Positions 1 through 64,000 of a stretch of 64,000 bases of DNA are shown in pieces. Source of the DNA: Chloroherpeton thalassium ATCC 35110 (lineage in GTDB: Bacteria; Bacteroidota; Chlorobiia; Chlorobiales; Chloroherpetonaceae); NCBI RefSeq assembly GCF_000020525.1, contig NC_011026.1, positions 2,648,001 through 2,712,000 on the forward strand. The letters are read 5' to 3'. Position 1 is the first letter of the stretch. Each line of letters starts with the position of its first letter. Made by a program: the position numbers and the translations under genes. The notes under the pieces are model-generated. The model was not told the origin of the DNA and made no database searches. It saw nothing but the letters and a program-made list of their open reading frames with translations.

Positions 1-730
1 GGCGCACAATTTTGAATGACGGCGGCACACTTGGGCGCTTCAAAATGACAATCGGAATTTCGGCCTGAAGCGCGGCTTCTATTTTTTCCGGCAAAAATCC
101 GCTTGCCCCGCTTTCCTTACTGAGCAAGCAATCCACACCGTAAGTCGCAATAAGTTGAAGTTCATCTGCGATGCTTCTGCCTGGCGACATGGATAGTGTT
201 TGTTCGGACGGGAAGCCTTGTGCACGCGCTTTTTCAATCGAGGTTGTCTGAGGCAAGATTCGAACGAGCATTTTGTGCTTTGACCAATACGGCTTTAGCG
301 GCGTAATGGTTTGCACACCCGTTGTTGCCAGCACAAGCTTTGGCGATAGCTCGCACAAGCAACGAATCGCTTTTTCAAATCCATCTACAAAATGGACAAG
401 CGGATGCGATTCAGGGCGCGAGGATTTGGCTTGTTTAAAATCGCGCTCGAAGTGCAAGATAGGAATTTGAAGTTCATGGCCAGTTCGCGCAATGGTTTCG
501 CGAAGTACCGAGGCGAATGGGTGCGCTGCATCTACAATGAGCCGAATTCTATGTTCGTGGCAAAAGGCTTTCATGTCGCGCTCGTTCAACGCGCCGAAAC
601 GATGCGCTGCAAGTGCATATCCTAACGAATTTGTTTGGGTTTTTGTCGAGTAAATAAACCGTTTGCCGAGTCCGTTCAAAATACCGGCCACGCGCCGCCC
701 TTCGGTTGTGCCGCCGAAAACTAAAATCAT
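1..730 (-). CDS. cbiJ: Precorrin-6A / cobalt-precorrin-6A reductase, 3' end outside the window
   Basis: This enzyme reduces (cobalt-)precorrin-6A to 6B with NADPH in corrin synthesis. The protein starts with [15 protein letters not shown], the family's N-terminal Rossmann motif (GGTTEGR). Near the window edge it reads SKESGASGF and then VILKRP, matching the conserved C-terminal part, so only a few residues should be missing. The ATG at 730 overlaps the stop of the upstream cbiG-cbiF gene by four bases (ATGA), which implies translational coupling. It is the last visible gene of the minus-strand cobamide cluster. The family assignment is firm; the choice between the aerobic (CobK) and anaerobic (CbiJ) name rests on the CbiG and CbiX neighbours, which indicate the early-cobalt route. 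Confidence 0.88.
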
Positions 731-2616
731 GTGGCAGCCTCGCTCGGCTTAGTGGCTTCACGAAATCCGTGCGCAAAGGTCGGGTCGTAGAGCTTCGAGC
801 GCTCGCTGCGTGCCAAAATCGCTTCACCAACGACGAGCAGCACCGTGCGCGTTTTTCCGCTCTCCTGCACCAGTTCGGCCAAATTTTTCAGCTTGCCGTT
901 CCAAATTCGTTGGTCTTTCCAAGTGAGTTTGTAGCAAACCGCAACGGGCGTTTCGGGCGGGTAATGCTCGAGCAATTCCGATTGCACCTTGTGTGCCAGC
1001 GTCGCGCTCAAATAAATGCACAGGGTGCTTTGCGAGCGCGCCAGTTCCGAAAGTCGCTCTTTTTCCGGCACAGGTGTGCGCCCTTCGCCACGCGTGAGAA
1101 TGATGGTTTGAACCCGCTCGGGAATCGTAAATTCGGACTTGAGCGCGGCGGCGGCGGCCTGAAACGACGAGACGCCAGGCACGATTTCATAGCTCATGCC
1201 ATGCGCATCGAAATACTGCATTTGCTCCTGAATCGCGCCGTAAATGGACGGGTCGCCCGTGTGCAGCCGAACGACGAATTCGCCTCTGTCATAAAATTCT
1301 TTCATCAACGAAAATTGCGCCTCCAACGAAAGGTCGGCGGAGCTTTTGACCAACGCGCCACTTCGCGCATAATAGGTAAGTTCTTCGGGAACAAGGCTGC
1401 CGGCATAAAGCACCAAATCGGCCTCCTGCAAATACGACTTCCCTTTCAGCGTAATGAGTTCCGGGTCGCCCGGCCCCGCGCCCACAATGGCGATGTGGCC
1501 TGTTCGCGCCGTGTTTGCTCGCTGGCTTACGGCAAAGGTGTAATGCTTCGGCTGACCGTTTTCCACGCCTGCGAGCGAACATTTTTGCTTTTCTACAAGC
1601 CACGCTTCATTTTCCGAAAGCAACGCTGCCGCCGCTTCCGAGACGCTATACAGGCCGACTTTTTCAAACACGCGCTCCGACGGGTTCGGCACGGACGCCA
1701 CTTTGTTCAGTGCTTCCGCCGAAAACGTCCGAAACGGGACGCCCAGCGTTTCGGCAAGCTTCAAAAACGCAGGCTCGGCGGATTTCAAACTCGCCGAACC
1801 GATCGAATGAATCGAAGCGGCGGCATAGCCCGTCTCGGCAAAATGCTCAAAAAATGAAGCGACAAAGCGCGAGGCGTCAATATTTTTCTCGCAGCCAAGT
1901 CCGACACTCAGGACTTTCGGACGGTAAAACAAGGCCGGAATCGGTGCGGCATGACGCTTCGGCGTGACGGCCAAAAGCAGATGATAGGCTGAAAAATGAA
2001 TGCTTTCGAGAGAGTAAAACACGTCGACAAAGTCGGGTTTGGTTTGAATCAAACGGCGAGTTTCCGTGTCGCGGGTTTCGATCAACAGCGCACAGGGTTT
2101 CCGCTCGATAAAACGCGCGATGAAGTTGTTCATCGTTTTTAACGCCTCATTGCCATGAATCTCTATTGTCCAACCAAGACGGCGACCAAGCGTATCGAGC
2201 GACCAAAGTCCTTGCACATCGCTGGAAGTTGTAATCACCGGTGCTGCGCCCAACATACTGGCAACCTCTCGAGTTAGCAGGTTCGCGCCGCCAATATGAC
2301 CGCTTAGAACTGATTGCACAAACTGCCCGTCATCGTCGCAATTGATAACGGCTGGGTCAGTGTATTTGCTTTGAAGCATCGGGGCAATGCTGCGCACACA
2401 AATGCCCAACGCGCCGATAAAAATGAACGCATCGAAAGCGCGAAAGCCATTTTTCAAAAACTCTTTGGTCGAGGGAATTTGCTCAACATCGCTCGCCGGC
2501 CTGACCGAAAAAATCGCGATTTCGCTTTCCGGCTTGGCTTGACCGAGCGCATATTGAAGTTTTTTTCCGAGCGAAATGCCTCGCTCGGACGAGGCCAAAA
2601 TGGCTATATGTTTCAT
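727..2616 (-). CDS. CbiG-CbiF fusion: cobalt-precorrin-5A hydrolase / precorrin-4 C11-methyltransferase
   Basis: This is a fused bifunctional enzyme of about 629 residues. Residues 1-370 are CbiG-like, with a central [12 protein letters not shown] stretch, SGHIGGAN and a C-terminal CbiG domain beginning VGLGCEKN. This part opens the delta-lactone of cobalt-precorrin-5A. Residues about 375-620 are a CbiF/CobM SAM-dependent C11-methyltransferase with [16 protein letters not shown] and [11 protein letters not shown]. Order in the pathway is F then G, so the fusion joins consecutive steps in reverse order. I chose the ATG at 2616; a TTG at 2625 would add three residues. CbiG is a marker of the anaerobic (early cobalt insertion) pathway. 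The gene is separated from its operon partner cobL at 4909 by a TIR-WD40 gene on the other strand. Confidence 0.92.
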
Positions 2617-2694
2617 TTCAGGCAAAAATTTATCTTTGATTTCTCTTGCTTCATTTTTGATTAAACAATAATAGTTTCATATTATGAAAGAAGT

Positions 2695-4899
2695 ATGCGA
2701 AATGAGAGTGAAAATAAAAGAGCATCTCCAATGAACCTCACTGTTTCGGCACACGACACCGTTCATGATAAGAAACCCAAGCAAAGTTTTGCCTCGCGGG
2801 TATTTGGCTACGACATTTTTCTTTCCTTTGCGCTTGGTCCTCCGCCTCGTGGAACACAAAGCTATACCGCTAACCTTGCACATCGGTTACAAGAACGAAA
2901 TTTTAGTGTTTTCTTCAGTGAGAAAGAAGCTCCTCCCGGTGAGCATCTTGATAGCACATTGCAAAAGGCATTGCTCCGTTCCAAAACACTCGTTGTTATT
3001 GCTAATCGAGGTACATTAGAGGCCCCTCGATGGGTAAGAAAGGAAGTTGAAGAGTTTCGCAAAAATCACCCGAAACGCCCGATTATCATAATCAATATTG
3101 GGAATGCGCTGCAACAGCTTTCTGATATTGCAGCGCCTTGGCTTCAATATAAGGATAAAATTTGGTTAGATGAGACGGAGCAGGCTGCTATAGAGGGAAT
3201 TGCGAGCGATGAGGTTGTAGAGCGTTTGGCTACAGCGCCAACTCGCGTAAAATCAAATGTCAGATGGCGGTGGCTTATGGGTGGTATAATTGCAATACTG
3301 GTTGCACTGGGAATTAGTTTGGGGTTATCTGCCATAAACTCTCATAACAACTATGAACAAAGACTTCAAGAAGAAAAAAAAGTTACGGCTTTACGTCTTA
3401 CTGATAAGGCAAGAAATATGATTTCCGGTAATCAGAATACTAACGAGGAGCTAGTTCTATTTCAACTATTGGCAGCTCACTCCATTTATCCAAGCGTGGC
3501 TACTGAAGCTGGTTTAGTTAGTGGATTACTGCAATTACAAGATTGGCAGAAAATTTTGATGGCAGGCTCTGAGGTATATTCGGTTACATATAGCCCCGAT
3601 GGGAACCAGATATTCTCTGGAAGTTGTGACGGACTCCTGCCTATATCCCTTCATATATGGGATGCAAAGACAGGCCAGTCCATGGAACAATTTCCGTTAG
3701 ATAACAAAAACGGTTATTCTGATAAGGCTTTAAGCTCTCCCTATACCGGGCATGCTGCTGGCTTAGAGAAAATAGCGCTGATGGTAGATGAACTCGTTAA
3801 ACAACTGAAGATAGCTTTCGAGGTCGCTGACGCAGTAACCAGTGGGAGACAAGATATCTTAGGAAGACTGGATTCGATGGGGGTAAGTTCAAAAGAACAA
3901 ATTGCTAAGGCAGTTAAAGCTCTTCAAATCATGAAGGCCCAAGGGCTAATAGATGAGGAGCTGCAAAAGAGTTTGGATATTAAGGCGATAGAGGGGGGGA
4001 TGAATGAGTATATAAAAAGTCTAAAGTATGGTATTAGCAGTTTAGTATTCAGTCCGGATGGGAGTAAAATCGTTTCGGGAAGCAGAAATGGGGTGCTTCG
4101 GTTGTGGAATTCCAAAACAGGTGAAGGTATCGGTGATCCGTTAAAAACTCGCCAAGGAGAAATACATTATGTAGCATTCAGCCCTGACGGGGACTGTATC
4201 GTATCAGGGCACTCTGATGGGACACTTCGATTGTGGAATATCACAACAGGAGAAAGTATTGCTGAACCGCTAAAAGGGCATAAATTTGGGGTTACCTGTG
4301 CGGCATTTAGCCCTGACGGAGATCGTGTCGTCTCGGGAAGTTTTGATTGGACTCTTCGGTTGTGGAATGCCAAGACTGGAGAAGCAATAAATGATTTCTC
4401 AAAAGATATTAAGCACTCAGTCGGTAGCGTAGTATTCAGTCCAGATGGAAGCATGATTGCCACAGGGGGATTGGATTCAACCCTAAGGTTATGTAATGCG
4501 GAAACAGGGAAAAGTATCGGCCTGCCCATGTACGGTCACAAAGAAGGGATTAATTGTTTGGCATTCAGCCCGGACGGTAGTCGGCTTGTCTCGGGTGGTC
4601 AGGATTCTACACTCAGGCTGTGGGATGTAAAGACAGGGCAAGGTATCGGGCCGCCGCTATCGGGGCACCATGCAGGTGTCAAATGTGTGGCATTCAGCCC
4701 CGACGGGAATTGGGTTGCATCAGGAAGTTCTGATGGGACAATTAGACTATGGCCAGCCGCCTCAAAGGTATTGTATGATGAACTTGCCAAGAAACTCTCT
4801 CGCAACATGAGCCACAGAGAGTGGAATGAGTGGATTTCATCGGAGATACCATATATGAAGCTTATTCCTGATTTATCTGTTCCGCCGGATGAACCATAG
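2695..4899 (+). CDS. TIR domain - transmembrane - seven-blade WD40 protein
   Basis: This 734-residue protein has an N-terminal TIR domain (residues about 38-165: YDIFLSF, then SKTLVVIANRGT, then W113 and E117 in PRWVRKEVEEF, the position of the NADase glutamate in catalytic TIRs). A single membrane helix follows at about 194-214, then a charged coiled linker. The WD40 part has one blade (about 285-335), an inserted helical stretch of roughly 100 residues, and six closely similar blades with FSPDG and LRLWN motifs. The total of seven makes a closed propeller. The architecture suggests a membrane-anchored signalling or abortive-defence protein; that function is inferred. The gene interrupts the minus-strand cobalamin operon on the opposite strand with only 9 bp to cobL. 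The near-identical blades imply recent internal duplication. An in-frame ATG at 2731 is an alternative start. Confidence 0.82.
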   Translation: MRNESENKRASPMNLTVSAHDTVHDKKPKQSFASRVFGYDIFLSFALGPPPRGTQSYTANLAHRLQERNFSVFFSEKEAPPGEHLDSTLQKALLRSKTLVVIANRGTLEAPRWVRKEVEEFRKNHPKRPIIIINIGNALQQLSDIAAPWLQYKDKIWLDETEQAAIEGIASDEVVERLATAPTRVKSNVRWRWLMGGIIAILVALGISLGLSAINSHNNYEQRLQEEKKVTALRLTDKARNMISGNQNTNEELVLFQLLAAHSIYPSVATEAGLVSGLLQLQDWQKILMAGSEVYSVTYSPDGNQIFSGSCDGLLPISLHIWDAKTGQSMEQFPLDNKNGYSDKALSSPYTGHAAGLEKIALMVDELVKQLKIAFEVADAVTSGRQDILGRLDSMGVSSKEQIAKAVKALQIMKAQGLIDEELQKSLDIKAIEGGMNEYIKSLKYGISSLVFSPDGSKIVSGSRNGVLRLWNSKTGEGIGDPLKTRQGEIHYVAFSPDGDCIVSGHSDGTLRLWNITTGESIAEPLKGHKFGVTCAAFSPDGDRVVSGSFDWTLRLWNAKTGEAINDFSKDIKHSVGSVVFSPDGSMIATGGLDSTLRLCNAETGKSIGLPMYGHKEGINCLAFSPDGSRLVSGGQDSTLRLWDVKTGQGIGPPLSGHHAGVKCVAFSPDGNWVASGSSDGTIRLWPAASKVLYDELAKKLSRNMSHREWNEWISSEIPYMKLIPDLSVPPDEP

Positions 4900-4908
4900 T
4901 GAAAAATT

Positions 4909-6108
4909 CTAAGGTTTTCGAGCGGATAAAATTGTAATCGGGTTATGGTTTCCTAACGTGAGCAAAATGGGTTCGTTGAGCAAAAAGCCCATGTTCCGCA
5001 CCGCCGCTTTGAAGTCGTCCGCGCTCGCCTGCTTCACGGCGTTGATGGCCACGCGCCCGCCCGATGCGAGCAAGGGGTTGAGGCGGCTGAGCATCTCTTC
5101 AATTCGCCCGCCGTGTCCGCCGATGAATGCGGCATCCAACTTTGTGCTTTGGGCGAAAAGGCTTTTTATTTCAACATCAAAAAAATCTTGCATCACCAAC
5201 TGAACGCCGGGCGCACGAAATCGGCGGGAATTTTCTTCAAAAATCTCCTCGCATTCCGGGCGCTTTTCGAACGCCGTGATTTGCAAGTGCGGAAACAGCA
5301 GTCGCGCTTCGATGGCAATCGAGCCGGTGCAAAAACCGATGTCCCAAAAAGTTCGTGCAGATTTCAGTTCAAGCTGCGAGAGCGTCGCCAAGCGAAATGG
5401 CATTTTGGTAATCATGTTCGGGCGACCGGGCAGGCCGCGAAAGGCATCTTCGGGAATGCCGAAATAGCTCGGCGCGTCGTCCGTTTTTTGCAGAATAACG
5501 GAATTTAATTCATTGAAATTTTCCCGAAGCACGTCTTTAAGGGCGAATGTGCGAATCCGTTCATCCGCGCCGCCGAGCGCCTCGCCGACGGTCATTTCAT
5601 ATTCTGTGAAGCGGTAATCGAGCAGGCGTTCGGCAATGCGAGCAGGCGTTTTGCGCTTGTCCGTCAGCACGCCGATGAGCGCCTCACCGCGAATGAGCGC
5701 GGCATCCAATTCCGCCCAACTGCGTCCCGTGACGGAGGTATTGGCCATCTGCTGATACGGCTTGCCGAGCCGCTGCGCCAAAAGCTGCAAGCTGTTGAAG
5801 GTCGGAAAATATTGGAAGGCCGCATCGGGAAACGCGCGTTGCAAGGTCGCCCCGAAGCCGTAAAAAAGCGGGTCGCCGGAGGTAAAAACCAGCACGGACT
5901 CCGCCGCGCGTTCCAATGCGGAGAGCGTCTCCGAAAGCGGCGCTTTGATGTTGACCCACTCATACCCGCCCGGAAGACATGCGTCCACAATCAATTTATG
6001 ACGAACGCCACCGGCAAACACCCGATGCGCCCCAATCGCTTCTTGCACTTCTTCCGAGAACTGCGGCGCGGGATTATCACTGAGTCCGACAAGGACAAAT
6101 TTTTTCAT
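4909..6108 (-). CDS. cobL: Precorrin-6Y C5,15-methyltransferase (decarboxylating), CbiE-CbiT fusion
   Basis: This 399-residue fusion methylates C5 and C15 of (cobalt-)precorrin-6B and decarboxylates the C12 acetate. Residues 1-200 are the CbiE tetrapyrrole methylase half, with FTSGDPLFYGFG as the glycine-rich loop. Residues about 225-399 are the CbiT half, a Rossmann methyltransferase with the SAM motif DIGFCTGSIAIEA followed by FIGGHGGRIEEML. Length and order match CobL. The start ATG overlaps by four bases the stop of a PD-(D/E)XK protein gene at 6105, so this enzyme may depend on read-through translation from an unrelated upstream gene. Downstream, an opposite-strand TIR-WD40 gene separates it from cbiG-cbiF. 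Confidence 0.92.
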   Translation of the reverse strand: MKKFVLVGLSDNPAPQFSEEVQEAIGAHRVFAGGVRHKLIVDACLPGGYEWVNIKAPLSETLSALERAAESVLVFTSGDPLFYGFGATLQRAFPDAAFQYFPTFNSLQLLAQRLGKPYQQMANTSVTGRSWAELDAALIRGEALIGVLTDKRKTPARIAERLLDYRFTEYEMTVGEALGGADERIRTFALKDVLRENFNELNSVILQKTDDAPSYFGIPEDAFRGLPGRPNMITKMPFRLATLSQLELKSARTFWDIGFCTGSIAIEARLLFPHLQITAFEKRPECEEIFEENSRRFRAPGVQLVMQDFFDVEIKSLFAQSTKLDAAFIGGHGGRIEEMLSRLNPLLASGGRVAINAVKQASADDFKAAVRNMGFLLNEPILLTLGNHNPITILSARKP

Positions 6109-6950
6109 AAAGTCTGAATTTCCTTTTCCGAAAGTCCGGTAAGCGCTGCGATGTCTTTCCGGCTCATGCCCATTTTCAAGCCTCTTTTTGCAATTTCGAT
6201 AGCCTTTTCGCTCATGCCTTCGTCTCTTGCCGTGTCGATCGAGTTCTTTAGGTCTCGGTAGTATTTCAAGCTGTCTTCATACTTGTACATTTCTTCTTGC
6301 GTGAATCTTGCCACTTCCGCCGCTTCGAATAGCTTCTCGAATACCCGCTCTCTCAGCTTTTCCGGTATCTCTTCCAATCGCGCCAGATTTTTCAGCACAT
6401 ACAGCCATTTTTCAAACCGCGTTTCCAACTCATCCACGCTTTTGTTGAACTTCGGCATTTCGAGATATATGAACGTCAATTTTTCGTAGAACACTTTTTG
6501 CGTCTCTACATCCGTCAGCTTGATGTCGTAGCGATACTTTTCCGGTTCGCTCTTATCCTCATCAAAGACGAAATCCAAGATACCGACTGTATAAACCGCG
6601 TTCAGGCAATAATCCCACTGATTCTTTTTGGCCTGCTCGCGTATCGGAAAACTGGCATAATAAATCGTCCGGTCTTTGAAGCAATTTTGCTTGGTTTTTT
6701 GCAATTCCACGATGAACTTTTCACCGCGCTCGTTTTCGCAGTACAAATCGAATATCGCCTTTCTGTCCAAGCCCGTTGCCCCCAACTGCTCGGTTTTCAG
6801 GTAGGTCAGGTCGGTAATCCGCCCCTCTTCTTTGCTTAGCAACTCGTTTAAGAAATCAAGCAGCAAATCTTTGTTCGGCTCTTCTCCAAAGAGCTTTTTA
6901 AACCCGAAGTCGGTAAACGGATTGACATATTTTGTGCTAAACTCGCCCAT
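6105..6950 (-). CDS. PD-(D/E)XK nuclease-fold protein (Rpn / PDDEXK_2 transposase-like family)
   Basis: This 281-residue protein begins KYVNPFTDFGFKKLFG, the typical start of the Rpn-type family, and carries DRKAIFDLYC followed by EKFIVELQK. That gives the acidic residue and E-x-Q/K core of the PD-(D/E)XK fold. Its C-terminus has a helical EGMSEKAIEIAKRG segment and a short helix-turn-helix-like IAALTGLSEKEI motif. Members are usually called recombination-promoting nucleases or transposase-like, and their physiological role is poorly known. The gene sits inside the cobalamin operon and its stop overlaps the cobL start by four bases, which suggests an insertion that became translationally coupled. 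A second family member lies at 51047-52009. Confidence 0.82.
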   Translation of the reverse strand: MGEFSTKYVNPFTDFGFKKLFGEEPNKDLLLDFLNELLSKEEGRITDLTYLKTEQLGATGLDRKAIFDLYCENERGEKFIVELQKTKQNCFKDRTIYYASFPIREQAKKNQWDYCLNAVYTVGILDFVFDEDKSEPEKYRYDIKLTDVETQKVFYEKLTFIYLEMPKFNKSVDELETRFEKWLYVLKNLARLEEIPEKLRERVFEKLFEAAEVARFTQEEMYKYEDSLKYYRDLKNSIDTARDEGMSEKAIEIAKRGLKMGMSRKDIAALTGLSEKEIQTL

Positions 6951-7051
6951 ATTCCCTGTGGTTTTGATTGTTCAAGATTTTCAAGCCCGTAGAGACTCGC
7001 CATGGCGTGTGCCTACATTTGTCCCGGAACAAGATTTCCATAGAAGATTTC

Positions 7052-7270
7052 TTATCCCCCTCCCCCTCGTCTTGGTGTTTTGACGGCAAGCAAAATATCT
7101 TCCGTTGTCGCTTGGGTTGTTATTCCGGGAACATCAAACGGGGATTTCTTTTTCGGCACAATTGAAAAGGTTTCCCCAGACCTTGTTTGAATAACAACTT
7201 CTTCATTTTTGGCTGAATCAAGCACTTTTTCAAGTTGCGCTTTGACTTCGGCTTCTGTGTAGATTTTCAT
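7052..7270 (-). CDS. Small Phd/YefM-like antitoxin-type protein, no toxin seen
   Basis: This 72-residue protein starts MKIYTEAEVKAQLEKVLDSA and continues EEVVIQTRSGETFSIVPKK. The pattern resembles the Phd/YefM antitoxin N-terminal DNA-binding fold (an A/L-rich helix, then a beta hairpin reporting on a gene's use). The tail is short and ends in Gly-rich low complexity (RRGGGG) rather than a clear toxin-binding helix. No toxin-like ORF lies in the 101 bp downstream or the 216 bp upstream, so if it is an antitoxin it is orphaned. It lies within the cobamide cluster between the PD-(D/E)XK gene and a palindromic repeat. The family assignment is tentative. Confidence 0.5.
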   Translation of the reverse strand: MKIYTEAEVKAQLEKVLDSAKNEEVVIQTRSGETFSIVPKKKSPFDVPGITTQATTEDILLAVKTPRRGGGG

Positions 7271-7318
7271 TTCTTCGTTGGATAAGTGTAATCAGGCTCA
7301 GTTATATCCGCTTGATCA

Positions 7319-7397
7319 TGTCATTCTGAGGCTTCTTAGCCGAAGAATCCAATTTGACCGGACGCATGGATGCTTCGCTAAGAAGCTCAGCATGACA
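7319..7397. repeat. Palindromic intergenic repeat, family R1, copy 1
   Basis: This 79-bp imperfect inverted repeat has ends TGTCATTCTGAGG and CTCAGCATGACA. The inner arms are CTTCTTAGCCGAAG and CTTCGCTAAGAAG. Related copies lie at 9684-9764 and 27711-27788, and a sequence with similar ends at 29427-29494. It has the form of a non-coding REP/MITE-like element that would fold into a long hairpin. Confidence 0.85.
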
Positions 7398-7486
7398 ACC
7401 GTTTTGTGATTCACAAATTTGCGATTTTTCCACACCGAAAAAATGCCCCACTCAGACCGTTACGACTTATGATTCAGTATGTCTTT

Positions 7487-8899
7487 TCAAACATCCCGTC
7501 CCGGCATCATTGCGGGCGCGTCGGCGTAGCTGAATGCGGCGTTGACGATCGTGGCCGCGACGGAGCTGCCGCCCTTTCGCCCTTCTACAATTGCTTTCGG
7601 AATGTTCGCCAGCGATTTAAGTCGCCATTTGGATTCTTCCACATTGACGAAGCCGACCGGTGCGCCGACAATGCCCGTCGGTGTCGCCTTGCCGCTTCGC
7701 ACGAGCGCGACCAGCTCGATGAGCGCCGTCGGTGCATTGCCGATGACGAAGAGCGCGGTCGGATGCTCTTCTACGGCCAGCCGAATGCCCGCTTGCGTGC
7801 GCGTGATGCCGTGCTTTTCGGCCATTTCCGGCACGCGCGGGTCGCTGAGGTAGCACATCGCCGTGACCGAATGTTTGGAAAGTGCGGCCTTGCGCAAACC
7901 GGAAAGCGCCATCGTGACATCGGTGACGATGACCGCGCCGCCCGCCGTCAGCTTTTCATGCCACGTTGCAATCGCGCCCGGCGAGGTGTAGAAAAGGTGC
8001 TCGTATTCAAAATCGGCGGTGGTGTGAATCGTGTGAATCATCGCCCAAAGCTTGTCCGTCGGGTAATCGTGACTTTGCAACTCGCCATAAATGGTCTGAA
8101 AACTTTTTCGCATGATGGACTGACCGATGGGCAGCGCCTCTTCCGACGATTCCGGCTCTTCGGCAAAATAGCCGCGCGGTGTGATGATGCGGTTTCCCGC
8201 CACGAACGATTGCGAATTACCGATAATCAGCAGGCTAAACATATCGAGCGTTTCGGGGTCAAACTCGCCGAGCGTGCTAACCTCAAGCGTTTCTTCCGGT
8301 CTGGAAACTTGCCGCGCAATGCCGACAGGCGCCTTCGGGTCGCGCTCGCTAAGAAAAATTTCCTTCAGGCGATGCAGTTGCCAATAGCGCTCCCTGCTTT
8401 TCGGGTTAAAGACCGCCGTCACAAAGTCGGCTTCCGCCGCTGCACGAATCCGGCGCTCGATTTTCTTCCAAGGCGTGAGCAAATCGGAAAGCGAAATCAC
8501 GCAAAAGTCGTGATTAATCGGCGCGCCAAACTTTGCCGCTGCTGCTTGTAGCGCACTGATTCCAGGCAAAACTTCAATCTCAATTTCCGTTACCTCATTT
8601 TTCGCAGCATGTTCTAAAATGAGCGAAGCCATCCCATAAATGCCAGCATCACCAGAACTAATCACCGTTACCTGATGTCCTTCTTTTGCCAAATCAAAAG
8701 CTTTTTCTGCGCGAGCTGTTTCCTGCTTCATTCCGTTACTGATGCGCAGGGCGTCGGCGGGAATTAAATGTTCGATTAACTCGAAATAGTAGCGGTAGCC
8801 AACAATTGCGCTGGCGTTTTCAATCGCATGCCGGACTTCTCCGGTTAGCAAATTTTCGTGACCCGGGCCTAAACCCACAACGGTAATTTTTCCTGACAT
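7487..8899 (-). CDS. CbiH-CbiC fusion: precorrin-3B C17-methyltransferase / precorrin-8X methylmutase
   Basis: Residues 1-245 of this 470-residue protein are CbiH/CobJ: VVGLGPGHENLLTGE, SSGDAGIYGMA and NPKSRERYWQL. This part contracts the ring and methylates C17. Residues about 260-470 are CbiC/CobH: MIHTIHTTADFEY holds the conserved histidine of the 1,11-methyl migration, followed by IVTDVTMALSGLR and GAPVGFVNVEESK. The fusion links two non-adjacent pathway steps. The ATG at 8899 is only 6 bp from the cbiL stop, so the two are in one transcript. Downstream lie an R1 repeat, the antitoxin-like gene and a nuclease-fold gene that separate it from cobL. Confidence 0.93.
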   Translation of the reverse strand: MSGKITVVGLGPGHENLLTGEVRHAIENASAIVGYRYYFELIEHLIPADALRISNGMKQETARAEKAFDLAKEGHQVTVISSGDAGIYGMASLILEHAAKNEVTEIEIEVLPGISALQAAAAKFGAPINHDFCVISLSDLLTPWKKIERRIRAAAEADFVTAVFNPKSRERYWQLHRLKEIFLSERDPKAPVGIARQVSRPEETLEVSTLGEFDPETLDMFSLLIIGNSQSFVAGNRIITPRGYFAEEPESSEEALPIGQSIMRKSFQTIYGELQSHDYPTDKLWAMIHTIHTTADFEYEHLFYTSPGAIATWHEKLTAGGAVIVTDVTMALSGLRKAALSKHSVTAMCYLSDPRVPEMAEKHGITRTQAGIRLAVEEHPTALFVIGNAPTALIELVALVRSGKATPTGIVGAPVGFVNVEESKWRLKSLANIPKAIVEGRKGGSSVAATIVNAAFSYADAPAMMPGRDV

Positions 8900-8905
8900 G
8901 GTTTT

Positions 8906-9649
8906 TTAAACTTGAAATGGTGTTTTGATATGGCGAGAGAAAATTAAGAGCGAGAAATACGGGATGGTGCGACCTTTGAGTCGTTCAATTTGCGAAGTAA
9001 AAAAAGCGTCCGGTGTGCCAATGCGCTCGGCATAAAGAAACGGTCGGTTCGCCCTTTCCAGAAAGTCAACGATTTCGTGGCGAATGGTTGAAAGCTTCAT
9101 AATCACGACGCTTTCGAACGACGCGAGATAGCTATTAAGCTCGGCGACACTTTCAAGCTGCGATAGTACGATAAGCTTATCCTGTTGAAGTGAAATTGGA
9201 AGTTGCGCCGCCGCGCCCGCTGCAATGAACGCCGGAACGCCCGCAATCAATTCAACTGTCATGTTTGCGGCTTGAAATCGCTCGAGCAAGTAGCCGAAGG
9301 TGCTGTAAAAACTGATGTCGCCTTCGGTGCAAATCACCACATCGAGCCCTGCGTTGTAATCATCGCGGATAAGCTCAAATGCTTCATCATAAACGCGGCC
9401 TGCGTGCTGGCGATTTTTGTTCATGGGAATGTGAAGGCCGTGCAAGCGTTCGGGCGGCAAGCCGTAGTTTTTGAGAATTTCAAGCGAAAAACTGCTCAGC
9501 TGCCCCGACTGCGAAACGCTGCCCGGAAAGTAAATTTTATCGGCCTCTTTCAGTCGATTCAAGCCTTTGACCGTAATCAATTCCGGGTCGCCCGGCCCGA
9601 GCGCCACGCCCGTGATTCTTCCGATATGTGATGCTTTTTTGTTGTTCAA
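8906..9649 (-). CDS. cbiL: Precorrin-2 / cobalt-factor II C20-methyltransferase
   Basis: This SAM-dependent methylase adds the C20 methyl group to (cobalt-)precorrin-2. The 247-residue protein has the family signature [20 protein letters not shown] near the N-terminus, CTEGDISFYSTFGYL as the second loop, and ELIAGVPAFIAAGAA. No ATG exists near the expected N-terminus, so the start must be a rare codon; TTG at 9649 gives MNNKKASHIGRI. It is followed within 6 bp by the cbiH-cbiC fusion and preceded by cbiX and an R1 repeat. Its annotation as CbiL rather than CobI follows from the CbiX and CbiG neighbours. Confidence 0.92.
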   Translation of the reverse strand: MNNKKASHIGRITGVALGPGDPELITVKGLNRLKEADKIYFPGSVSQSGQLSSFSLEILKNYGLPPERLHGLHIPMNKNRQHAGRVYDEAFELIRDDYNAGLDVVICTEGDISFYSTFGYLLERFQAANMTVELIAGVPAFIAAGAAAQLPISLQQDKLIVLSQLESVAELNSYLASFESVVIMKLSTIRHEIVDFLERANRPFLYAERIGTPDAFFTSQIERLKGRTIPYFSLLIFSRHIKTPFQV

Positions 9650-9683
9650 AACGGTTTTTTGATTAAATCTTTAGCGCTGCTGA

Positions 9684-9764
9684 GTCATTCTGAGGATTCT
9701 CATCCGAAGAATCCAGCGTAACCGGATGAATGGATGCTTCGCCTAAAAGCGGCTCAGCATGACA
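9684..9764. repeat. Palindromic intergenic repeat, family R1, copy 2
   Basis: The ends are GTCATTCTGAGGATTCT and GGCTCAGCATGACA, with internal CCGAAGAATCC and GGATGCTTCGCC arms. It starts about 35 bp upstream of the cbiL start and stops 10 bp before the 3' end of cbiX, so it occupies nearly the whole intergenic space within the operon and could affect mRNA processing or stability there. Confidence 0.85.
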
Positions 9765-9774
9765 AGTTGTTTCC

Positions 9775-10671
9775 TCAATGCCGATGTCCATGACCATGCC
9801 CGCCACCACCGTGTCCATGATGATGATGGTGACCATGACCATGTCCGTGATGATGATGGTGATGTTCGTGGTGCGAGTGCGCTTCGGGATCGAAGGTTTT
9901 CATCAAGTCCACCTCGCCCGACACAACTTTCGCAATGGCTTTTTCTACCGTTTCGCAAAGCAGGCCGTCCGATTCGAGCGGCTCGGTGATGATGATTTCC
10001 TTGTCCGATTCAGCTTGGAAAGCTTTCACCGCCTCATCGATTCTTTGCGAATACACGCCCGGGAAAAACATCAGCGGATTGGCTACAATGCGCTTGTGCG
10101 ACAAGTTGTCCATGAAAGACAGCATCTCCGAAACCGACGGCGACGTCATGCGACTGACGAAGCCATACGCGCCGAACCCGAAGCCGGATTTTTCCCAAAT
10201 CAATCGGCTGAGCTTGGCCGCATCACCGTTGGCTTCAGGGACGGATGCGCCGACGGGAATCGAGAGCAGCGCCGTTTCTTTTTTCGCGGCCTCGTCAAGG
10301 TCGGGACACGCGGCCTCGATGCGCTTGACGGCTAAATCGATAATTTCGTCCGTCGCGCCGATGAAGCTGCCTAAGTGGATTTTCAGCCCCGAAAACTTTT
10401 CTTCAAACTCGTGCATCATGGCTGGCATGTCGTGTTGAAGATGTACGCCGGTGAAAAGCAAAATCGGTTGGGCGAAAATTTCACGCACGCCGTTTTTATA
10501 CATTTTGCCGATTGCTTCTTCATACGTCGGCTCGGAAAGCTCTAAAAATCCGGCTTCCACAGCCACTTGCGGGTTACGCTTTTTGAGGTCATCGGCGAAG
10601 CGCAAAAACGCTTGCGCACCGGCTTCAAGGCGCGAACCATGTCCGCAAATCAACCATCCTTTATCGCTCAT
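9775..10671 (-). CDS. cbiX: Sirohydrochlorin cobaltochelatase with extreme histidine-rich tail
   Basis: This enzyme inserts Co2+ into sirohydrochlorin, the first committed step of the early-cobalt pathway. The 298-residue protein starts MSDKGWLICGHGSRLEAG, where GHGSR contains the metal-handling histidine of CbiX/CbiK chelatases. The repeated half contains FAQPILLFTGVHLQHDMP and later GAYGFVSRM. The last about 35 residues are almost only His and Gly, for example HHEHHHHHHGHGHG, a likely cobalt or nickel reservoir. I chose the ATG at 10671 because the upstream in-frame extension to 10803 lies inside cobA and is shadow sequence. The start overlaps the cobA stop by 11 bases, so the two are coupled. 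Confidence 0.92.
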   Translation of the reverse strand: MSDKGWLICGHGSRLEAGAQAFLRFADDLKKRNPQVAVEAGFLELSEPTYEEAIGKMYKNGVREIFAQPILLFTGVHLQHDMPAMMHEFEEKFSGLKIHLGSFIGATDEIIDLAVKRIEAACPDLDEAAKKETALLSIPVGASVPEANGDAAKLSRLIWEKSGFGFGAYGFVSRMTSPSVSEMLSFMDNLSHKRIVANPLMFFPGVYSQRIDEAVKAFQAESDKEIIITEPLESDGLLCETVEKAIAKVVSGEVDLMKTFDPEAHSHHEHHHHHHGHGHGHHHHHGHGGGGHGHGHRH

Positions 10672-11443
10672 TTGTAAGTCCGTTTTGAATTGTTTGAGAA
10701 AGTAAAACTTCGGTCGGCTGGGCATGTTTTCCCATGAGAAAGATTGCCGGCGTTTTAAGGTCTGTTTGGGCGAGCGTTTGAGCAATCGTTTCCAGCGTGC
10801 CACAAATCATCTCTTGGTCGGGATAAGACACGCGCGAGACGGCACAAACCGGCGTCTCGCACGGAACACCGACGGAGATAAGTTTTGCGGCCACATGTTC
10901 AAGATTTTTCAGTCCCATGTAAAGCACGAGCGGCGTACCGGCTTTCATCAAAAGCGCGACGGCCTCGAGATGTTCCAGCGTATATTCCGCCGTGTGGCCC
11001 GTGCAGAAAAGCACCGACGAGCTTTTGTAACGCTCGGTAATCGGGATGTGGCAAAGGTTCGCCGCCGCAATTCCTGCCGAAATGCCCGGAATAACCTCCA
11101 CATCGATATTGTGCTTCAAAAGCGCCCGCACCTCCTCGACGCCGCGCCCAAAAATGAACGGGTCGCCCGATTTAAGCCGCACGCATCGCTTGCCTTCGAG
11201 CGCGTGCGAGACAAGCAGGCGATTGATTTCGTTTTGGCGAACGCTCTGATCTTGCTTGTCTCCGAGCCGCTTGCCGACATAAATTTTCGTCGCCGACTCG
11301 GGAATGAAATCCATAATGCCTTGCGAAATCAAAGAATCGTGCAAAACGACTTCGGCCTCTTTGAGCCGACGATGCGCCTTGAGCGTCAAGAGTTCGGGGT
11401 CGCCCGGCCCTGCGCCCACAATCGAAACTTTTCCTTTAACCAT
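10661..11443 (-). CDS. cobA: Uroporphyrinogen-III C-methyltransferase (SUMT)
   Basis: The enzyme uses two SAM to convert uroporphyrinogen III to precorrin-2, the branch point for cobamide and siroheme. The 260-residue protein carries [33 protein letters not shown] and VIPGISAGIAA, the three diagnostic loops, and MGLKNLEHVA. The size fits a single-domain SUMT without a CysG dehydrogenase domain, so precorrin-2 oxidation to sirohydrochlorin must be done elsewhere. It lies 18 bp downstream of bluB and overlaps cbiX by 11 bases. Confidence 0.94.
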   Translation of the reverse strand: MVKGKVSIVGAGPGDPELLTLKAHRRLKEAEVVLHDSLISQGIMDFIPESATKIYVGKRLGDKQDQSVRQNEINRLLVSHALEGKRCVRLKSGDPFIFGRGVEEVRALLKHNIDVEVIPGISAGIAAANLCHIPITERYKSSSVLFCTGHTAEYTLEHLEAVALLMKAGTPLVLYMGLKNLEHVAAKLISVGVPCETPVCAVSRVSYPDQEMICGTLETIAQTLAQTDLKTPAIFLMGKHAQPTEVLLSQTIQNGLTNER

Positions 11444-11461
11444 AAATCTATTTGTGAATCC

Positions 11462-13026
<1,565 letters not shown>

Positions 13027-13067
13027 TTTATCGTTAGTGTTTTCGCTTTTTTTCAATACCAAATCGA

Positions 13068-13140
13068 GGGCAGACGCGCAGGTCTGCCCCTACATTGCCA
13101 TTTTGGGTTGATTTGTAGGGGCGAACCTATGTGTCCGCCC
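13068..13140. repeat. Double-hairpin intergenic repeat, family R2, copy 1
   Basis: Two short hairpins, GGGCAGAC...GTCTGCCC (13068-13089) and GGGCGAAC...GTCCGCCC (about 13119-13140), flank the inverted pair CCCCTACA / TTGTAGGGG. A copy in reverse orientation lies at 27826-27897. It sits in the gap between the SDR gene and cbiO. Confidence 0.85.
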
Positions 13141-13236
13141 TTGCTTGAAAAATCATCTGCCATTCTCAGAATAATTGCTCTTTCCAATTCTTCATGCCGA
13201 ATCAACTTAGAATGGCGTTGATTTTCTTATTCCCCC

Positions 13237-14097
13237 TCAATCCTTCCCGTTGTTCCGCATCGCTCGGTTTAGCTCCTTGCGGGCTTGCGAGATGGTGAGC
13301 GCGGGCGCGGTGAACTCGAAGCCGTCCTTTGTTTCAAGGATTTCCATCAGATGGCCGATTCGGGTTAAGCGAAGCTGTGCGCCGCGCAGCATCTCTTTAT
13401 CGGCGAACATCTCCCGAATGCCGCCTTGAAAAATCGCTTTGCCCTCGCTCATGACGATGCCCGCGTCGCAGTACAGCGCAACCGTGTCGAGGTCGTGCGT
13501 GGCGATGACGAGCGTAAGGCCAAGCTCTTCGGCAAGGCTTTTGACGAGCTTCATCATCTCGCTCGTGCCGACGGGGTCCAAGCCGGCGGTCGGTTCGTCC
13601 AAGACCAAAACCTCCGGTTGCATGACCAGCACGCCCGCTATCGCCACGCGCTTTTTTTGCCCGAAGCTCAGCCAATGCGTCGGTTTGTCCTTGAGCGGCG
13701 CGACACCCGTTTTTTCCATGATGCGCCGCACCCGCTCATGCACTTCCTTTTCCGGCAAGCCCAAGTTCATCGGCCCGAACGAAATGTCTTCATAAACGCT
13801 TGCCGAAAAAAGTTGATGGTCGGGCGACTGAAACACCATGCCCACATTTTTGCGCAGTTCCAACAGCCCTTTGGCCGAATAATCCAGCGGCTTGCCGTTG
13901 CGCAAAATTTGCCCCGATACGGGTTTTAAAATTCCGTTCAGCGTCAAAAGCAAGGTTGATTTGCCCGCGCCGTTTCCGCCCAAAATTGCCGTTGCCGAGC
14001 CTTTTTTAATGGAAATATTCAGGTCATTTAAAGCCTCTGTACCGTCGGCATAGCGATAGCAAACATGCCGGGTTTCCAAAATCGTCGACTCGCGCAT
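13237..14097 (-). CDS. cbiO: Energy-coupling factor cobalt transporter ATPase
   Basis: This is the ATP-binding subunit of the CbiMNQO cobalt uptake system. The 286-residue protein starts MRESTILETRHVCYRYADGT. It carries Walker A LGGNGAGKSTLLLTLNG, the Q-loop MVFQSPDHQLF, a signature region LSFGQKKRVAIAGVLV and Walker B VLVLDEPTAGLDP, followed by ATHDLDTVA. The N-terminal extension to 14184 falls inside cbiQ, so I chose the ATG at 14097, whose A is shared with the cbiQ TGA stop (TGATG). It is the last gene of the transporter unit; an R2 repeat follows. Confidence 0.93.
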   Translation of the reverse strand: MRESTILETRHVCYRYADGTEALNDLNISIKKGSATAILGGNGAGKSTLLLTLNGILKPVSGQILRNGKPLDYSAKGLLELRKNVGMVFQSPDHQLFSASVYEDISFGPMNLGLPEKEVHERVRRIMEKTGVAPLKDKPTHWLSFGQKKRVAIAGVLVMQPEVLVLDEPTAGLDPVGTSEMMKLVKSLAEELGLTLVIATHDLDTVALYCDAGIVMSEGKAIFQGGIREMFADKEMLRGAQLRLTRIGHLMEILETKDGFEFTAPALTISQARKELNRAMRNNGKD

Positions 14098-14888
14098 CAA
14101 CGGCCTCCTTCCGCGACATTCAGCCCGACGGTCAGCGCGATAAGCAATGTGTGCGTCACAAGCGAAATCGCGTAGCCTTGCCATGGCGTCCGATACTCGT
14201 GCGAGACCGTGCGCAAATCGCCTTGATAGCCACGCGCCTCAAGCCCGGTGTAAAGCGCCTCCGACGCGCTATACGCCCGAACGAACAGCCGCGAGACGAG
14301 CGTGCCGAACGAACGAAATCGGCTCTTGAGCGTCGCATTTCCCAACCGAGCGTTTTGCGCCGTCGAGATAATTTCCGCCGTCTCGAGAAAAAGAAAGGTG
14401 AAGCGATAAATCAAACTCATCAATTCGCAAAGCAACTTGGGGACGCGCAATTTGCGGAGCGCGTTTAAAAGATCAATCATCGGCGTGCTGAGCGCCAGAA
14501 AATAGAGACACGAGACCGCGCCCAACGCTTTGAAAAATACCTCCACAGCCTTGCTTAACCCGATTTCCGAAATGCCGACATGAACGCCGCGATAAAGCAT
14601 AATCGAGGCGATGAATGTTTTCTGTGAAGTCGCAACGGTGACCGCGATAGCGGCCGTCCCGATAAACAGAAATGCGATGGGAACGAGCATCAGTTTTAGG
14701 AAAATGCGCACGGATGTTTTTCCGATTTGCACACTGCCGACGGCCATTACGCCCAGCACGACGAGCGAAATCGCGGGCTTGCTCGCCCACAGGCAAATCG
14801 CCAAGGCCGGCAGCGCAAACAGCATTTTTTGCATCGGATCGATTTCGCGCAACCGTGAAAGGTAAGCTTGGTTATCTAAATTGAACAT
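14097..14888 (-). CDS. cbiQ: Cobalt ECF transporter transmembrane subunit
   Basis: This 263-residue integral membrane protein begins MFNLDNQAYLSRLREIDPMQKMLF. Several hydrophobic segments (such as KMLFALPALAICLWASKPAI) are followed by the cytoplasmic coupling helices that in CbiQ contain A-R-G/A motifs; here ARLGNATLKSRFRSF and LEARGYQGDLR can be read. It bridges CbiM/CbiN and the CbiO ATPase. It overlaps cbiO by one base and follows cbiN after a 113-bp gap in which no other gene is seen. Confidence 0.9.
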   Translation of the reverse strand: MFNLDNQAYLSRLREIDPMQKMLFALPALAICLWASKPAISLVVLGVMAVGSVQIGKTSVRIFLKLMLVPIAFLFIGTAAIAVTVATSQKTFIASIMLYRGVHVGISEIGLSKAVEVFFKALGAVSCLYFLALSTPMIDLLNALRKLRVPKLLCELMSLIYRFTFLFLETAEIISTAQNARLGNATLKSRFRSFGTLVSRLFVRAYSASEALYTGLEARGYQGDLRTVSHEYRTPWQGYAISLVTHTLLIALTVGLNVAEGGR

Positions 14889-15001
14889 TCCCCATTTTTC
14901 TATTCATGTGTTTTTCAGTTGTGTTCATGCTGTTTGTAAAGCGTTCCTCAAGGCAACGGGTGCTTCACTGCCTTTTGGCGAAGAATCCACAAGACAAGAC
15001 T

Positions 15002-15313
15002 TCACCCGTTTTCCTTCCGGCAGCGCAGGTAGCAAAGGCCGTAGCCAATGACGCCCGCCCCGATGGCCGCTTGCAAGCCGAAAATCAAGCTTTCAATTTC
15101 CCCGCTTGGCGGCTCCCAAAGTGGCTCAAACCAAGGTTCGTAATTCGGCTGAATCTCCGTGATAAAATCTCTTGCCTTGCCGTCCGCACCCTCAAAATCG
15201 GCCTCCTTGTTGAAGTAAAGCGGGAAAAGCGTGAGCGCGACGATAAGCGCAACAATGGCTATATATCCAAATGCTTTGTTTTGCTTTGGTGATGAGTCGG
15301 TCATGTTCGTCAT
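15002..15313 (-). CDS. cbiN: Cobalt transporter subunit CbiN
   Basis: This small membrane protein of 103 residues has two transmembrane helices ([18 protein letters not shown] and [20 protein letters not shown]) flanking an extracytoplasmic loop with [10 protein letters not shown] and [17 protein letters not shown]. That loop is characteristic of CbiN, which helps load cobalt into CbiM. The ATG at 15313 overlaps the cbiM stop by four bases. The N-terminus is a little longer than usual. Confidence 0.9.
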
Positions 15314-16056
15314 TTGGTTGAAATGATGTTCAGTTCGCGTAATTCCTCTTGACTATGCGAAACCAGCGTGTTGAAAATAAGCACGGTTAGCAGCCCTTCG
15401 ATAACGGCGAGCGGGACTTGCGTAACAGCGAAAATGCCCATGAATTTCAGGGCGGAGGCGTACATGCCACCTTGTTCGGCTGGGAATGCCGCTGCAAGCT
15501 GCAACGAAGTCGTCACATAAGTAAGCAAATTCCCCAAAGCCGCGCCGAGAAAAACCGCCGTGCCTTGATGGGCGATGGTTTTCTGAACAAGTTTAAACAC
15601 CACATACGAGACAATCGGACCTACAACCGCCATCGAAAAGGCGTTTGCGCCAAGCGTTGTCAGGCCGCCGTGTGCGAGCAGCAAGGCTTGAAACAGCAAA
15701 ACGATACTGCCCAAAATGCTCATCACGCTCGGCCCGAAGAGCATCGCCCCCAGCCCGACGCCTGTCGGATGCGAGCAGCTTCCCGTGATGGACGGCAACT
15801 TGAGCGCCGAGAGCACAAACACAAACGCGCCCGCCATCGCCAGCAAAAGCTTTAATTTTGGGTTCTGCTGAACGATTTTTTTGATGGCAAAAAATCCCTT
15901 TACCTGAAACGGCAGCACCACCGCCCACCAAAAAAGACTCCACGCCGGCGGAAGAAAGCCTTCCATGATGTGCATCCCGTAAGCGTCCGTTATGGGGAGC
16001 AAAAACAGGATAGGTAAAATAATCCAAGCTATTTTTCTAATATACTTTGAGTTCAT
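15310..16056 (-). CDS. cbiM: Cobalt-specific substrate-capture protein CbiM
   Basis: This is the S-component of the cobalt ECF transporter, 248 residues with about seven transmembrane segments. After an N-terminal hydrophobic leader the sequence reads [19 protein letters not shown], the invariant Co2+-binding N-terminus that is exposed after leader removal. Further signatures are [20 protein letters not shown] and [22 protein letters not shown]. It is coupled to cbiN by a four-base overlap. A 90-bp AT-rich gap separates it from the upstream TIM-barrel gene, so it may have an additional promoter. Confidence 0.94.
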
Positions 16057-16145
16057 TTGTCTTATATTTTTTTACACAAAACAACTTAAATTATATAATT
16101 TTAATAATTTAACTAAAATCAGATTCGTTTAGGTGATTTTCTTGC

Positions 16146-17168
16146 TCATTCTGAGCTGAAATGAGGCGTCGAAGATGTTATACATGTTTGAAAAATGCTT
16201 CCGAGCGCCTTCTTCTGCAAGGCGATTTTCTCCTTCCATTCTGAAATACTCCGATAAGCAAATTCAAAAACGACATGGTCGGGAGAAATCAGCTCGAAAA
16301 GTTCTGCAATGGCGGCGTCTTCAAAAGCGTTGTGTTGGTCAATTTGACGAACATGACGCGCGGCAATGGAGAGCTTTTTCCAAAAATCCTGTTCTCCATT
16401 GAATGTTTGCCCTTTTGTTTGCCGGACATAATCTCTGGAAATGCTTTTTGTCAAATGAACCGCTTTGATTAAATCGCGATGCCGCCCGAGTGATTTGATT
16501 TCGTTCAGTAAATACTCGATGCCTTCTCGCTCGGTTCCGAGCGATTGATTTTTGTTGAGCAAATGGCCGGTGTCCAGCACGATGCCGGTTTTGGCATAAT
16601 CAATTTGGCCGAGTAGAAAATCAATCTCGCTTGTGCTGTCCAAGCGGAAGTTTTCCGGCCACCAAAGATTTTCCAGCAACACCCATCCTTGGTATGGCGT
16701 CTCGGCCAGCACCGCGTTCAGCACTTCCGCCGAAAGCGCAAGCGTGGATTCCATTTTCCAAGGCGGCTGCCAATTGAACACATAATCCAATTCGTAATGC
16801 ACTGGATGAAACACGACATATGGGACATGAAACTGATGGGCAAGTTCAAGTTGGTGGCGATAACAGTCCACGATGGCGTCTCGGGTTGTGCCGCCGTAAA
16901 ATGTGCGAACGGTTTCCTCGTCGCCGAAAATCTCTATCAGCTTTGCGCGATCGTTTCGCCAAATGGCTTCCAACATGATGAAAAAGCGCAAATGCACACC
17001 ACCGATCAGTTCCGTTGGAATAGACTGGTAGGGATAATCTTTTCCGACGGGATAAAGCTCGAATCCTGAAAATCCGGTTTCCGCCAAGAGCTTTTCGGCG
17101 CTTGCCCAATCGTGATTGATCAGCTCCAAATCGTCGCTGTACGTGCTGATGTTTAAAAGAAAATTCAT
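16146..17168 (-). CDS. TIM-barrel protein of the xylose isomerase / AP endonuclease 2 fold, riboswitch operon member
   Basis: This is a 340-residue protein of the sugar-phosphate isomerase/epimerase superfamily. Putative metal ligands can be read on successive strands: a glutamate in VLLENLWWPENF, Asp and His in IVLDTGHLL, a histidine in IKAVHLTKS and a glutamate in VVFEFAYRS. There is also an upstream VVFHPVHYE. The start overlaps the stop of the nitrilase-like gene by four bases, so the two are co-translated. The reaction is unknown. Its place after cbiZ in a B12-riboswitch operon suggests a role in cobamide side-chain or lower-ligand processing, which is inference. Confidence 0.72.
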   Translation of the reverse strand: MNFLLNISTYSDDLELINHDWASAEKLLAETGFSGFELYPVGKDYPYQSIPTELIGGVHLRFFIMLEAIWRNDRAKLIEIFGDEETVRTFYGGTTRDAIVDCYRHQLELAHQFHVPYVVFHPVHYELDYVFNWQPPWKMESTLALSAEVLNAVLAETPYQGWVLLENLWWPENFRLDSTSEIDFLLGQIDYAKTGIVLDTGHLLNKNQSLGTEREGIEYLLNEIKSLGRHRDLIKAVHLTKSISRDYVRQTKGQTFNGEQDFWKKLSIAARHVRQIDQHNAFEDAAIAELFELISPDHVVFEFAYRSISEWKEKIALQKKALGSIFQTCITSSTPHFSSE

Positions 17169-18754
17169 TTTGACTCCCCGTTTTGCGTGCTGACCACCAC
17201 CTCAATTTTGAATTCATCCGCTTCCGTGTCAGCCTTTTTCGGGGTTAAGTGAAGCAATCGTTCAAAATCGATGCGGTCGTGAAAACGTTTTTTGCGCGTG
17301 CTTTTCGTCTGAAGCGTCTCTTGGCAAGGCATTTCGTCAAAGCTGACGGATTCCAGCCAAGGACTGTGGCCGACGGGCGGCTGGCAGATAAATGCGCGAT
17401 TAGTTGCCGCCACCGCCACACAGACCTGCTCGATGGTTTTTGCGCCAAGGCAAATTTGCATGTTCTCATCGAGCGATTCGGCGGAGCAAATCACCAAGTC
17501 GCAGCCGAGCTTCGATGCGCTCATCGAGAATTCAGGATGAATGAGTTCTTCGGGAAATGCAATCGCCACGCGCGCATGATCGATGTCCACCATGCAAAGG
17601 GAATCTGCACCCAGCTCATTGGCATTTCGATGCAGCGTTAGCTCGCCGTTTTTTTCGGCCAACACAATCATTTTCGGCTTGCCTTCAACTTCAACACCAG
17701 CGCAAATATTCACATCGAAGGCCGTCGCAATCAAACTCAGTTGCCGAATGTCTTTCGCATTTTGGATGCGTCCCATTGGAAAAACAAATAAGCTCGGATT
17801 TCCCTGCTTGCGATGCGCCTCGATTTGGCATTGAATGAACGCATGTGAGAAGACTTCTTCTTTTGGGGCGGTAAATGTAAATACATCCAGCTCGCCAGGT
17901 TTTGGAAGGTTGTAATACGTCGTCAAATCCGAAGCGTAGCGCATGTCCAAATACATCGGCGCATAAAGTGCGGGATTTCGCTCGCTGAGCCAGTCGCGCC
18001 CGTTTTTATGAATTTTTCCGGCTTCTGTGAGAGGCAGTTCCACATAAAAAACGGCTGAATCTGCGCTTTTCCGGGCAAGCAATTCCTCACCGTTCGGTGA
18101 ATATGCGCACGACCACGCCTCGTGGCACGACATGGCCAAATCCACGCCGCCGCGATTGCACGCTGCCACAAACAAATCGTTCTCTACGGCACGCGCTCGC
18201 CAAAGTACTTTTGGGTCCATGCCGGAGGACGGCCAATTGGCCGGCACAATCAAGAGGTCTGCGCCGCACATCGCTGCTACGCGCGGAATCGGGCCGAAAT
18301 ACGTATCGGAGCAAATCAGCAGCGCAATTTTTCCCCAAGGCGTTTCAAACGTGTTTTCCTGAGTCGGTTTGCCGGGACACGCCCAACGCGTTTCCGCCGT
18401 AATTTTATGAAACAAGCAAACCGTATCGCCTGAAGGTGAAAGCGCGATGGCTGAGTTATAAAAAATGTTTGTTGCGGGATCGCGCTCGGCAAAGCCAAGC
18501 ACGATATAAACGCCGTATTTTTCGGCAAGCTGCCTCAAGGCTTGAACGGTTTCGCCGTCTGCTGTTTCTGTAAATTTTGCGATGTCGTCCCGCGAACCGA
18601 AGCTATATCCCGAAACGGAAAGCTCCGGTGCCACAATGATGTTTGCGCCCGATAGTGCAGCCTCTTTGGCATAGTTTAAAATTTCGTTTCGGTTCTCGTT
18701 CGGTGCTTTGTGCTTGACGCTGAGATGCAGTAATCCAAGTTTTAATCTGTCCAT
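17165..18754 (-). CDS. Tandem nitrilase-superfamily protein, second domain lacking catalytic residues
   Basis: The first domain (about residues 1-280 of 529) is a carbon-nitrogen hydrolase with a readable triad: Glu44 in IIVAPELSVSGYSF, Lys117 in CLFHKITAETRW and Cys148 in LLICSDTYFGPIPR. The second domain (about 290-510) has the same fold order but reads FVFPMGRIQN where Glu is expected and VAIAFPEELIHPE where Cys is expected, so it is probably structural or binding only. I chose the ATG at 18754, which overlaps the cbiZ stop by 13 bases; the upstream extension to 18949 lies inside cbiZ. As an amidase beside CbiZ, it may act on corrinoid amides or on a nucleotide-loop fragment. That role is inferred. 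Confidence 0.8.
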   Translation of the reverse strand: MDRLKLGLLHLSVKHKAPNENRNEILNYAKEAALSGANIIVAPELSVSGYSFGSRDDIAKFTETADGETVQALRQLAEKYGVYIVLGFAERDPATNIFYNSAIALSPSGDTVCLFHKITAETRWACPGKPTQENTFETPWGKIALLICSDTYFGPIPRVAAMCGADLLIVPANWPSSGMDPKVLWRARAVENDLFVAACNRGGVDLAMSCHEAWSCAYSPNGEELLARKSADSAVFYVELPLTEAGKIHKNGRDWLSERNPALYAPMYLDMRYASDLTTYYNLPKPGELDVFTFTAPKEEVFSHAFIQCQIEAHRKQGNPSLFVFPMGRIQNAKDIRQLSLIATAFDVNICAGVEVEGKPKMIVLAEKNGELTLHRNANELGADSLCMVDIDHARVAIAFPEELIHPEFSMSASKLGCDLVICSAESLDENMQICLGAKTIEQVCVAVAATNRAFICQPPVGHSPWLESVSFDEMPCQETLQTKSTRKKRFHDRIDFERLLHLTPKKADTEADEFKIEVVVSTQNGESK

Positions 18755-19884
18755 TTTTCCTCGTATCCGATTGCGCATGATTTGTATATGAATTCCAGAA
18801 GGACGCTGTTTTCTAAACTGAGCGGTTCGTTTGAAAGCAGCTCGTAGTAAAGTCCCGTTCGGCCAATTTTTTGCGAAATGGATGCGGCGAGCATCGCACC
18901 TTGTTGGGTTAAAATTTCCTTCGTGCAAGATTCCGGCAAAATGCCCCACACGATTTTATCACGCACATGTACGAACGAACACGCCGCCGCTACGACGAGC
19001 GGTTCACGGTTTAACCCTTCAAAATTTTTGGCAAAAATCTCCGATAGCGCTTCCGGCAAGTGCCGTGCGATGCCGGCTTGCATGGACGCCTTCGTTGCGC
19101 CGAAACGCTCGATATGCACTTTTATGGAACGCTGATTTTCCGGTGTGAGCGCCTGTTGTAATGCCAATGTTTTGCGAATTGCGCGAGAAACGCTTTTGCC
19201 AATCAGTTCGCCCAATTTGGAATGCTTGCCTGCGCTCGTAAGCGGCGTTTCGCCAGTGAGCGGACAGGCGACGGCGATTTGATCTGTGCCGGTGCCAGTC
19301 GCAAGGCCATCAGAATAGCGTGAATTTGCACCAAGTTCTTGTAAAACGGTGGTTTTGGCTTCGGTGGCGGTCATCACGGTTCGCACCATTGCGCCCTTCG
19401 TCACTTCTTGGTTGATTAAAACCATTGTGTTAATCGTGCCGTGCGGCTCGCGTCCGTTGGTGACGAGCGGTTCGTACGAGCCTTTTTTCTCCCAAACGGA
19501 GGCCGGATCGCCAGCGCGTCCAGCGTTCGTTTCCACACCGCCGGTGGCGATGGCCACAACTTCCAAATCGCGGAAACGCGCGGTTTCAATTGCGGCGCAG
19601 TTCATATTGGCTGCTGTGCCGAGCGAAACGGTTCGTTCTGGCAAATCATGCGCCTGACAGGTTTCTTCTAAATAAATTTCCGGCGTTTTGGTTACTGATT
19701 TCAATGATGAGCGATGATGCGCCGCCGGTTCGCAGAGCTGATGATTGAACATACACTCAATATCGTCGTAAAGTCCGCCGTTGACTCTGCACGTTGAAAT
19801 CACGCGATATGTTTTTTTAAATCGTACGAATACGATTTTTTCATTGCGATGCACTTCTGCGTCGCCATAAGTTCCTAATTTCAT
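18742..19884 (-). CDS. cbiZ: Adenosylcobinamide amidohydrolase
   Basis: CbiZ cleaves the amide between the corrin ring and the aminopropanol linker, yielding adenosylcobyric acid, and in some bacteria remodels pseudocobalamin. The 380-residue protein carries the family hallmarks AHHRSSLKSV near the N-terminus, AANMNCAAIE, and especially IATGGVETNAGRAGDPA followed by GTINTMVLIN and DGLATGTGTDQIAVA. It has a longer C-terminal region than short CbiZ proteins, with another 150 residues after the core. The ATG at 19884 was chosen; TTG at 19908 is possible. It lies 92 bp downstream of the corrinoid-binding lipoprotein gene and overlaps the nitrilase-like gene. Confidence 0.9.
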   Translation of the reverse strand: MKLGTYGDAEVHRNEKIVFVRFKKTYRVISTCRVNGGLYDDIECMFNHQLCEPAAHHRSSLKSVTKTPEIYLEETCQAHDLPERTVSLGTAANMNCAAIETARFRDLEVVAIATGGVETNAGRAGDPASVWEKKGSYEPLVTNGREPHGTINTMVLINQEVTKGAMVRTVMTATEAKTTVLQELGANSRYSDGLATGTGTDQIAVACPLTGETPLTSAGKHSKLGELIGKSVSRAIRKTLALQQALTPENQRSIKVHIERFGATKASMQAGIARHLPEALSEIFAKNFEGLNREPLVVAAACSFVHVRDKIVWGILPESCTKEILTQQGAMLAASISQKIGRTGLYYELLSNEPLSLENSVLLEFIYKSCAIGYEEKWTD

Positions 19885-19976
19885 AAGCTTTTGTTCGTTA
19901 TCTATCAAACTCGGTAAGGGAAATGGAGCCTGCTTTTCACTTTAGCCAAATCATAGCTCCCTCTTCTTGCCAAATC

Positions 19977-21230
19977 CTATTTAACCTGCTGGTAAAATGT
20001 TGTTTCCTGAACATCCGACGGGAGCTGTTCTTTTAGCTCTGGATGAAAAATGCTTATTAAATCTCCGAGAACTAAGTGTGGCTTCACGATGCCGTATTCC
20101 CAGTAAGCATTTCCCCCGTTCGCGTTAAGCTGTTTGTTGTTATTGAAAACGCGCCCGCTTCTGACGGATGAGAAATCTTTGAACCGACTGTCTTTTGCAA
20201 ATAATTCTTTCATGGAAGTGAGCGTGCCGGGGTTGATCCAAAAATCAGCTGCCAGGGCAACCGGATAAACGGCCTCGAAGTCCAGATTTAAGCTGCCTGT
20301 TCCTTTTTTACTGCTCCAGTGATAGCTTGCGCCCGCATCTTTTAAAAGGCAGGCGCCATAGCTTTCCCCAGCAGGAACAAACCATGAGTCTTTATAAGCC
20401 AGCCCTGTCAAAACACTTGGACGGACTGAAACGGAATCTGTCAGTTTGGCAAAGGATTGGTACGCCGACTCGATCTGGGCAAATTCTTCATTTGCAAGCG
20501 ATTCTTTATCTAACAATGCGGCCAACAATTTCATCCATTCGGCGCGACCCAACGGTGAGTTTTCCAGCCACTCACCAATAACCACCACAGGCGAGCCAGA
20601 TTCTATCAGAGTTTGATATTGGGAAAATTTTGTAGTTGGCAGCACCGTTACCAGCACCACATCCAACTGGCAAGCGAGCATCACCTCAAGATTTGGGCTA
20701 AACGCGTCGCCAATTTCTGAAATTTCACCCGCATCGATTCGCGATTTTATTTTAGGGGAATTGATAAACTCGGGAGTTGCCATTCCGACAATATTTTCTT
20801 CTGCGCCCAGCAGGGAAAAAAATCCGGCGTGCGTGGTGGTAAAAATAGCGGCTCGCTCAATTGGGGTTCGAACAACAGTCCAACTACGATACTGTTCAGG
20901 AACTGTGAAGTTTTTCGGCGCTAACACATACCGTAATGTATCGGCTTTATCTTGAAAGCCTTTGAAGATTCTGATGAGCTTTACACCATTTTCATAGTGA
21001 ATATCAAACCCTTTGGCGTATTTAATTTCCGATAATGGCTTTGTAAAAATGGCTAAGTCTGCGCTTGGCTTTTGAGCAGCTTGATGTGCTTTGTCAGCGC
21101 TTGGCTTTGAGCAAGCGTTGCATAGCAGAAGTAAGTATAGTAACGAGAGAAGGAATAAAATACGCGCTTTGCCAAAAAAGAAAAACGCACACTTTACCCC
21201 ACTTTGTGGAATATGTGTTTTTGCTTTCAT
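19977..21230 (-). CDS. BtuF-like corrinoid ABC transporter substrate-binding lipoprotein
   Basis: The roughly 417-residue protein has a hydrophobic leader (FLLSLLYLLLLCNAC) ending in a lipobox cysteine, so it should be an exported lipoprotein. The mature part has the class III periplasmic binding-protein pattern of iron-siderophore and B12 carriers: GAEENIVGMATPEF, SPNLEVMLACQLDVVLV and SGSPVVVIGEW, then a C-terminal lobe with GASYHWSSKKG. It is the first gene after the cobalamin riboswitch (start about 42 nt from its end), which supports corrinoid as ligand. No permease or ATPase partner (BtuC/BtuD) is in the window. The ATG at 21230 is preferred over an upstream GTG at 21248. Confidence 0.83.
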   Translation of the reverse strand: MKAKTHIPQSGVKCAFFFFGKARILFLLSLLYLLLLCNACSKPSADKAHQAAQKPSADLAIFTKPLSEIKYAKGFDIHYENGVKLIRIFKGFQDKADTLRYVLAPKNFTVPEQYRSWTVVRTPIERAAIFTTTHAGFFSLLGAEENIVGMATPEFINSPKIKSRIDAGEISEIGDAFSPNLEVMLACQLDVVLVTVLPTTKFSQYQTLIESGSPVVVIGEWLENSPLGRAEWMKLLAALLDKESLANEEFAQIESAYQSFAKLTDSVSVRPSVLTGLAYKDSWFVPAGESYGACLLKDAGASYHWSSKKGTGSLNLDFEAVYPVALAADFWINPGTLTSMKELFAKDSRFKDFSSVRSGRVFNNNKQLNANGGNAYWEYGIVKPHLVLGDLISIFHPELKEQLPSDVQETTFYQQVK

Positions 21231-21271
21231 GTCTGTTTTGCTTTGCACCCGAAGCGAATGAAAATATTTTG

Positions 21272-21446
21272 CGGCAGGTCTTCTGACTTTCCCGAATCCG
21301 ATCGGCCTTCCCTTCCAAAGAAAGTGGCTTACTCGCCGGATTGCTCCATTGATAAAACGAAAATCAATGCAGGATTACAGCAGCGGGGACTGTCTCGGAC
21401 TTTCACCGAATTCCCTATTCGTTGCCTAACGCAACACCGCAAGAAG
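21272..21446 (-). promoter_or_regulatory. Cobalamin riboswitch
   Basis: Read on the minus strand, the segment has the conserved core GGGAATTCGGTGAAAGTCC, then GACAGTCCCCGCTGCTGTAA, and ends with AAAGTCAGAAGACCTGCCGC, the well-known 3' element of AdoCbl aptamers. An upstream P1/P2-like helix (TTGCG...) precedes it. The aptamer ends about 42 nt before the ATG of the BtuF-like gene, so control is probably translational or by early termination. It should repress this import and salvage operon when coenzyme B12 is abundant. Confidence 0.95.
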
Positions 21447-21450
21447 GGAA

Positions 21451-21479
21451 ATTATACAGAAAAGAAGCGAGCCTGCCAA
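21451..21479 (-). promoter_or_regulatory. Sigma70-type promoter driving the riboswitch operon
   Basis: On the minus strand TTGGCA (21479-21474) and TATAAT (21456-21451) are separated by exactly 17 nt. Transcription would start close to 21444, at the 5' edge of the riboswitch. This spacing and the perfect -10 box make it a strong prediction from sequence alone. Confidence 0.8.
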
Positions 21480-21594
21480 ATTTTTTCCTGAGCAGAGTTT
21501 TTCATTTTTGTATGTATTGTTTCTTTTTTTTGGTTTGATTGTTTTATTCCAATAACAGAATTTAAAATATCATTTTATTTAAACAGTCACTCCC

Positions 21595-21636
21595 AATAAC
21601 CTCGCAAGTGCTATGGGATTTTCTTGCAAGGTTATT
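21595..21636. promoter_or_regulatory. Near-perfect inverted repeat between riboswitch promoter and PocR kinase gene
   Basis: AATAACCTCGCAAG (21595-21608) and CTTGCAAGGTTATT (21623-21636) pair with one mismatch around a 14-nt loop. There is no T-run after it, so it is more likely an operator or RNA structure than an intrinsic terminator. It lies about 90 bp upstream of the kinase start. Confidence 0.5.
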
Positions 21637-21723
21637 GTTTAAAAGAAAGATAAAGCTTAAACTTAGTGCTATTCTTTTTCCCTTACCAACGCCCTGTTTA
21701 TTGTTATGTAGGAGACTTTTACC

Positions 21724-24700
21724 ATGCCATGCGACCGAAATGTCTTAACGAATGAAAAATACGCATTTACGGATTTGGTTGCGCTCTCCCGTTTGCAAGT
21801 CATGCTTGAGAATTTTTCTGAAATCACTGGATTTTCAACAGAATTGGTTTCATTTCCTGAGCAGACCCTACTCATACAAACCCGCTCTTATGAGGCTATC
21901 ACAAAAATTTTGAAAGCTTGCCCCAAGCAAGCAAGCCTTTTTCGGCAAACCCGTTTGGCACTCACCAATCAGCTTCAAGCAACAAAAACCTTATGTATTC
22001 ATCATTGTAAAAATGAACTCGTGCTGGGCGCGATTCCGGTTGTGGTAGAAGGGCTGCATCTTGCTGATTTTTTTTCGGGATATGTTTTCTTCGAACATCC
22101 TGATCATAACGCAGCTCAGAAACTTAGCGAGCAAGAACCATTATGCGAGAGCGAGATCTATCTTGAAGCCTTGCGCGAAATTCCCGTGGTTGCCGAAGCG
22201 ATGCTCAGAAAATCATTAGAGTTTTTAGCGCAAATGGTCAGTGCGCTCGCCCTGAAAGGCCTTGCTGAATTGAGGGAAAGAGAAGCAAAAAAGCTCATTC
22301 AACAAAACGAAGAAAATCTTCTCACAACACTAAACTCCATCGGCGATGCGGTAATTTCCACGGACTTGAATGGAAATATTGTACGCATTAACCGTGTGGC
22401 TGAATCGCTCACAGGCTATCGTTATGAAGAAGTTAAAGGCAAGCCGCTAACAAGCTGTTTTAGCATCTTCCATGCGAAAACTGGCAAGTTAGCCGAAGAT
22501 CCGGTTCAAAAGGTTTTAGAAATCGGAGAAATTGTTGCGCTATCAAACGATACGGTGCTTATTTCCAAACAGGGGAAAAAATATCAGATTGCCGACTCTG
22601 CCGCGCCGATCAAAGGCAGCGATGGAAAAACAACCGGCGTGGTGCTGGTTTTTCGAGATGTGAGCGAAGAATACAAAATGCGCCAAAAGCTCAAAGAAAA
22701 TGAAAAGCGATTGAAGCAAGCGCAGCGCATCGCGAAAATCGGCGACTTTACATGGAATGTGACGACTGGAAAGATTAGATGGTCGGAATCGCTTTTTGAC
22801 ATTCTTCAGTATGACAAATCAGAAGCGATTGATTACGCTAAAGTCAATGCAGAAATTCACCACCCACAAGATTTGCCACGAGTAACCCGCTGGCTCAACG
22901 ACGCTATTGCTTCTGGGAAAAACACACTTTCCCCCAACGAGTATCGACTCATTCGCAAAGACGGCCACATCATTTATGTGCGAGCAACCGGCGTCATTGT
23001 GAGAGATGAAAATAATTCTGTCAAAGTTTTCGCAACCGCACAAGATATTACCGAGCAGAAAGAAGCCGAACGAGAACGAGCGGCATTGGCGTCTTTTGTA
23101 CAAAACAGCCAAGACATTATTGTTGTGAAAGATTTAAACCGGCGGGTTGTGGCCACAAACATGGCATTTACCCTTGCCGCTGATAGAAAATCGATTTCAG
23201 AAATGCTCGGGAAAACAGATGCTGAAATTTTCAACATCCCTGAAGATGCCGATCCGATTCGCGCTTATATGTTGGACGATTTAAAAGCGATGAACTTGCC
23301 TGCTGGAGAGATGCTTGTTCGTGAAGAACCGGTGATTTTTCCTGGTGGCGAAGTTCGCACTTTTTTAACGCGCAAGTTTCCGATTCGTGATGACGCAGGC
23401 AATCCGATCTATGTTGGCATTATCTCGAACGATATTACCGAGCGAAAAGAGGCCAACCGGCTGCTCATAGAAAGCGAGGCGCGCTTCCGCCAGATTTATG
23501 AAAACATCTCGGCGGGCATTGCTGCCGTTTCGCTCGGCTTTCGAATTATCAGTGCCAATCAGGCCTATTGCCAAATGTTGGGTTATAGCGAGCAAGAACT
23601 GATTGGCAAACATCTTTCAGAGTTTACCCATCCTGAATCGTTAGAGGAAAACATCAACCAACAAACCCGTTTAGCCGCCGGTGAAATTGACCATTTTAGA
23701 ATGGAAAAGCAGTTCATTCATAAGTCCGGCAAATTGCTTTATGGGATACTTGATTCGAATCTGATTAGAAATCTAAGCGGCGAGCCGATTTATTTTCTTG
23801 GCAGCGTTGTCGATATCACCGAGAAAAAAGCTGCCGAAGAAGAAATCAGAGCGTCTGAAGCCAAATATAAATCCCTATTTGAAGGGATCAACGACGCGGC
23901 CTTCGTGCATCCAATAGATGAAGAACGTAAGAATTTTATTGAGGTCAATGAGACCGCGTGCAAATATTTGGAATACACCCGTGAGGAATTGCTAAAACTT
24001 TCGCCCAAAGACCTGACCCCAACTACCGATGTTACCGGTGCTCAATTTCGCGGAACTCGCGAAATAAGAGCTATACTCCTCAAAGAAAAACAGATTGTTT
24101 TCGAAATCGAGCTAGAAACTAAAAGCGGCAAGCGCATACCAGTAGAAATCAGCACGCGGGTTTTCCACATGGGCGGCGTACCATTTGCGCTTTCATTGGC
24201 GCGAGATATCACTGAGCGCAAACGAACCGAACAAGAACTGCACCGAATGGAAAAATTGGAAAGCATCGGGACACTTGCAGGCGGGATTGCGCACGATTTC
24301 AATAACCTTTTAATGGGAATTTTTGGAAAAATTTCTTTGGCCAAAACGGCGCTCGATAAAACACATCCAGCGGCTCGTTACTTAGATGGCGCAGAACAGG
24401 CGATGAATCGCGCAACCCGCTTAACCAAGCAATTGCTCACGTTCTCAAAAGGCGGTGCGCCGCTTAAAGAGCATGTCAACATTTTTGAACTGGTAGAAGA
24501 AATCACGCGCTTCGACCTTTCGGGCAGTAATGTAAAAGCGTTGTTCAATCAGCCGCAAAATTTATGGCTTGCGGATGTGGATAAGGGACAGATTCAGCAA
24601 GCTTTTTCAAACTTGATTATCAATGCAAGTCAGGCGATGCCTCGTGGCGGCCATCTCTACATTACCTTTGAAAATCGCGACGTGACAAATGCCAACAAAG

Positions 24701-25371
24701 AGCCAAACCTTGAGGCTGGCAAATACGTAAAAATCACCGTTCAGGATGAAGGCGTCGGGATTGATAAGAAAAACATCGATTATATTTTTGATCCTTACTT
24801 CACAACCAAACAGTCAGGAAGTGGACTGGGCTTAACAACAACCTACTCGATCATAAAAAAACATGGCGGCACAATCCATGTAGAATCGGAACTTGGCGTA
24901 GGAACTTCCGTTACTTTATTCTTGCCGGCTTCTAAAAAGAAGCAATTTGCCAATCCTTCCCCACCTTCCGAAACGTTTTCTCTCTCAACCGAAGAAGCCA
25001 AAATTCTAGTTATGGACGATGAAGAGCTGATTCTGGAAATCGTTTCTCACTTGCTTAAAAGTAAAGGGTTTGAAGTAGAAGCCGCTCTTGACGGCTGCAA
25101 GGCCATCGAACTTTATCAGAAAGCTTTTTCAGAAAGAAAACCTTTTGACGCGGTCATTATGGATCTTACTGTACCAGGAGGAATGGGCGGCAAAGATGCC
25201 ATCAATGGAATTTTAGAAATCGACCCGAATGCAAAGGTGATTGTTTCAAGCGGCTACACAAACGATTCCGTTATGTCAAACTATTCACAATACGGCTTCA
25301 AAGGAATTGTAGAAAAACCCTACACGCTGAAAACATTAATGACCGTGTTGCAAGCCATTCTAAGCGAGTAA
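21724..25371 (+). CDS. PocR-PAS hybrid sensor histidine kinase with receiver domain
   Basis: Residues 12-185 of this 1215-residue protein are a PocR-type sensory domain (ALSRLQVMLENFSEITGFST, then KTLCIHHCKNELVLGAIPVV with clustered Cys/His). About five PAS/PAC modules follow (for instance STDLNGNIVRINRVAE, then ISANQAYCQMLGYSEQEL and EVNETACKYLEY), each ending in a DITE/DVSE motif. The kinase core is LESIGTLAGGIAHDFNNLL (phospho-accepting His), then VQDEGVGIDKKN, DPYFTTK and GSGLGLTT. A C-terminal receiver has ILVMDDEELI and Asp in AVIMDLTVPGG. No membrane helix is seen, so it is cytosolic. A GGAG Shine-Dalgarno precedes the ATG. PocR domains are linked to propanediol and cobalamin regulation, and the gene is divergent from the B12 riboswitch operon, so corrinoid-related sensing is plausible. 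Confidence 0.87.
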   Translation: MPCDRNVLTNEKYAFTDLVALSRLQVMLENFSEITGFSTELVSFPEQTLLIQTRSYEAITKILKACPKQASLFRQTRLALTNQLQATKTLCIHHCKNELVLGAIPVVVEGLHLADFFSGYVFFEHPDHNAAQKLSEQEPLCESEIYLEALREIPVVAEAMLRKSLEFLAQMVSALALKGLAELREREAKKLIQQNEENLLTTLNSIGDAVISTDLNGNIVRINRVAESLTGYRYEEVKGKPLTSCFSIFHAKTGKLAEDPVQKVLEIGEIVALSNDTVLISKQGKKYQIADSAAPIKGSDGKTTGVVLVFRDVSEEYKMRQKLKENEKRLKQAQRIAKIGDFTWNVTTGKIRWSESLFDILQYDKSEAIDYAKVNAEIHHPQDLPRVTRWLNDAIASGKNTLSPNEYRLIRKDGHIIYVRATGVIVRDENNSVKVFATAQDITEQKEAERERAALASFVQNSQDIIVVKDLNRRVVATNMAFTLAADRKSISEMLGKTDAEIFNIPEDADPIRAYMLDDLKAMNLPAGEMLVREEPVIFPGGEVRTFLTRKFPIRDDAGNPIYVGIISNDITERKEANRLLIESEARFRQIYENISAGIAAVSLGFRIISANQAYCQMLGYSEQELIGKHLSEFTHPESLEENINQQTRLAAGEIDHFRMEKQFIHKSGKLLYGILDSNLIRNLSGEPIYFLGSVVDITEKKAAEEEIRASEAKYKSLFEGINDAAFVHPIDEERKNFIEVNETACKYLEYTREELLKLSPKDLTPTTDVTGAQFRGTREIRAILLKEKQIVFEIELETKSGKRIPVEISTRVFHMGGVPFALSLARDITERKRTEQELHRMEKLESIGTLAGGIAHDFNNLLMGIFGKISLAKTALDKTHPAARYLDGAEQAMNRATRLTKQLLTFSKGGAPLKEHVNIFELVEEITRFDLSGSNVKALFNQPQNLWLADVDKGQIQQAFSNLIINASQAMPRGGHLYITFENRDVTNANKEPNLEAGKYVKITVQDEGVGIDKKNIDYIFDPYFTTKQSGSGLGLTTTYSIIKKHGGTIHVESELGVGTSVTLFLPASKKKQFANPSPPSETFSLSTEEAKILVMDDEELILEIVSHLLKSKGFEVEAALDGCKAIELYQKAFSERKPFDAVIMDLTVPGGMGGKDAINGILEIDPNAKVIVSSGYTNDSVMSNYSQYGFKGIVEKPYTLKTLMTVLQAILSE

Positions 25372-25389
25372 AGTCAAGAGAAAGCCTCC

Positions 25390-25552
25390 ACTTCAATTCC
25401 ACATTGGTGCAATTAGATGAAAAGGTCTTTAAGTTCAGTTTTTCCTTGATGTATAAGTTTCAATTCCACATTATTGCAATTAGATGTAATATAAAAGTTA
25501 TACTATCCAGCGAATGACCTTCGTTTCAATTCCACATTGGTTTAATTTGGTA
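25390..25552 (-). CRISPR. Decayed three-repeat CRISPR remnant with the main array's repeat
   Basis: Three copies of the 30-bp repeat used by the large array lie at 25390-25419, 25457-25486 and 25523-25552, with spacers of 37 and 36 bp. Copy 1 differs in its first two bases, copy 2 has TTATTG for TTGGTG, and copy 3 has lost its last third (TTTAATTTGGTA in place of TGCAATTAGATG). It is about 10.3 kb from the main array, in the same repeat orientation. It fills most of the 339-bp gap between the kinase and dnaG. Confidence 0.85.
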
Positions 25553-25710
25553 GGTTTTTTACTTCTAAAGCAAAAATCCCAGCTGCATTAAAATACGCGC
25601 TTCCGTCTAAGAACATTCCCACCAATTGAACACACAACATCTTTTCGCTTTGCATTTTCCGGTTTATTTTATGCGATACTTTGAAATCGTCCGAGAAATA
25701 AGCTTGAGAC

Positions 25711-27639
25711 ATGAGAATTCCTGAGGAAAAAATAGATGAAATTCGCCGCAACCTCGACATCGTGGATGTCGTGTCCGATTATGTGCAGCTTCGGCGGGCG
25801 GGGAGCAATTTCAAGGCGCTCTCCCCTTTTACGAGCGAAAAAACGCCCTCGTTCATCGTTTCGCCCGAAAAGCAAATCTACAAATGTTTTTCCACCGGCA
25901 AAGGCGGCAATGTCTTCACCTTTGTGATGGAAATGGAGAAAATCGGGTTTATCGACGCCGTCAAAATGCTTGCGCCACGTGCGGGCGTCAGCCTTGCGGA
26001 ATTCGAACGCCACTCGCCCGACGCCGCCGCACCCTCCGACCCGAACGAGGAATACTACAACACGCTGACTTGGAGCGCCAAGTTTTTCCACAGCGCCATG
26101 AATTTGCCCGAAGGCAAAACTTGCTACGATTACTTCCGCGAGCGAGGCATTCTTCCTGAAACCATCTCGGCATTTGGCCTCGGCTACGCTTTTGACGATT
26201 GGGACAAGCTTCATCACGCCGCCCAAAAAGACGGCATTTCTTCGGAAATTCTCTCGGAACTCGGCTTGATCAAATACACCGAAAAAGGTCAAAAATATTA
26301 CGACGCCTTCCGCGCCCGCGCCATGTTTCCGATTTTTTCGCCCGGTGGAAAAGTCGTGGGCTTCGGCGGCAGAATTTTGACCGGCCAAAAGGATGCGCCC
26401 AAATACATCAACTCGCCGGAAAGCAAGATTTACGAGAAGTCCAAAATCCTTTTCGCCATGAATTTTGCAAAGGACGAAATCCGCCGGCGCGAGGAAGCCA
26501 TTTTGGTTGAAGGCTACATGGACGTGATTTCGCTGCATCAGGTCGGCATCAAAAATGCGGTGGCCTCGAGCGGCACGTCGCTCACCACCGAACAAGCCCG
26601 CCTGCTTAAGCGTTACACCAAAAACATATTATTTATATATGACGGCGACGCGGCGGGCATCAAAGCCATGATGCGCGGCATCGATGTGCTGATTGAAGAA
26701 GGCCTTCACGCCTCCGTCCTCACCCTGCCCGACGGCAACGACCCCGACAGCTTCGTTCGTGAGGAAGGCAAAGACACTTTTCTTTCGTTTATCAAAGCGC
26801 ATCGCTCGTCGTTTTTGGATTTCAAACTTCAAGTTTTGGAAAACGACGGCGGCTTTGAATCGCCGGAAGCCACGACGGAATCGATTCGCGCCCTGCTCGA
26901 AAGCCTCTCGAAATTGCCGGATGAACTGGCGCTTGAGATGTATTTGAAAGAGCTAAGCCAAAAGCTGGATGTCGGACTTAGCACGGTGCAAAAGGAGTTG
27001 GGGAAAATTCAAAATCGCCGCCGCAAACCCTCGCGCCAACCGATGCCCTCGAGCTATCCGGTTGAGGCGTTTCCCGAGCCGCTTCCCTTGCCGGAGCAAG
27101 CGCCGCCCGACGAGGAAATCGTCTCCGTTGCCGAGCGCACGTTTCTAAAAGCTTTTTTAGAAAGCACTTATCACGGCTTCACGGTTTTGGAATTTGTGGA
27201 TTCGCACAAGGAGATTTTCAACTTTCGCCACGATTGGACGCGCCTTATCGTGGATTTTATGCTGGCTCGCTATGAACATGCAAAGGCCGCCGACTCGCTG
27301 CAAAACTTCGACCTGCCGAACGAACTGAATTACTTGGACGACGAGGCCGCCCGCAATTTTATTTCCTCGCTGCTGGTCGATGAATCGGTCAGCGAAAAAT
27401 GGCCGACCGACTCGCCGAGCATGTACGCCCGCCGCTGCCTCAGCGCCTTTTTGGACGCCACCGGCAAACTGATTCTTTCGCGCTACACCGAGCAACGCCA
27501 CGCCGCCATGCAGGAAATGGAACAAACCGCCGACCCCGCCAAGCAGGAAGAAATTTTGCACCGCTTAAATTCGCTCCGAAAAGAAGAGCTTCAGGCAAAA
27601 AAGAACTTCGCGGAGGCCGTCAAAACAATCGTTTCTTAA
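25711..27639 (+). CDS. dnaG: DNA primase, zinc-finger ligands mostly lost
   Basis: This 642-residue primase makes RNA primers for replication. Residues 30-65 correspond to the CHC2 zinc-finger fold and read LSPFTSEKTPSFIVSPEKQI then YKCFSTGKGG, so the usual C-P-F-H and C-F-G-C ligands are S38, T41, C59 and T62; only one ligand remains. The catalytic core follows, with a Toprim domain holding AILVEGYMDVISLHQVG, VASSGTSLTTEQA and FIYDGDAAGIKAM. The C-terminal 200 residues should be the DnaB-interacting domain. Length and order are normal, so the gene is probably functional. The finger loss may be a lineage trait of Bacteroidetes/Chlorobi. The ATG at 25711 starts the family's N-terminus directly. 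Confidence 0.94.
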   Translation: MRIPEEKIDEIRRNLDIVDVVSDYVQLRRAGSNFKALSPFTSEKTPSFIVSPEKQIYKCFSTGKGGNVFTFVMEMEKIGFIDAVKMLAPRAGVSLAEFERHSPDAAAPSDPNEEYYNTLTWSAKFFHSAMNLPEGKTCYDYFRERGILPETISAFGLGYAFDDWDKLHHAAQKDGISSEILSELGLIKYTEKGQKYYDAFRARAMFPIFSPGGKVVGFGGRILTGQKDAPKYINSPESKIYEKSKILFAMNFAKDEIRRREEAILVEGYMDVISLHQVGIKNAVASSGTSLTTEQARLLKRYTKNILFIYDGDAAGIKAMMRGIDVLIEEGLHASVLTLPDGNDPDSFVREEGKDTFLSFIKAHRSSFLDFKLQVLENDGGFESPEATTESIRALLESLSKLPDELALEMYLKELSQKLDVGLSTVQKELGKIQNRRRKPSRQPMPSSYPVEAFPEPLPLPEQAPPDEEIVSVAERTFLKAFLESTYHGFTVLEFVDSHKEIFNFRHDWTRLIVDFMLARYEHAKAADSLQNFDLPNELNYLDDEAARNFISSLLVDESVSEKWPTDSPSMYARRCLSAFLDATGKLILSRYTEQRHAAMQEMEQTADPAKQEEILHRLNSLRKEELQAKKNFAEAVKTIVS

Positions 27640-27710
27640 CCCTCAGCGGTTTGAAAAGTGTTTGATATTCGCTTACTTGAAAAATGAAAGCCAAGAGACA
27701 AACGTCGCAT

Positions 27711-27788
27711 TGTCATGCTGAGCTTCTAGCGAAGCATCCATGCGTCCGGCTACTTTGGATTCTTCGGCTAAGAAGCCTCAGAATGACA
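27711..27788. repeat. Palindromic intergenic repeat, family R1, copy 3
   Basis: The element runs from TGTCATGCTGAGCTTCTAGC to AAGCCTCAGAATGACA and is inverted relative to the copy at 7319-7397. It lies downstream of dnaG and just before an R2 repeat, so two different repeat families occupy one gap. Confidence 0.85.
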
Positions 27789-27825
27789 CCGTTCTTTTTT
27801 GCGGCCGGGTTAAGCCGAACAAGAA

Positions 27826-27897
27826 GGGCGAACACATAAGCTCGCCCCTACAAATCAATCGGCAACGGATGGTAAGGGCAGACCTACGTGTCTGCCC
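27826..27897. repeat. Double-hairpin intergenic repeat, family R2, copy 2
   Basis: It reads GGGCGAACACATAAGCTCGC, then CCCCTACAAATCAA, and ends GGGCAGACCTACGTGTCTGC plus CC. This is the reverse orientation of the copy at 13068-13140. With the R1 copy it accounts for much of the 424-bp gap between dnaG and the M23 peptidase gene; I see no gene there. Confidence 0.85.
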
Positions 27898-28063
27898 TGC
27901 TTTGACAGTATCAATTTACATGACCACAAGGACTTGTCATCTTGGTCGTTTATCTTTCTCCGAACGGGAAAAATTACCAGCTCATACTGACACGAATTGC
28001 TCGTTTTTTTACTTATAAATATTTATGTACTTCGCTATATCGTCACTGAAAATCGTTAGGAAC

Positions 28064-29356
28064 ATGATGAATCGTTTTTTGGCTTTTTGCCTTCTCGTTT
28101 TCGCACTCTCCTCTTGTGGCGGACCAGAACGCACCGCCGAACCGTCACAAACCGAAACAGCTTTTTCAACACTCGAAAAAAAATCCCCGCAAATTGACGA
28201 ATATGGCATCGTTACCGATTCGCTCGTTTCGCTGAAAAAAAACGTCAAACGGCATGAAACGCTTGCCGATATTTTGACGAACTACGATGTGCCTTACATT
28301 AAAATTGTGGAAATGGCCAAGCTGCCATCGGAGGTTTTTGACGAGCGCAGAATCAAGGCTGGAAGTAATTATGCACTCTATCTCTCGAACGATTCCGCGA
28401 AGTCCGTTCGTTACTTCATCTATCAAAAAACGCCGATTGACTATATCGTTTTCAACCTGTCAGATTCCTTACTTGGCGTTACCCAAGGGCAAAAACCGAT
28501 TGTCAGCAAAACCCGCACGATTACCGGCACGATTGAAGCCTCACTCTACGAAACTTTGATAGAACAAGGCGCAAGCCCGATGCTGGCTTTAAAGCTCGCC
28601 GATGTGTTTGCATGGCAAATCGATTTTTACGGCATTCAAAAGGGCGATTATTTCAAAGCGATCTTTGAAGAACAGTTTATCGATGATGAATCCATCGGCG
28701 TTGGCGAGATTTCCGCCGCGTACTTCTATCACAATGGAAAAGACTATTACGCATTTGACTTCGACGACGGCAAGCGCCGTGCCTATTACGACGAGGAAGG
28801 CAATAGCTTGCAAAAGCAATTTCTGCGTGCACCGCTTCATTTCTCCCGCATTAGCTCGCATTACTCGCGAAGCCGTTTCCATCCAGTGCTAAGAATTTAC
28901 CGTCCTCATTTAGGCATCGATTACGCAGCCCCGACGGGCACACCTGTTCGCTCGGTCGGCGATGGGGTCGTTGTGGAAAAGCGCTGGTCAAAAGGCGGCG
29001 GGCGAACCCTGAAAATTCGTCACAATAGCAACTATCAAAGCGGTTATTTGCATCTTTCGGGTTACGCGAAAGGAATTGTGAAAGGCGCGCGAGTCAAGCA
29101 AGGACAAGTTATCGGCTATGTTGGCAGCACTGGCCTTTCAACCGGCCCGCACTTGGATTTTCGCTTTTGGAAACACGGTCGCCTAACGAATTATTTGCAA
29201 ATGGAATTTCCGCCTACGCATCCCGTCAATCCAGAAAAGAAAGGTGATTTTATGAACCTCATGGCCGGCTATAAATCCCAATTGGATAAGCTTGAGCCGT
29301 CTTCAAACGACGTTGCTATCGCAGCGTCTACGCTTGAGGATAAGCGAGAGTTTTAA
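28064..29356 (+). CDS. M23 family peptidoglycan peptidase lipoprotein
   Basis: This is an exported metallopeptidase of about 430 residues that probably cuts peptidoglycan cross-links. The leader FLAFCLLVFALSSCGG ends in a lipobox Cys. An OapA/LysM-like region (KKNVKRHETLADILTNYDV) precedes the catalytic M23 domain, which has HLGIDYAAPTGTPVRSVGDG (zinc His and Asp), GYLHLSGYAKG and STGPHLDFRFW with the last catalytic histidine. The ORF can be extended to 28025, but the signal peptide favours the ATG at 28064 or 28067. It stands alone, convergent with the M61 peptidase gene across a perfect inverted repeat. Confidence 0.87.
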   Translation: MMNRFLAFCLLVFALSSCGGPERTAEPSQTETAFSTLEKKSPQIDEYGIVTDSLVSLKKNVKRHETLADILTNYDVPYIKIVEMAKLPSEVFDERRIKAGSNYALYLSNDSAKSVRYFIYQKTPIDYIVFNLSDSLLGVTQGQKPIVSKTRTITGTIEASLYETLIEQGASPMLALKLADVFAWQIDFYGIQKGDYFKAIFEEQFIDDESIGVGEISAAYFYHNGKDYYAFDFDDGKRRAYYDEEGNSLQKQFLRAPLHFSRISSHYSRSRFHPVLRIYRPHLGIDYAAPTGTPVRSVGDGVVVEKRWSKGGGRTLKIRHNSNYQSGYLHLSGYAKGIVKGARVKQGQVIGYVGSTGLSTGPHLDFRFWKHGRLTNYLQMEFPPTHPVNPEKKGDFMNLMAGYKSQLDKLEPSSNDVAIAASTLEDKREF

Positions 29357-29426
29357 TTGAACATGGAAATAGACGGATTTTTAGAATAAAAAAAAGTCCG
29401 TTCCGTCTGCCGATAACAGCTTCCTA

Positions 29427-29494
29427 TGTCAGCCTGAGCGGCGACGAAATGCGCCTCTGTTAAAAGTCAGCCTTCGTCGCCGCTCAGGCTGACA
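29427..29494. repeat. Perfect 22-bp inverted repeat between convergent genes
   Basis: The arms TGTCAGCCTGAGCGGCGACG (plus AA) at 29427-29448 and its exact complement at 29473-29494 flank a 24-nt loop. The outer TGTCAnnCTGAG matches the ends of family R1, but the inside is unrelated. It lies between the ends of the M23 and M61 peptidase genes and may act as a bidirectional terminator. Confidence 0.85.
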
Positions 29495-29577
29495 GGGAAA
29501 AAATCTATCTTTTATTCAAACTAAAAACATAAAAACAACGCCGCTTTTTGCTTGAACAAAACTCTCTTTCAAAAAAA

Positions 29578-31482
29578 TCACCCCCTCGTAATTCCCAATT
29601 TTGCGCCGTCATATGGGCAAAAGTCAAATTCAAACGGATGGGCGCGGTTGCAGGTCGGGCAATGTTTTTCCAGCGGCGGCTCGTCATGCGTGGCTTTCGC
29701 GCCGAGCCAATCCGCCCGAAACTTGATTGCCAATTGATCGAGTTCTTTTCCCATTTTTTCGTAAGTCACGACCTCCAATGTCGGATTTTCCTCCACTTGC
29801 ACCGTCACGGTTTTCGCCGCGCCGTGCTGCACGATCTCAAGCACCGCCGCCATGCCTGGCCTTAAAGCTTGCAGTGCATCCTCGTAATCGGCTTTCTCTT
29901 CGATTCGCGTGTCGTCAATTCTTAAAATTGTGTCGCCCCTATCAAGTCCTGCCTCGTAGAGCGGCGAGCCTTGCAAAGTCGGTTTTTCAATGACACATTT
30001 GTCATCGTCAAAAGTGAGGGACACTTCGCCCAGCCACGCTTTTCCGGGATGTTTTTTCCGAAGCGCCAGCCCCACGGTTGAAAGCAGTTTTTCAAAATCC
30101 GGCAAGTTTGAATCGTAAATAAACGACGAGAAAAAATGTTGCGCAAAACTTTCATTTGTTAGGTTTTCAAGCACGTTTTGCAAATCGGCGTTCGTGAAAG
30201 GGATTTCTGTTTTGCCATAAAAATTCCAAAGCGATTGCAAATACTCATCGAGCGTTAGGTGAAATTCCGTGCGCAAGCTAAGGTCAAGCGCAAGGCTGAG
30301 CGCCGCGCCGTAGGTATAATACGAGATAAAAATATTCGGCGTGTTGGTGCGGTCGTAAAACGAGGCTCTATCTTGAAAAGCGGCTTGTCGGCTCATTTCT
30401 ACCGGCGAGTGCAGTTTGCGCGAAGGCGTGTTGATGAGTCTTGTTAGGAAAACCGATAGTCGTTCGCAAAACTTATCCACACTTTGAACGCTCGCACGAT
30501 TCAAAAGCAAATTATCGTAGTAGCTCGTAATACCCTCACAGAACCAAAGCTCATCGGAAATATTTTCCCTATCAAATTGAAACGGTTCAAGCGACGCCGG
30601 ACGCAGCCGCTCGACATTCCATGCGTGGAAAAACTCATGCACCAGCGTTCCAGCGCTGTCCAACGCATCGGTTTTGAGCAGCTTTTGGCTCGTTAGAACC
30701 GTTGAGTTGCGATGCTCCATGCCGTCCCATTCCACATACGGTTGATAGGTACACATAAAAACATACTCGCCTGTCTCGAAGCGCGGCGCGTCCTTCCACA
30801 CCGCCAGGGATTCGCGCACAAGCCGTTTTGTCATTTTTTCATACACAGAAATTTCTTCGGACGCACCGGTATGAAACACGCCCAAACGCACGCCGAACTT
30901 GCTTTGACCGAAATCTTCTTTCCACTCGCGGATTTCGAAAGGTGCGATTTGAAGCGGGCTATCCATGAAATATTGCATGTTAGGCGCAAGAAACACATTC
31001 GGCGCTTCGGTTGGGAAAAGCTGCGTTAGGATTTTTTGATTTTCATCCGGCAAATCAACCGTTAGACGAATGCCCTGCTCGGCAAAATCCTTCGCCCAAA
31101 GAAATGCGGCGGGCATGTTCAAATGAATATATGTCGGATGAATAGATACATACGTGCCGTCGGCGCGGTCGCCAAAAAGCGTGTATGCCAATTTCACATA
31201 GCCTTGATGTCCAGAAATCTCCCACTGATGCGGGTTCGGCCTCGCAATTGAGAGCAAAATTCCCTCACGATCAAAAGCTTTTACGCTGTAAATATTTTTG
31301 GCAAATTCATGCAAGGAATAGCGCCCGGGCGAAGCGCGACTCATCGCCACAGTCAAGACATCGGGTTGCACATCCTCAAAAATCACGGTGACTTCCGCCT
31401 CGTGATGGGCGCGATTTTCAAATGAAATGTGATAGGACGTTTTTATAAGAAAGTTATTATCTCTTAAATCATTAATCACCAT
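29578..31482 (-). CDS. M61 family glycyl aminopeptidase-like metalloprotease with PDZ and zinc-ribbon tail
   Basis: This 634-residue protein has the peptidase M61 fold. The zinc motif is TLVHEFFHAWNVERLRP (HExxH), and the third ligand is likely the Glu in WFCEGITSYYDNLLL. A PDZ domain follows at about residues 500-585 (LQGSPLYEAGLDRGDTILRI). The extreme C-terminus has two CxxC-type pairs, CPTCNRAHP and CPYDGAK, where the second pair is incomplete (C-P-Y-D). No signal peptide is evident; the N-terminal MVINDLRDNNFLIKTSYHIS leads directly into the beta domain. M61 proteins prefer N-terminal Gly or Ala. It is a single-gene unit. Confidence 0.86.
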   Translation of the reverse strand: MVINDLRDNNFLIKTSYHISFENRAHHEAEVTVIFEDVQPDVLTVAMSRASPGRYSLHEFAKNIYSVKAFDREGILLSIARPNPHQWEISGHQGYVKLAYTLFGDRADGTYVSIHPTYIHLNMPAAFLWAKDFAEQGIRLTVDLPDENQKILTQLFPTEAPNVFLAPNMQYFMDSPLQIAPFEIREWKEDFGQSKFGVRLGVFHTGASEEISVYEKMTKRLVRESLAVWKDAPRFETGEYVFMCTYQPYVEWDGMEHRNSTVLTSQKLLKTDALDSAGTLVHEFFHAWNVERLRPASLEPFQFDRENISDELWFCEGITSYYDNLLLNRASVQSVDKFCERLSVFLTRLINTPSRKLHSPVEMSRQAAFQDRASFYDRTNTPNIFISYYTYGAALSLALDLSLRTEFHLTLDEYLQSLWNFYGKTEIPFTNADLQNVLENLTNESFAQHFFSSFIYDSNLPDFEKLLSTVGLALRKKHPGKAWLGEVSLTFDDDKCVIEKPTLQGSPLYEAGLDRGDTILRIDDTRIEEKADYEDALQALRPGMAAVLEIVQHGAAKTVTVQVEENPTLEVVTYEKMGKELDQLAIKFRADWLGAKATHDEPPLEKHCPTCNRAHPFEFDFCPYDGAKLGITRG

Positions 31483-31514
31483 GAAAATATTCTTTTAATA
31501 AACTCATTTTTCAA

Positions 31515-32501
31515 TTAAAACAATAAGCTTTCATTTATTATTTTCTGCGCATCAATTCTTTTTTTACATATCTCATAATACCTTTCATCCAACTCGTAAC
31601 CAATAAATTTTCTTTTTAACGTTAAACATGCAACGCCTGTACTCCCGCTTCCCATAAACGGGTCAAGAACCGTTTGATTCTCAAAGCTTACTAATTTCAC
31701 CAAATGATGCATTAACTCAACGGGTTTAAGAGTAGGATGGTCATTGAATTCCTCAGCCTTTTGCCTGACCTTTGGAATCACAAAAAACTTATCGTATTCG
31801 TCACTAAACGGCTCTGTTCGGATAATATTTGCGGCAACCCTGCCTTTTGGATGCGGATTGTGACCGACTTTCGTTTCTCCTTTCGCATAAGGAATTCTGG
31901 TATTTTCAATATTTAATGCGCCGGTACCATATTTGATGATATTTTTTGCCACACTTAATCCTTTTTCTAAAGGCTTCTGAATTAAAATAACCGGTTCATA
32001 GGCCGGTTTAATGCCCAAACCCGAACCTTTATATTGTACTCCCAATTCGGACGTCGGTTCATATTTTAATTTTTTATTTTCCGCATAATAATTTTCCGCG
32101 CCATTCTTCTTATAACCTTGAACATAATTATATTTCCCAACAACTTTACTTTCGCTACCAAGTTCTTTATCAATATCTAAGGCGACATCTCTACTTTTTG
32201 GCATCCCGTTTAAATAAGACCAGAACATCACATCTTTTATTAAAAAACCGGCATCCTCTAATGCAACCATTAATCTGTGCATAAGCCTAACCGAAGAAAA
32301 AACCAGCCCAAAACTCCCAGGTTTAAGCACTTTTACCGAGTCTTCCCAAATTTTCTTATCGGGTAAATCTTTATCCCAATAGTTATTTTGGTAAGATATT
32401 CCATACGGCGGGTCGGTTACCATTGCGTCTATGGAATTATCTTTTAACTCGCCGAGTCCGTAACAAGACTTATTATATATCTCGTAATGTTCTGATTTCA
32501 C
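31515..32501 (-). CDS. DNA adenine/cytosine-N4 methyltransferase, beta class
   Basis: This 328-residue SAM-dependent DNA methyltransferase has the catalytic motif IV TDPPYGISYQNNYWD at about residue 30. The SAM motif I VLDPFMGSGSTGVACLTL comes near the C-terminus. That order (IV before I) defines the beta group of N4-cytosine or N6-adenine enzymes. A DHPTLKPVELMHHLVKL stretch precedes motif I as usual. The start is GTG at 32501, overlapping the 3' end of the broken restriction gene by 29 bases. Since that gene looks inactivated, this enzyme may now be an orphan methylase. Confidence 0.9.
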   Translation of the reverse strand: MKSEHYEIYNKSCYGLGELKDNSIDAMVTDPPYGISYQNNYWDKDLPDKKIWEDSVKVLKPGSFGLVFSSVRLMHRLMVALEDAGFLIKDVMFWSYLNGMPKSRDVALDIDKELGSESKVVGKYNYVQGYKKNGAENYYAENKKLKYEPTSELGVQYKGSGLGIKPAYEPVILIQKPLEKGLSVAKNIIKYGTGALNIENTRIPYAKGETKVGHNPHPKGRVAANIIRTEPFSDEYDKFFVIPKVRQKAEEFNDHPTLKPVELMHHLVKLVSFENQTVLDPFMGSGSTGVACLTLKRKFIGYELDERYYEICKKRIDAQKIINESLLF

Positions 32502-33091
32502 TTTTATCCAATACTTGAATTAACGATTTACTGTAATTAATTAATAATTTATAACCATATTCTTTTGATTTTTCAGGAGGACAAATAACATAAAAACCAA
32601 AATCTTTTATTAACTTTTGTATCGATATAGACTGAGTTGAACGACTTCCTGCCTTTCTGTTCATCACTAACCGATGCAACAAAAGCGCCTAATTTTTCAT
32701 TTTTTCCATATACCATAAACTGCAAATCGCTCGAGCCTTTCCAAATACCAACAACCGTATATAACCGTTTATCAGAAAAAGCAAGTGCCTTTTCTTCGTT
32801 TGTGTCGTTCCATGTTCCGCCCCAACTTTTACTCGAAATAGAACATTGTTTGACTTCTAAAAATAATTCTTCTCCACTTTTTTTTGCATCAAAACCGTGC
32901 TTATCGACATTTAACAAATCATAATCCAAATAATTCGCAATGATGGAATCTCTTATAGCATTTATCGTAGTATCCGTATCATACATTTCAAATTTTTCCT
33001 AAAATCTTGATAATTCTTCCAATGCACTTATTCCAAACGTTCTAAACTCAGTAGAAACAGGTTGATAGTTTCCTTTTTCAAAGATTGTCAT
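32473..33091 (-). pseudogene. Restriction endonuclease gene with an in-frame stop and a frameshift
   Basis: Three consecutive reading segments look like one protein. Segment 1 is 32999-33091 (MTIFEKGNYQPVS to EELSRF), ending in TAG. Segment 2 continues in the same frame from 32986 (MYDTDTTINAIRDSI) and holds HGFDAKKSGEELFLEVKQ, a clear D...E-x-K nuclease core. Segment 3 is in another frame (to 32473) and reads ISIQKLIKDFGFYVI then CPPEKSKEYGYKLLINYSK. Segment 2's own frame decays after GRKSFNS, which places the shift near 32620-32640. The gene directly precedes and overlaps the methyltransferase, as in type II R-M pairs. The target sequence and exact family are unknown. Separate small genes are possible but less likely. 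Confidence 0.7.
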
Positions 33092-33522
33092 TTTATTATT
33101 TATGATTTTTGAAACAATTCATTCCACGAAAAAATTTTCCCAATATAGTTATAACAATCAACGGTGCATCCACACGTGTTCAACACCATATTTGTTTGTC
33201 CACTCACATTGATTTTTTAAGTGCCCGTTTTCGACAAAAATTCTTTAAACTGCTTTTTTACAAATATACTTGGCGATTGCATTTCCCAATTTTTCAACCT
33301 TGCCGGCTTAGCCCTGTTAATATTTTGTGATATATGCGCCTAAATTTCAACATAAGCTAACGTGAATGTATTGCCTTTTTATAGCCAATGCGATCTTGAT
33401 GCAATAAAAATTAGGCTAATTGCTGGCAGGCTTTTTGAAAAAAAATTCTGCGGGTTTCACATGATTATCAGTCTTTTATATTTCAGGTTTACTCCTAACA
33501 AAGAATTTAGCCTTTAATAATT
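33092..33522. other. AT-rich intergenic region, no gene seen
   Basis: A 431-bp gap between the 5' end of the restriction remnant and the response regulator gene. I see no RNA gene, repeat or convincing coding frame. It should hold promoters for the two diverging units. Confidence 0.5.
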
Positions 33523-34242
33523 ATGCTACAAAAAAAGGTCTTAATCATCGAGGATGATTTTGACATCGCTAACTTGGTCAAAATCAATCTGAGCGACATT
33601 GGCTGCGATTGCGATATTGCTGGCGATGGGCTTTCGGGAATTGAATATGCGCTGTCGAACAATTATGATGTTATCATTTTGGACATGATGTTGCCCAAGC
33701 TCGATGGGCTTGAAGTCTGCCAACGCCTGCGAAAAAACCACATCCTGGTTCCCATTTTGATGCTCACCTCACGCTCGGAAGAAGACGACAAAGTCACCAG
33801 CCTAAATGCCGGCGCGGACGATTATATCACCAAGCCGTTCAGCATTCGCGAGCTCACCGCCAGAGTTATCGCACATATTCGCAGATATCGACCGGAAAAA
33901 GAACCGAGCTTCATCAATTCAAAAAAAACATTTCTGTTCGATGGACTTTGCTTGGACACGGAAAATCACAAGGTCACACTCGCGAGCAAGGAAATTGAAA
34001 TCACAGCAAAGGAGTTTGATCTGCTAAGCCTTTTCATGAAAAATCCTGGGCGCACTTACTCCAGAACCGAATTGCTCGACCTTGTTTGGGGGGCGAGTTA
34101 TAGCGGATACGAACACACGGTAAATTCTCACATCAATCGCCTGCGGATGAAAATTGAGGAAAATCCAGCTAAACCAAAGTATATTTTAACGGTTTGGGGA
34201 GTCGGTTATAAATTTAACAATCAACTGAAGAAGTCAAGTTAG
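33523..34242 (+). CDS. OmpR/PhoB-type response regulator
   Basis: This 239-residue DNA-binding response regulator starts MLQKKVLIIEDDFDIANLVK with the acidic pocket (EDD). The phosphorylated aspartate lies in DVIILDMMLPKLDG, a threonine switch in LMLTSRSEED, and the conserved lysine in ITKPFSIRELTAR. The C-terminal half is a winged helix (LTVWGVGYKF end, TAKEFDLLSLFMKNPGRTYS). It is followed after about 90 bp by its likely partner kinase in the same direction. The signal and target genes are unknown. Confidence 0.9.
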   Translation: MLQKKVLIIEDDFDIANLVKINLSDIGCDCDIAGDGLSGIEYALSNNYDVIILDMMLPKLDGLEVCQRLRKNHILVPILMLTSRSEEDDKVTSLNAGADDYITKPFSIRELTARVIAHIRRYRPEKEPSFINSKKTFLFDGLCLDTENHKVTLASKEIEITAKEFDLLSLFMKNPGRTYSRTELLDLVWGASYSGYEHTVNSHINRLRMKIEENPAKPKYILTVWGVGYKFNNQLKKSS

Positions 34243-34332
34243 GCAAGCCACCACCGTGCCAAAATTATAATGCCAGCGTTGCCGGCGTCTCCCCTTTTCT
34301 AAATTTTGAGAACGTTGTTAGGAGTAGCTACT

Positions 34333-35835
34333 ATGATTTTTAAAAGCCTTCAGTTTAAGCTTTCCGTTTTATTTGTGGCCATCTTGATTATGATGAGCGC
34401 GGGCTACATCTATACCGCCACGCAATCCACGGGCTTGTATTTGGCCGAAACCACGCAAAAGTTGCATCAAAATTTGGCGGCAACCATTGCCGATCAAATC
34501 GATATTGATAGAAAAACGAACTACATCAATGAAGCACAAGTTCTCGATATTTTTGACAACGCAAAGCGCTACAATCCAACTATTGGGGTGTACCTTGTTG
34601 ATTTAACCGGAAAAGTGAAGGTCTTTTCATCCGGCTGCTCGGTTGAAGAACCCAGTGTTTCCATCAAAAAAATTGAGACTTTTCTCAAAGGCGATCAGCA
34701 ATTTCCCATTTTTGGAGATGATCCTGTCGATCCGAGTACGCCTCGCATTTTCTCAGCTCATTTAATAAAAACCGGTGATGAGACGCCACTTGCTTACCTT
34801 TATGTCACACTCGGATGCGTTAGTGCTGCGTCTACAGAAGCGATGATCGCTCATAGCTACGCGTTACGTATTTTGGTAGTGTCACTGGTTGTTGCGTTAC
34901 TTGCCGCCATGTTGATTGGCCTGGCAATGATTGCGCTGCTGACAAAAGACCTTTGGAGATTCGTTACTTTTATTCAAAAAATACAAGGCGGCGATTTTTC
35001 TAAACGCATCCATGTTTCATCCAGCAGCGAGCTTAAAGCCCTTGCAAACGCATTCAATGAAATGGCGGCCAAAATTGAGCATACCATGAACTTGCTCAAA
35101 GAAAATGAAAAGTTGCTTCGTGAATTTATCGCTAATATTTCCCATGACTTGCGCACGCCGTTAGCCTCCATTGAGGGCTACATGGAAACCATTATTTTGA
35201 AAAAACATCTCCTAAGTGAAAAAGAAAAACAGCAATATTTCAACACAATCTTAAAAAACACACGCACTTTGAATCGCTTAGTCAATCAGTTGCTTGACTT
35301 ATCAAAACTTGAAGCGCGACAGGTAAAGTTGAAACCCGAACCGTTTTCAATTACGGAGCTCATTCAAGATGTGATGCTGAAATTTAACCCACAGGCAACC
35401 GCATCGAACATTTCATTAAACGCGCACTTCCCGAGTCACACACCGTTCGTTTTCGCCGACTTGGGACTTATCGATCGGGTACTGCAAAACCTTATTGGTA
35501 ATGCGTTCAATCACACAGAAGAAAATGGCTGTATTGATGTAGAAATTGAAATGCTGGACGAGTACACGATGTATGTTCGCGTGCAAGATACAGGCAAAGG
35601 TATCGCGCCAGAAGATTTGAAACACATTTTTGACCGTTTTTACCAAGGAGACAAAGTCCGATCGAAGCATAAATCCGGTGCGGGACTCGGCTTAACCATT
35701 GCAAAGAAAATCATGGAGTTGCATCACAGTACTCTTGACGTAGAAAGCACGCTTGGCGTAGGAACGACATTTTCATTTAAGCTGCCTGTTTATGTAAGGG
35801 TCGCCGAATGCAACAAGCTTCTGCAAGACAACTAA
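34333..35835 (+). CDS. Membrane sensor histidine kinase with HAMP domain
   Basis: This kinase of about 500 residues has an N-terminal membrane helix (LSVLFVAILIMMSAGYIYTA), an extracytoplasmic sensor of about 150 residues and a second helix (ILVVSLVVALLAAMLIGLAMI). A HAMP linker follows (GGDFSKRIHVSSSSELKALANAFN). The catalytic part has His in FIANISHDLRTPLASIEGY, then NLIGNAFNHTEENG, DTGKGIAPEDL and GAGLGLTIAKKIM. An AGGAG site 9 nt before 34333 decides the start over a TTG at 34306. It forms a two-component pair with the upstream regulator. The stop is only 64 bp from the first CRISPR repeat, but no functional link is implied. Confidence 0.9.
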   Translation: MIFKSLQFKLSVLFVAILIMMSAGYIYTATQSTGLYLAETTQKLHQNLAATIADQIDIDRKTNYINEAQVLDIFDNAKRYNPTIGVYLVDLTGKVKVFSSGCSVEEPSVSIKKIETFLKGDQQFPIFGDDPVDPSTPRIFSAHLIKTGDETPLAYLYVTLGCVSAASTEAMIAHSYALRILVVSLVVALLAAMLIGLAMIALLTKDLWRFVTFIQKIQGGDFSKRIHVSSSSELKALANAFNEMAAKIEHTMNLLKENEKLLREFIANISHDLRTPLASIEGYMETIILKKHLLSEKEKQQYFNTILKNTRTLNRLVNQLLDLSKLEARQVKLKPEPFSITELIQDVMLKFNPQATASNISLNAHFPSHTPFVFADLGLIDRVLQNLIGNAFNHTEENGCIDVEIEMLDEYTMYVRVQDTGKGIAPEDLKHIFDRFYQGDKVRSKHKSGAGLGLTIAKKIMELHHSTLDVESTLGVGTTFSFKLPVYVRVAECNKLLQDN

Positions 35836-35899
35836 TCATTTTTAATGTTAGCAAAAAGTCTTTGCTATCTTGATCACTGATGTTGTTAATCTAACCGAT

Positions 35900-38800
35900 T
35901 TTTCAATTCCACATTGGTGCAATTAGATGATAGTCGCGACTTGTTCCATTTCTGTCTCTGTAATGTTTCAATTCCACATTGGTGCAATTAGATGTTGCTT
36001 CCGCTGATGGCGGAGAGCCTTGCGAGTGTTGGTTTCAATTCCACATTGGTGCAATTAGATGAACTCTTGTATTTCTTCAAGAGTTTTTTGATAAAGAAAG
36101 TTTCAATTCCACATTGGTGCAATTAGATGACATTGATGTTGATTATATCGTCCAGGACAATGATTGTTTCAATTCCACATTGGTGCAATTAGATGGTTTT
36201 AGTTGAGCGAGCGAACCTCTCATAAAGGCCAAGTTTCAATTCCACATTGGTGCAATTAGATGCCCTGAAGACTTTCCTGAAGACTTTAACGAATTGTCGT
36301 TTCAATTCCACATTGATGCAATTAGATGATTTTTCAACTTTTATGAAAGTAACGGGTGGAAAGTGTTTCAATTCCACATTGGTGCAATTAGATGTGTAGA
36401 AATCGAGACAAGGTTAGAGACTAAAACTCTGTTTCAATTCCACATTGGTGCAATTAGATGTATTGATTAATATGCAAGCTTTTATTTACTTTTTTCTGTT
36501 TCAATTCCACATTGGTGCAATTAGATGAAGAACAGAAGGAAATAACTCAAAAAAAAGTTAATATGTTTCAATTCCACATTGGTGCAATTAGATGCTATAT
36601 TTTGTAATGCGATTTTAATTTGATTGAAAAAGTTTCAATTCCACATTGGTGCAATTAGATGCTATATTTTGTAATGCGATTTTAATTTGATTGAAAAAGT
36701 TTCAATTCCACATTGGTGCAATTAGATGTTCGATAACGACAAACAGGAGATTTTAGACCTTGATGGTTTCAATTCCACATTGGTGCAATTAGATGTCATC
36801 GAGTGTACGGATGACGATGGGTTGGGTGCAATGTTTCAATTCCACATTGGTGCAATTAGATGCCGTTATCGGGTATTCCTTCTTGCCCGCAACGGAACGT
36901 TTCAATTCCACATTGGTGCAATTAGATGTCAGCGCGGGCATAGGCGCCGAAGCAGATAAAGTTTGTTTCAATTCCACATTGGTGCAATTAGATGAACCAT
37001 TTGTATCGGCGGATAACGGCGAGGTAATCGGTGTTTCAATTCCACATTGGTGCAATTAGATGGGAAGCTCCAGTAGTAATAGTTGAACCGAGAATTCTGT
37101 TTCAATTCCACATTGGTGCAATTAGATGGGGTCGAATATAAAATTAACGCCGAATACGTATTATTGTTTCAATTCCACATTGGTGCAATTAGATGTGATG
37201 AGACAAGGCGAAAAGAGCATTACACATTCAAGTTTCAATTCCACATTGGTGCAATTAGATGTGTTGGAAATGTAATTCTTCCTGGCAAAGTTGATATGTT
37301 TCAATTCCACATTGGTGCAATTAGATGTCTATTCTCGTTAAAGAGCTTGGATCGGGGGAAATGGGTTTCAATTCCACATTGGTGCAATTAGATGAAAAAT
37401 ACAAGATGCAATTACGTGTTGGTTATATTAGTTTCAATTCCACATTGGTGCAATTAGATGGGGAAACAATCATTGGTGCTGATATTTCTTTCGCGAGTTT
37501 CAATTCCACATTGGTGCAATTAGATGTTACACTTATAGGCGAATACAAGGGAATTAATATTAGTTTCAATTCCACATTGGTGCAATTAGATGGCGCAGTG
37601 ACGTTTGAGCCTGTGAAATTCACAATTGCGTTTCAATTCCACATTGGTGCAATTAGATGGCGCAGTGACGTTTGAGCCTGTGAAATTCACAATTGCGTTT
37701 CAATTCCACATTGGTGCAATTAGATGTGATCGTGTTTGATACGACAGGGCAATACATATCTGGTTTCAATTCCACATTGGTGCAATTAGATGGTCAATAA
37801 TTACGTGCAAGAGCACGAGGTTATACTCTGTTTCAATTCCACATTGGTGCAATTAGATGTGTGGGAATCATATCGTAGCTTTTGCTCTTGCCGGCGTTTC
37901 AATTCCACATTGGTGCAATTAGATGAAATACTTTGCGCATAGACGCTATGCCCAAAATTATGTTTCAATTCCACATTGGTGCAATTAGATGCGAACAATT
38001 TCTTCGTATAAACCCGAATATAACACGTTTCAATTCCACATTGGTGCAATTAGATGACTCTAATATCATCACTTTCGCTATATGTAGACCCCAGTTTCAA
38101 TTCCACATTGGTGCAATTAGATGGGCTAACGCCTTTTATGAAAGTCAGGGTGAGCCAAGGTTTCAATTCCACATTGGTGCAATTAGATGGAAGTCATAAA
38201 GCACTTTGAATGCGCTGTCATTGAGTTTCAATTCCACATTGGTGCAATTAGATGCCACCTGCAAATGTTTCCGAATAGCCATCAATCAGGTTTCAATTCC
38301 ACATTGGTGCAATTAGATGCCTTAAAAAGCCTTGACCGGCAATACTTTATTTGCACGTTTCAATTCCACATTGGTGCAATTAGATGTCGATACCGGCCGG
38401 GCAAAAGGAAATTGGCAGATGTTTCAATTCCACATTGGTGCAATTAGATGTATTTTCATCATTGTCTTTATCCATGTTCGTTTTTACAGTTTCAATTCCA
38501 CATTGGTGCAATTAGATGCGTACGCAAAATTTGTCGCTGATATTGCAGAAAAGCGTTTCAATTCCACATTGGTGCAATTAGATGTCATATCCAAAACATT
38601 GTATCACCCAAAAACGGCTCAGTTTCAATTCCACATTGGTGCAATTAGATGAATCTGTTGTTGAAGATTCAAGTTTTAAAGTAAAATCGTTTCAATTCCA
38701 CATTGGTGCAATTAGATGGAGTTTTCGCAACGCGCTTGCAAACGCATCGCGAGTTTCAATTCCACATTGGTGCAATTAGATGCTGTTCTTCAGTTAAATC

Positions 38801-41800
38801 CTCAGCTTTTTTTACCCGTTTCAATTCCACATTGGTGCAATTAGATGCTGAACAAGTGATTTATTTCGATGGCTATTCTGAAGAGTTTCAATTCCACATT
38901 GGTGCAATTAGATGGCGCAGTGACGTTTGAGCCTGTGAAATTCACAATTGCGTTTCAATTCCACATTGGTGCAATTAGATGTGTAACCGACAAAGCCCCT
39001 ATGCACGACAGTATGGGTTTCAATTCCACATTGGTGCAATTAGATGGGTGTTTTTCCAGATCAGAGAAAACGATTTTATCGCGGTTTCAATTCCACATTG
39101 GTGCAATTAGATGTTTGAGAAAAGACGCGCTTGGTAATATTTAAAAACAGTTTCAATTCCACATTGGTGCAATTAGATGGTGTAGGTGGCTCATCCCTGA
39201 ACACTGTTCCTCTTTGTTTCAATTCCACATTGGTGCAATTAGATGTGGGTTAAAATTTCATTCAGCTAATTGTCAGGCTCTTGTTTCAATTCCACATTGG
39301 TGCAATTAGATGTCGAAGTAGTAATTGAGCCAACTGTATTAGAACAAATGTTTCAATTCCACATTGGTGCAATTAGATGCCGGTAATAGCATCAATAATC
39401 ATTCCAGCAAAGTTCGTTTCAATTCCACATTGGTGCAATTAGATGTAAATCCTTTAGTTATCACGCTGCTTGATTTAGCCCGTTTCAATTCCACATTGGT
39501 GCAATTAGATGCATTGTGATCTCAATTGTTCCGTCGCCCTGAATTTCGTTTCAATTCCACATTGGTGCAATTAGATGACGATTAAAATCACAAACTGAGA
39601 TAAACAAAATTGGTTTCAATTCCACATTGGTGCAATTAGATGCAGTGTTTGAAACTTTCTATGAAGAAACAATAGAAAAGTTTCAATTCCACATTGGTGC
39701 AATTAGATGGGATCACGCCGCCTTTGTTCAATTTATTTGAACCGCGTTTCAATTCCACATTGGTGCAATTAGATGTCGTCTATTATGTCGTCGTTTAAAT
39801 CAATATAATCGTTTCAATTCCACATTGGTGCAATTAGATGCATTCCTTTCCTGTTTGTTTTGTTGTTGAACCCGCGTTTCAATTCCACATTGGTGCAATT
39901 AGATGTCCACCCAAAATCATGTTTTCTGCATCTACAACGATGTTTCAATTCCACATTGGTGCAATTAGATGTGGGTGATTGAAAACTATTCTAATACTGC
40001 AAAAGTGTTTCAATTCCACATTGGTGCAATTAGATGTTCGTGAGGCAAACCTTAGTGGGGCAAAACTTGAATGTTTCAATTCCACATTGGTGCAATTAGA
40101 TGAAATTCCCATACATGAAAGCACGCTCGATTTCAAGAGTTTCAATTCCACATTGGTGCAATTAGATGGAAAAACTTGGTTTTATAAAGAAAAACCGCAT
40201 CGGAGTTTCAATTCCACATTGGTGCAATTAGATGGTTATTTGTCTCTCGGCAGGTTCAAAGCTTGTCCCGGGTTTCAATTCCACATTGGTGCAATTAGAT
40301 GCTTAGAAAAGCCAAACCCGCAGCATAACCGATACAAGTTTCAATTCCACATTGGTGCAATTAGATGCATTCCTTTCCTGTTTGTTTTGTTGTTGAACCC
40401 GCGTTTCAATTCCACATTGGTGCAATTAGATGATTTTTTGTTTATATTACGTACACAGCATGATGCTGGTTTCAATTCCACATTGGTGCAATTAGATGGC
40501 TCCCCACGTTGGTGCGGTTATTGAGCTAATTGTCGTTTCAATTCCACATTGGTGCAATTAGATGAATTCGCTTTATGAAGAAAGAGGGATGGACTTACAT
40601 GTTTCAATTCCACATTGGTGCAATTAGATGAAAAATAAATCAGGGCAGGTACTGTCCAATGAGCCTAGTTTCAATTCCACATTGGTGCAATTAGATGCAA
40701 CAGGCGAAACCATGACTGATTTTCTCAGAATAAGTTTCAATTCCACATTGGTGCAATTAGATGTTATATTGATCTAATACCCTTATGTTATCTGATACAA
40801 GTTTCAATTCCACATTGGTGCAATTAGATGTCTTTCTGCAAATCTATAAACCACAGCATCATGCTGGTTTCAATTCCACATTGGTGCAATTAGATGTCTG
40901 TTGAGTTGTTTTGGTGTTCTTCAAGTTTCGCAGTTTCAATTCCACATTGGTGCAATTAGATGCGCCCGGCACTGGATTTAGAATACATAAAGAACCGAGT
41001 TTCAATTCCACATTGGTGCAATTAGATGAAATATGGCAGAAAAACTTTCTTTTTGTATGAAATGTTTCAATTCCACATTGGTGCAATTAGATGCAGTGTT
41101 ATCCTTGTACTCTATTTCTTCATGAACCACGTTTCAATTCCACATTGGTGCAATTAGATGCAGTGTTATCCTTGTACTCTATTTCTTCATGAACCACGTT
41201 TCAATTCCACATTGGTGCAATTAGATGCCATGATCGACTTTTCAGTGCTTCTGCTAACTTGTGTTTCAATTCCACATTGGTGCAATTAGATGCAGGCTTC
41301 TCCGCTGGCTCCGCGTCGGGCTTCTCGGTTTCAATTCCACATTGGTGCAATTAGATGTTTTTCCGTCTGCTCCCGATTTCAACTTTCTATTTGTTTCAAT
41401 TCCACATTGGTGCAATTAGATGCTGAACCGCAGGCGTTAGATTGCTCGAATGAAGGCAGTTTCAATTCCACATTGGTGCAATTAGATGAAGGCTTATTTC
41501 CAAATAAAAGACGGCTCAGGTAATGTTTCAATTCCACATTGGTGCAATTAGATGCTATTCGATTATTTACAGCGAGAATCATGAAAGCCTGTTTCAATTC
41601 CACATTGGTGCAATTAGATGGAGATTTAAAATGAAAGTATCAAAAGACACATCAAAGTTTCAATTCCACATTGGTGCAATTAGATGTTTGTGTGTGTGAT
41701 ATTATACAGAGGAGCCGATCCTGGTTTCAATTCCACATTGGTGCAATTAGATGTATTGATAGCGTGAAAGTTTATTTTGTAAAATCTGAGTTTCAATTCC

Positions 41801-44800
41801 ACATTGGTGCAATTAGATGAGAATTGAGAGACCTCATAAACCGTTTGCCTGAAGAGGTTTCAATTCCACATTGGTGCAATTAGATGTTTTTTTACAAGCT
41901 AACAATTAAACTTTAATCGAAAGTTTCAATTCCACATTGGTGCAATTAGATGTTTTAATTTTTTTGTATAAAAATCATGTCAAGAAGTGTTTCAATTCCA
42001 CATTGGTGCAATTAGATGATCTGAAACAGCAATTTAAAAAAGGGGAAATAAAATAGTTTCAATTCCACATTGGTGCAATTAGATGGCTTATATGCTCGCC
42101 TGTATTTCGTATATATATGTGTTGTTTCAATTCCACATTGGTGCAATTAGATGTTGTGGATATCCATACGTTCTTTTTCCACTTTCATAGTTTCAATTCC
42201 ACATTGGTGCAATTAGATGTAATGGGATTTTTTCGTTAAGAAACGTACAGACGCAGTTTCAATTCCACATTGGTGCAATTAGATGCGATGAAATAGTTCA
42301 ACATCTAAATAATAATCTACAGTTTCAATTCCACATTGGTGCAATTAGATGTCTAAAATAGGTATTCTCACAATTGTGCCCGCCGAGGTTTCAATTCCAC
42401 ATTGGTGCAATTAGATGCCGAGAAGAAAATAGAAAAACATTTGGTGAGATCTGGTTTCAATTCCACATTGGTGCAATTAGATGCTCAAAATGAAAACGGC
42501 CAATACCCCTGCAAATTTTGTTTCAATTCCACATTGGTGCAATTAGATGTTATTGATAGCGTGAAAGTTTATTTTGTAAAATCTGAGTTTCAATTCCACA
42601 TTGGTGCAATTAGATGACTTAGAAAAGCCAAACCCGCAGCCCAACCGATACAAGTTTCAATTCCACATTGGTGCAATTAGATGCCTTAGCTGGGCAGACC
42701 TCACTGAGGCAAACCTTAGGTTTCAATTCCACATTGGTGCAATTAGATGTCTTCCTTTTTGAAAATAAAAAAGGGTGGTAGCTTGGTTTCAATTCCACAT
42801 TGGTGCAATTAGATGTCTTGAAGGACTGAGTCGCTAAGGTTTGCGCCTTGAGTTTCAATTCCACATTGGTGCAATTAGATGCAGTGAATTCAATGAATTC
42901 TTTATCATCAAAATCTAGTTTCAATTCCACATTGGTGCAATTAGATGGCGTATCCCCCACACCAGAATGAATAAAAAGCCCGCGGTTTCAATTCCACATT
43001 GGTGCAATTAGATGTAAGGTCAAAAGTTTTAAATTTATTTGCCCCTCCGCGTTTCAATTCCACATTGGTGCAATTAGATGGCTCTAAGCAAAATATCCGC
43101 CTTGTTTTCGCTCGGCTGTTTCAATTCCACATTGGTGCAATTAGATGCAATCTCCTCGCCGGGTAAAAGAGTATAAGCAGAACCGTTTCAATTCCACATT
43201 GGTGCAATTAGATGGCGATATATCCACTGACATTCTCAACGCCCTTGCCAAGTTTCAATTCCACATTGGTGCAATTAGATGAAGACCTGGGTTAAAATTG
43301 ATACTTACGGAGGATCTTGTTTCAATTCCACATTGGTGCAATTAGATGGAGCCGCAACCGCACCTCGAAAATTAGTACTGAGATTGTTTTAATTCCACAT
43401 TGGTGCAATTAGATGAAGACCTGGGTTAAAATTGATACTTACGGAGGATCTTGTTTCAATTCCACATTGGTGCAATTAGATGGAGCCGCAACCGCACCTC
43501 GAAAATTAGTACTGAGATTGTTTCAATTCCACATTGGTGCAATTAGATGTTTTAGAGGTAGGGAGCGGAACAAAGACAATACGCGGTTTCAATTCCACAT
43601 TGGTGCAATTAGATGTGCTTTAACGCATCGCCTGAACGCGAAAACGCATATGTTTCAATTCCACATTGGTGCAATTAGATGAAGATGAAGAAAGCTCAAT
43701 AAAGACAGCAGCCGAAACGTTTCAATTCCACATTGGTGCAATTAGATGATCTGAGCGTATTATACTCAGGTAAGTTTAATTTCGTTTCAATTCCACATTG
43801 GTGCAATTAGATGAAAAACCCGGACGCACCAATCAAGGTGGCCGGGTTTGGTTTCAATTCCACATTGGTGCAATTAGATGTCGAGCGGGTCGTGGATGGT
43901 GACACGCTCATCGTACGTTTCAATTCCACATTGGTGCAATTAGATGTGGCGCTGGGGCGGGCGTGGACTCTGCTTGGGAGCGTTTCAATTCCACATTGGT
44001 GCAATTAGATGCAGAGCCGAAACCAGAGCCACCAGCGGAGAAGCCCGGTTTCAATTCCACATTGGTGCAATTAGATGACGCTGGGGATTCTGTGGCATTT
44101 TCAAGCATTTTTCGTTTCAATTCCACATTGGTGCAATTAGATGATTTTTTGTAGTGTTCTTTGTTGTTGTTGTAGACAGGTTTCAATTCCACATTGGTGC
44201 AATTAGATGAAAATAGATCAAGAATCGGGAGCAGGTTGAAAAATAGTTTCAATTCCACATTGGTGCAATTAGATGAGCACTTGCGATGTTGATAACTGTG
44301 TTGATAACAAGGTTTCAATTCCACATTGGTGCAATTAGATGAAAATGACTTTATGAAAGAAAAGAGAATTTTCGTTTGTTTCAATTCCACATTGGTGCAA
44401 TTAGATGCATTCAAGTTTTGCTCTGCAAATGTTTGCCTCGCGAGTTTCAATTCCACATTGGTGCAATTAGATGAAACACGGCGAATCCATCCGTCTCTGG
44501 AGGTTTAAGTTTCAATTCCACATTGGTGCAATTAGATGCACCAAACGCCACTTCAGCCCTAACATATCTCTTACGTTTCAATTCCACATTGGTGCAATTA
44601 GATGCTTCGTCAGTCTGAACCTGCCAACGTTTTGCTTCCCGTTTCAATTCCACATTGGTGCAATTAGATGATGAACCGTATTACTTCCCGAAACCGCCTC
44701 AAATACGTTTCAATTCCACATTGGTGCAATTAGATGCGCAGGGCGCTATGCAAAGCCGTGCGAATGTGGGTAGTTTCAATTCCACATTGGTGCAATTAGA

Positions 44801-46522
44801 TGATGAACCGTATTACTTCCCGAAACCGCCTCAAATACGTTTCAATTCCACATTGGTGCAATTAGATGCGCAGGGCGCTATGCAAAGCCGTGCGAATGTG
44901 GGTAGTTTCAATTCCACATTGGTGCAATTAGATGTGTAGTCAATAACGACTACACCAACAAACAAAACAAAGTTTCAATTCCACATTGGTGCAATTAGAT
45001 GAAAGATTGATGAGGAACATATTGATTCTTTGTCAATGTTTCAATTCCACATTGGTGCAATTAGATGTATCTTCTGCGTTCGTAAAGTTATAAGCCGTAC
45101 CGACGTTTCAATTCCACATTGGTGCAATTAGATGTTGTCCTGGAAATGGGACTTGTGGAACACAAGACATCGTTTCAATTCCACATTGGTGCAATTAGAT
45201 GAGGATTAATACAGCCGTCGGACTTAAAGATATTTCGTTTCAATTCCACATTGGTGCAATTAGATGAAAACATAGGGTTTGTCAGTATCGTCGGTGATGA
45301 CGGTTTCAATTCCACATTGGTGCAATTAGATGGTCATCCGCTCTACCGACTTGGCATATAAATCCGAGTTTCAATTCCACATTGGTGCAATTAGATGTTC
45401 GATAGTAGCTGTTGGGTAGTTTGGGATAAAGACAAGTTTCAATTCCACATTGGTGCAATTAGATGCCTTCTCGACTCAGACCTTCGAGACTCAGACCTTC
45501 GGTTTCAATTCCACATTGGTGCAATTAGATGAAAGAAGTAAAGATGAATCGAGTGCAATATTCACAAAGTTTCAATTCCACATTGGTGCAATTAGATGCT
45601 CATTTTTAAATAAAGTTTCTGCCGTTATTGGAAGTTTCAATTCCACATTGGTGCAATTAGATGTCACCACAGTCCGTTCATACCAAAAAAAAAACTTAGT
45701 GTTTCAATTCCACATTGGTGCAATTAGATGATGTATATACCTGTTTTTTTCTTCCAAAAAAAATAGTTTCAATTCCACATTGGTGCAATTAGATGATCTT
45801 TCCAGCTATACCTCATTGCTTTTAATGCTTGTTTCAATTCCACATTGGTGCAATTAGATGAGTGAGTGAATTAGATATGCGACTTTCCTTAATCGCGTTT
45901 CAATTCCACATTGGTGCAATTAGATGTACGACTCAAACTTTGCAAGTGATACTTATGTCGCGTTTCAATTCCACATTGGTGCAATTAGATGGCCTTAATG
46001 GAGTGAAGTCCATTGCGCCATCATCACGTTTCAATTCCACATTGGTGCAATTAGATGCTCAGATTTAAAAAAAGAGAGTCCTGCATAATAGTGTTTCAAT
46101 TCCACATTGGTGCAATTAGATGCAATTATTTGAACTTATTGAAATTGGCGAAATAATTAGGTTTCAATTCCACATTGGTGCAATTAGATGCCGTTGCCGG
46201 AAGACCTAAGTCCATACCGGCACTAAGTTTCAATTCCACATTGGTGCAATTAGATGAAGGTATTAATTACATCGCATGTTGATTGATGACCAAGTTTCAA
46301 TTCCACATTGGTGCAATTAGATGACTTATCCACCGTTACTTCGTTGGGAGTTTTTGTTTGTTTCAATTCCACATTGGTGCAATTAGATGCCTCACTTTTA
46401 GCGAAATGTATCGATGCTCGAATCGAGTTTCAATTCCACATTGGTGCAATTAGATGATCCGCGAGGCCGTGTTCCCCCGGCGGCTTCATCAGGTTTCAAT
46501 TCCACATTGGTGCAATTAGATG
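35900..46522 (-). CRISPR. Very large CRISPR array, 161 repeats / 160 spacers by hand count
   Basis: A 30-bp repeat beginning GTTTCAATTCCACATTGGTG and ending CAATTAGATG recurs about every 66 bp (30 + 35-38 bp spacers) over 10.6 kb. Nearly all copies are identical. Exceptions seen are the first (T for G at base 1, 35900), the seventh (TTGATG, about 36299) and one at 43386 (GTTTTAATT). The reverse complement ends in ATTGAAAC, the 8-nt 5' handle made by Cas6 in many type I-B and III systems, so I assign transcription to the minus strand with the leader on the right. The degenerate copies lie left, the expected old end. No cas gene is in the window, so processing proteins must be encoded elsewhere. 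Many apparent small proteins with repeated NSTLVQLD or HIGAIR here are translated repeats. Confidence 0.98.
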
Positions 46523-47007
46523 CCGTCCAAAAACCGGCGATTTCCATTCAAAAAAGCACTTTTTTGCTAAAAAATCAACTAAAATTATCGTCGCCCTTCA
46601 ATCACCTAAAAACCCCTAAGGACCGACGATCCTTAAAATTGGCCTTTTTTGAGCGATTTTTCACCATTACGCCCTATCCATCACTTTCATATTCACAAAA
46701 TAAGCAAAAATAACGCCCCCCTGACGACAAGAACAGAAACTTAAGTTTATCAAAAAAGCAATTTATATAAACATAGCTCAAGATTGATAAACCAGCAAGC
46801 ACCGCTTTGAAAAAAATTCGCCCCCGCCATTTAATAAACACTCATTTAATTTGACATTAAAAATAGAAAGATATAAGAAAACCTTTTTCTTTTTGCGAAA
46901 CCTGGTTTTATATTTACTAATAGTTATCAAAAGCATTGCCCAAAACGCACAAATAGCCCCTGTATCTGGTTATTTGTTTCTTTTCCGCTACTAAAATTGG
47001 CTTGTTT
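46523..47007 (-). promoter_or_regulatory. Probable CRISPR leader and intergenic region
   Basis: This 485-bp, gene-free, AT-rich stretch adjoins the last, perfect repeat. If the array is read right to left, the part next to 46522 is the leader, where spacers are added and the promoter lies. It has runs such as AAAAAAGCACTTTTTTGC and an imperfect hairpin AAGGACcgacGATCCTT near 46618-46635. The right half also must carry the promoter for the octaheme cytochrome operon on the + strand. The leader call follows from repeat orientation and lacks a family match. Confidence 0.6.
46851..46877 (+). promoter_or_regulatory. Possible promoter of the octaheme cytochrome operon
   Basis: TTGACA at 46851-46856 and TATAAG at 46872-46877 have a 15-nt spacer, shorter than optimal. 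It would give a leader RNA of about 120 nt before the cytochrome ATG at 47008. Confidence 0.35.
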
Positions 47008-48573
47008 ATGAGAAAAATACTGCTTGCCTTACCAGCCGGCGCGCTTTTGGCTATTTTGTTTTTCGCCTCATTTTTAACGACAGAACATGAAGAGAGCGAT
47101 TTAAGTCTACTAAAAGAAAAATATTCCCAAAAATACACGCCCCCCGTTAAACACTTGGAATTTGAAATCCTCCAAAAACCCTTTGCTTCGCCGCAAGAAG
47201 TTACCGCAGCCTGTATCTCGTGCCACAATCTTCGCCATTTGGAGGTGATGAAGTCGAACCACTGGAATTGGGAACGCGAAGAATATATACAAGGGCGAGG
47301 GGTGGTTTATATTGGCAAACACAACGTGCTAAATAATTTTTGCATTGGCGTTCGTGGCAATGAGCCGAAATGCGCGAAATGCCATATCGGCTACGGCAGC
47401 ACAACAGACGGACTGGCAATAGAAAGTGCGAAAAATGTGGATTGCCTCGTCTGTCACGACAATACAGAAACTTATGTGAAAGCGGATGAGCAAGGTGGCG
47501 CGCCAGAGAAATCGTTAAATTTGAACTTGATCGCGCAATCGGTTGGAAGGCCAACCCGCGCAAATTGTGGCATTTGCCACTTTTATGGCGGCGGCGGAAA
47601 CAACGTGAAGCACGGCGATTTGGAATCAGCATTATTCGAACCGACCAAAGCCCTGGATGTTCACATGGGAACAGACGGCTCGAACCTAAGTTGCGTGGAT
47701 TGCCATACAACGAAAGAACATAATATTTCGGGGAAAATGTATTCGCTTTCGTCGATGAACCACAACCGCGTGACTTGCGATCAATGCCACGGGGAAACGC
47801 CTCACGACAAGGACATTTTAAATGAACACACGCTAAAAGTTGCGTGCCAAACCTGCCATATCCCTATTTACGCGAAAGAGCATGCAACGAAAATCTATTG
47901 GGATTGGTCAACCGCCGGGAAGCTTAAAAACGGCGAGCCTTACGAAGAAGAAGATAGTCTGGGAAACCATACCTACCTCTCGATTAAAGGAAGCTTTGTG
48001 TGGCAAAAAAATCTTCAGCCGGAGTACTTTTGGTTTAACGGCACCGCATCGCATTACATTTCGGGCGACGTGATTAGCGATACCAGCAAGCCCGTTGTGT
48101 TGAATGAATTGCATGGCTCTTACCGTGACCCGGCATCGAAAATTATTCCGGTAAAAAGGCATCGCGCCTTGCAGCCTTACGATCCCGTGACAAAACTTCT
48201 GATTCAACCGAAGCTTTTTTCTACCAGAAAAGGAGACGGCGCATTTTGGCAAGAGTTCGACTTTCAAAAGGCCGCCGCCGCCGGCATGAAAGCGCTCAAT
48301 TTGCCGTTTAGTGGGACCGTTTCTTTTATCCATACAGATATGTATTGGCCAATTAATCACATGGTGAGTTCAAAAGAAGAAAGCGTTACTTGTAAAGAAT
48401 GCCATACCAGAAAAAATGGCCGACTCGCTGCGCTTACCGACTTTTACATGCCAGGCAGAGATTATTCAAAAGTCGTTGATTTTGGTGGGAGTTCGTTACT
48501 TCTGCTAACGCTTCTTGGCGTGCTTGCTCATGGTTCTTTGAGGATCATCAGCGCTTTTCGCAATAGAAAATAG
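47008..48573 (+). CDS. Octaheme c-type cytochrome, tetrathionate reductase (OTR) family
   Basis: This 521-residue exported multiheme cytochrome has eight CxxCH sites readable in order: CISCH, CAKCH, CLVCH, CGICH, CVDCH, CDQCH, CQTCH and CKECH. The N-terminal helix ILLALPAGALLAILFFASF is the signal or anchor, and a C-terminal helix (LLLLTLLGVLAHGSLRII) suggests membrane attachment. The heme count and spacing, with SSMNHNRVTCDQC and the KIYWDW region, fit the OTR/octaheme reductase family, which can reduce tetrathionate, nitrite or hydroxylamine in vitro. The following cytochrome b and sulfur-transport genes point to sulfur-compound redox chemistry. The ATG at 47008 is chosen over a TTG at 47002. 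Confidence 0.87.
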   Translation: MRKILLALPAGALLAILFFASFLTTEHEESDLSLLKEKYSQKYTPPVKHLEFEILQKPFASPQEVTAACISCHNLRHLEVMKSNHWNWEREEYIQGRGVVYIGKHNVLNNFCIGVRGNEPKCAKCHIGYGSTTDGLAIESAKNVDCLVCHDNTETYVKADEQGGAPEKSLNLNLIAQSVGRPTRANCGICHFYGGGGNNVKHGDLESALFEPTKALDVHMGTDGSNLSCVDCHTTKEHNISGKMYSLSSMNHNRVTCDQCHGETPHDKDILNEHTLKVACQTCHIPIYAKEHATKIYWDWSTAGKLKNGEPYEEEDSLGNHTYLSIKGSFVWQKNLQPEYFWFNGTASHYISGDVISDTSKPVVLNELHGSYRDPASKIIPVKRHRALQPYDPVTKLLIQPKLFSTRKGDGAFWQEFDFQKAAAAGMKALNLPFSGTVSFIHTDMYWPINHMVSSKEESVTCKECHTRKNGRLAALTDFYMPGRDYSKVVDFGGSSLLLLTLLGVLAHGSLRIISAFRNRK

Positions 48574-48621
48574 AATTAACCAAGCGAAATTTCATCAACC
48601 CAAAACAGGAAGACTAAGAGC

Positions 48622-49248
48622 ATGAAAAAAGAAGTTTATGTGTATAAAAGCTTTGAGCGCTTTTGGCACTGGATGCAAGCGATCTTGATATTTTTCTTAG
48701 CTTTTACAGGTTTTGAAATTCACGGATCACTTACTTTTTTTGGATTTGAAAATGCGGTTCGTTACCACAATTTCGCCTCGTATTTCTTTATGGTGCTGAT
48801 CGTTTTCGCCATATTTTGGCACTTTACCACTGGCGAATGGCGGCAGTATCTCCCCTCTTTTGAGAATATCAAGGCACAAATGGACTATTACATTTTCGGA
48901 ATTTTCAAAAATGCGCCTCACCCAACAAAAAAAAGCGTTCTCAGCAAACTGAATCCCTTGCAAAAGCTGATTTACTTTGGGCTAAAAATTTTAGTTATCC
49001 CAACGGTTGTCAGCTCAGGTCTTTTCTACATGTTTTACCGTTACCCGCAGCGCCATGAAATAGACTCGCTGAATATTGAGTCCTTAGCGCTCATTGCGAT
49101 TGTGCACACGCTGGGCGCATTTTTGCTTGTCGCCTTTCTGATTGCTCATGTGTATTTAATCACGACTGGCGCAACGCTTACCGCCAATCTAAAAGCGATG
49201 CTCACTGGCTACGAAGAGCTTGAAGACGATGAAGCACTGGAGCATTAA
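48622..49248 (+). CDS. Membrane cytochrome b (b561 / thiosulfate reductase-like) subunit
   Basis: This 208-residue protein has four predicted transmembrane helices and paired histidines that could bind two b hemes: FERFWHWMQAILIFF, RYHNFASYFFMV, FAIFWHFTTGEW and the late VHTLGAFLLVAFLIAHVYL. This is the di-heme cytochrome b fold of hydrogenase and thiosulfate reductase gamma subunits, which pass electrons between quinol and a periplasmic partner. That partner is very probably the octaheme protein encoded 48 bp upstream. An AGGAAG-type ribosome site precedes the ATG. Confidence 0.83.
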   Translation: MKKEVYVYKSFERFWHWMQAILIFFLAFTGFEIHGSLTFFGFENAVRYHNFASYFFMVLIVFAIFWHFTTGEWRQYLPSFENIKAQMDYYIFGIFKNAPHPTKKSVLSKLNPLQKLIYFGLKILVIPTVVSSGLFYMFYRYPQRHEIDSLNIESLALIAIVHTLGAFLLVAFLIAHVYLITTGATLTANLKAMLTGYEELEDDEALEH

Positions 49249-49281
49249 TCACCTTTCATAACAGCCAAACCAGCAACGTTT

Positions 49282-49797
49282 ATGGAAAGCACAAAATATA
49301 TGAACCCGTATCTTGCCGGGCTTTTTTTAGGGCTGCTACTGCTGGCAACCATCTACATCACCGGACGCGGGCTTGGCGCCAGCGGCGCAATTAAAAGTTT
49401 AACAGTGGCAACAGTGGAAGCTGTGGCGCCGGTACACGCTGAGAATGCACCATTTTACAAAGAATACAACCAAACCCATGCGGAAAGTCCGCTCAAAAAT
49501 TGGCTTGTTTTTGAGGTCTTCGGGATGGTTATCGGCGCATTCCTTTCAGGTTTGGTGTCGAACCGATTGACGCTTAAGCTTGAGCATGGCCCAAACACAA
49601 CGCCCAAAGTTCGGATTGTGATGGCACTGCTCGGCGGTGCGCTCTTCGGGTTCGGCGCGCAACTTGGCCGAGGCTGCACAAGTGGCGCGGCGCTCAGCGG
49701 CATGGCAGTCCTTTCCACCGGCGGCATTCTAACGATGCTCGCGATTTTCGGCGGTGCGTATGTGTTTGCCTATTTTTTCAGAAAACTTTGGATATAA
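49282..49797 (+). CDS. YeeE/YedE family sulfur transporter, first half-protein
   Basis: This 171-residue membrane protein of the YeeE/YedE (DUF395) family, which includes the thiosulfate importer TsuA, has the conserved cysteine motif GRGCTSGAALSGMAVLSTGG. Helices include YLAGLFLGLLLLATIYITG and EVFGMVIGAFLSGLVS. It is half the size of a full YeeE, and a second half-protein gene follows after 15 bp, so the two probably pair. Role: uptake or export of thiosulfate or other reduced sulfur in step with the octaheme cytochrome; the substrate is inferred. Confidence 0.82.
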   Translation: MESTKYMNPYLAGLFLGLLLLATIYITGRGLGASGAIKSLTVATVEAVAPVHAENAPFYKEYNQTHAESPLKNWLVFEVFGMVIGAFLSGLVSNRLTLKLEHGPNTTPKVRIVMALLGGALFGFGAQLGRGCTSGAALSGMAVLSTGGILTMLAIFGGAYVFAYFFRKLWI

Positions 49798-49812
49798 CAT
49801 GGAGGTGCAATA

Positions 49813-50268
49813 ATGGGTCCTTTAGTTCCTGATATTATTGGCAATGAATTAAACTTGGTCGTTGCCCTTTTTATCGGCCTTTTGTTTGGGGCAATTTTGG
49901 AGCAAGCCGGTTTTTCTACATCAAAAAAGCTTGTTGGCCTTTTCTATGGCTATGACTTTACGGTTTTGCGTGTCTTTTTTACAGCGGGCACGGTTGCCAT
50001 GGTCGGCGTTATTGTTTTTGATCACTTTGGGCTATTGGATATCAGCGTGATTTACATTAACCCGACGTTTCTTTGGTCGGCACTGATTGGTGGCGCAATT
50101 ATGGGACTTGGGTTTGTGATTGGCGGATTTTGCCCAGGCACAAGCATTTGCGCAGCCGCTATTGGAAAGCAAGATGCGATGTTTTTCATCTTAGGCTCAG
50201 TGTTTGGCATTCTTTTTTTTACCGAAGGATATCCGTTACTTGAAGATCTTTATAAAGGTAGTTTTTAG
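49813..50268 (+). CDS. YeeE/YedE family sulfur transporter, second half-protein
   Basis: This 151-residue membrane protein has FIGLLFGAILEQAGFSTSKK near the N-terminus and the second conserved cysteine motif GGFCPGTSICAAAIGKQDA toward the C-terminus. It complements the preceding gene to make a complete YeeE-like transporter from two chains. A strong GGAGG ribosome site lies just before the ATG. The gene is 12 bp upstream of the rhodanese-like gene. Confidence 0.83.
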   Translation: MGPLVPDIIGNELNLVVALFIGLLFGAILEQAGFSTSKKLVGLFYGYDFTVLRVFFTAGTVAMVGVIVFDHFGLLDISVIYINPTFLWSALIGGAIMGLGFVIGGFCPGTSICAAAIGKQDAMFFILGSVFGILFFTEGYPLLEDLYKGSF

Positions 50269-50279
50269 GTTATCCTCGC

Positions 50280-51005
50280 ATGTTCGAAACGCTTGGCGTT
50301 TCTCGCGGACTTTTTGCACTTCTGCTTGCTGTGGTTGCGCTGCTCTCATTTGTAGGCGTTACTTTCATTGAAAAGAAAGTCAATAAAACAGAAAACCGTG
50401 GACTTGACATTCATTTTTTACCCGTTACTATTTTAACCGGTCTGGCAGTTCTTGTCGCTCTTTTTGCAACGCTTTTACCGGAACGTAAAACGGCGGTTCT
50501 CGAAACGGCTGACATGGCTACCGTTGCTGAACAAGAATCGATTCCTAAAATGACAGCGGACGAACTCGCTTACCGCCTCATGGATGATGACCACAAACTG
50601 CAAATTTTCGATTTTAGGCCAATCGCTGCGTTTAAAGACTACAGCCTGCCTAAATCAGTATCGGTCACTCCAAATAATTTGTTTGAAAAAGAAACGGCGA
50701 AATTGCTTTCGCGGAAAGGAAAAATGAAGGTGTTTCTTGCCGAAGATGAAGAATCCGCAGTTAAGCTGGCGTTAGCTGCACAAACCTTGGGCTTCAAAAA
50801 TATCTCCGTGCTAAAAGGAGGCCTGCGCGAGTTCAAGCAAGAGATTCTTGATTTTTCGCCTACACCGGAAGCTAAAAATCGCTTAAATGAATATACCCTA
50901 CGCTTCCGCTCAAAAGCCAGCCATGTTATCCCGATTTTAATTGAGCAAAATAAAAATGCGGCGCCAGTCAAAAAGAAAGCGAAGCGGGTGTTAGGCGGGT
51001 GCTAA
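50280..51005 (+). CDS. Membrane-anchored rhodanese-like protein without catalytic cysteine
   Basis: Two N-terminal membrane helices (LFALLLAVVALLSFVGVTFI and LPVTILTGLAVLVALFATLL) are followed by a rhodanese fold: LQIFDFRPIAAFKDYSLPKS, then MKVFLAEDEESAVKLALAA and ISVLKGGLREFKQEIL. The active-site loop, where Cys should follow the V/F-strand, reads LAEDEES with no Cys, so sulfurtransferase activity is not expected from this loop. The only Cys is the final residue (VLGGC). It closes the sulfur operon, and an intrinsic terminator follows. It could bind or present sulfane sulfur or scaffold the transporter; that is inference. Confidence 0.78.
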   Translation: MFETLGVSRGLFALLLAVVALLSFVGVTFIEKKVNKTENRGLDIHFLPVTILTGLAVLVALFATLLPERKTAVLETADMATVAEQESIPKMTADELAYRLMDDDHKLQIFDFRPIAAFKDYSLPKSVSVTPNNLFEKETAKLLSRKGKMKVFLAEDEESAVKLALAAQTLGFKNISVLKGGLREFKQEILDFSPTPEAKNRLNEYTLRFRSKASHVIPILIEQNKNAAPVKKKAKRVLGGC

Positions 51006-51033
51006 CAATCAAGGAAAAACTAAGAAACAAAAG

Positions 51034-51061
51034 AAAGGCTGTCTTGTCACAGCCTTTTTTT
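51034..51061 (+). terminator. Intrinsic terminator of the octaheme-sulfur operon
   Basis: AAAGGCTGT (51034-51042) pairs with ACAGCCTTT (51049-51057) around CTTGTC and runs into a T-tract. It overlaps the 3' end of the convergent PD-(D/E)XK gene. Confidence 0.85.
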
Positions 51062-52009
51062 CAACGCTTCGATTTCCACCTCTGTTAAACCTGTCTTCAT
51101 AGCTATCGTTTTCACATCCAGCACATCTATCAAGTTTTTTGCGATCTCCAATGCTTTTTCCTTTTTTCCTTCCACCATTCCTTGCTGAATCCCCTGCTGA
51201 AGGCCTTGTTGAATTCCCTGCTGAAGGCCTTGCTGAAGGCCTTGCTTAATTCCCTGCTTAATTCCCTTTTTTACCCCGATGGTATATGATGACTCTACCA
51301 TGCTCGCTTGATAGTGTAAGTCGTCTTGATACCGCTCATACGCTTGCCGCTCCTTTTCCGGCAGCTTCAGTATGTCCAGCTCCTGCTTGGCTTTCTTCAA
51401 ACCTTTTGCGCTGAACTCCTCTTTTATCTCCTCATTCTTCAAAAAGTATATCCACTCGTCTAAGGTATCTTTTGCGACATCATTAAAATTATTCACCTTT
51501 ATTAGGTAATACTCTGGGTAAATTTCATGCACTTCTTGCCTCTTGTATAGCTCCCGCTGCTCTTCCGTGAGCCTTAACACATCTTGCCCATGCAACCCTT
51601 TAAAGACAGTCGTTCCGTGATAGACATAATCGTCCCCTTGTCCCAAATCAAAATACAATATGTTCACTGAGATGACTTTCACCACCTGCGAGTATGGCTG
51701 ACTTTCATCCATGTGCTCCGTTATCACCTTTGATGTGCCATACAATATCCGCTGCAGATAGTCATATTCCCGTTCATATTGCACCTCGATGATAATCAAT
51801 TCTTCTCTCTGATTCTTAACCTTCAAATCCACGCGGTTATATTTATCCTGACGCGCTTCTTTATTGCTCTCGCTTTCCAAAATCTCAAGAATTTGAATGT
51901 CGTCTTTTAGCAATTCGCTTAAGAAGCCTTCCAATATCTCAAAATTCGCTTTGCTTCTCAGCAGCTTTTTCAGCGCCCAATCAAAGCTGATTAATCTTCT
52001 TCTCGGCAT
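51047..52009 (-). CDS. PD-(D/E)XK nuclease-fold protein with QG-repeat linker
   Basis: This 320-residue protein of the Rpn/PDDEXK transposase-like group has ISFDWALKKLLRSKANFEIL at the start and NRVDLKVKNQREELIIIEVQ as the D...E-V-Q core. A C-terminal low-complexity segment repeats the unit Q-G-(I/L)-(K/Q) about nine times (KKGIKQGIKQGLQQG and onward). A helix-turn-helix-like IAMKTGLTEVEIEALKKRL tail follows. The repeats are variable DNA-level tandem units likely to expand or contract. It is the second family member in the window but only distantly similar to the one at 6105-6950. Confidence 0.82.
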   Translation of the reverse strand: MPRRRLISFDWALKKLLRSKANFEILEGFLSELLKDDIQILEILESESNKEARQDKYNRVDLKVKNQREELIIIEVQYEREYDYLQRILYGTSKVITEHMDESQPYSQVVKVISVNILYFDLGQGDDYVYHGTTVFKGLHGQDVLRLTEEQRELYKRQEVHEIYPEYYLIKVNNFNDVAKDTLDEWIYFLKNEEIKEEFSAKGLKKAKQELDILKLPEKERQAYERYQDDLHYQASMVESSYTIGVKKGIKQGIKQGLQQGLQQGIQQGLQQGIQQGMVEGKKEKALEIAKNLIDVLDVKTIAMKTGLTEVEIEALKKRL

Positions 52010-52072
52010 ATCAATTATGGCTAACCTAATTTTAAATCTTTCAGGTTAATGTAAGAAGCGTATTCGGGCAAG

Positions 52073-52113
52073 CAAAGACGAAGGTGAAAGTGCACTTCGT
52101 CTTTGCTTTTTTG
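52073..52113 (+). terminator. Strong 12-bp hairpin with T-run, terminator-like
   Basis: GCAAAGACGAAG (52073-52084) pairs perfectly with CTTCGTCTTTGC (52096-52107), followed by TTTTTT on the + strand. It lies just past the 3' end of the minus-strand phosphatase gene, where a run of only two T follows on that strand, so its efficiency for that gene is uncertain. Confidence 0.6.
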
Positions 52114-52116
52114 GAG

Positions 52117-53469
52117 TTATAAATTGCGCAATTCAGCAGCTTCAATCGTTTTTGACCAAAGCTTTTCGCCTTTGGTATTAAAGACGGTTATCGTCACTTT
52201 GCGATCGCTTTCTGAACCCGAAAAAGTCATCGTTGCAAAATTGCGTTCGGTTACAATGGTGCCTTTTTCACGATATTTATTTTGTTCACGCGCCGCACCA
52301 ATATAAGGCCCTGAGGTTAATGGCGACGTGGTTACTTCATAAAGTGGGTAATTTCCATCTCGTGGCAGCTTGGAAAGCTCCGCAAAATGCCTATCGCCGG
52401 AGACGAAAATCACGCCGGAAATATTGTTCTTGGTAATTTCATCAATCAAGTGCTCGCGCTCATCGCCATAAGTTGCGTACGTTTCAAAGTCTGCGACGGA
52501 GTTTAAAACTTGCCCGCCAATGGCTATAATTTTAAATGTAGCTTGGCTGGTACAAAGTGCGTCGATAAGCCACTCAAACTGCTCTTTCCCGAGCAATGTT
52601 CGGTCGCCTGTTTTGCGGGTATCGGGCGTGCGGAAAAAGCGATTATCCAAAAGGAAAAAATCCACATCGCCCCACTGAAATTGCGTGGTAACACCAGGCA
52701 TGCCATTGACGCCATAGGACGGATTTCCCCAAAAGAGTTTAAAAACTTCCAACGCGTTGTCTTTATTCCAAAAGCTTCTGTCGGAATTGTTTGGTCCATA
52801 ATCGTGATCATCCCAAATAGCATAGTGATGCGTTGAACCAAGCAAAGGCTGCAGTTCGGGCAGCGATCGGGTGTGCGTATAGCGGTAAATCATTCCGGTG
52901 CGCGTGTTCCAATCGGGCTCGCGATAGTAGACATTGTCGCCGAGCCACAACATCAAATCTGGGCGTTTTTTGTGAATGCTTTCAAAAATTTCATAACCGC
53001 CGCCGTAACCTTTTCCTGGGCGATCGAATTGCGCCTCGTTGATGTAGGCGCAACTGCCAACCGCCACCGTAAATTCTGGTGGATTCCCACGCCATTGCCA
53101 TAAAGCTGGCGTCCGAAATTCCAGCGGATACGGGCGATCTACGGGTTTTTCATTAATAAACAAGGTGTATTCATAGGTTTTTCCCGGCTCAACTTCATCG
53201 GCGATTAACTCGCAGGTGTAACCATAAAACTTGATGGCTTCCGCACTGATGGTTGAGTGCTTTTCTTCCGGCTTGTGCTTTTCCCAATATTCAAATCGGA
53301 CAATAGCTTGCTCATTGGTCTGCACCCAAAGCGAGACTTCTCGCATTTCTGAAAAACAGACCATCGGCCCTGACTGCAACACACTTGTTTGCGCGAAGCT
53401 GCTTGCAGAAATCGGCTGCAACGCAAAAAGAAGCAGGACGAAAAAGATCGCTTTTTTTACTCCCGACAT
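52117..53469 (-). CDS. PhoD-like alkaline phosphatase / metallophosphoesterase
   Basis: This 450-residue exported protein has the signal peptide AIFFVLLLFALQPISASSFA. The family's N-terminal beta domain ends near PYPLEFRTPA, followed by the catalytic PhoD domain: FTVAVGSCAYINEAQFDR, LMLWLGDNVYYREPDW, YAIWDDHDYGPNNSD and GVIFVSGDRHFAELSK, which supply the usual metal-binding Asp, Asn and His residues. PhoD enzymes hydrolyse phosphodiesters and monoesters with Ca/Fe. It is transcribed alone. No PHO-box-like control site was recognised. Confidence 0.88.
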   Translation of the reverse strand: MSGVKKAIFFVLLLFALQPISASSFAQTSVLQSGPMVCFSEMREVSLWVQTNEQAIVRFEYWEKHKPEEKHSTISAEAIKFYGYTCELIADEVEPGKTYEYTLFINEKPVDRPYPLEFRTPALWQWRGNPPEFTVAVGSCAYINEAQFDRPGKGYGGGYEIFESIHKKRPDLMLWLGDNVYYREPDWNTRTGMIYRYTHTRSLPELQPLLGSTHHYAIWDDHDYGPNNSDRSFWNKDNALEVFKLFWGNPSYGVNGMPGVTTQFQWGDVDFFLLDNRFFRTPDTRKTGDRTLLGKEQFEWLIDALCTSQATFKIIAIGGQVLNSVADFETYATYGDEREHLIDEITKNNISGVIFVSGDRHFAELSKLPRDGNYPLYEVTTSPLTSGPYIGAAREQNKYREKGTIVTERNFATMTFSGSESDRKVTITVFNTKGEKLWSKTIEAAELRNL

Positions 53470-54034
53470 GGCATTTGCTTTTTAGATGATAGAGGTTAAG
53501 ATTTTTATAAATTTAAGAAAGTTGCTTCTCTTTTTTTGGGTCATAGTTTGGTTTATTTATTGCAATAACAGAAACATCTCATCACAATGAATGCAAACGA
53601 CTTGCATATTAAAAACAGTATGGTCTAAAATTCAAAAATTTTACCGCATAAAAATGATTTTCCTTGCTTTGCGTAATTAAAGATTTGTTAAATTCACGAG
53701 TTGTTTTTCTATGAAAAAATGCTGAACATAGTAGAAAGAATGTGCCAGTTTGCAACTGAAAAACTTGTAGGCTGCTGGTAATATGTTAATTAACAGATAA
53801 GACGCGAGTTACTTTCGGTGAAAAAGTTTGGTTTAATCAACCCAAAAATACTGGTTAAAGAGATTCGCATAGCTACACTTGCAAACACACCACACCAATC
53901 TCAAGCTACATCTCAAAACTCGCTCCCAGAAAGGGCATATCCATTCTTTTGCCGTTCGTTGCGTACCGTAAATTTTCGCTTCGAATCAGATCAAGTCAGT
54001 TATAAATCAAATGGAGGATTGATTTTCTAAACAA
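53470..54034. other. Intergenic region, no supported gene
   Basis: A 565-bp AT-rich gap between the divergent phosphatase and ClC genes. A 70-codon frame at 53818-54030 begins with GTG and has no recognisable features. Promoters for both flanking genes should be here, but none matched a consensus well. Confidence 0.5.
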
Positions 54035-55912
54035 ATGTGGAGGTTTTCAAATCAAAATAAAGCGTGGAAGCGAAAAGCACTTGTGCTACTACTTCAATTC
54101 TATCGCAAAACCCGCAACTTCGGCATATTTGCCCCCGAGTTCATTAAGCTTACCCTTCAAAAATTTCTCATCAGCCTGAATTTAAACCAAGATGTTCCCT
54201 TTCTTTTTGTTGCCATTGCGGTGGGATGGGGCACTGGGCTTATTGCGGTCATATTCCATGATTTGATCGATTTTGTCCATTTTATCTTCTTCGGAAGCTT
54301 GAAAGGCAGTTTTGAACTAACTGGCTTAGGCGAATATTGGATGTTTTTGATTCCAATTTTGCCAGCGGCTGGCGGGCTGATTGTTGGACTTTATAATACT
54401 TATATAGCGAAATCAAAACCAGGGCATGGCCTGGCCGCAGTAATTAAAGCGGTTGCGCAAAACGAAGGCAAGCTGCCTCGCTGGGATTGGCTGCACCGCA
54501 CCTTTACTTCCGTGATTAGCATTGGAACGGGCGGCGGCGGCGGACGCGAAGCGCCCATTGCACAAGTGGGTGCCATCATCGGCTCTATGGTTGGGCAAAT
54601 CCTGCGATTTTCTCCCGATAGAATGCGAACGCTTTTAGGATGCGGTGCGGCTGCAGGGTTAGCGTCTGTTTTCAACGCGCCGATCGGCGGAGTGATGTTT
54701 GCCATCGAAGTCATTTTAGGCGATTTCACGGTAAAAACGTTCAGCCCAATTGTTGTGGCATCCGTTATCGGAACGGTTGTATCAAGAAGTTTTCTCGGCA
54801 ACTCCCCGACTTTTCAGTCGCCGGATTACACGCTTGTTTCCAACATCGAGCTCATCTTTTATTTCATTTTAGGCGTTTTATCGGGCTTTTCCGCCGTCGC
54901 ATTTATCAAAGTATTCTACATCATTGAAGAAAAATTTATCGAGCTACGCGAAAGACACACGCTGCCCCCATGGGCGATTCCTGCTATCGGCGGCTTGCTC
55001 ACCGGTGTGATTGGCATTTGGTTCCCTGGCGTTTTCGGCTACACGTATGAAGTCATCGACAAAGCCGTTAAAGGCACCGAGTCATGGACGAACTTAATCG
55101 GCGTATATGTTTTTAAACCCATCACAGCTGGATTGACCATTGGCTCAGGGGGTTCTGGCGGAACTTTTGCGCCCGCCATGAAAATGGGTGCGATGTTGGG
55201 CGGCATGTTTGGTAGCTTGGTACACTTTATTTTTCCAACTTTCACGGCCACTTCCGGCGCGTATGCGCTCGTTGGCATGGGCGCGGTAACAGCTGGTGTG
55301 ATGCGCGCACCTTTAACCGTTATTCTGATCTTGTTTGAAGTCACGGGAAAATATGAAATTGTGCTTCCGATTATGTTCGCTGCGGTGACGGCCACACTGA
55401 TTGCGCGTGTCTCTTACCGCCACTCAATGGAAACTTATGTGCTGGAAAAAGAAGGGGTGCGCGTCGGATACGGTATTGCGCTTTCGGTAGCCGAAAACAT
55501 CAGCATTCTTGAGGTCTTGCGAACCAACTTTGTTCAATTTTCCGAAGTGACTCGCGCCGAAAAAATCATCAATATTTTTCATAACACAAGCGACACCACC
55601 TACTTCGTTACGAACGAAGCCGGCGGATTTCGCGGTGTAATTACACTGGATGAAATGCGCTTGCTTTTAAGCGAAGGGATGATTGCCGGCTTAATCGCCG
55701 AAGACTTTTGCAATAAAGAAGTGCCGGTGCTGTACGAAACGTCTCGCCTTGACGAAGCCCTGAAGTATTTCGAAATAGGCGACTACGACGCGCTGCCTGT
55801 TGTTTCTAAAAAAACCAACAAGCTGATTGGGATTGTCAAGCATGACACCGCGTTTGCGTATTACCGCCGCCAATTAAAATTCTACTCCGAAGACGGAACT
55901 TCGTTTAAATAA
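54035..55912 (+). CDS. ClC chloride channel/transporter with CBS domains
   Basis: This 625-residue membrane protein has about 10-12 helices followed by two cytoplasmic CBS domains (about 485-610, containing VTNEAGGFRGVITLDEMR and DYDALPVVSKKTNKLIGIV). Filter motifs are KPGHGLAAVI in place of the usual GSGIP, GGGGREAPIAQVGAIIGS with the gating glutamate, and GSGGSGGTFAPAMKMG. The altered first motif may change anion selectivity. CBS domains usually bind nucleotides and regulate gating. The start at 54035 has no strong ribosome site, and the protein has a polar 50-residue N-terminal stretch before the first helix. Confidence 0.88.
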   Translation: MWRFSNQNKAWKRKALVLLLQFYRKTRNFGIFAPEFIKLTLQKFLISLNLNQDVPFLFVAIAVGWGTGLIAVIFHDLIDFVHFIFFGSLKGSFELTGLGEYWMFLIPILPAAGGLIVGLYNTYIAKSKPGHGLAAVIKAVAQNEGKLPRWDWLHRTFTSVISIGTGGGGGREAPIAQVGAIIGSMVGQILRFSPDRMRTLLGCGAAAGLASVFNAPIGGVMFAIEVILGDFTVKTFSPIVVASVIGTVVSRSFLGNSPTFQSPDYTLVSNIELIFYFILGVLSGFSAVAFIKVFYIIEEKFIELRERHTLPPWAIPAIGGLLTGVIGIWFPGVFGYTYEVIDKAVKGTESWTNLIGVYVFKPITAGLTIGSGGSGGTFAPAMKMGAMLGGMFGSLVHFIFPTFTATSGAYALVGMGAVTAGVMRAPLTVILILFEVTGKYEIVLPIMFAAVTATLIARVSYRHSMETYVLEKEGVRVGYGIALSVAENISILEVLRTNFVQFSEVTRAEKIINIFHNTSDTTYFVTNEAGGFRGVITLDEMRLLLSEGMIAGLIAEDFCNKEVPVLYETSRLDEALKYFEIGDYDALPVVSKKTNKLIGIVKHDTAFAYYRRQLKFYSEDGTSFK

Positions 55913-55940
55913 GTCGCCTTGCGATAACTGCTTTTCAAAG

Positions 55941-55992
55941 AGGCACTGCATGTGGATTGGCATCAATAGTATCCAACAGGTGCAGTGCCTTT
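55941..55992. terminator. Bidirectional hairpin terminator
   Basis: AGGCACTGCA (55941-55950) pairs exactly with TGCAGTGCCT (55981-55990), with a short inner TTGG/CCAA helix. AAAG precedes and TTTC follows. It separates the convergent ClC and thioesterase genes. Confidence 0.65.
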
Positions 55993-56037
55993 CATTTATT
56001 CATCGCTTCAGATTGCCATTTACAAGCATCCATCTTT

Positions 56038-56499
56038 TTACTTGCTGCGGCTTCTATCCACAATGGCTACGGTGATTCGACTCACACAAACCAAACGGTT
56101 TTGCTCATCCATAATTTTCGTCTGCCAAACCTGCGTTGTTTTTCCAATGTGAAGCGGCTCCGTTTTTCCATACACATAGCCGTCTTTTACAGGCCGCACA
56201 TGATTTGCGTTGATTTCAAGCCCAACGGCCATTTTGGTTTCATCTTTCAGTGAAAGGTGTGCGGCGGCGCTTCCTAAGGTTTCGGAAAGCACCACCGATG
56301 CGCCTCCGTGCAAAATCCCAAAAGGCTGCCGCGTACGCCGATCTACGGGCATTTTTGCAGCCAAAAAATCGTTGCCGATTTCCGTAAACTCAATGCCCAG
56401 ATATTCTATCATGTGGCCATCTTCCGATGCCAAATTGTTTAAAGCTTCAAGGGTTAAGTCTTCGGGAAAGAGTCCTGTTTTTTGAGCAATGTCTTCCAT
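56038..56499 (-). CDS. Hotdog-fold acyl-CoA thioesterase (PaaI/YdiI-like)
   Basis: This 153-residue hotdog enzyme of the PaaI/MenI group has the catalytic stretch QPFGILHGGASVVLSETLGS, where HGG and the following Glu are the active-site signature, and GLEINANHVRPVKDGYVYG. In menaquinone makers this family hydrolyses DHNA-CoA, but general acyl-CoA hydrolysis is equally possible. The gene begins 13 bp downstream of an acyl-CoA synthetase gene on the same strand, so the two probably act on the same class of CoA esters. Confidence 0.82.
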   Translation of the reverse strand: MEDIAQKTGLFPEDLTLEALNNLASEDGHMIEYLGIEFTEIGNDFLAAKMPVDRRTRQPFGILHGGASVVLSETLGSAAAHLSLKDETKMAVGLEINANHVRPVKDGYVYGKTEPLHIGKTTQVWQTKIMDEQNRLVCVSRITVAIVDRSRSK

Positions 56500-56512
56500 A
56501 AACTGTTCTGTG

Positions 56513-58315
56513 TTATGCCGTGATTTTTTGAGTTGTTAAAGTCTCATTTTGGTAGAGCCGTTCGATTTGCTCGTGATACCGATGCAAAATGACTTTGCGG
56601 CGAAGGCTTAGTTTTGGCGAGAGTTCTCCCGTCTCCGCTGTCCATTCGTGATCTAAGACAATGAACTTTTTGATTTTCATATACTGCGCGAAGGGCTCGT
56701 TGTATTTTTGAACATGTGCTTCAAACTTCTGCTGGATGAGCGGATTCATCAAAATCTCTTCGTTCGTGGTGTAATGAATGCCTTTATGCTCGCAGTAAGC
56801 TTTTAAGTAAAGGAAATTCGGGACAATCAGTGCGGCAGGAAATTTTCGCCCTTCACCAATGACCATGATTTGCTCGATAAAGCGCGACTCCTTCATCTTA
56901 TTTTCAATGACCTGCGGCGCAATGTATTTGCCGCCAGAAGTTTTAAAGAGCTCTTTTTTGCGATCGGTAATCATTAAAAACGGCCCATCGAACTCGCCAA
57001 TATCGCCCGTGTGAAACCAGCCATCGCTATCAATAACTTCTTGCGTGAGATCCTCACGGTTGTGATAGCCTTGCATCACATTAGGGCCTTTGTACAAAAT
57101 CTCGCCATCTCCTGCAATCCTGACTTCCCCGCCTTCAATTACCGTGCCCACTGTGCCAATTTTGAAACCGCCGGTTTCGGGATAATTCACGGAAATGACT
57201 GGCGCTGTTTCCGAAAGACCATACCCTTCGTAGATAGGAATGCCTGCCGCAAAAAAAAGTTTTGCAAGCCTGGGCTGCAAAGCCGCCCCACCTGAAACAA
57301 CCGCTCGAACGCTACCGCCAAACGCCTCTCGCCATTTGGGAAAAACTAGCTTATCTGCCAAACGGTACTGAATCGCATACCACAGGCTGCTCGCTTTCGA
57401 CGGGTCGTATTTAAACCCAACGCCAAGCGACCACTTGAAAAGCATGTACTTTATGCCGGTGAGCTCGTTTCCTTTGGAAAGGATTTTATCATATACTTTT
57501 TCCAACATGCGCGGCACCGTGGCAAACACATGCGGCCTGACTTCTTTCATATCATCCGCGACCGTTTGAAGACTTTGCGCGTAGTAAATCGAACAGCCCT
57601 GATAGATGTACATGCAATTAATAATGCGCTCAAAACTATGGCAAAGGGGCAAAAAAGAAATCGCGCGCTCAGTTGGATTGCTTTTCATTCTCGCAGCGCC
57701 AGCAAGCGCATTCGCCATGAGGTTTTTGTGTGTTAAGCAAACACCTTTTGGCGTGCCGGTTGTGCCAGACGTATAAATCAGCATGGCTAAATCCGACTCG
57801 CTCACCCTGGATTTTAACGACGCCAGTCGTTCATTTGGATTGGCTACGGATTTTCCCAGCGTGGTAATTTCATGCCAATGATTTGCTTCTTCTATAAAAT
57901 CGTAGGTGTAGATCCGTTCGAGAGAAGGAATGCTTGGTGCAATGCTGCTAATGGTTTCATAAAGGCTTGCGCTGGAAACAAATATGAATTTTGCGCCCGA
58001 ATCGCTCAAAATAAACGCATAATCGTCTTTGGTTAGGTTAGCATAAAGCGGGACATGAACAGCCCCAATACTCATCATGCCCATATCTAAGAAGTTCCAT
58101 TCTGGACGATTATTTTCCGTGATGTTAGCAATCATATCGCCTTTTCGAACCCCAAGCTGATCCAATCCAAGTGCCACCTCGCCGGCCATTTCAGCAAACT
58201 TTTGCGTGGAAAATTTATTCCAAATGCCATCTACTTTATAGGCAAGCGCATCTTCTTTTGGAAAATGCTTCAGTTGATATTCCAGCAAATCAAATAACCG
58301 AACCGGTGAGTTCAT
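56513..58315 (-). CDS. Long-chain acyl-CoA synthetase (AMP-forming)
   Basis: This 600-residue adenylate-forming ligase converts fatty acids to acyl-CoA. The P-loop-like motif is LIYTSGTTGTPKGVCLTHKN. Further signatures are GYGLSETAPVISVNYPE and WFHTGDIGEFDGPFLMITDR followed by KKELFKTSGGKYIAPQ. It matches the long-chain FadD/FAA type by length and spacing. A perfect AGGAGG lies 5 nt before the ATG at 58315, which decides it over the in-frame GTG at 58318. It is the first gene of a two-gene unit with the hotdog thioesterase. Confidence 0.92.
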   Translation of the reverse strand: MNSPVRLFDLLEYQLKHFPKEDALAYKVDGIWNKFSTQKFAEMAGEVALGLDQLGVRKGDMIANITENNRPEWNFLDMGMMSIGAVHVPLYANLTKDDYAFILSDSGAKFIFVSSASLYETISSIAPSIPSLERIYTYDFIEEANHWHEITTLGKSVANPNERLASLKSRVSESDLAMLIYTSGTTGTPKGVCLTHKNLMANALAGAARMKSNPTERAISFLPLCHSFERIINCMYIYQGCSIYYAQSLQTVADDMKEVRPHVFATVPRMLEKVYDKILSKGNELTGIKYMLFKWSLGVGFKYDPSKASSLWYAIQYRLADKLVFPKWREAFGGSVRAVVSGGAALQPRLAKLFFAAGIPIYEGYGLSETAPVISVNYPETGGFKIGTVGTVIEGGEVRIAGDGEILYKGPNVMQGYHNREDLTQEVIDSDGWFHTGDIGEFDGPFLMITDRKKELFKTSGGKYIAPQVIENKMKESRFIEQIMVIGEGRKFPAALIVPNFLYLKAYCEHKGIHYTTNEEILMNPLIQQKFEAHVQKYNEPFAQYMKIKKFIVLDHEWTAETGELSPKLSLRRKVILHRYHEQIERLYQNETLTTQKITA

Positions 58316-58318
58316 CAC

Positions 58319-58656
58319 GGCCTCCTTTCAAAAGTTGAACCTGTAAAAAATTTATTTTCCAGCTTGTGCAAGTTTTTTCCAACCCGCAGAAGTTCTTCTT
58401 TTAACGGCTCTTAGAAAGTAAAACCAAACGTACTAACGCCATTACAGAAGTGTTGTGCACAAGTTGATAATGTAAGTAAAATCCTGGAGATCATGAGAAA
58501 TTCTACACGTTTCCCACTACGAAGAGAAAGCCAATAGACAACGCTCATTAAGCCCTTATTCTTGAAAAGCTTATTCCCTTAATAAAAAAGGATTTTAAAA
58601 TAAAAACTAAAATAATTTAGAAAAAATCAAACCTATCAATTTCTTTATTACCTTGC
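58319..58656. other. Intergenic region upstream of TonB receptor
   Basis: This AT-rich gap between divergent genes holds no coding frame or riboswitch that I recognise. Its right end adjoins the palindrome at 58657-58688. Confidence 0.5.
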
Positions 58657-58688
58657 AATACGTTATATATGAAAAAATATAACGTATT
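58657..58688 (+). promoter_or_regulatory. Perfect 12-bp palindrome over the TonB-receptor promoter region
   Basis: AATACGTTATAT (58657-58668) and ATATAACGTATT (58677-58688) form an exact inverted repeat with 8 nt between, ending 19 bp before the receptor ATG. A possible -10 (TATAAC, 58678-58683) lies in the right arm and a -35 TTGCAA at 58653-58658. It could be a dimeric repressor operator or an RNA hairpin blocking the GAAAGG ribosome site. The regulator is unknown. Confidence 0.65.
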
Positions 58689-58707
58689 CTTTTAGAAAGG
58701 ATTCAAC

Positions 58708-60624
58708 ATGACATACAACTTTTACAAAAAACTCTGTTTGACTTCGCTCCTAACGCTTTCGAGCGCCTTGCCGATTTTTGCACAAACCCAAGAAGAAGGG
58801 AAAACGTACAAAGCAGATGAAGTGGTTGTAACCGCCACTTTATCGGAATTACGTATCGCGGATGTGCCGGCAAGTGTTCAGGTTTTCGACGAGGCGGAAA
58901 TTGCTGACATGGGCTCGCAAACCCTGAACGACGTGCTTTTTGAGGCTCAAGGGTTGATATTGGAACCAACGAATGGTCGCTTAAGCACCGCTCGCTTGCG
59001 GGGACTCAGCAGCAAAAACACGCTGATTTTGATGGACGGGATGAGACTGCCATCCGGCTTCCAGGATTATATCGATTTAGGGGAAATTCCAACGGGCATG
59101 ATTGGGCAAGTTGAAGTTGTGCGCGGCTCGGGATCAGCGCTTTATGGCAGCGACGCGATTGGCGGCGTGATCAATCTTATCACGCGGAAACCGCAAGATG
59201 AATTTCACTTAAACCTCAACACGCGCTATGGACAAAGCACTTATGGCGAGGCGGAAAATCCGATTTTCAAGGGAAACATGAGCGGCGGCGCTGGCGATTT
59301 TAACTACGTATTATCAGGCACTTTTAACCAACGCGACCGCTTCGATCGCGATAAAAGCACGCTTGCTACTGATGGCGACGATAAAACTATCGGCTCAGGT
59401 TCGGGAAAACTTATTTATCAACTCACGTCTCAAAGCGACATTTCCTTCGGCCTCAATTATACCGACATTGAGCTCGAAGGCTACCGCACCCAAACATCTG
59501 GCGATTGGGCTCGAACTGTGAATGCTACGCGTTCTTCCGGCTATGTTCAATTTTCTGGAAACCTTGGCGAAAAGTCGCGGTTGGTGGCCAGAGCCTATCG
59601 GTCCTACTACGATTGGGAAGCCGTGATGAAATCGGTTTCAGGCAGCAGCAGCTCAACAACCACTTCGCTTGAACAAACGCTCGACCAGTTTGACAGCCGT
59701 TGGACTGGCTTGCTGTTCGATCAGCACCGCGTGACTGCAGGTCTGGAATACAGAAACGAAGACCGCAAGGACGACTCCACCAGCCACAACGTGCACAACT
59801 TGGGGGTTTTCCTGCAAGATGAGCTTTTGTTCTTTCAGCGGCTTGGTGTTATTGTGGGCGCGCGATACGATCATCATTCCGATTTTGGTTCAGCCATTAG
59901 TCCAAAGCTGAGCGCATCCTATCCGCTCACGGAACATATTCGGCTGCGCGGCTCCTATGGCGAAGGCTTTCGTGCCCCAACAGTTTATGAACTCTACACG
60001 GGCTCGCTTTATACGAAAAAGAAAATCGTTTATGCCAATCCCAATCTCGATCCGGAAAAATCACAAAGCTATGAGCTTGGCGCAGATTTTTGGTATGGCC
60101 GAATTTCTTTTAACTTAAGCCTTTTTCACAACGACATGCGCGACATGATTACGGAAATTCAAACCGGCACCAACGGAAAAATTCCAGTTTATGAACTCCG
60201 AAACGTTTCCAAAGCCATGACCGAAGGCATGGAGACAAACATAGAAATCAACCTGCCGTTTGGATTTGCGCTTGGCGACGAATTTACCTGGATGAATACG
60301 GAGAATAAATCTACCGGCGAAGAATTACTTTATGTGCCAACCACTTCAAACACGCTAAAACTCAGCTATCACAACCAAGAATACGGGCTGAAAAGTAATT
60401 TGCGCGTGGTTTCCATCGGGGAACAACTGATTGAAAGCGATAATGTGGCCGACGGCTACACGATCTTCAATTTTTATGCAGCTAAAACCCTGAGCAACAA
60501 TTTTGATTTTTACTTTGGCATCGATAATCTTTTTAACTCAGACGCAAGCAGTGCTTATGGCAACATCGGCGGCGCTGGCACAACAGGCACGTTCTTTTAC
60601 AGCGGGCTAAATTTTAAGCTGTAA
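58708..60624 (+). CDS. TonB-dependent outer-membrane receptor
   Basis: This 638-residue outer-membrane transporter has a signal peptide (LCLTSLLTLSSALPIFAQ) and a TonB box-like YKADEVVVTAT. The plug domain contains ARLRGLSSKNTLILMDGMRL and VEVVRGSGSALYGSDAIGGV, followed by a 22-strand barrel ending in a TGTFFYSGLNFKL terminal strand with final hydrophobic residues. The plug and size resemble BtuB/CirA-type receptors. The ligand is not shown by the sequence; corrinoid, heme or siderophore are options. It precedes a cytochrome c lipoprotein gene by 53 bp and has a palindrome in its promoter. Confidence 0.88.
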   Translation: MTYNFYKKLCLTSLLTLSSALPIFAQTQEEGKTYKADEVVVTATLSELRIADVPASVQVFDEAEIADMGSQTLNDVLFEAQGLILEPTNGRLSTARLRGLSSKNTLILMDGMRLPSGFQDYIDLGEIPTGMIGQVEVVRGSGSALYGSDAIGGVINLITRKPQDEFHLNLNTRYGQSTYGEAENPIFKGNMSGGAGDFNYVLSGTFNQRDRFDRDKSTLATDGDDKTIGSGSGKLIYQLTSQSDISFGLNYTDIELEGYRTQTSGDWARTVNATRSSGYVQFSGNLGEKSRLVARAYRSYYDWEAVMKSVSGSSSSTTTSLEQTLDQFDSRWTGLLFDQHRVTAGLEYRNEDRKDDSTSHNVHNLGVFLQDELLFFQRLGVIVGARYDHHSDFGSAISPKLSASYPLTEHIRLRGSYGEGFRAPTVYELYTGSLYTKKKIVYANPNLDPEKSQSYELGADFWYGRISFNLSLFHNDMRDMITEIQTGTNGKIPVYELRNVSKAMTEGMETNIEINLPFGFALGDEFTWMNTENKSTGEELLYVPTTSNTLKLSYHNQEYGLKSNLRVVSIGEQLIESDNVADGYTIFNFYAAKTLSNNFDFYFGIDNLFNSDASSAYGNIGGAGTTGTFFYSGLNFKL

Positions 60625-60677
60625 AAATGATACCTTTTTTGTTTGTTCATTTACCGTCAATAAAAACAGATAACCTT

Positions 60678-61178
60678 ATGAAACGCATCCTTATTTTTTC
60701 CCTTCTCGGTTTTGTGCTTGGCGCATGTAGCCCATCCGGGAAATCCAGCGAAATAGCCACAGAAGGAAAAAACACAGCTTCGGAAAAAGCTGAAGCTGAT
60801 GGCCAAAATACGGCATCAACAGAAAACGAGGGAGAAAAGATTTTTAAGATGTATTGCAGTTCTTGCCATCAAATGTCGCCGCCACCCAAAATAGCCCCGC
60901 CGGTTTTGGGTATCGCCGCACACTACCGCGAAGCTTTCAAGAACAAGGAAGAAGCCGTTGCGCACATGGTTGCATTCATTCAGTCGCCTGATAGCTCAAA
61001 GTCAAAGCTTGAAGCGCGCGCGCTGAATCGCTTTGGCCTCATGCCAACCCTGCCACTTTCAAAAGAAAAACTCAGCATGGCTGCCGGCTGGCTTTGGGAC
61101 CAATACGATCCAAATTTTAAATGCGGCGGTGGCGCCGGTGCTGGCGCTGGCGTTAGAGCTGGAGCTGGTTCGAAGTAA
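60678..61178 (+). CDS. Monoheme cytochrome c lipoprotein
   Basis: This small lipoprotein of about 166 residues starts MKRILIFSLLGFVLGACSPS with a clear lipobox Cys. A flexible Ser/Glu/Ala-rich linker (GKNTASEKAEADGQNTASTE) leads to the heme site MYCSSCHQMSPPPKIAPP. A distal methionine candidate lies in NRFGLMPTLPLSK. The protein ends in a Gly/Ala low-complexity tail (GGGAGAGAGVRAG). The ORF reads back to 60627, but the lipoprotein leader supports the ATG at 60678. It is probably co-transcribed with the TonB receptor; a strong terminator follows. Confidence 0.86.
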   Translation: MKRILIFSLLGFVLGACSPSGKSSEIATEGKNTASEKAEADGQNTASTENEGEKIFKMYCSSCHQMSPPPKIAPPVLGIAAHYREAFKNKEEAVAHMVAFIQSPDSSKSKLEARALNRFGLMPTLPLSKEKLSMAAGWLWDQYDPNFKCGGGAGAGAGVRAGAGSK

Positions 61179-61185
61179 TGTTAAA

Positions 61186-61213
61186 GAAAGGCGTCCCCCG
61201 CCTTTCTTTTTTT
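61186..61213 (+). terminator. Intrinsic terminator after cytochrome c gene
   Basis: GAAAGGCG (61186-61193), a TCCCC loop, CGCCTTTC (61199-61206) and seven T. This is a standard rho-independent terminator ending the receptor-cytochrome unit. Confidence 0.93.
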
Positions 61214-61329
61214 CTGCCAGATTTGCTTTAGCGAAATCAAACTTCTTGCACTAAATTATTGGGCTTTGGTTTTAACGCTGAAGCGGCATTCTTGACGAAA
61301 AGGCCGATTCTCAAAAAAATCATCTGCTC

Positions 61330-64000
61330 ATGGCACGCATCGCTTACCAAGTTATTTTTTTTGCCCTGTTTTTAGTTTTTCTCATCAATCCCAATTTGGC
61401 AGGCGCGGCCTCACCGCCGGTTCTTCCCGACACGCTGCCATCGTTGGGAACGGTAAAAATAGCCCCAAATAAACACTACAAATCGCAAGGCCTTCACACC
61501 TTCATTTTTGGACAGCATTGGCGCAATGTTTGGACCACCCCTATCGAAGTGCCCATTTTAGATATTCGCAAATTTGCCGGTGGGCTTGAACCTGAACGCA
61601 AAGGCGGCGGCTTTCAAACGCAGTCGCTTCGGTTGAAAGGAAAAAACGGCATCGTTTATAAATTTCGATCGGTCGATAAAGACCCGCTCAAAATGATGCC
61701 GGAAGCCCTTCAAAAAAGCATTGTGGCCGATGTGCTTCAAGATCAAATCAGCTCGTATCATCCACTTTCAACCGTGCTCGTCAAACCCTTCACGCGCGCG
61801 CTGGGGGTTTTATATTCCGAAGCCACGCTTTGCGTTTTGCCAAACGACCCTGAGATTTTGGGCGAATTCAACGCACAGTTCGGCGGCATGTTGGGCACGA
61901 TTGAAATTCATCCCGATGAAGCTGAAAATCATAGCGATAGCTTTGCGGGCGCGGATAAAGTGCTCGGTACACATAAACTCTACGAGAAACTGATTTCCGA
62001 CAACGACGAGCGCGTCGACGGCGAGGCCTACCTAAAAGCACGCTTGCTCGATCTTTTCCTCGGCGATTGGGACCGGCACTATGATCAATGGCGTTGGGCG
62101 GGCTATAAAAACGGGAAAAAACGTATTTGGCAACCCATTCCTCGCGACCGCGACCAAGCATTTGCTCGCTTTGATGGCGTTTTTCCTTGGGTGGAAACGC
62201 AAGTTGTCCCGCAAATGAACAATTTTTCCGAATCTTATCCGGGCATTTGGTTTCTGACTTGGTCGGGGCGACGCGTAGATAGAAAATGCCTTACGGCCAT
62301 TGATAAAAAAACCTGGAAGCGCGTTGCCAAAGAAGTCCAAGCTGTGCTCACCGATTCGCTCATTCACGAAGCCATCCAAACCCTGCCCACTTCGCTGCAA
62401 AATGAAGAAGCTGCCTGGCTGGAAAAGGCGTTGAAATCCCGAAGAGACCACTTGCTGGAAGCCGCCGACGAGATGTACCGCATCTACGCTGCGTATGTCG
62501 ATATCGATGGCAGCGACAAAGACGATTATTTGGAAATCGTGCGGCTTGAAAACGGGTCGGTTGCGGTGCGCATCTACAAAATGGACAAAAAAGAATGGGA
62601 GAAAAAAGGCAAGCCTTGGTATAGCCGCGTGTTTGATCCCGATTACACCGAAGAAATTCGCGTGTATTTGCACGGCGACGATGACAAGACCGTGATTTCA
62701 GGTGACGCAACTGAGAGCATCGTTGTGCGTGTGATCGGCGGCGAGGGCAACGACCAATTCTACGACCAATCCTACGTCTATTGCTGCGGCTTTTTTCGCA
62801 GTTCACTCACCTACTTCTATGACAGCGATCCGAACACGTATTTCAAATCTGGAGCCAATACGGAGATCAATCGAGAAATTCTCAGCACACCGCCCGATCT
62901 TGTGGAAAAATACGAACGAACGCCTCGCGATTATGGCTATGAGCTTTGGTACTCGGTCGATAATTTATGGGCAACTTACAACTCAGACTTTGGCCTGATG
63001 CTGGGTCATGGCGCTCGCCTCGAACGCTATAAGTTTCGGCAATCGCCTTACGCTTACCAAATGAGCATCAAAGGTGGCTATGCCTTTGGAAGCGAGAAAT
63101 ACGAACTTTCTTACAATGCGGATATTCGCTCGTTTATTTCCGGCACCAGCCTTCGAGTTGAGGCGCAAACAACCGGCCTTGCAATGCTCAATTTTTACGG
63201 CTACGGCAATAAATCCAAAATCAACGAAGCGCGCGACGAAGATGAGCTTTACGAGACGGAAAGCCAAAAGACGACGGTTAGCACAAAACTGATCATACCT
63301 GCCAGCCCTTACACGGTGGCCTTTGTCGGCTGCGATTATAAACACTTGAACATTCATTTTGAACCGACGCTCAATCCTGACGATCACGAGCAAACCTACC
63401 TCAATCTGAATCGCCCGAAAGGGGTTTATGAAAACCAGAACATCAGCCTTTACGCCGGCTTTTCCATTGATACACGCGCGAAGAACGTGCTTTCATCATC
63501 CAACGAAGAGCATCTTTCCTTCGAATGGCGCGCACCAAGCTCCCCCGCCACGAAAACGGCAGCTTGCAGCGGCTATTTTCTTAGCCTCGAAGGACGGTAT
63601 TTTCCAAATGCGCTCAAAAACGATATCGACTTTTCCAAACTCAAGCTTGACTTGGGCACATACATTCCCTTGCCACTCAAGCTTTCGCGATTAGCCTTAA
63701 GATTTGGCGGTGAAAAAATTTGGGGACCTTATCCGTTTTATGAAGCGGCTTATCTGGGCGGGCAAAACACCCTGCGCGGCTTTCGACTTCAGCGCTACGC
63801 CGGCGACGCCGAAATTCACGCGGGCTGTGAACTTCGGTTGTATCTTTCAAAATTCAAATTCTTAGTGCCGATTTCCTTTGGACCGCTCGCTTTTTCGGAA
63901 ACAGGACGCGTATTTCTGGAAGGCGAACGCCATGCAGATGCTTGGCATACCAGTGTTGGCGGCGGCCTTTGGTTCTCGTTTGTCGATCCGTCCTACACCA
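61330..64000 (+). CDS. Outer-membrane protein with Omp85/D15-like C-terminus and kinase-like N-terminal motifs, partial
   Basis: An open frame of 890 codons runs to the window edge. It begins MARIAYQVIFFALFLVFLIN (signal peptide). The N-terminal half has LDLFLGDWDRHYDQWRW and QPIPRDRDQAFARFDG, resembling the catalytic (D-x-x-x-H-x-x-x-x) and metal (DRD) motifs of atypical FAM20/CotH/HipA-like kinases; this is a motif-level suggestion. A beta-rich region follows. Near the end EAAYLGGQNTLRGFRLQRYA and LAFSETGRVFLEGE match the bacterial surface antigen (D15) barrel of BamA/TamA proteins. Comparable Bacteroidetes proteins are called BamA/TamA family outer-membrane proteins. The function is unknown. 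The frame was checked at several points and no stop was found. Confidence 0.75.
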   Translation, partial: MARIAYQVIFFALFLVFLINPNLAGAASPPVLPDTLPSLGTVKIAPNKHYKSQGLHTFIFGQHWRNVWTTPIEVPILDIRKFAGGLEPERKGGGFQTQSLRLKGKNGIVYKFRSVDKDPLKMMPEALQKSIVADVLQDQISSYHPLSTVLVKPFTRALGVLYSEATLCVLPNDPEILGEFNAQFGGMLGTIEIHPDEAENHSDSFAGADKVLGTHKLYEKLISDNDERVDGEAYLKARLLDLFLGDWDRHYDQWRWAGYKNGKKRIWQPIPRDRDQAFARFDGVFPWVETQVVPQMNNFSESYPGIWFLTWSGRRVDRKCLTAIDKKTWKRVAKEVQAVLTDSLIHEAIQTLPTSLQNEEAAWLEKALKSRRDHLLEAADEMYRIYAAYVDIDGSDKDDYLEIVRLENGSVAVRIYKMDKKEWEKKGKPWYSRVFDPDYTEEIRVYLHGDDDKTVISGDATESIVVRVIGGEGNDQFYDQSYVYCCGFFRSSLTYFYDSDPNTYFKSGANTEINREILSTPPDLVEKYERTPRDYGYELWYSVDNLWATYNSDFGLMLGHGARLERYKFRQSPYAYQMSIKGGYAFGSEKYELSYNADIRSFISGTSLRVEAQTTGLAMLNFYGYGNKSKINEARDEDELYETESQKTTVSTKLIIPASPYTVAFVGCDYKHLNIHFEPTLNPDDHEQTYLNLNRPKGVYENQNISLYAGFSIDTRAKNVLSSSNEEHLSFEWRAPSSPATKTAACSGYFLSLEGRYFPNALKNDIDFSKLKLDLGTYIPLPLKLSRLALRFGGEKIWGPYPFYEAAYLGGQNTLRGFRLQRYAGDAEIHAGCELRLYLSKFKFLVPISFGPLAFSETGRVFLEGERHADAWHTSVGGGLWFSFVDPSYT

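Follow-up and report, generated by a model that had tools for sequence, protein, structure and literature searches.

A cobamide-salvage unit of Chloroherpeton thalassium combines a cobalamin riboswitch, CbiZ, a CbiR-like TIM barrel and a tandem nitrilase that may act on the corrin ring

A cobamide-salvage unit behind a cobalamin riboswitch

In the window, a 64-kb stretch of the single-contig, 3,293,456-bp genome of Chloroherpeton thalassium, a unit on the minus strand occupies positions 16146-21479, limits that coincide exactly with the stop codon of a TIM-barrel gene and the -35 hexamer of a promoter-like site. Its features are as follows:

21451..21479, minus strand: promoter-like site TTGGCA-17-TATAAT (11/12 in a consensus scan, suggestive only)
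21256..21456, minus strand: cobalamin riboswitch aptamer, RF00174 (92.6 bits, E 1.1e-21, full model 1-189)
19977..21248, minus strand: predicted BtuF-like corrinoid-binding lipoprotein (Peripla_BP_2, Pfam E 5.8e-17)
18742..19884, minus strand: CbiZ, adenosylcobinamide amidohydrolase (PF01955, E 4.9e-63)
17165..18754, minus strand: NIT, tandem nitrilase-superfamily protein of 529 aa (PF00795 CN_hydrolase, 8e-37)
16146..17168, minus strand: TIM, CbiR-like TIM barrel (AP_endonuc_2, PF01261, E 4.8e-13)

The aptamer lies well above its gathering score of 31.5 bits and is the sole Rfam match over the gathering score within the window. The promoter-like site is positioned directly ahead of it; shuffled sequence gives as many sites in the scan. 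The lipoprotein and CbiZ genes are separated by 92 bp, CbiZ and NIT overlap by 13 bp, and NIT and TIM overlap by 4 bp. The preliminary description of this DNA, which placed a promoter and a cobalamin riboswitch ahead of four overlapping or closely spaced genes, thus holds for the riboswitch and the gene spacing and tentatively for the promoter, and the Pfam matches bear out its gene identities.

The lipoprotein carries both a Peripla_BP_2 domain and a lipoprotein signal, an N-terminal hydrophobic stretch whose last letters are LLCNAC (judged by eye), as in BtuF-type proteins, and for its start ATG 21230 is likelier than GTG 21248. An NCBIfam search gave no match to the curated BtuF model. CbiZ, present as a single copy in this genome, matches PF01955 with 213 bits (cut-off 27); enzymes of this family remove aminopropanol to form cobyric acid. 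Together, these data confirm that the riboswitch, lipoprotein, CbiZ, NIT and TIM form a genuine cobamide-salvage unit, and we give about even chances to the whole unit being an AdoCbl-riboswitch-controlled operon for corrinoid salvage and remodelling.

Downstream of TIM, the same strand encodes CbiM, CbiN, CbiQ, CbiO, an epimerase-like gene, BluB, CobA, a CbiX/CfbA-like chelatase, CbiL, CbiHC and CbiET:

15310..16056, minus strand: CbiM, cobalt ECF transporter S component (TIGR00123, E 4.1e-90)
15002..15313, minus strand: CbiN (TIGR01165, E 1.6e-30)
14097..14888, minus strand: CbiQ (TIGR02454, E 5.2e-49)
13237..14184, minus strand: CbiO (NF010157, E 6.8e-158)
11462..12130, minus strand: BluB, 5,6-dimethylbenzimidazole synthase (TIGR02476, E 1.3e-80)
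7487..11443, minus strand: corrin-ring genes CobA, CbiX/CfbA-like chelatase, CbiL and CbiHC
4909..6108, minus strand: CbiET (TIGR02467 and TIGR02469)

CbiM begins 89 bp behind TIM and probably shares a transcript with the upstream unit. The limitation of the unit to four genes in the preliminary description therefore proved too narrow, as these cbi genes and a CobN/radical SAM module elsewhere in the genome (see below) extend it.

The TIM barrel is very probably CbiR

TIM matches PF01261 with 49.8 bits (cut-off 31.1), and the top PDB matches of its AF2 model (pLDDT 95.4) are endonuclease IV. Nine residues, H59, H121, E166, D199, H202, H238, D277, H279 and E302, are invariant in 27 sequences and are the equivalents of the endonuclease IV metal ligands, with E166, D199, H202 and H238 aligning directly. 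The metal-dependent isomerase or lyase proposed earlier is therefore unlikely, and a sugar isomerase/lyase was rejected, as no named NCBIfam isomerase model matches and endonuclease IV leads the fold search. Nor does the barrel lack a characterised pathway, as had been stated: work published in 2020 characterised CbiR of Akkermansia muciniphila (Amuc_1679, ACD05497.1) as a cobamide hydrolase with a PF01261 TIM barrel (PMC7733943). Its homologues are reported mostly from Chlorobi, Chloroflexi and Proteobacteria, adjoining cobamide genes, and about 20% of those taxa also have CbiZ (PMC7733943).

The distribution of TIM found here matches that published for CbiR homologues. TIM is encoded with cobamide genes, both in the window and at most of 26 loci from four or more phyla, which have corrinoid genes nearby. 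In a phylum-wide search of 394 Bacteroidota genomes, TIM was found in none beyond eight Chlorobiia. Apparently plasmid-borne copies in Fusobacterium and Acetoanaerobium were discounted, their records being 2.1-2.6 Mb, unannotated and probably chromosomes. Like Amuc_1679, TIM combines an AP_endonuc_2 barrel, conserved His/Asp/Glu metal residues and a cobamide gene setting; unlike it, TIM is encoded in one riboswitch-led unit, apparently co-transcribed with CbiZ and NIT. Matched to the Akkermansia enzyme by its published description, TIM is very probably CbiR, a cobamide phosphodiesterase.

NIT is a nitrilase-superfamily protein with one intact active site

The CN_hydrolase match of NIT is confined to its N half, where the triad E44-K117-C148 is invariant in 25/25 homologues; NIT thus has both the domain and the Glu-Lys-Cys triad of nitrilase-superfamily amidases. 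When compared with the N-half profile, the C half gave an hhalign probability of 95% (E 2e-8), which upholds the term "tandem nitrilase", though this second domain is degenerate, having conserved residues of its own and no catalytic triad. The C domain may be a catalytically dead half that completes a nitrilase-type dimer within a single chain. A possible selenocysteine at the active site was dismissed, as the internal-TGA flags were the terminal stop and residue 148 is cysteine in all sequences.

The best PDB matches of the NIT structure model (pLDDT 80.6) are nitrilase-superfamily amidases, including the P. horikoshii amidase with glutaramide, and the nearest structures are amidases for simple primary amides such as glutaramide. 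NIT shares the N-domain fold and the triad with the P. horikoshii amidase and the Nesterenkonia aliphatic amidase (6ypa, 4izs), but these are single-domain enzymes acting on simple amides, whereas NIT adds its second, degenerate domain. The closest tandem nitrilases outside the NIT group, such as those of Rhizobium and Raoultella, are found in urea/short-amide transporter operons; a role of NIT in urea or amide transport was rejected, since identity to them is only ~28% and the setting differs. NIT fits no named NCBIfam equivalog (nitrilase, AguB, aliphatic amidase, formamidase, Nit1/2, NAD synthetase), all matches being far under the cut-off (e.g., 85.8 vs 500).

CbiZ accompanies NIT in all 28 NIT genomes, and NIT belongs to a larger module

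Among 98 Chlorobiia genomes, CbiZ is present in nine and NIT in the identical nine (Fisher p about 6e-13, uncorrected for phylogeny), and TIM and the radical SAM gene both occur in the same eight genomes, all inside the nine. The ninth genome, which has neither of these two, carries a NIT gene cut by a contig end. Within two genera the gene set is patchy (3/21 and 5/65 genomes), so that it moves as a block. In Desulfobacterota, CbiZ is present in 19/19 NIT-positive vs 7/36 sampled NIT-negative genomes (p 2e-9). NIT is thus accompanied by CbiZ in 28/28 genomes (9 Chlorobiia, 19 Desulfobacterota), a strong association. NIT and TIM are not obligate partners, since TIM occurs in the absence of NIT in many phyla and 15/19 Desulfobacterota with NIT lack TIM.

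At 22 of 26 NIT loci, the same strand carries corrinoid-module genes at a distance of up to 8 kb, the commonest neighbours across the 26 being CobN (17), radical SAM (16) and CbiZ (14). Two of the remaining four loci are no more than 700 bp from the end of a contig, and the other two (L113, L124) have no corrinoid neighbour on contigs long enough to show one. The preliminary description had linked the two extra enzymes functionally to CbiZ, a link that would have failed had the genes occurred mostly outside cobamide operons and without cbiZ; the co-occurrence in Chlorobiia and Desulfobacterota and the neighbourhoods sustain it.

About 270 kb away, the same genome carries a radical SAM-CobN-TonB-ChlI/ChlD-CobN operon under a second cobalamin riboswitch, including two further paralogues of the lipoprotein. 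This operon equals the single operon of relatives minus exactly CbiZ-NIT-TIM. NIT is part of a larger module comprising CbiZ, the radical SAM protein, CobN/ChlI/ChlD and BtuBFCD. The module's CobN1 scores 759 bits against Mtb CobN and 348 bits against HmuS; being closest to true CobN, it probably has a corrin as its substrate. HmuS, a heme de-chelatase, demonstrates that class-I chelatase homologues can remove metal (PMC12583661). The module resembles it in having such a homologue in a TonB/ABC uptake setting, but CobN1 is much closer to true CobN and is accompanied by ChlI/ChlD; heme de-chelation was rejected as the module function on this closeness and on the presence of CbiZ and cobalamin riboswitches.

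Parts of the module resemble reported systems. Operon-2 of Dehalobacter restrictus, whose protein levels rise on average 46-fold under corrinoid starvation, likewise unites a BtuCDF-type transporter, two CbiZ, CobN and Mg-chelatase-type subunits, but a nitrilase, TIM barrel and radical SAM protein are absent from the text of that report (PMC4285132). In Antarctic Chlorobium, cbiZ adjoins cobalamin transporters, and another region contains cobN together with three Mg-chelatase genes, a portion of the same Chlorobi operon, with no nitrilase mentioned (PMC8620254). CbiZ remodelling in Rhodobacter sphaeroides and archaea also involves a PF01955 domain with links to genes for corrinoid uptake, but CbiZ here overlaps a nitrilase gene within a larger CobN/radical SAM module.

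A possible route from loop removal to ring deamidation

We hypothesize the following route. The lipoprotein, judging by its family, would capture corrinoids in the periplasm; CbiR (TIM), by homology, would cleave the phosphoribosyl bond of imported cobamides to give cobinamide-phosphate and alpha-ribazole, and CbiZ would next remove aminopropanol, yielding cobyric acid. NIT would then hydrolyse at least one primary acetamide or propionamide side chain of the corrin ring, giving a partly deamidated corrin of the type recognised by CobN, the substrate of which in the aerobic pathway is hydrogenobyrinic acid a,c-diamide. CobN with ChlI/ChlD and the radical SAM protein from the second riboswitch operon may follow, working on the metal centre or the ring, with either insertion or removal of cobalt, and the stripped ring or recovered cobalt could feed back into the cbi pathway encoded directly downstream. 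That CbiR and CbiZ strip the loop and NIT deamidates the ring for CobN-ChlID appears to us evenly balanced between right and wrong. The wider proposal is more tentative, possible but short of probable: that NIT represents the first side-chain deamidase for the corrin ring, one step in an anaerobic corrinoid-dismantling/re-metallation pathway (BtuBFCD, CbiR, CbiZ, NIT, radical SAM, CobN-ChlID) making early intermediates from foreign, metal-free or wrong-metal corrinoids. Against ring deamidation, cobyric acid from CbiZ is directly usable by the normal late pathway, which leaves unexplained why deamidation and a chelatase would be needed.

NIT might instead be a second amidohydrolase for the secondary amide cut by CbiZ (the f side chain aminopropanol), perhaps on another substrate such as CbiR-made cobinamide-phosphate or pseudocobalamin-type cobamides. 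The nitrilase superfamily contains secondary-amide hydrolases, pantetheinase is among the weak matches to NIT, the NIT and CbiZ genes overlap, and CbiZ is substrate-selective, the R. sphaeroides enzyme cutting pseudocobalamin and not cobalamin according to a statement in PMC7733943 that cites earlier work. Yet NIT, with CbiZ present in all 28 NIT genomes, is no replacement for it, its closest structures and tandem relatives indicate primary-amide hydrolysis, and the association with CobN would be left unaccounted for; we consider this explanation unlikely. As for TIM, alignment identity down to 26% (A3) and the comparison with Akkermansia CbiR by description would fit a sister family with another corrinoid reaction, e.g., a phosphatase or diesterase for a different nucleotide loop, but the Pfam family, reported phyla and genomic setting are those of CbiR (PMC7733943) and the metal site is invariant, making a sister family rather improbable.

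The preliminary description also allowed NIT and TIM to recycle or degrade the released loop fragment, consistent with their position directly behind CbiZ. Alpha-ribazole, aminopropanol and aminopropanol phosphate contain neither amide nor nitrile, NIT often adjoins CobN rather than CbiZ, with CobN/TonB beside it and neither CbiZ nor TIM nearby at several loci (L119-L123), and TIM resembles endonuclease IV and the description of CbiR instead of a sugar isomerase, which makes this very unlikely; of the two targets then suggested for the amidase, loop fragment or ring amide, the second is the one we favour. We would be similarly surprised if NIT were a glutaminase-like ammonia supplier for re-amidation by CbiA/CbiP. 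NAD synthetase has a nitrilase domain as its glutaminase domain, which is among the weaker matches to NIT, and the Dethiosulfatarculus NIT comes after genes resembling CbiP and CbiK (by eye), but at most loci the genes ahead of NIT are those for salvage and CobN instead of amidating enzymes, and CbiA and CbiP each carry a glutaminase domain of their own.

Implications

Cobamide remodelling determines between which microbes B12 can be shared. The two hydrolases known to carry it out, CbiZ and CbiR, both target the nucleotide loop. A third hydrolase, never found without CbiZ and in most cases next to CobN and a radical SAM protein, suggests alteration of the ring as well in some anaerobes. If NIT is indeed a ring deamidase in a dismantling or re-metallation pathway, the retention of a late-insertion CobN in anaerobes that use the early-cobalt-insertion pathway would be accounted for. 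The role of CobN-ChlID in these organisms becomes a directly testable question.

A four-gene unit under a cobalamin riboswitch

In the window, the operon is preceded by two regulatory elements:

21479-21451, minus strand: promoter-like site directly ahead of the riboswitch
21456-21256, minus strand: full-length cobalamin riboswitch (92.6 bits)

Downstream (3') follow a Peripla_BP_2 lipoprotein, CbiZ, a 529-residue tandem nitrilase (CN_hydrolase; NIT) and a 340-residue TIM barrel (AP_endonuc_2; TIM), with overlaps of 13 bp between CbiZ and NIT and 4 bp between NIT and TIM. The riboswitch match, domain matches and gene overlaps confirm the four-gene unit recognized in the preliminary description. 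Beyond TIM, the same strand encodes CbiMNQO, an epimerase-like protein, BluB, CobA, a CbiX/CfbA-like chelatase, CbiL, CbiHC and CbiET.

Several nearby genes were also recorded. BluB (11462-12130), the oxygen-dependent DMB synthase, belongs to the operon here, and the host is a green sulfur bacterium presumed to live anaerobically. The NAD-dependent epimerase-like gene between CbiO and BluB (12139-13062) is without a close named family, and the CfbA/CbiX match of the 342-aa chelatase (9775-10803) is confined to residues 49-163. Interspersed with the cbi genes are a plus-strand gene whose product weakly matches TIR-type (Thoeris/retron-like) proteins and a gene for an Rpn-family nuclease/transposase (2695-4899, 6105-6950), and a 1215-aa multi-PAS hybrid histidine kinase (21724-25371) is divergent from the riboswitch operon.

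NIT and TIM are associated with corrinoid genes

Across all 98 genomes of Chlorobiia, CbiZ and NIT occur in the identical nine genomes, eight of which share both TIM and a radical SAM protein; in the ninth, without these two, the NIT gene is truncated by a contig end (loci L013, L038). These nine genomes are spread across four genera, so the four genes come and go together (co-occurrence P-values for the class ignore phylogeny). In relatives they form a single operon with riboswitches, SBP-BtuC-BtuD-SBP-CbiZ-NIT-TIM-radical SAM-CobN-TonB-ChlD-ChlI-CobN (SBP, substrate-binding protein), with corrin-ring genes placed between NIT and TIM in two of them (genomes G027, G049). The window's genome has a second operon under its own cobalamin riboswitch, SBP-BtuC-BtuD-SBP-radical SAM-CobN-TonB-ChlD/ChlI-CobN, ~270 kb from the window cassette (G000:C1, about 2,925,670-2,947,280; loci L084, L085). 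It is the relatives' operon minus precisely CbiZ-NIT-TIM, the window cassette, and co-retention therefore holds even without linkage.

NIT was found in 18 of 395 Desulfobacterota genomes, and in 19 with Dethiosulfatarculus. All 19 contain CbiZ versus 7 of 36 sampled NIT-negative genomes, and TIM is present in 4/19 versus 0/36, making it an optional extra to the NIT module. Within 8 kb on the same strand at 26 NIT loci, we counted CobN (17), radical SAM (16), CbiZ (14), BtuCD (11), SBP (11), ChlI/ChlD (10), TonB (8) and TIM (7); four loci are without a corrinoid-module neighbour, and two of these four lie less than 700 bp from the end of their contig. NIT is linked to CbiZ at the level of genomes and to CobN and radical SAM at the level of neighbouring genes. 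Given CbiZ in every NIT genome and these counts, the extra genes do not lie mostly outside cobamide operons without cbiZ, and their proposed functional link to such operons survives. Many Desulfobacterota CbiZ domains lie inside open frames of ~670-1000 aa (L115, L116, L056 and other open frames), and an ABC ATPase may be fused to CbiZ in these.

TIM is very probably CbiR

The structure model of TIM is confident (pLDDT 95.4), with endonuclease IV as the top PDB matches, and no NCBIfam isomerase model matched. Nine residues that match endonuclease IV metal ligands do not vary across 27 sequences; four align directly to endonuclease IV, and the other five are assigned from the known metal site of that enzyme. 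An independent scan of genome contigs gave 26 TIM relatives in Chlorobi, Desulfobacterota, Chloroflexi, Clostridia, Fusobacteria and others, most near corrinoid uptake, CbiZ, CobN or similar genes. Two PLSDB "plasmid" records, NZ_CP084075.1 and NZ_CP154629.1 (2.1 and 2.6 Mb), look like chromosomes.

The preliminary description knew of no characterised enzyme for the TIM barrel, but a counterpart exists in CbiR of Akkermansia muciniphila, a member of PF01261. This enzyme hydrolyses the cobamide phosphoribosyl bond to cobinamide-phosphate and alpha-ribazole in a metal-dependent reaction under anaerobic, reducing conditions (PMC7733943). CbiR homologues occur chiefly in Chlorobi, Chloroflexi and Proteobacteria, 80% of them adjoin cobamide genes, and CbiZ is also present in nearly 20% of the taxa (PMC7733943). 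Likened to the Akkermansia protein by its published description, TIM is very probably CbiR, and we ascribe the CbiR reaction to it by homology.

NIT is a candidate corrin side-chain amidase

The N half of NIT carries a Glu44-Lys117-Cys148 triad that is conserved without exception in 25 full-length homologues. The C half, a diverged copy of the N half (hhalign 95%, E 2e-8), is without the triad and has its own invariant residues (E408, K415, D419, H463, R487, K489). Sequence and fold searches placed archaeal and bacterial amidases, one solved with glutaramide, nearest to the N half, and none of the named NCBIfam equivalogs matched NIT. Outside this setting, the closest tandem nitrilases (~28% identity) lie within urea/short-amide ABC transporter operons. 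In the collection of papers searched, no report of a nitrilase with cobalamin gene neighbourhoods was found.

The fragments released by CbiR and by CbiZ, whose reaction is likewise ascribed by homology, hold no amide, and the cobyric acid ring bears several primary acetamides and propionamides. Since these side chains are of the same chemical type as handled by the nearest amidases and the released fragments are amide-free, the ring side chains are favoured as the NIT substrate.

The partner CobN, scoring 759 bits against Mtb CobN and 348 against HmuS, belongs with true CobN proteins, whose known substrate is amidated no further than an a,c-diamide (PMC7689651). NIT would deamidate salvaged cobyric acid to a CobN-type substrate, and CobN would then either strip cobalt, paralleling the removal of iron from heme by HmuS (PMC12583661), or insert cobalt into salvaged metal-free corrins. 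In Dehalobacter, a CbiZ-CobN-Mg-chelatase-BtuCDF operon is strongly induced by corrinoid starvation; its description makes no mention of NIT, a TIM barrel or a radical SAM protein (PMC4285132).

Together, our data indicate that the module, which the preliminary description proposed as new, is real and conserved and consists of mostly known components: the lipoprotein and CbiZ were already known, as was CbiR, with which TIM is very probably identical. The tandem nitrilase is its strongly linked component without a prior assignment, most likely a corrin side-chain amidase.
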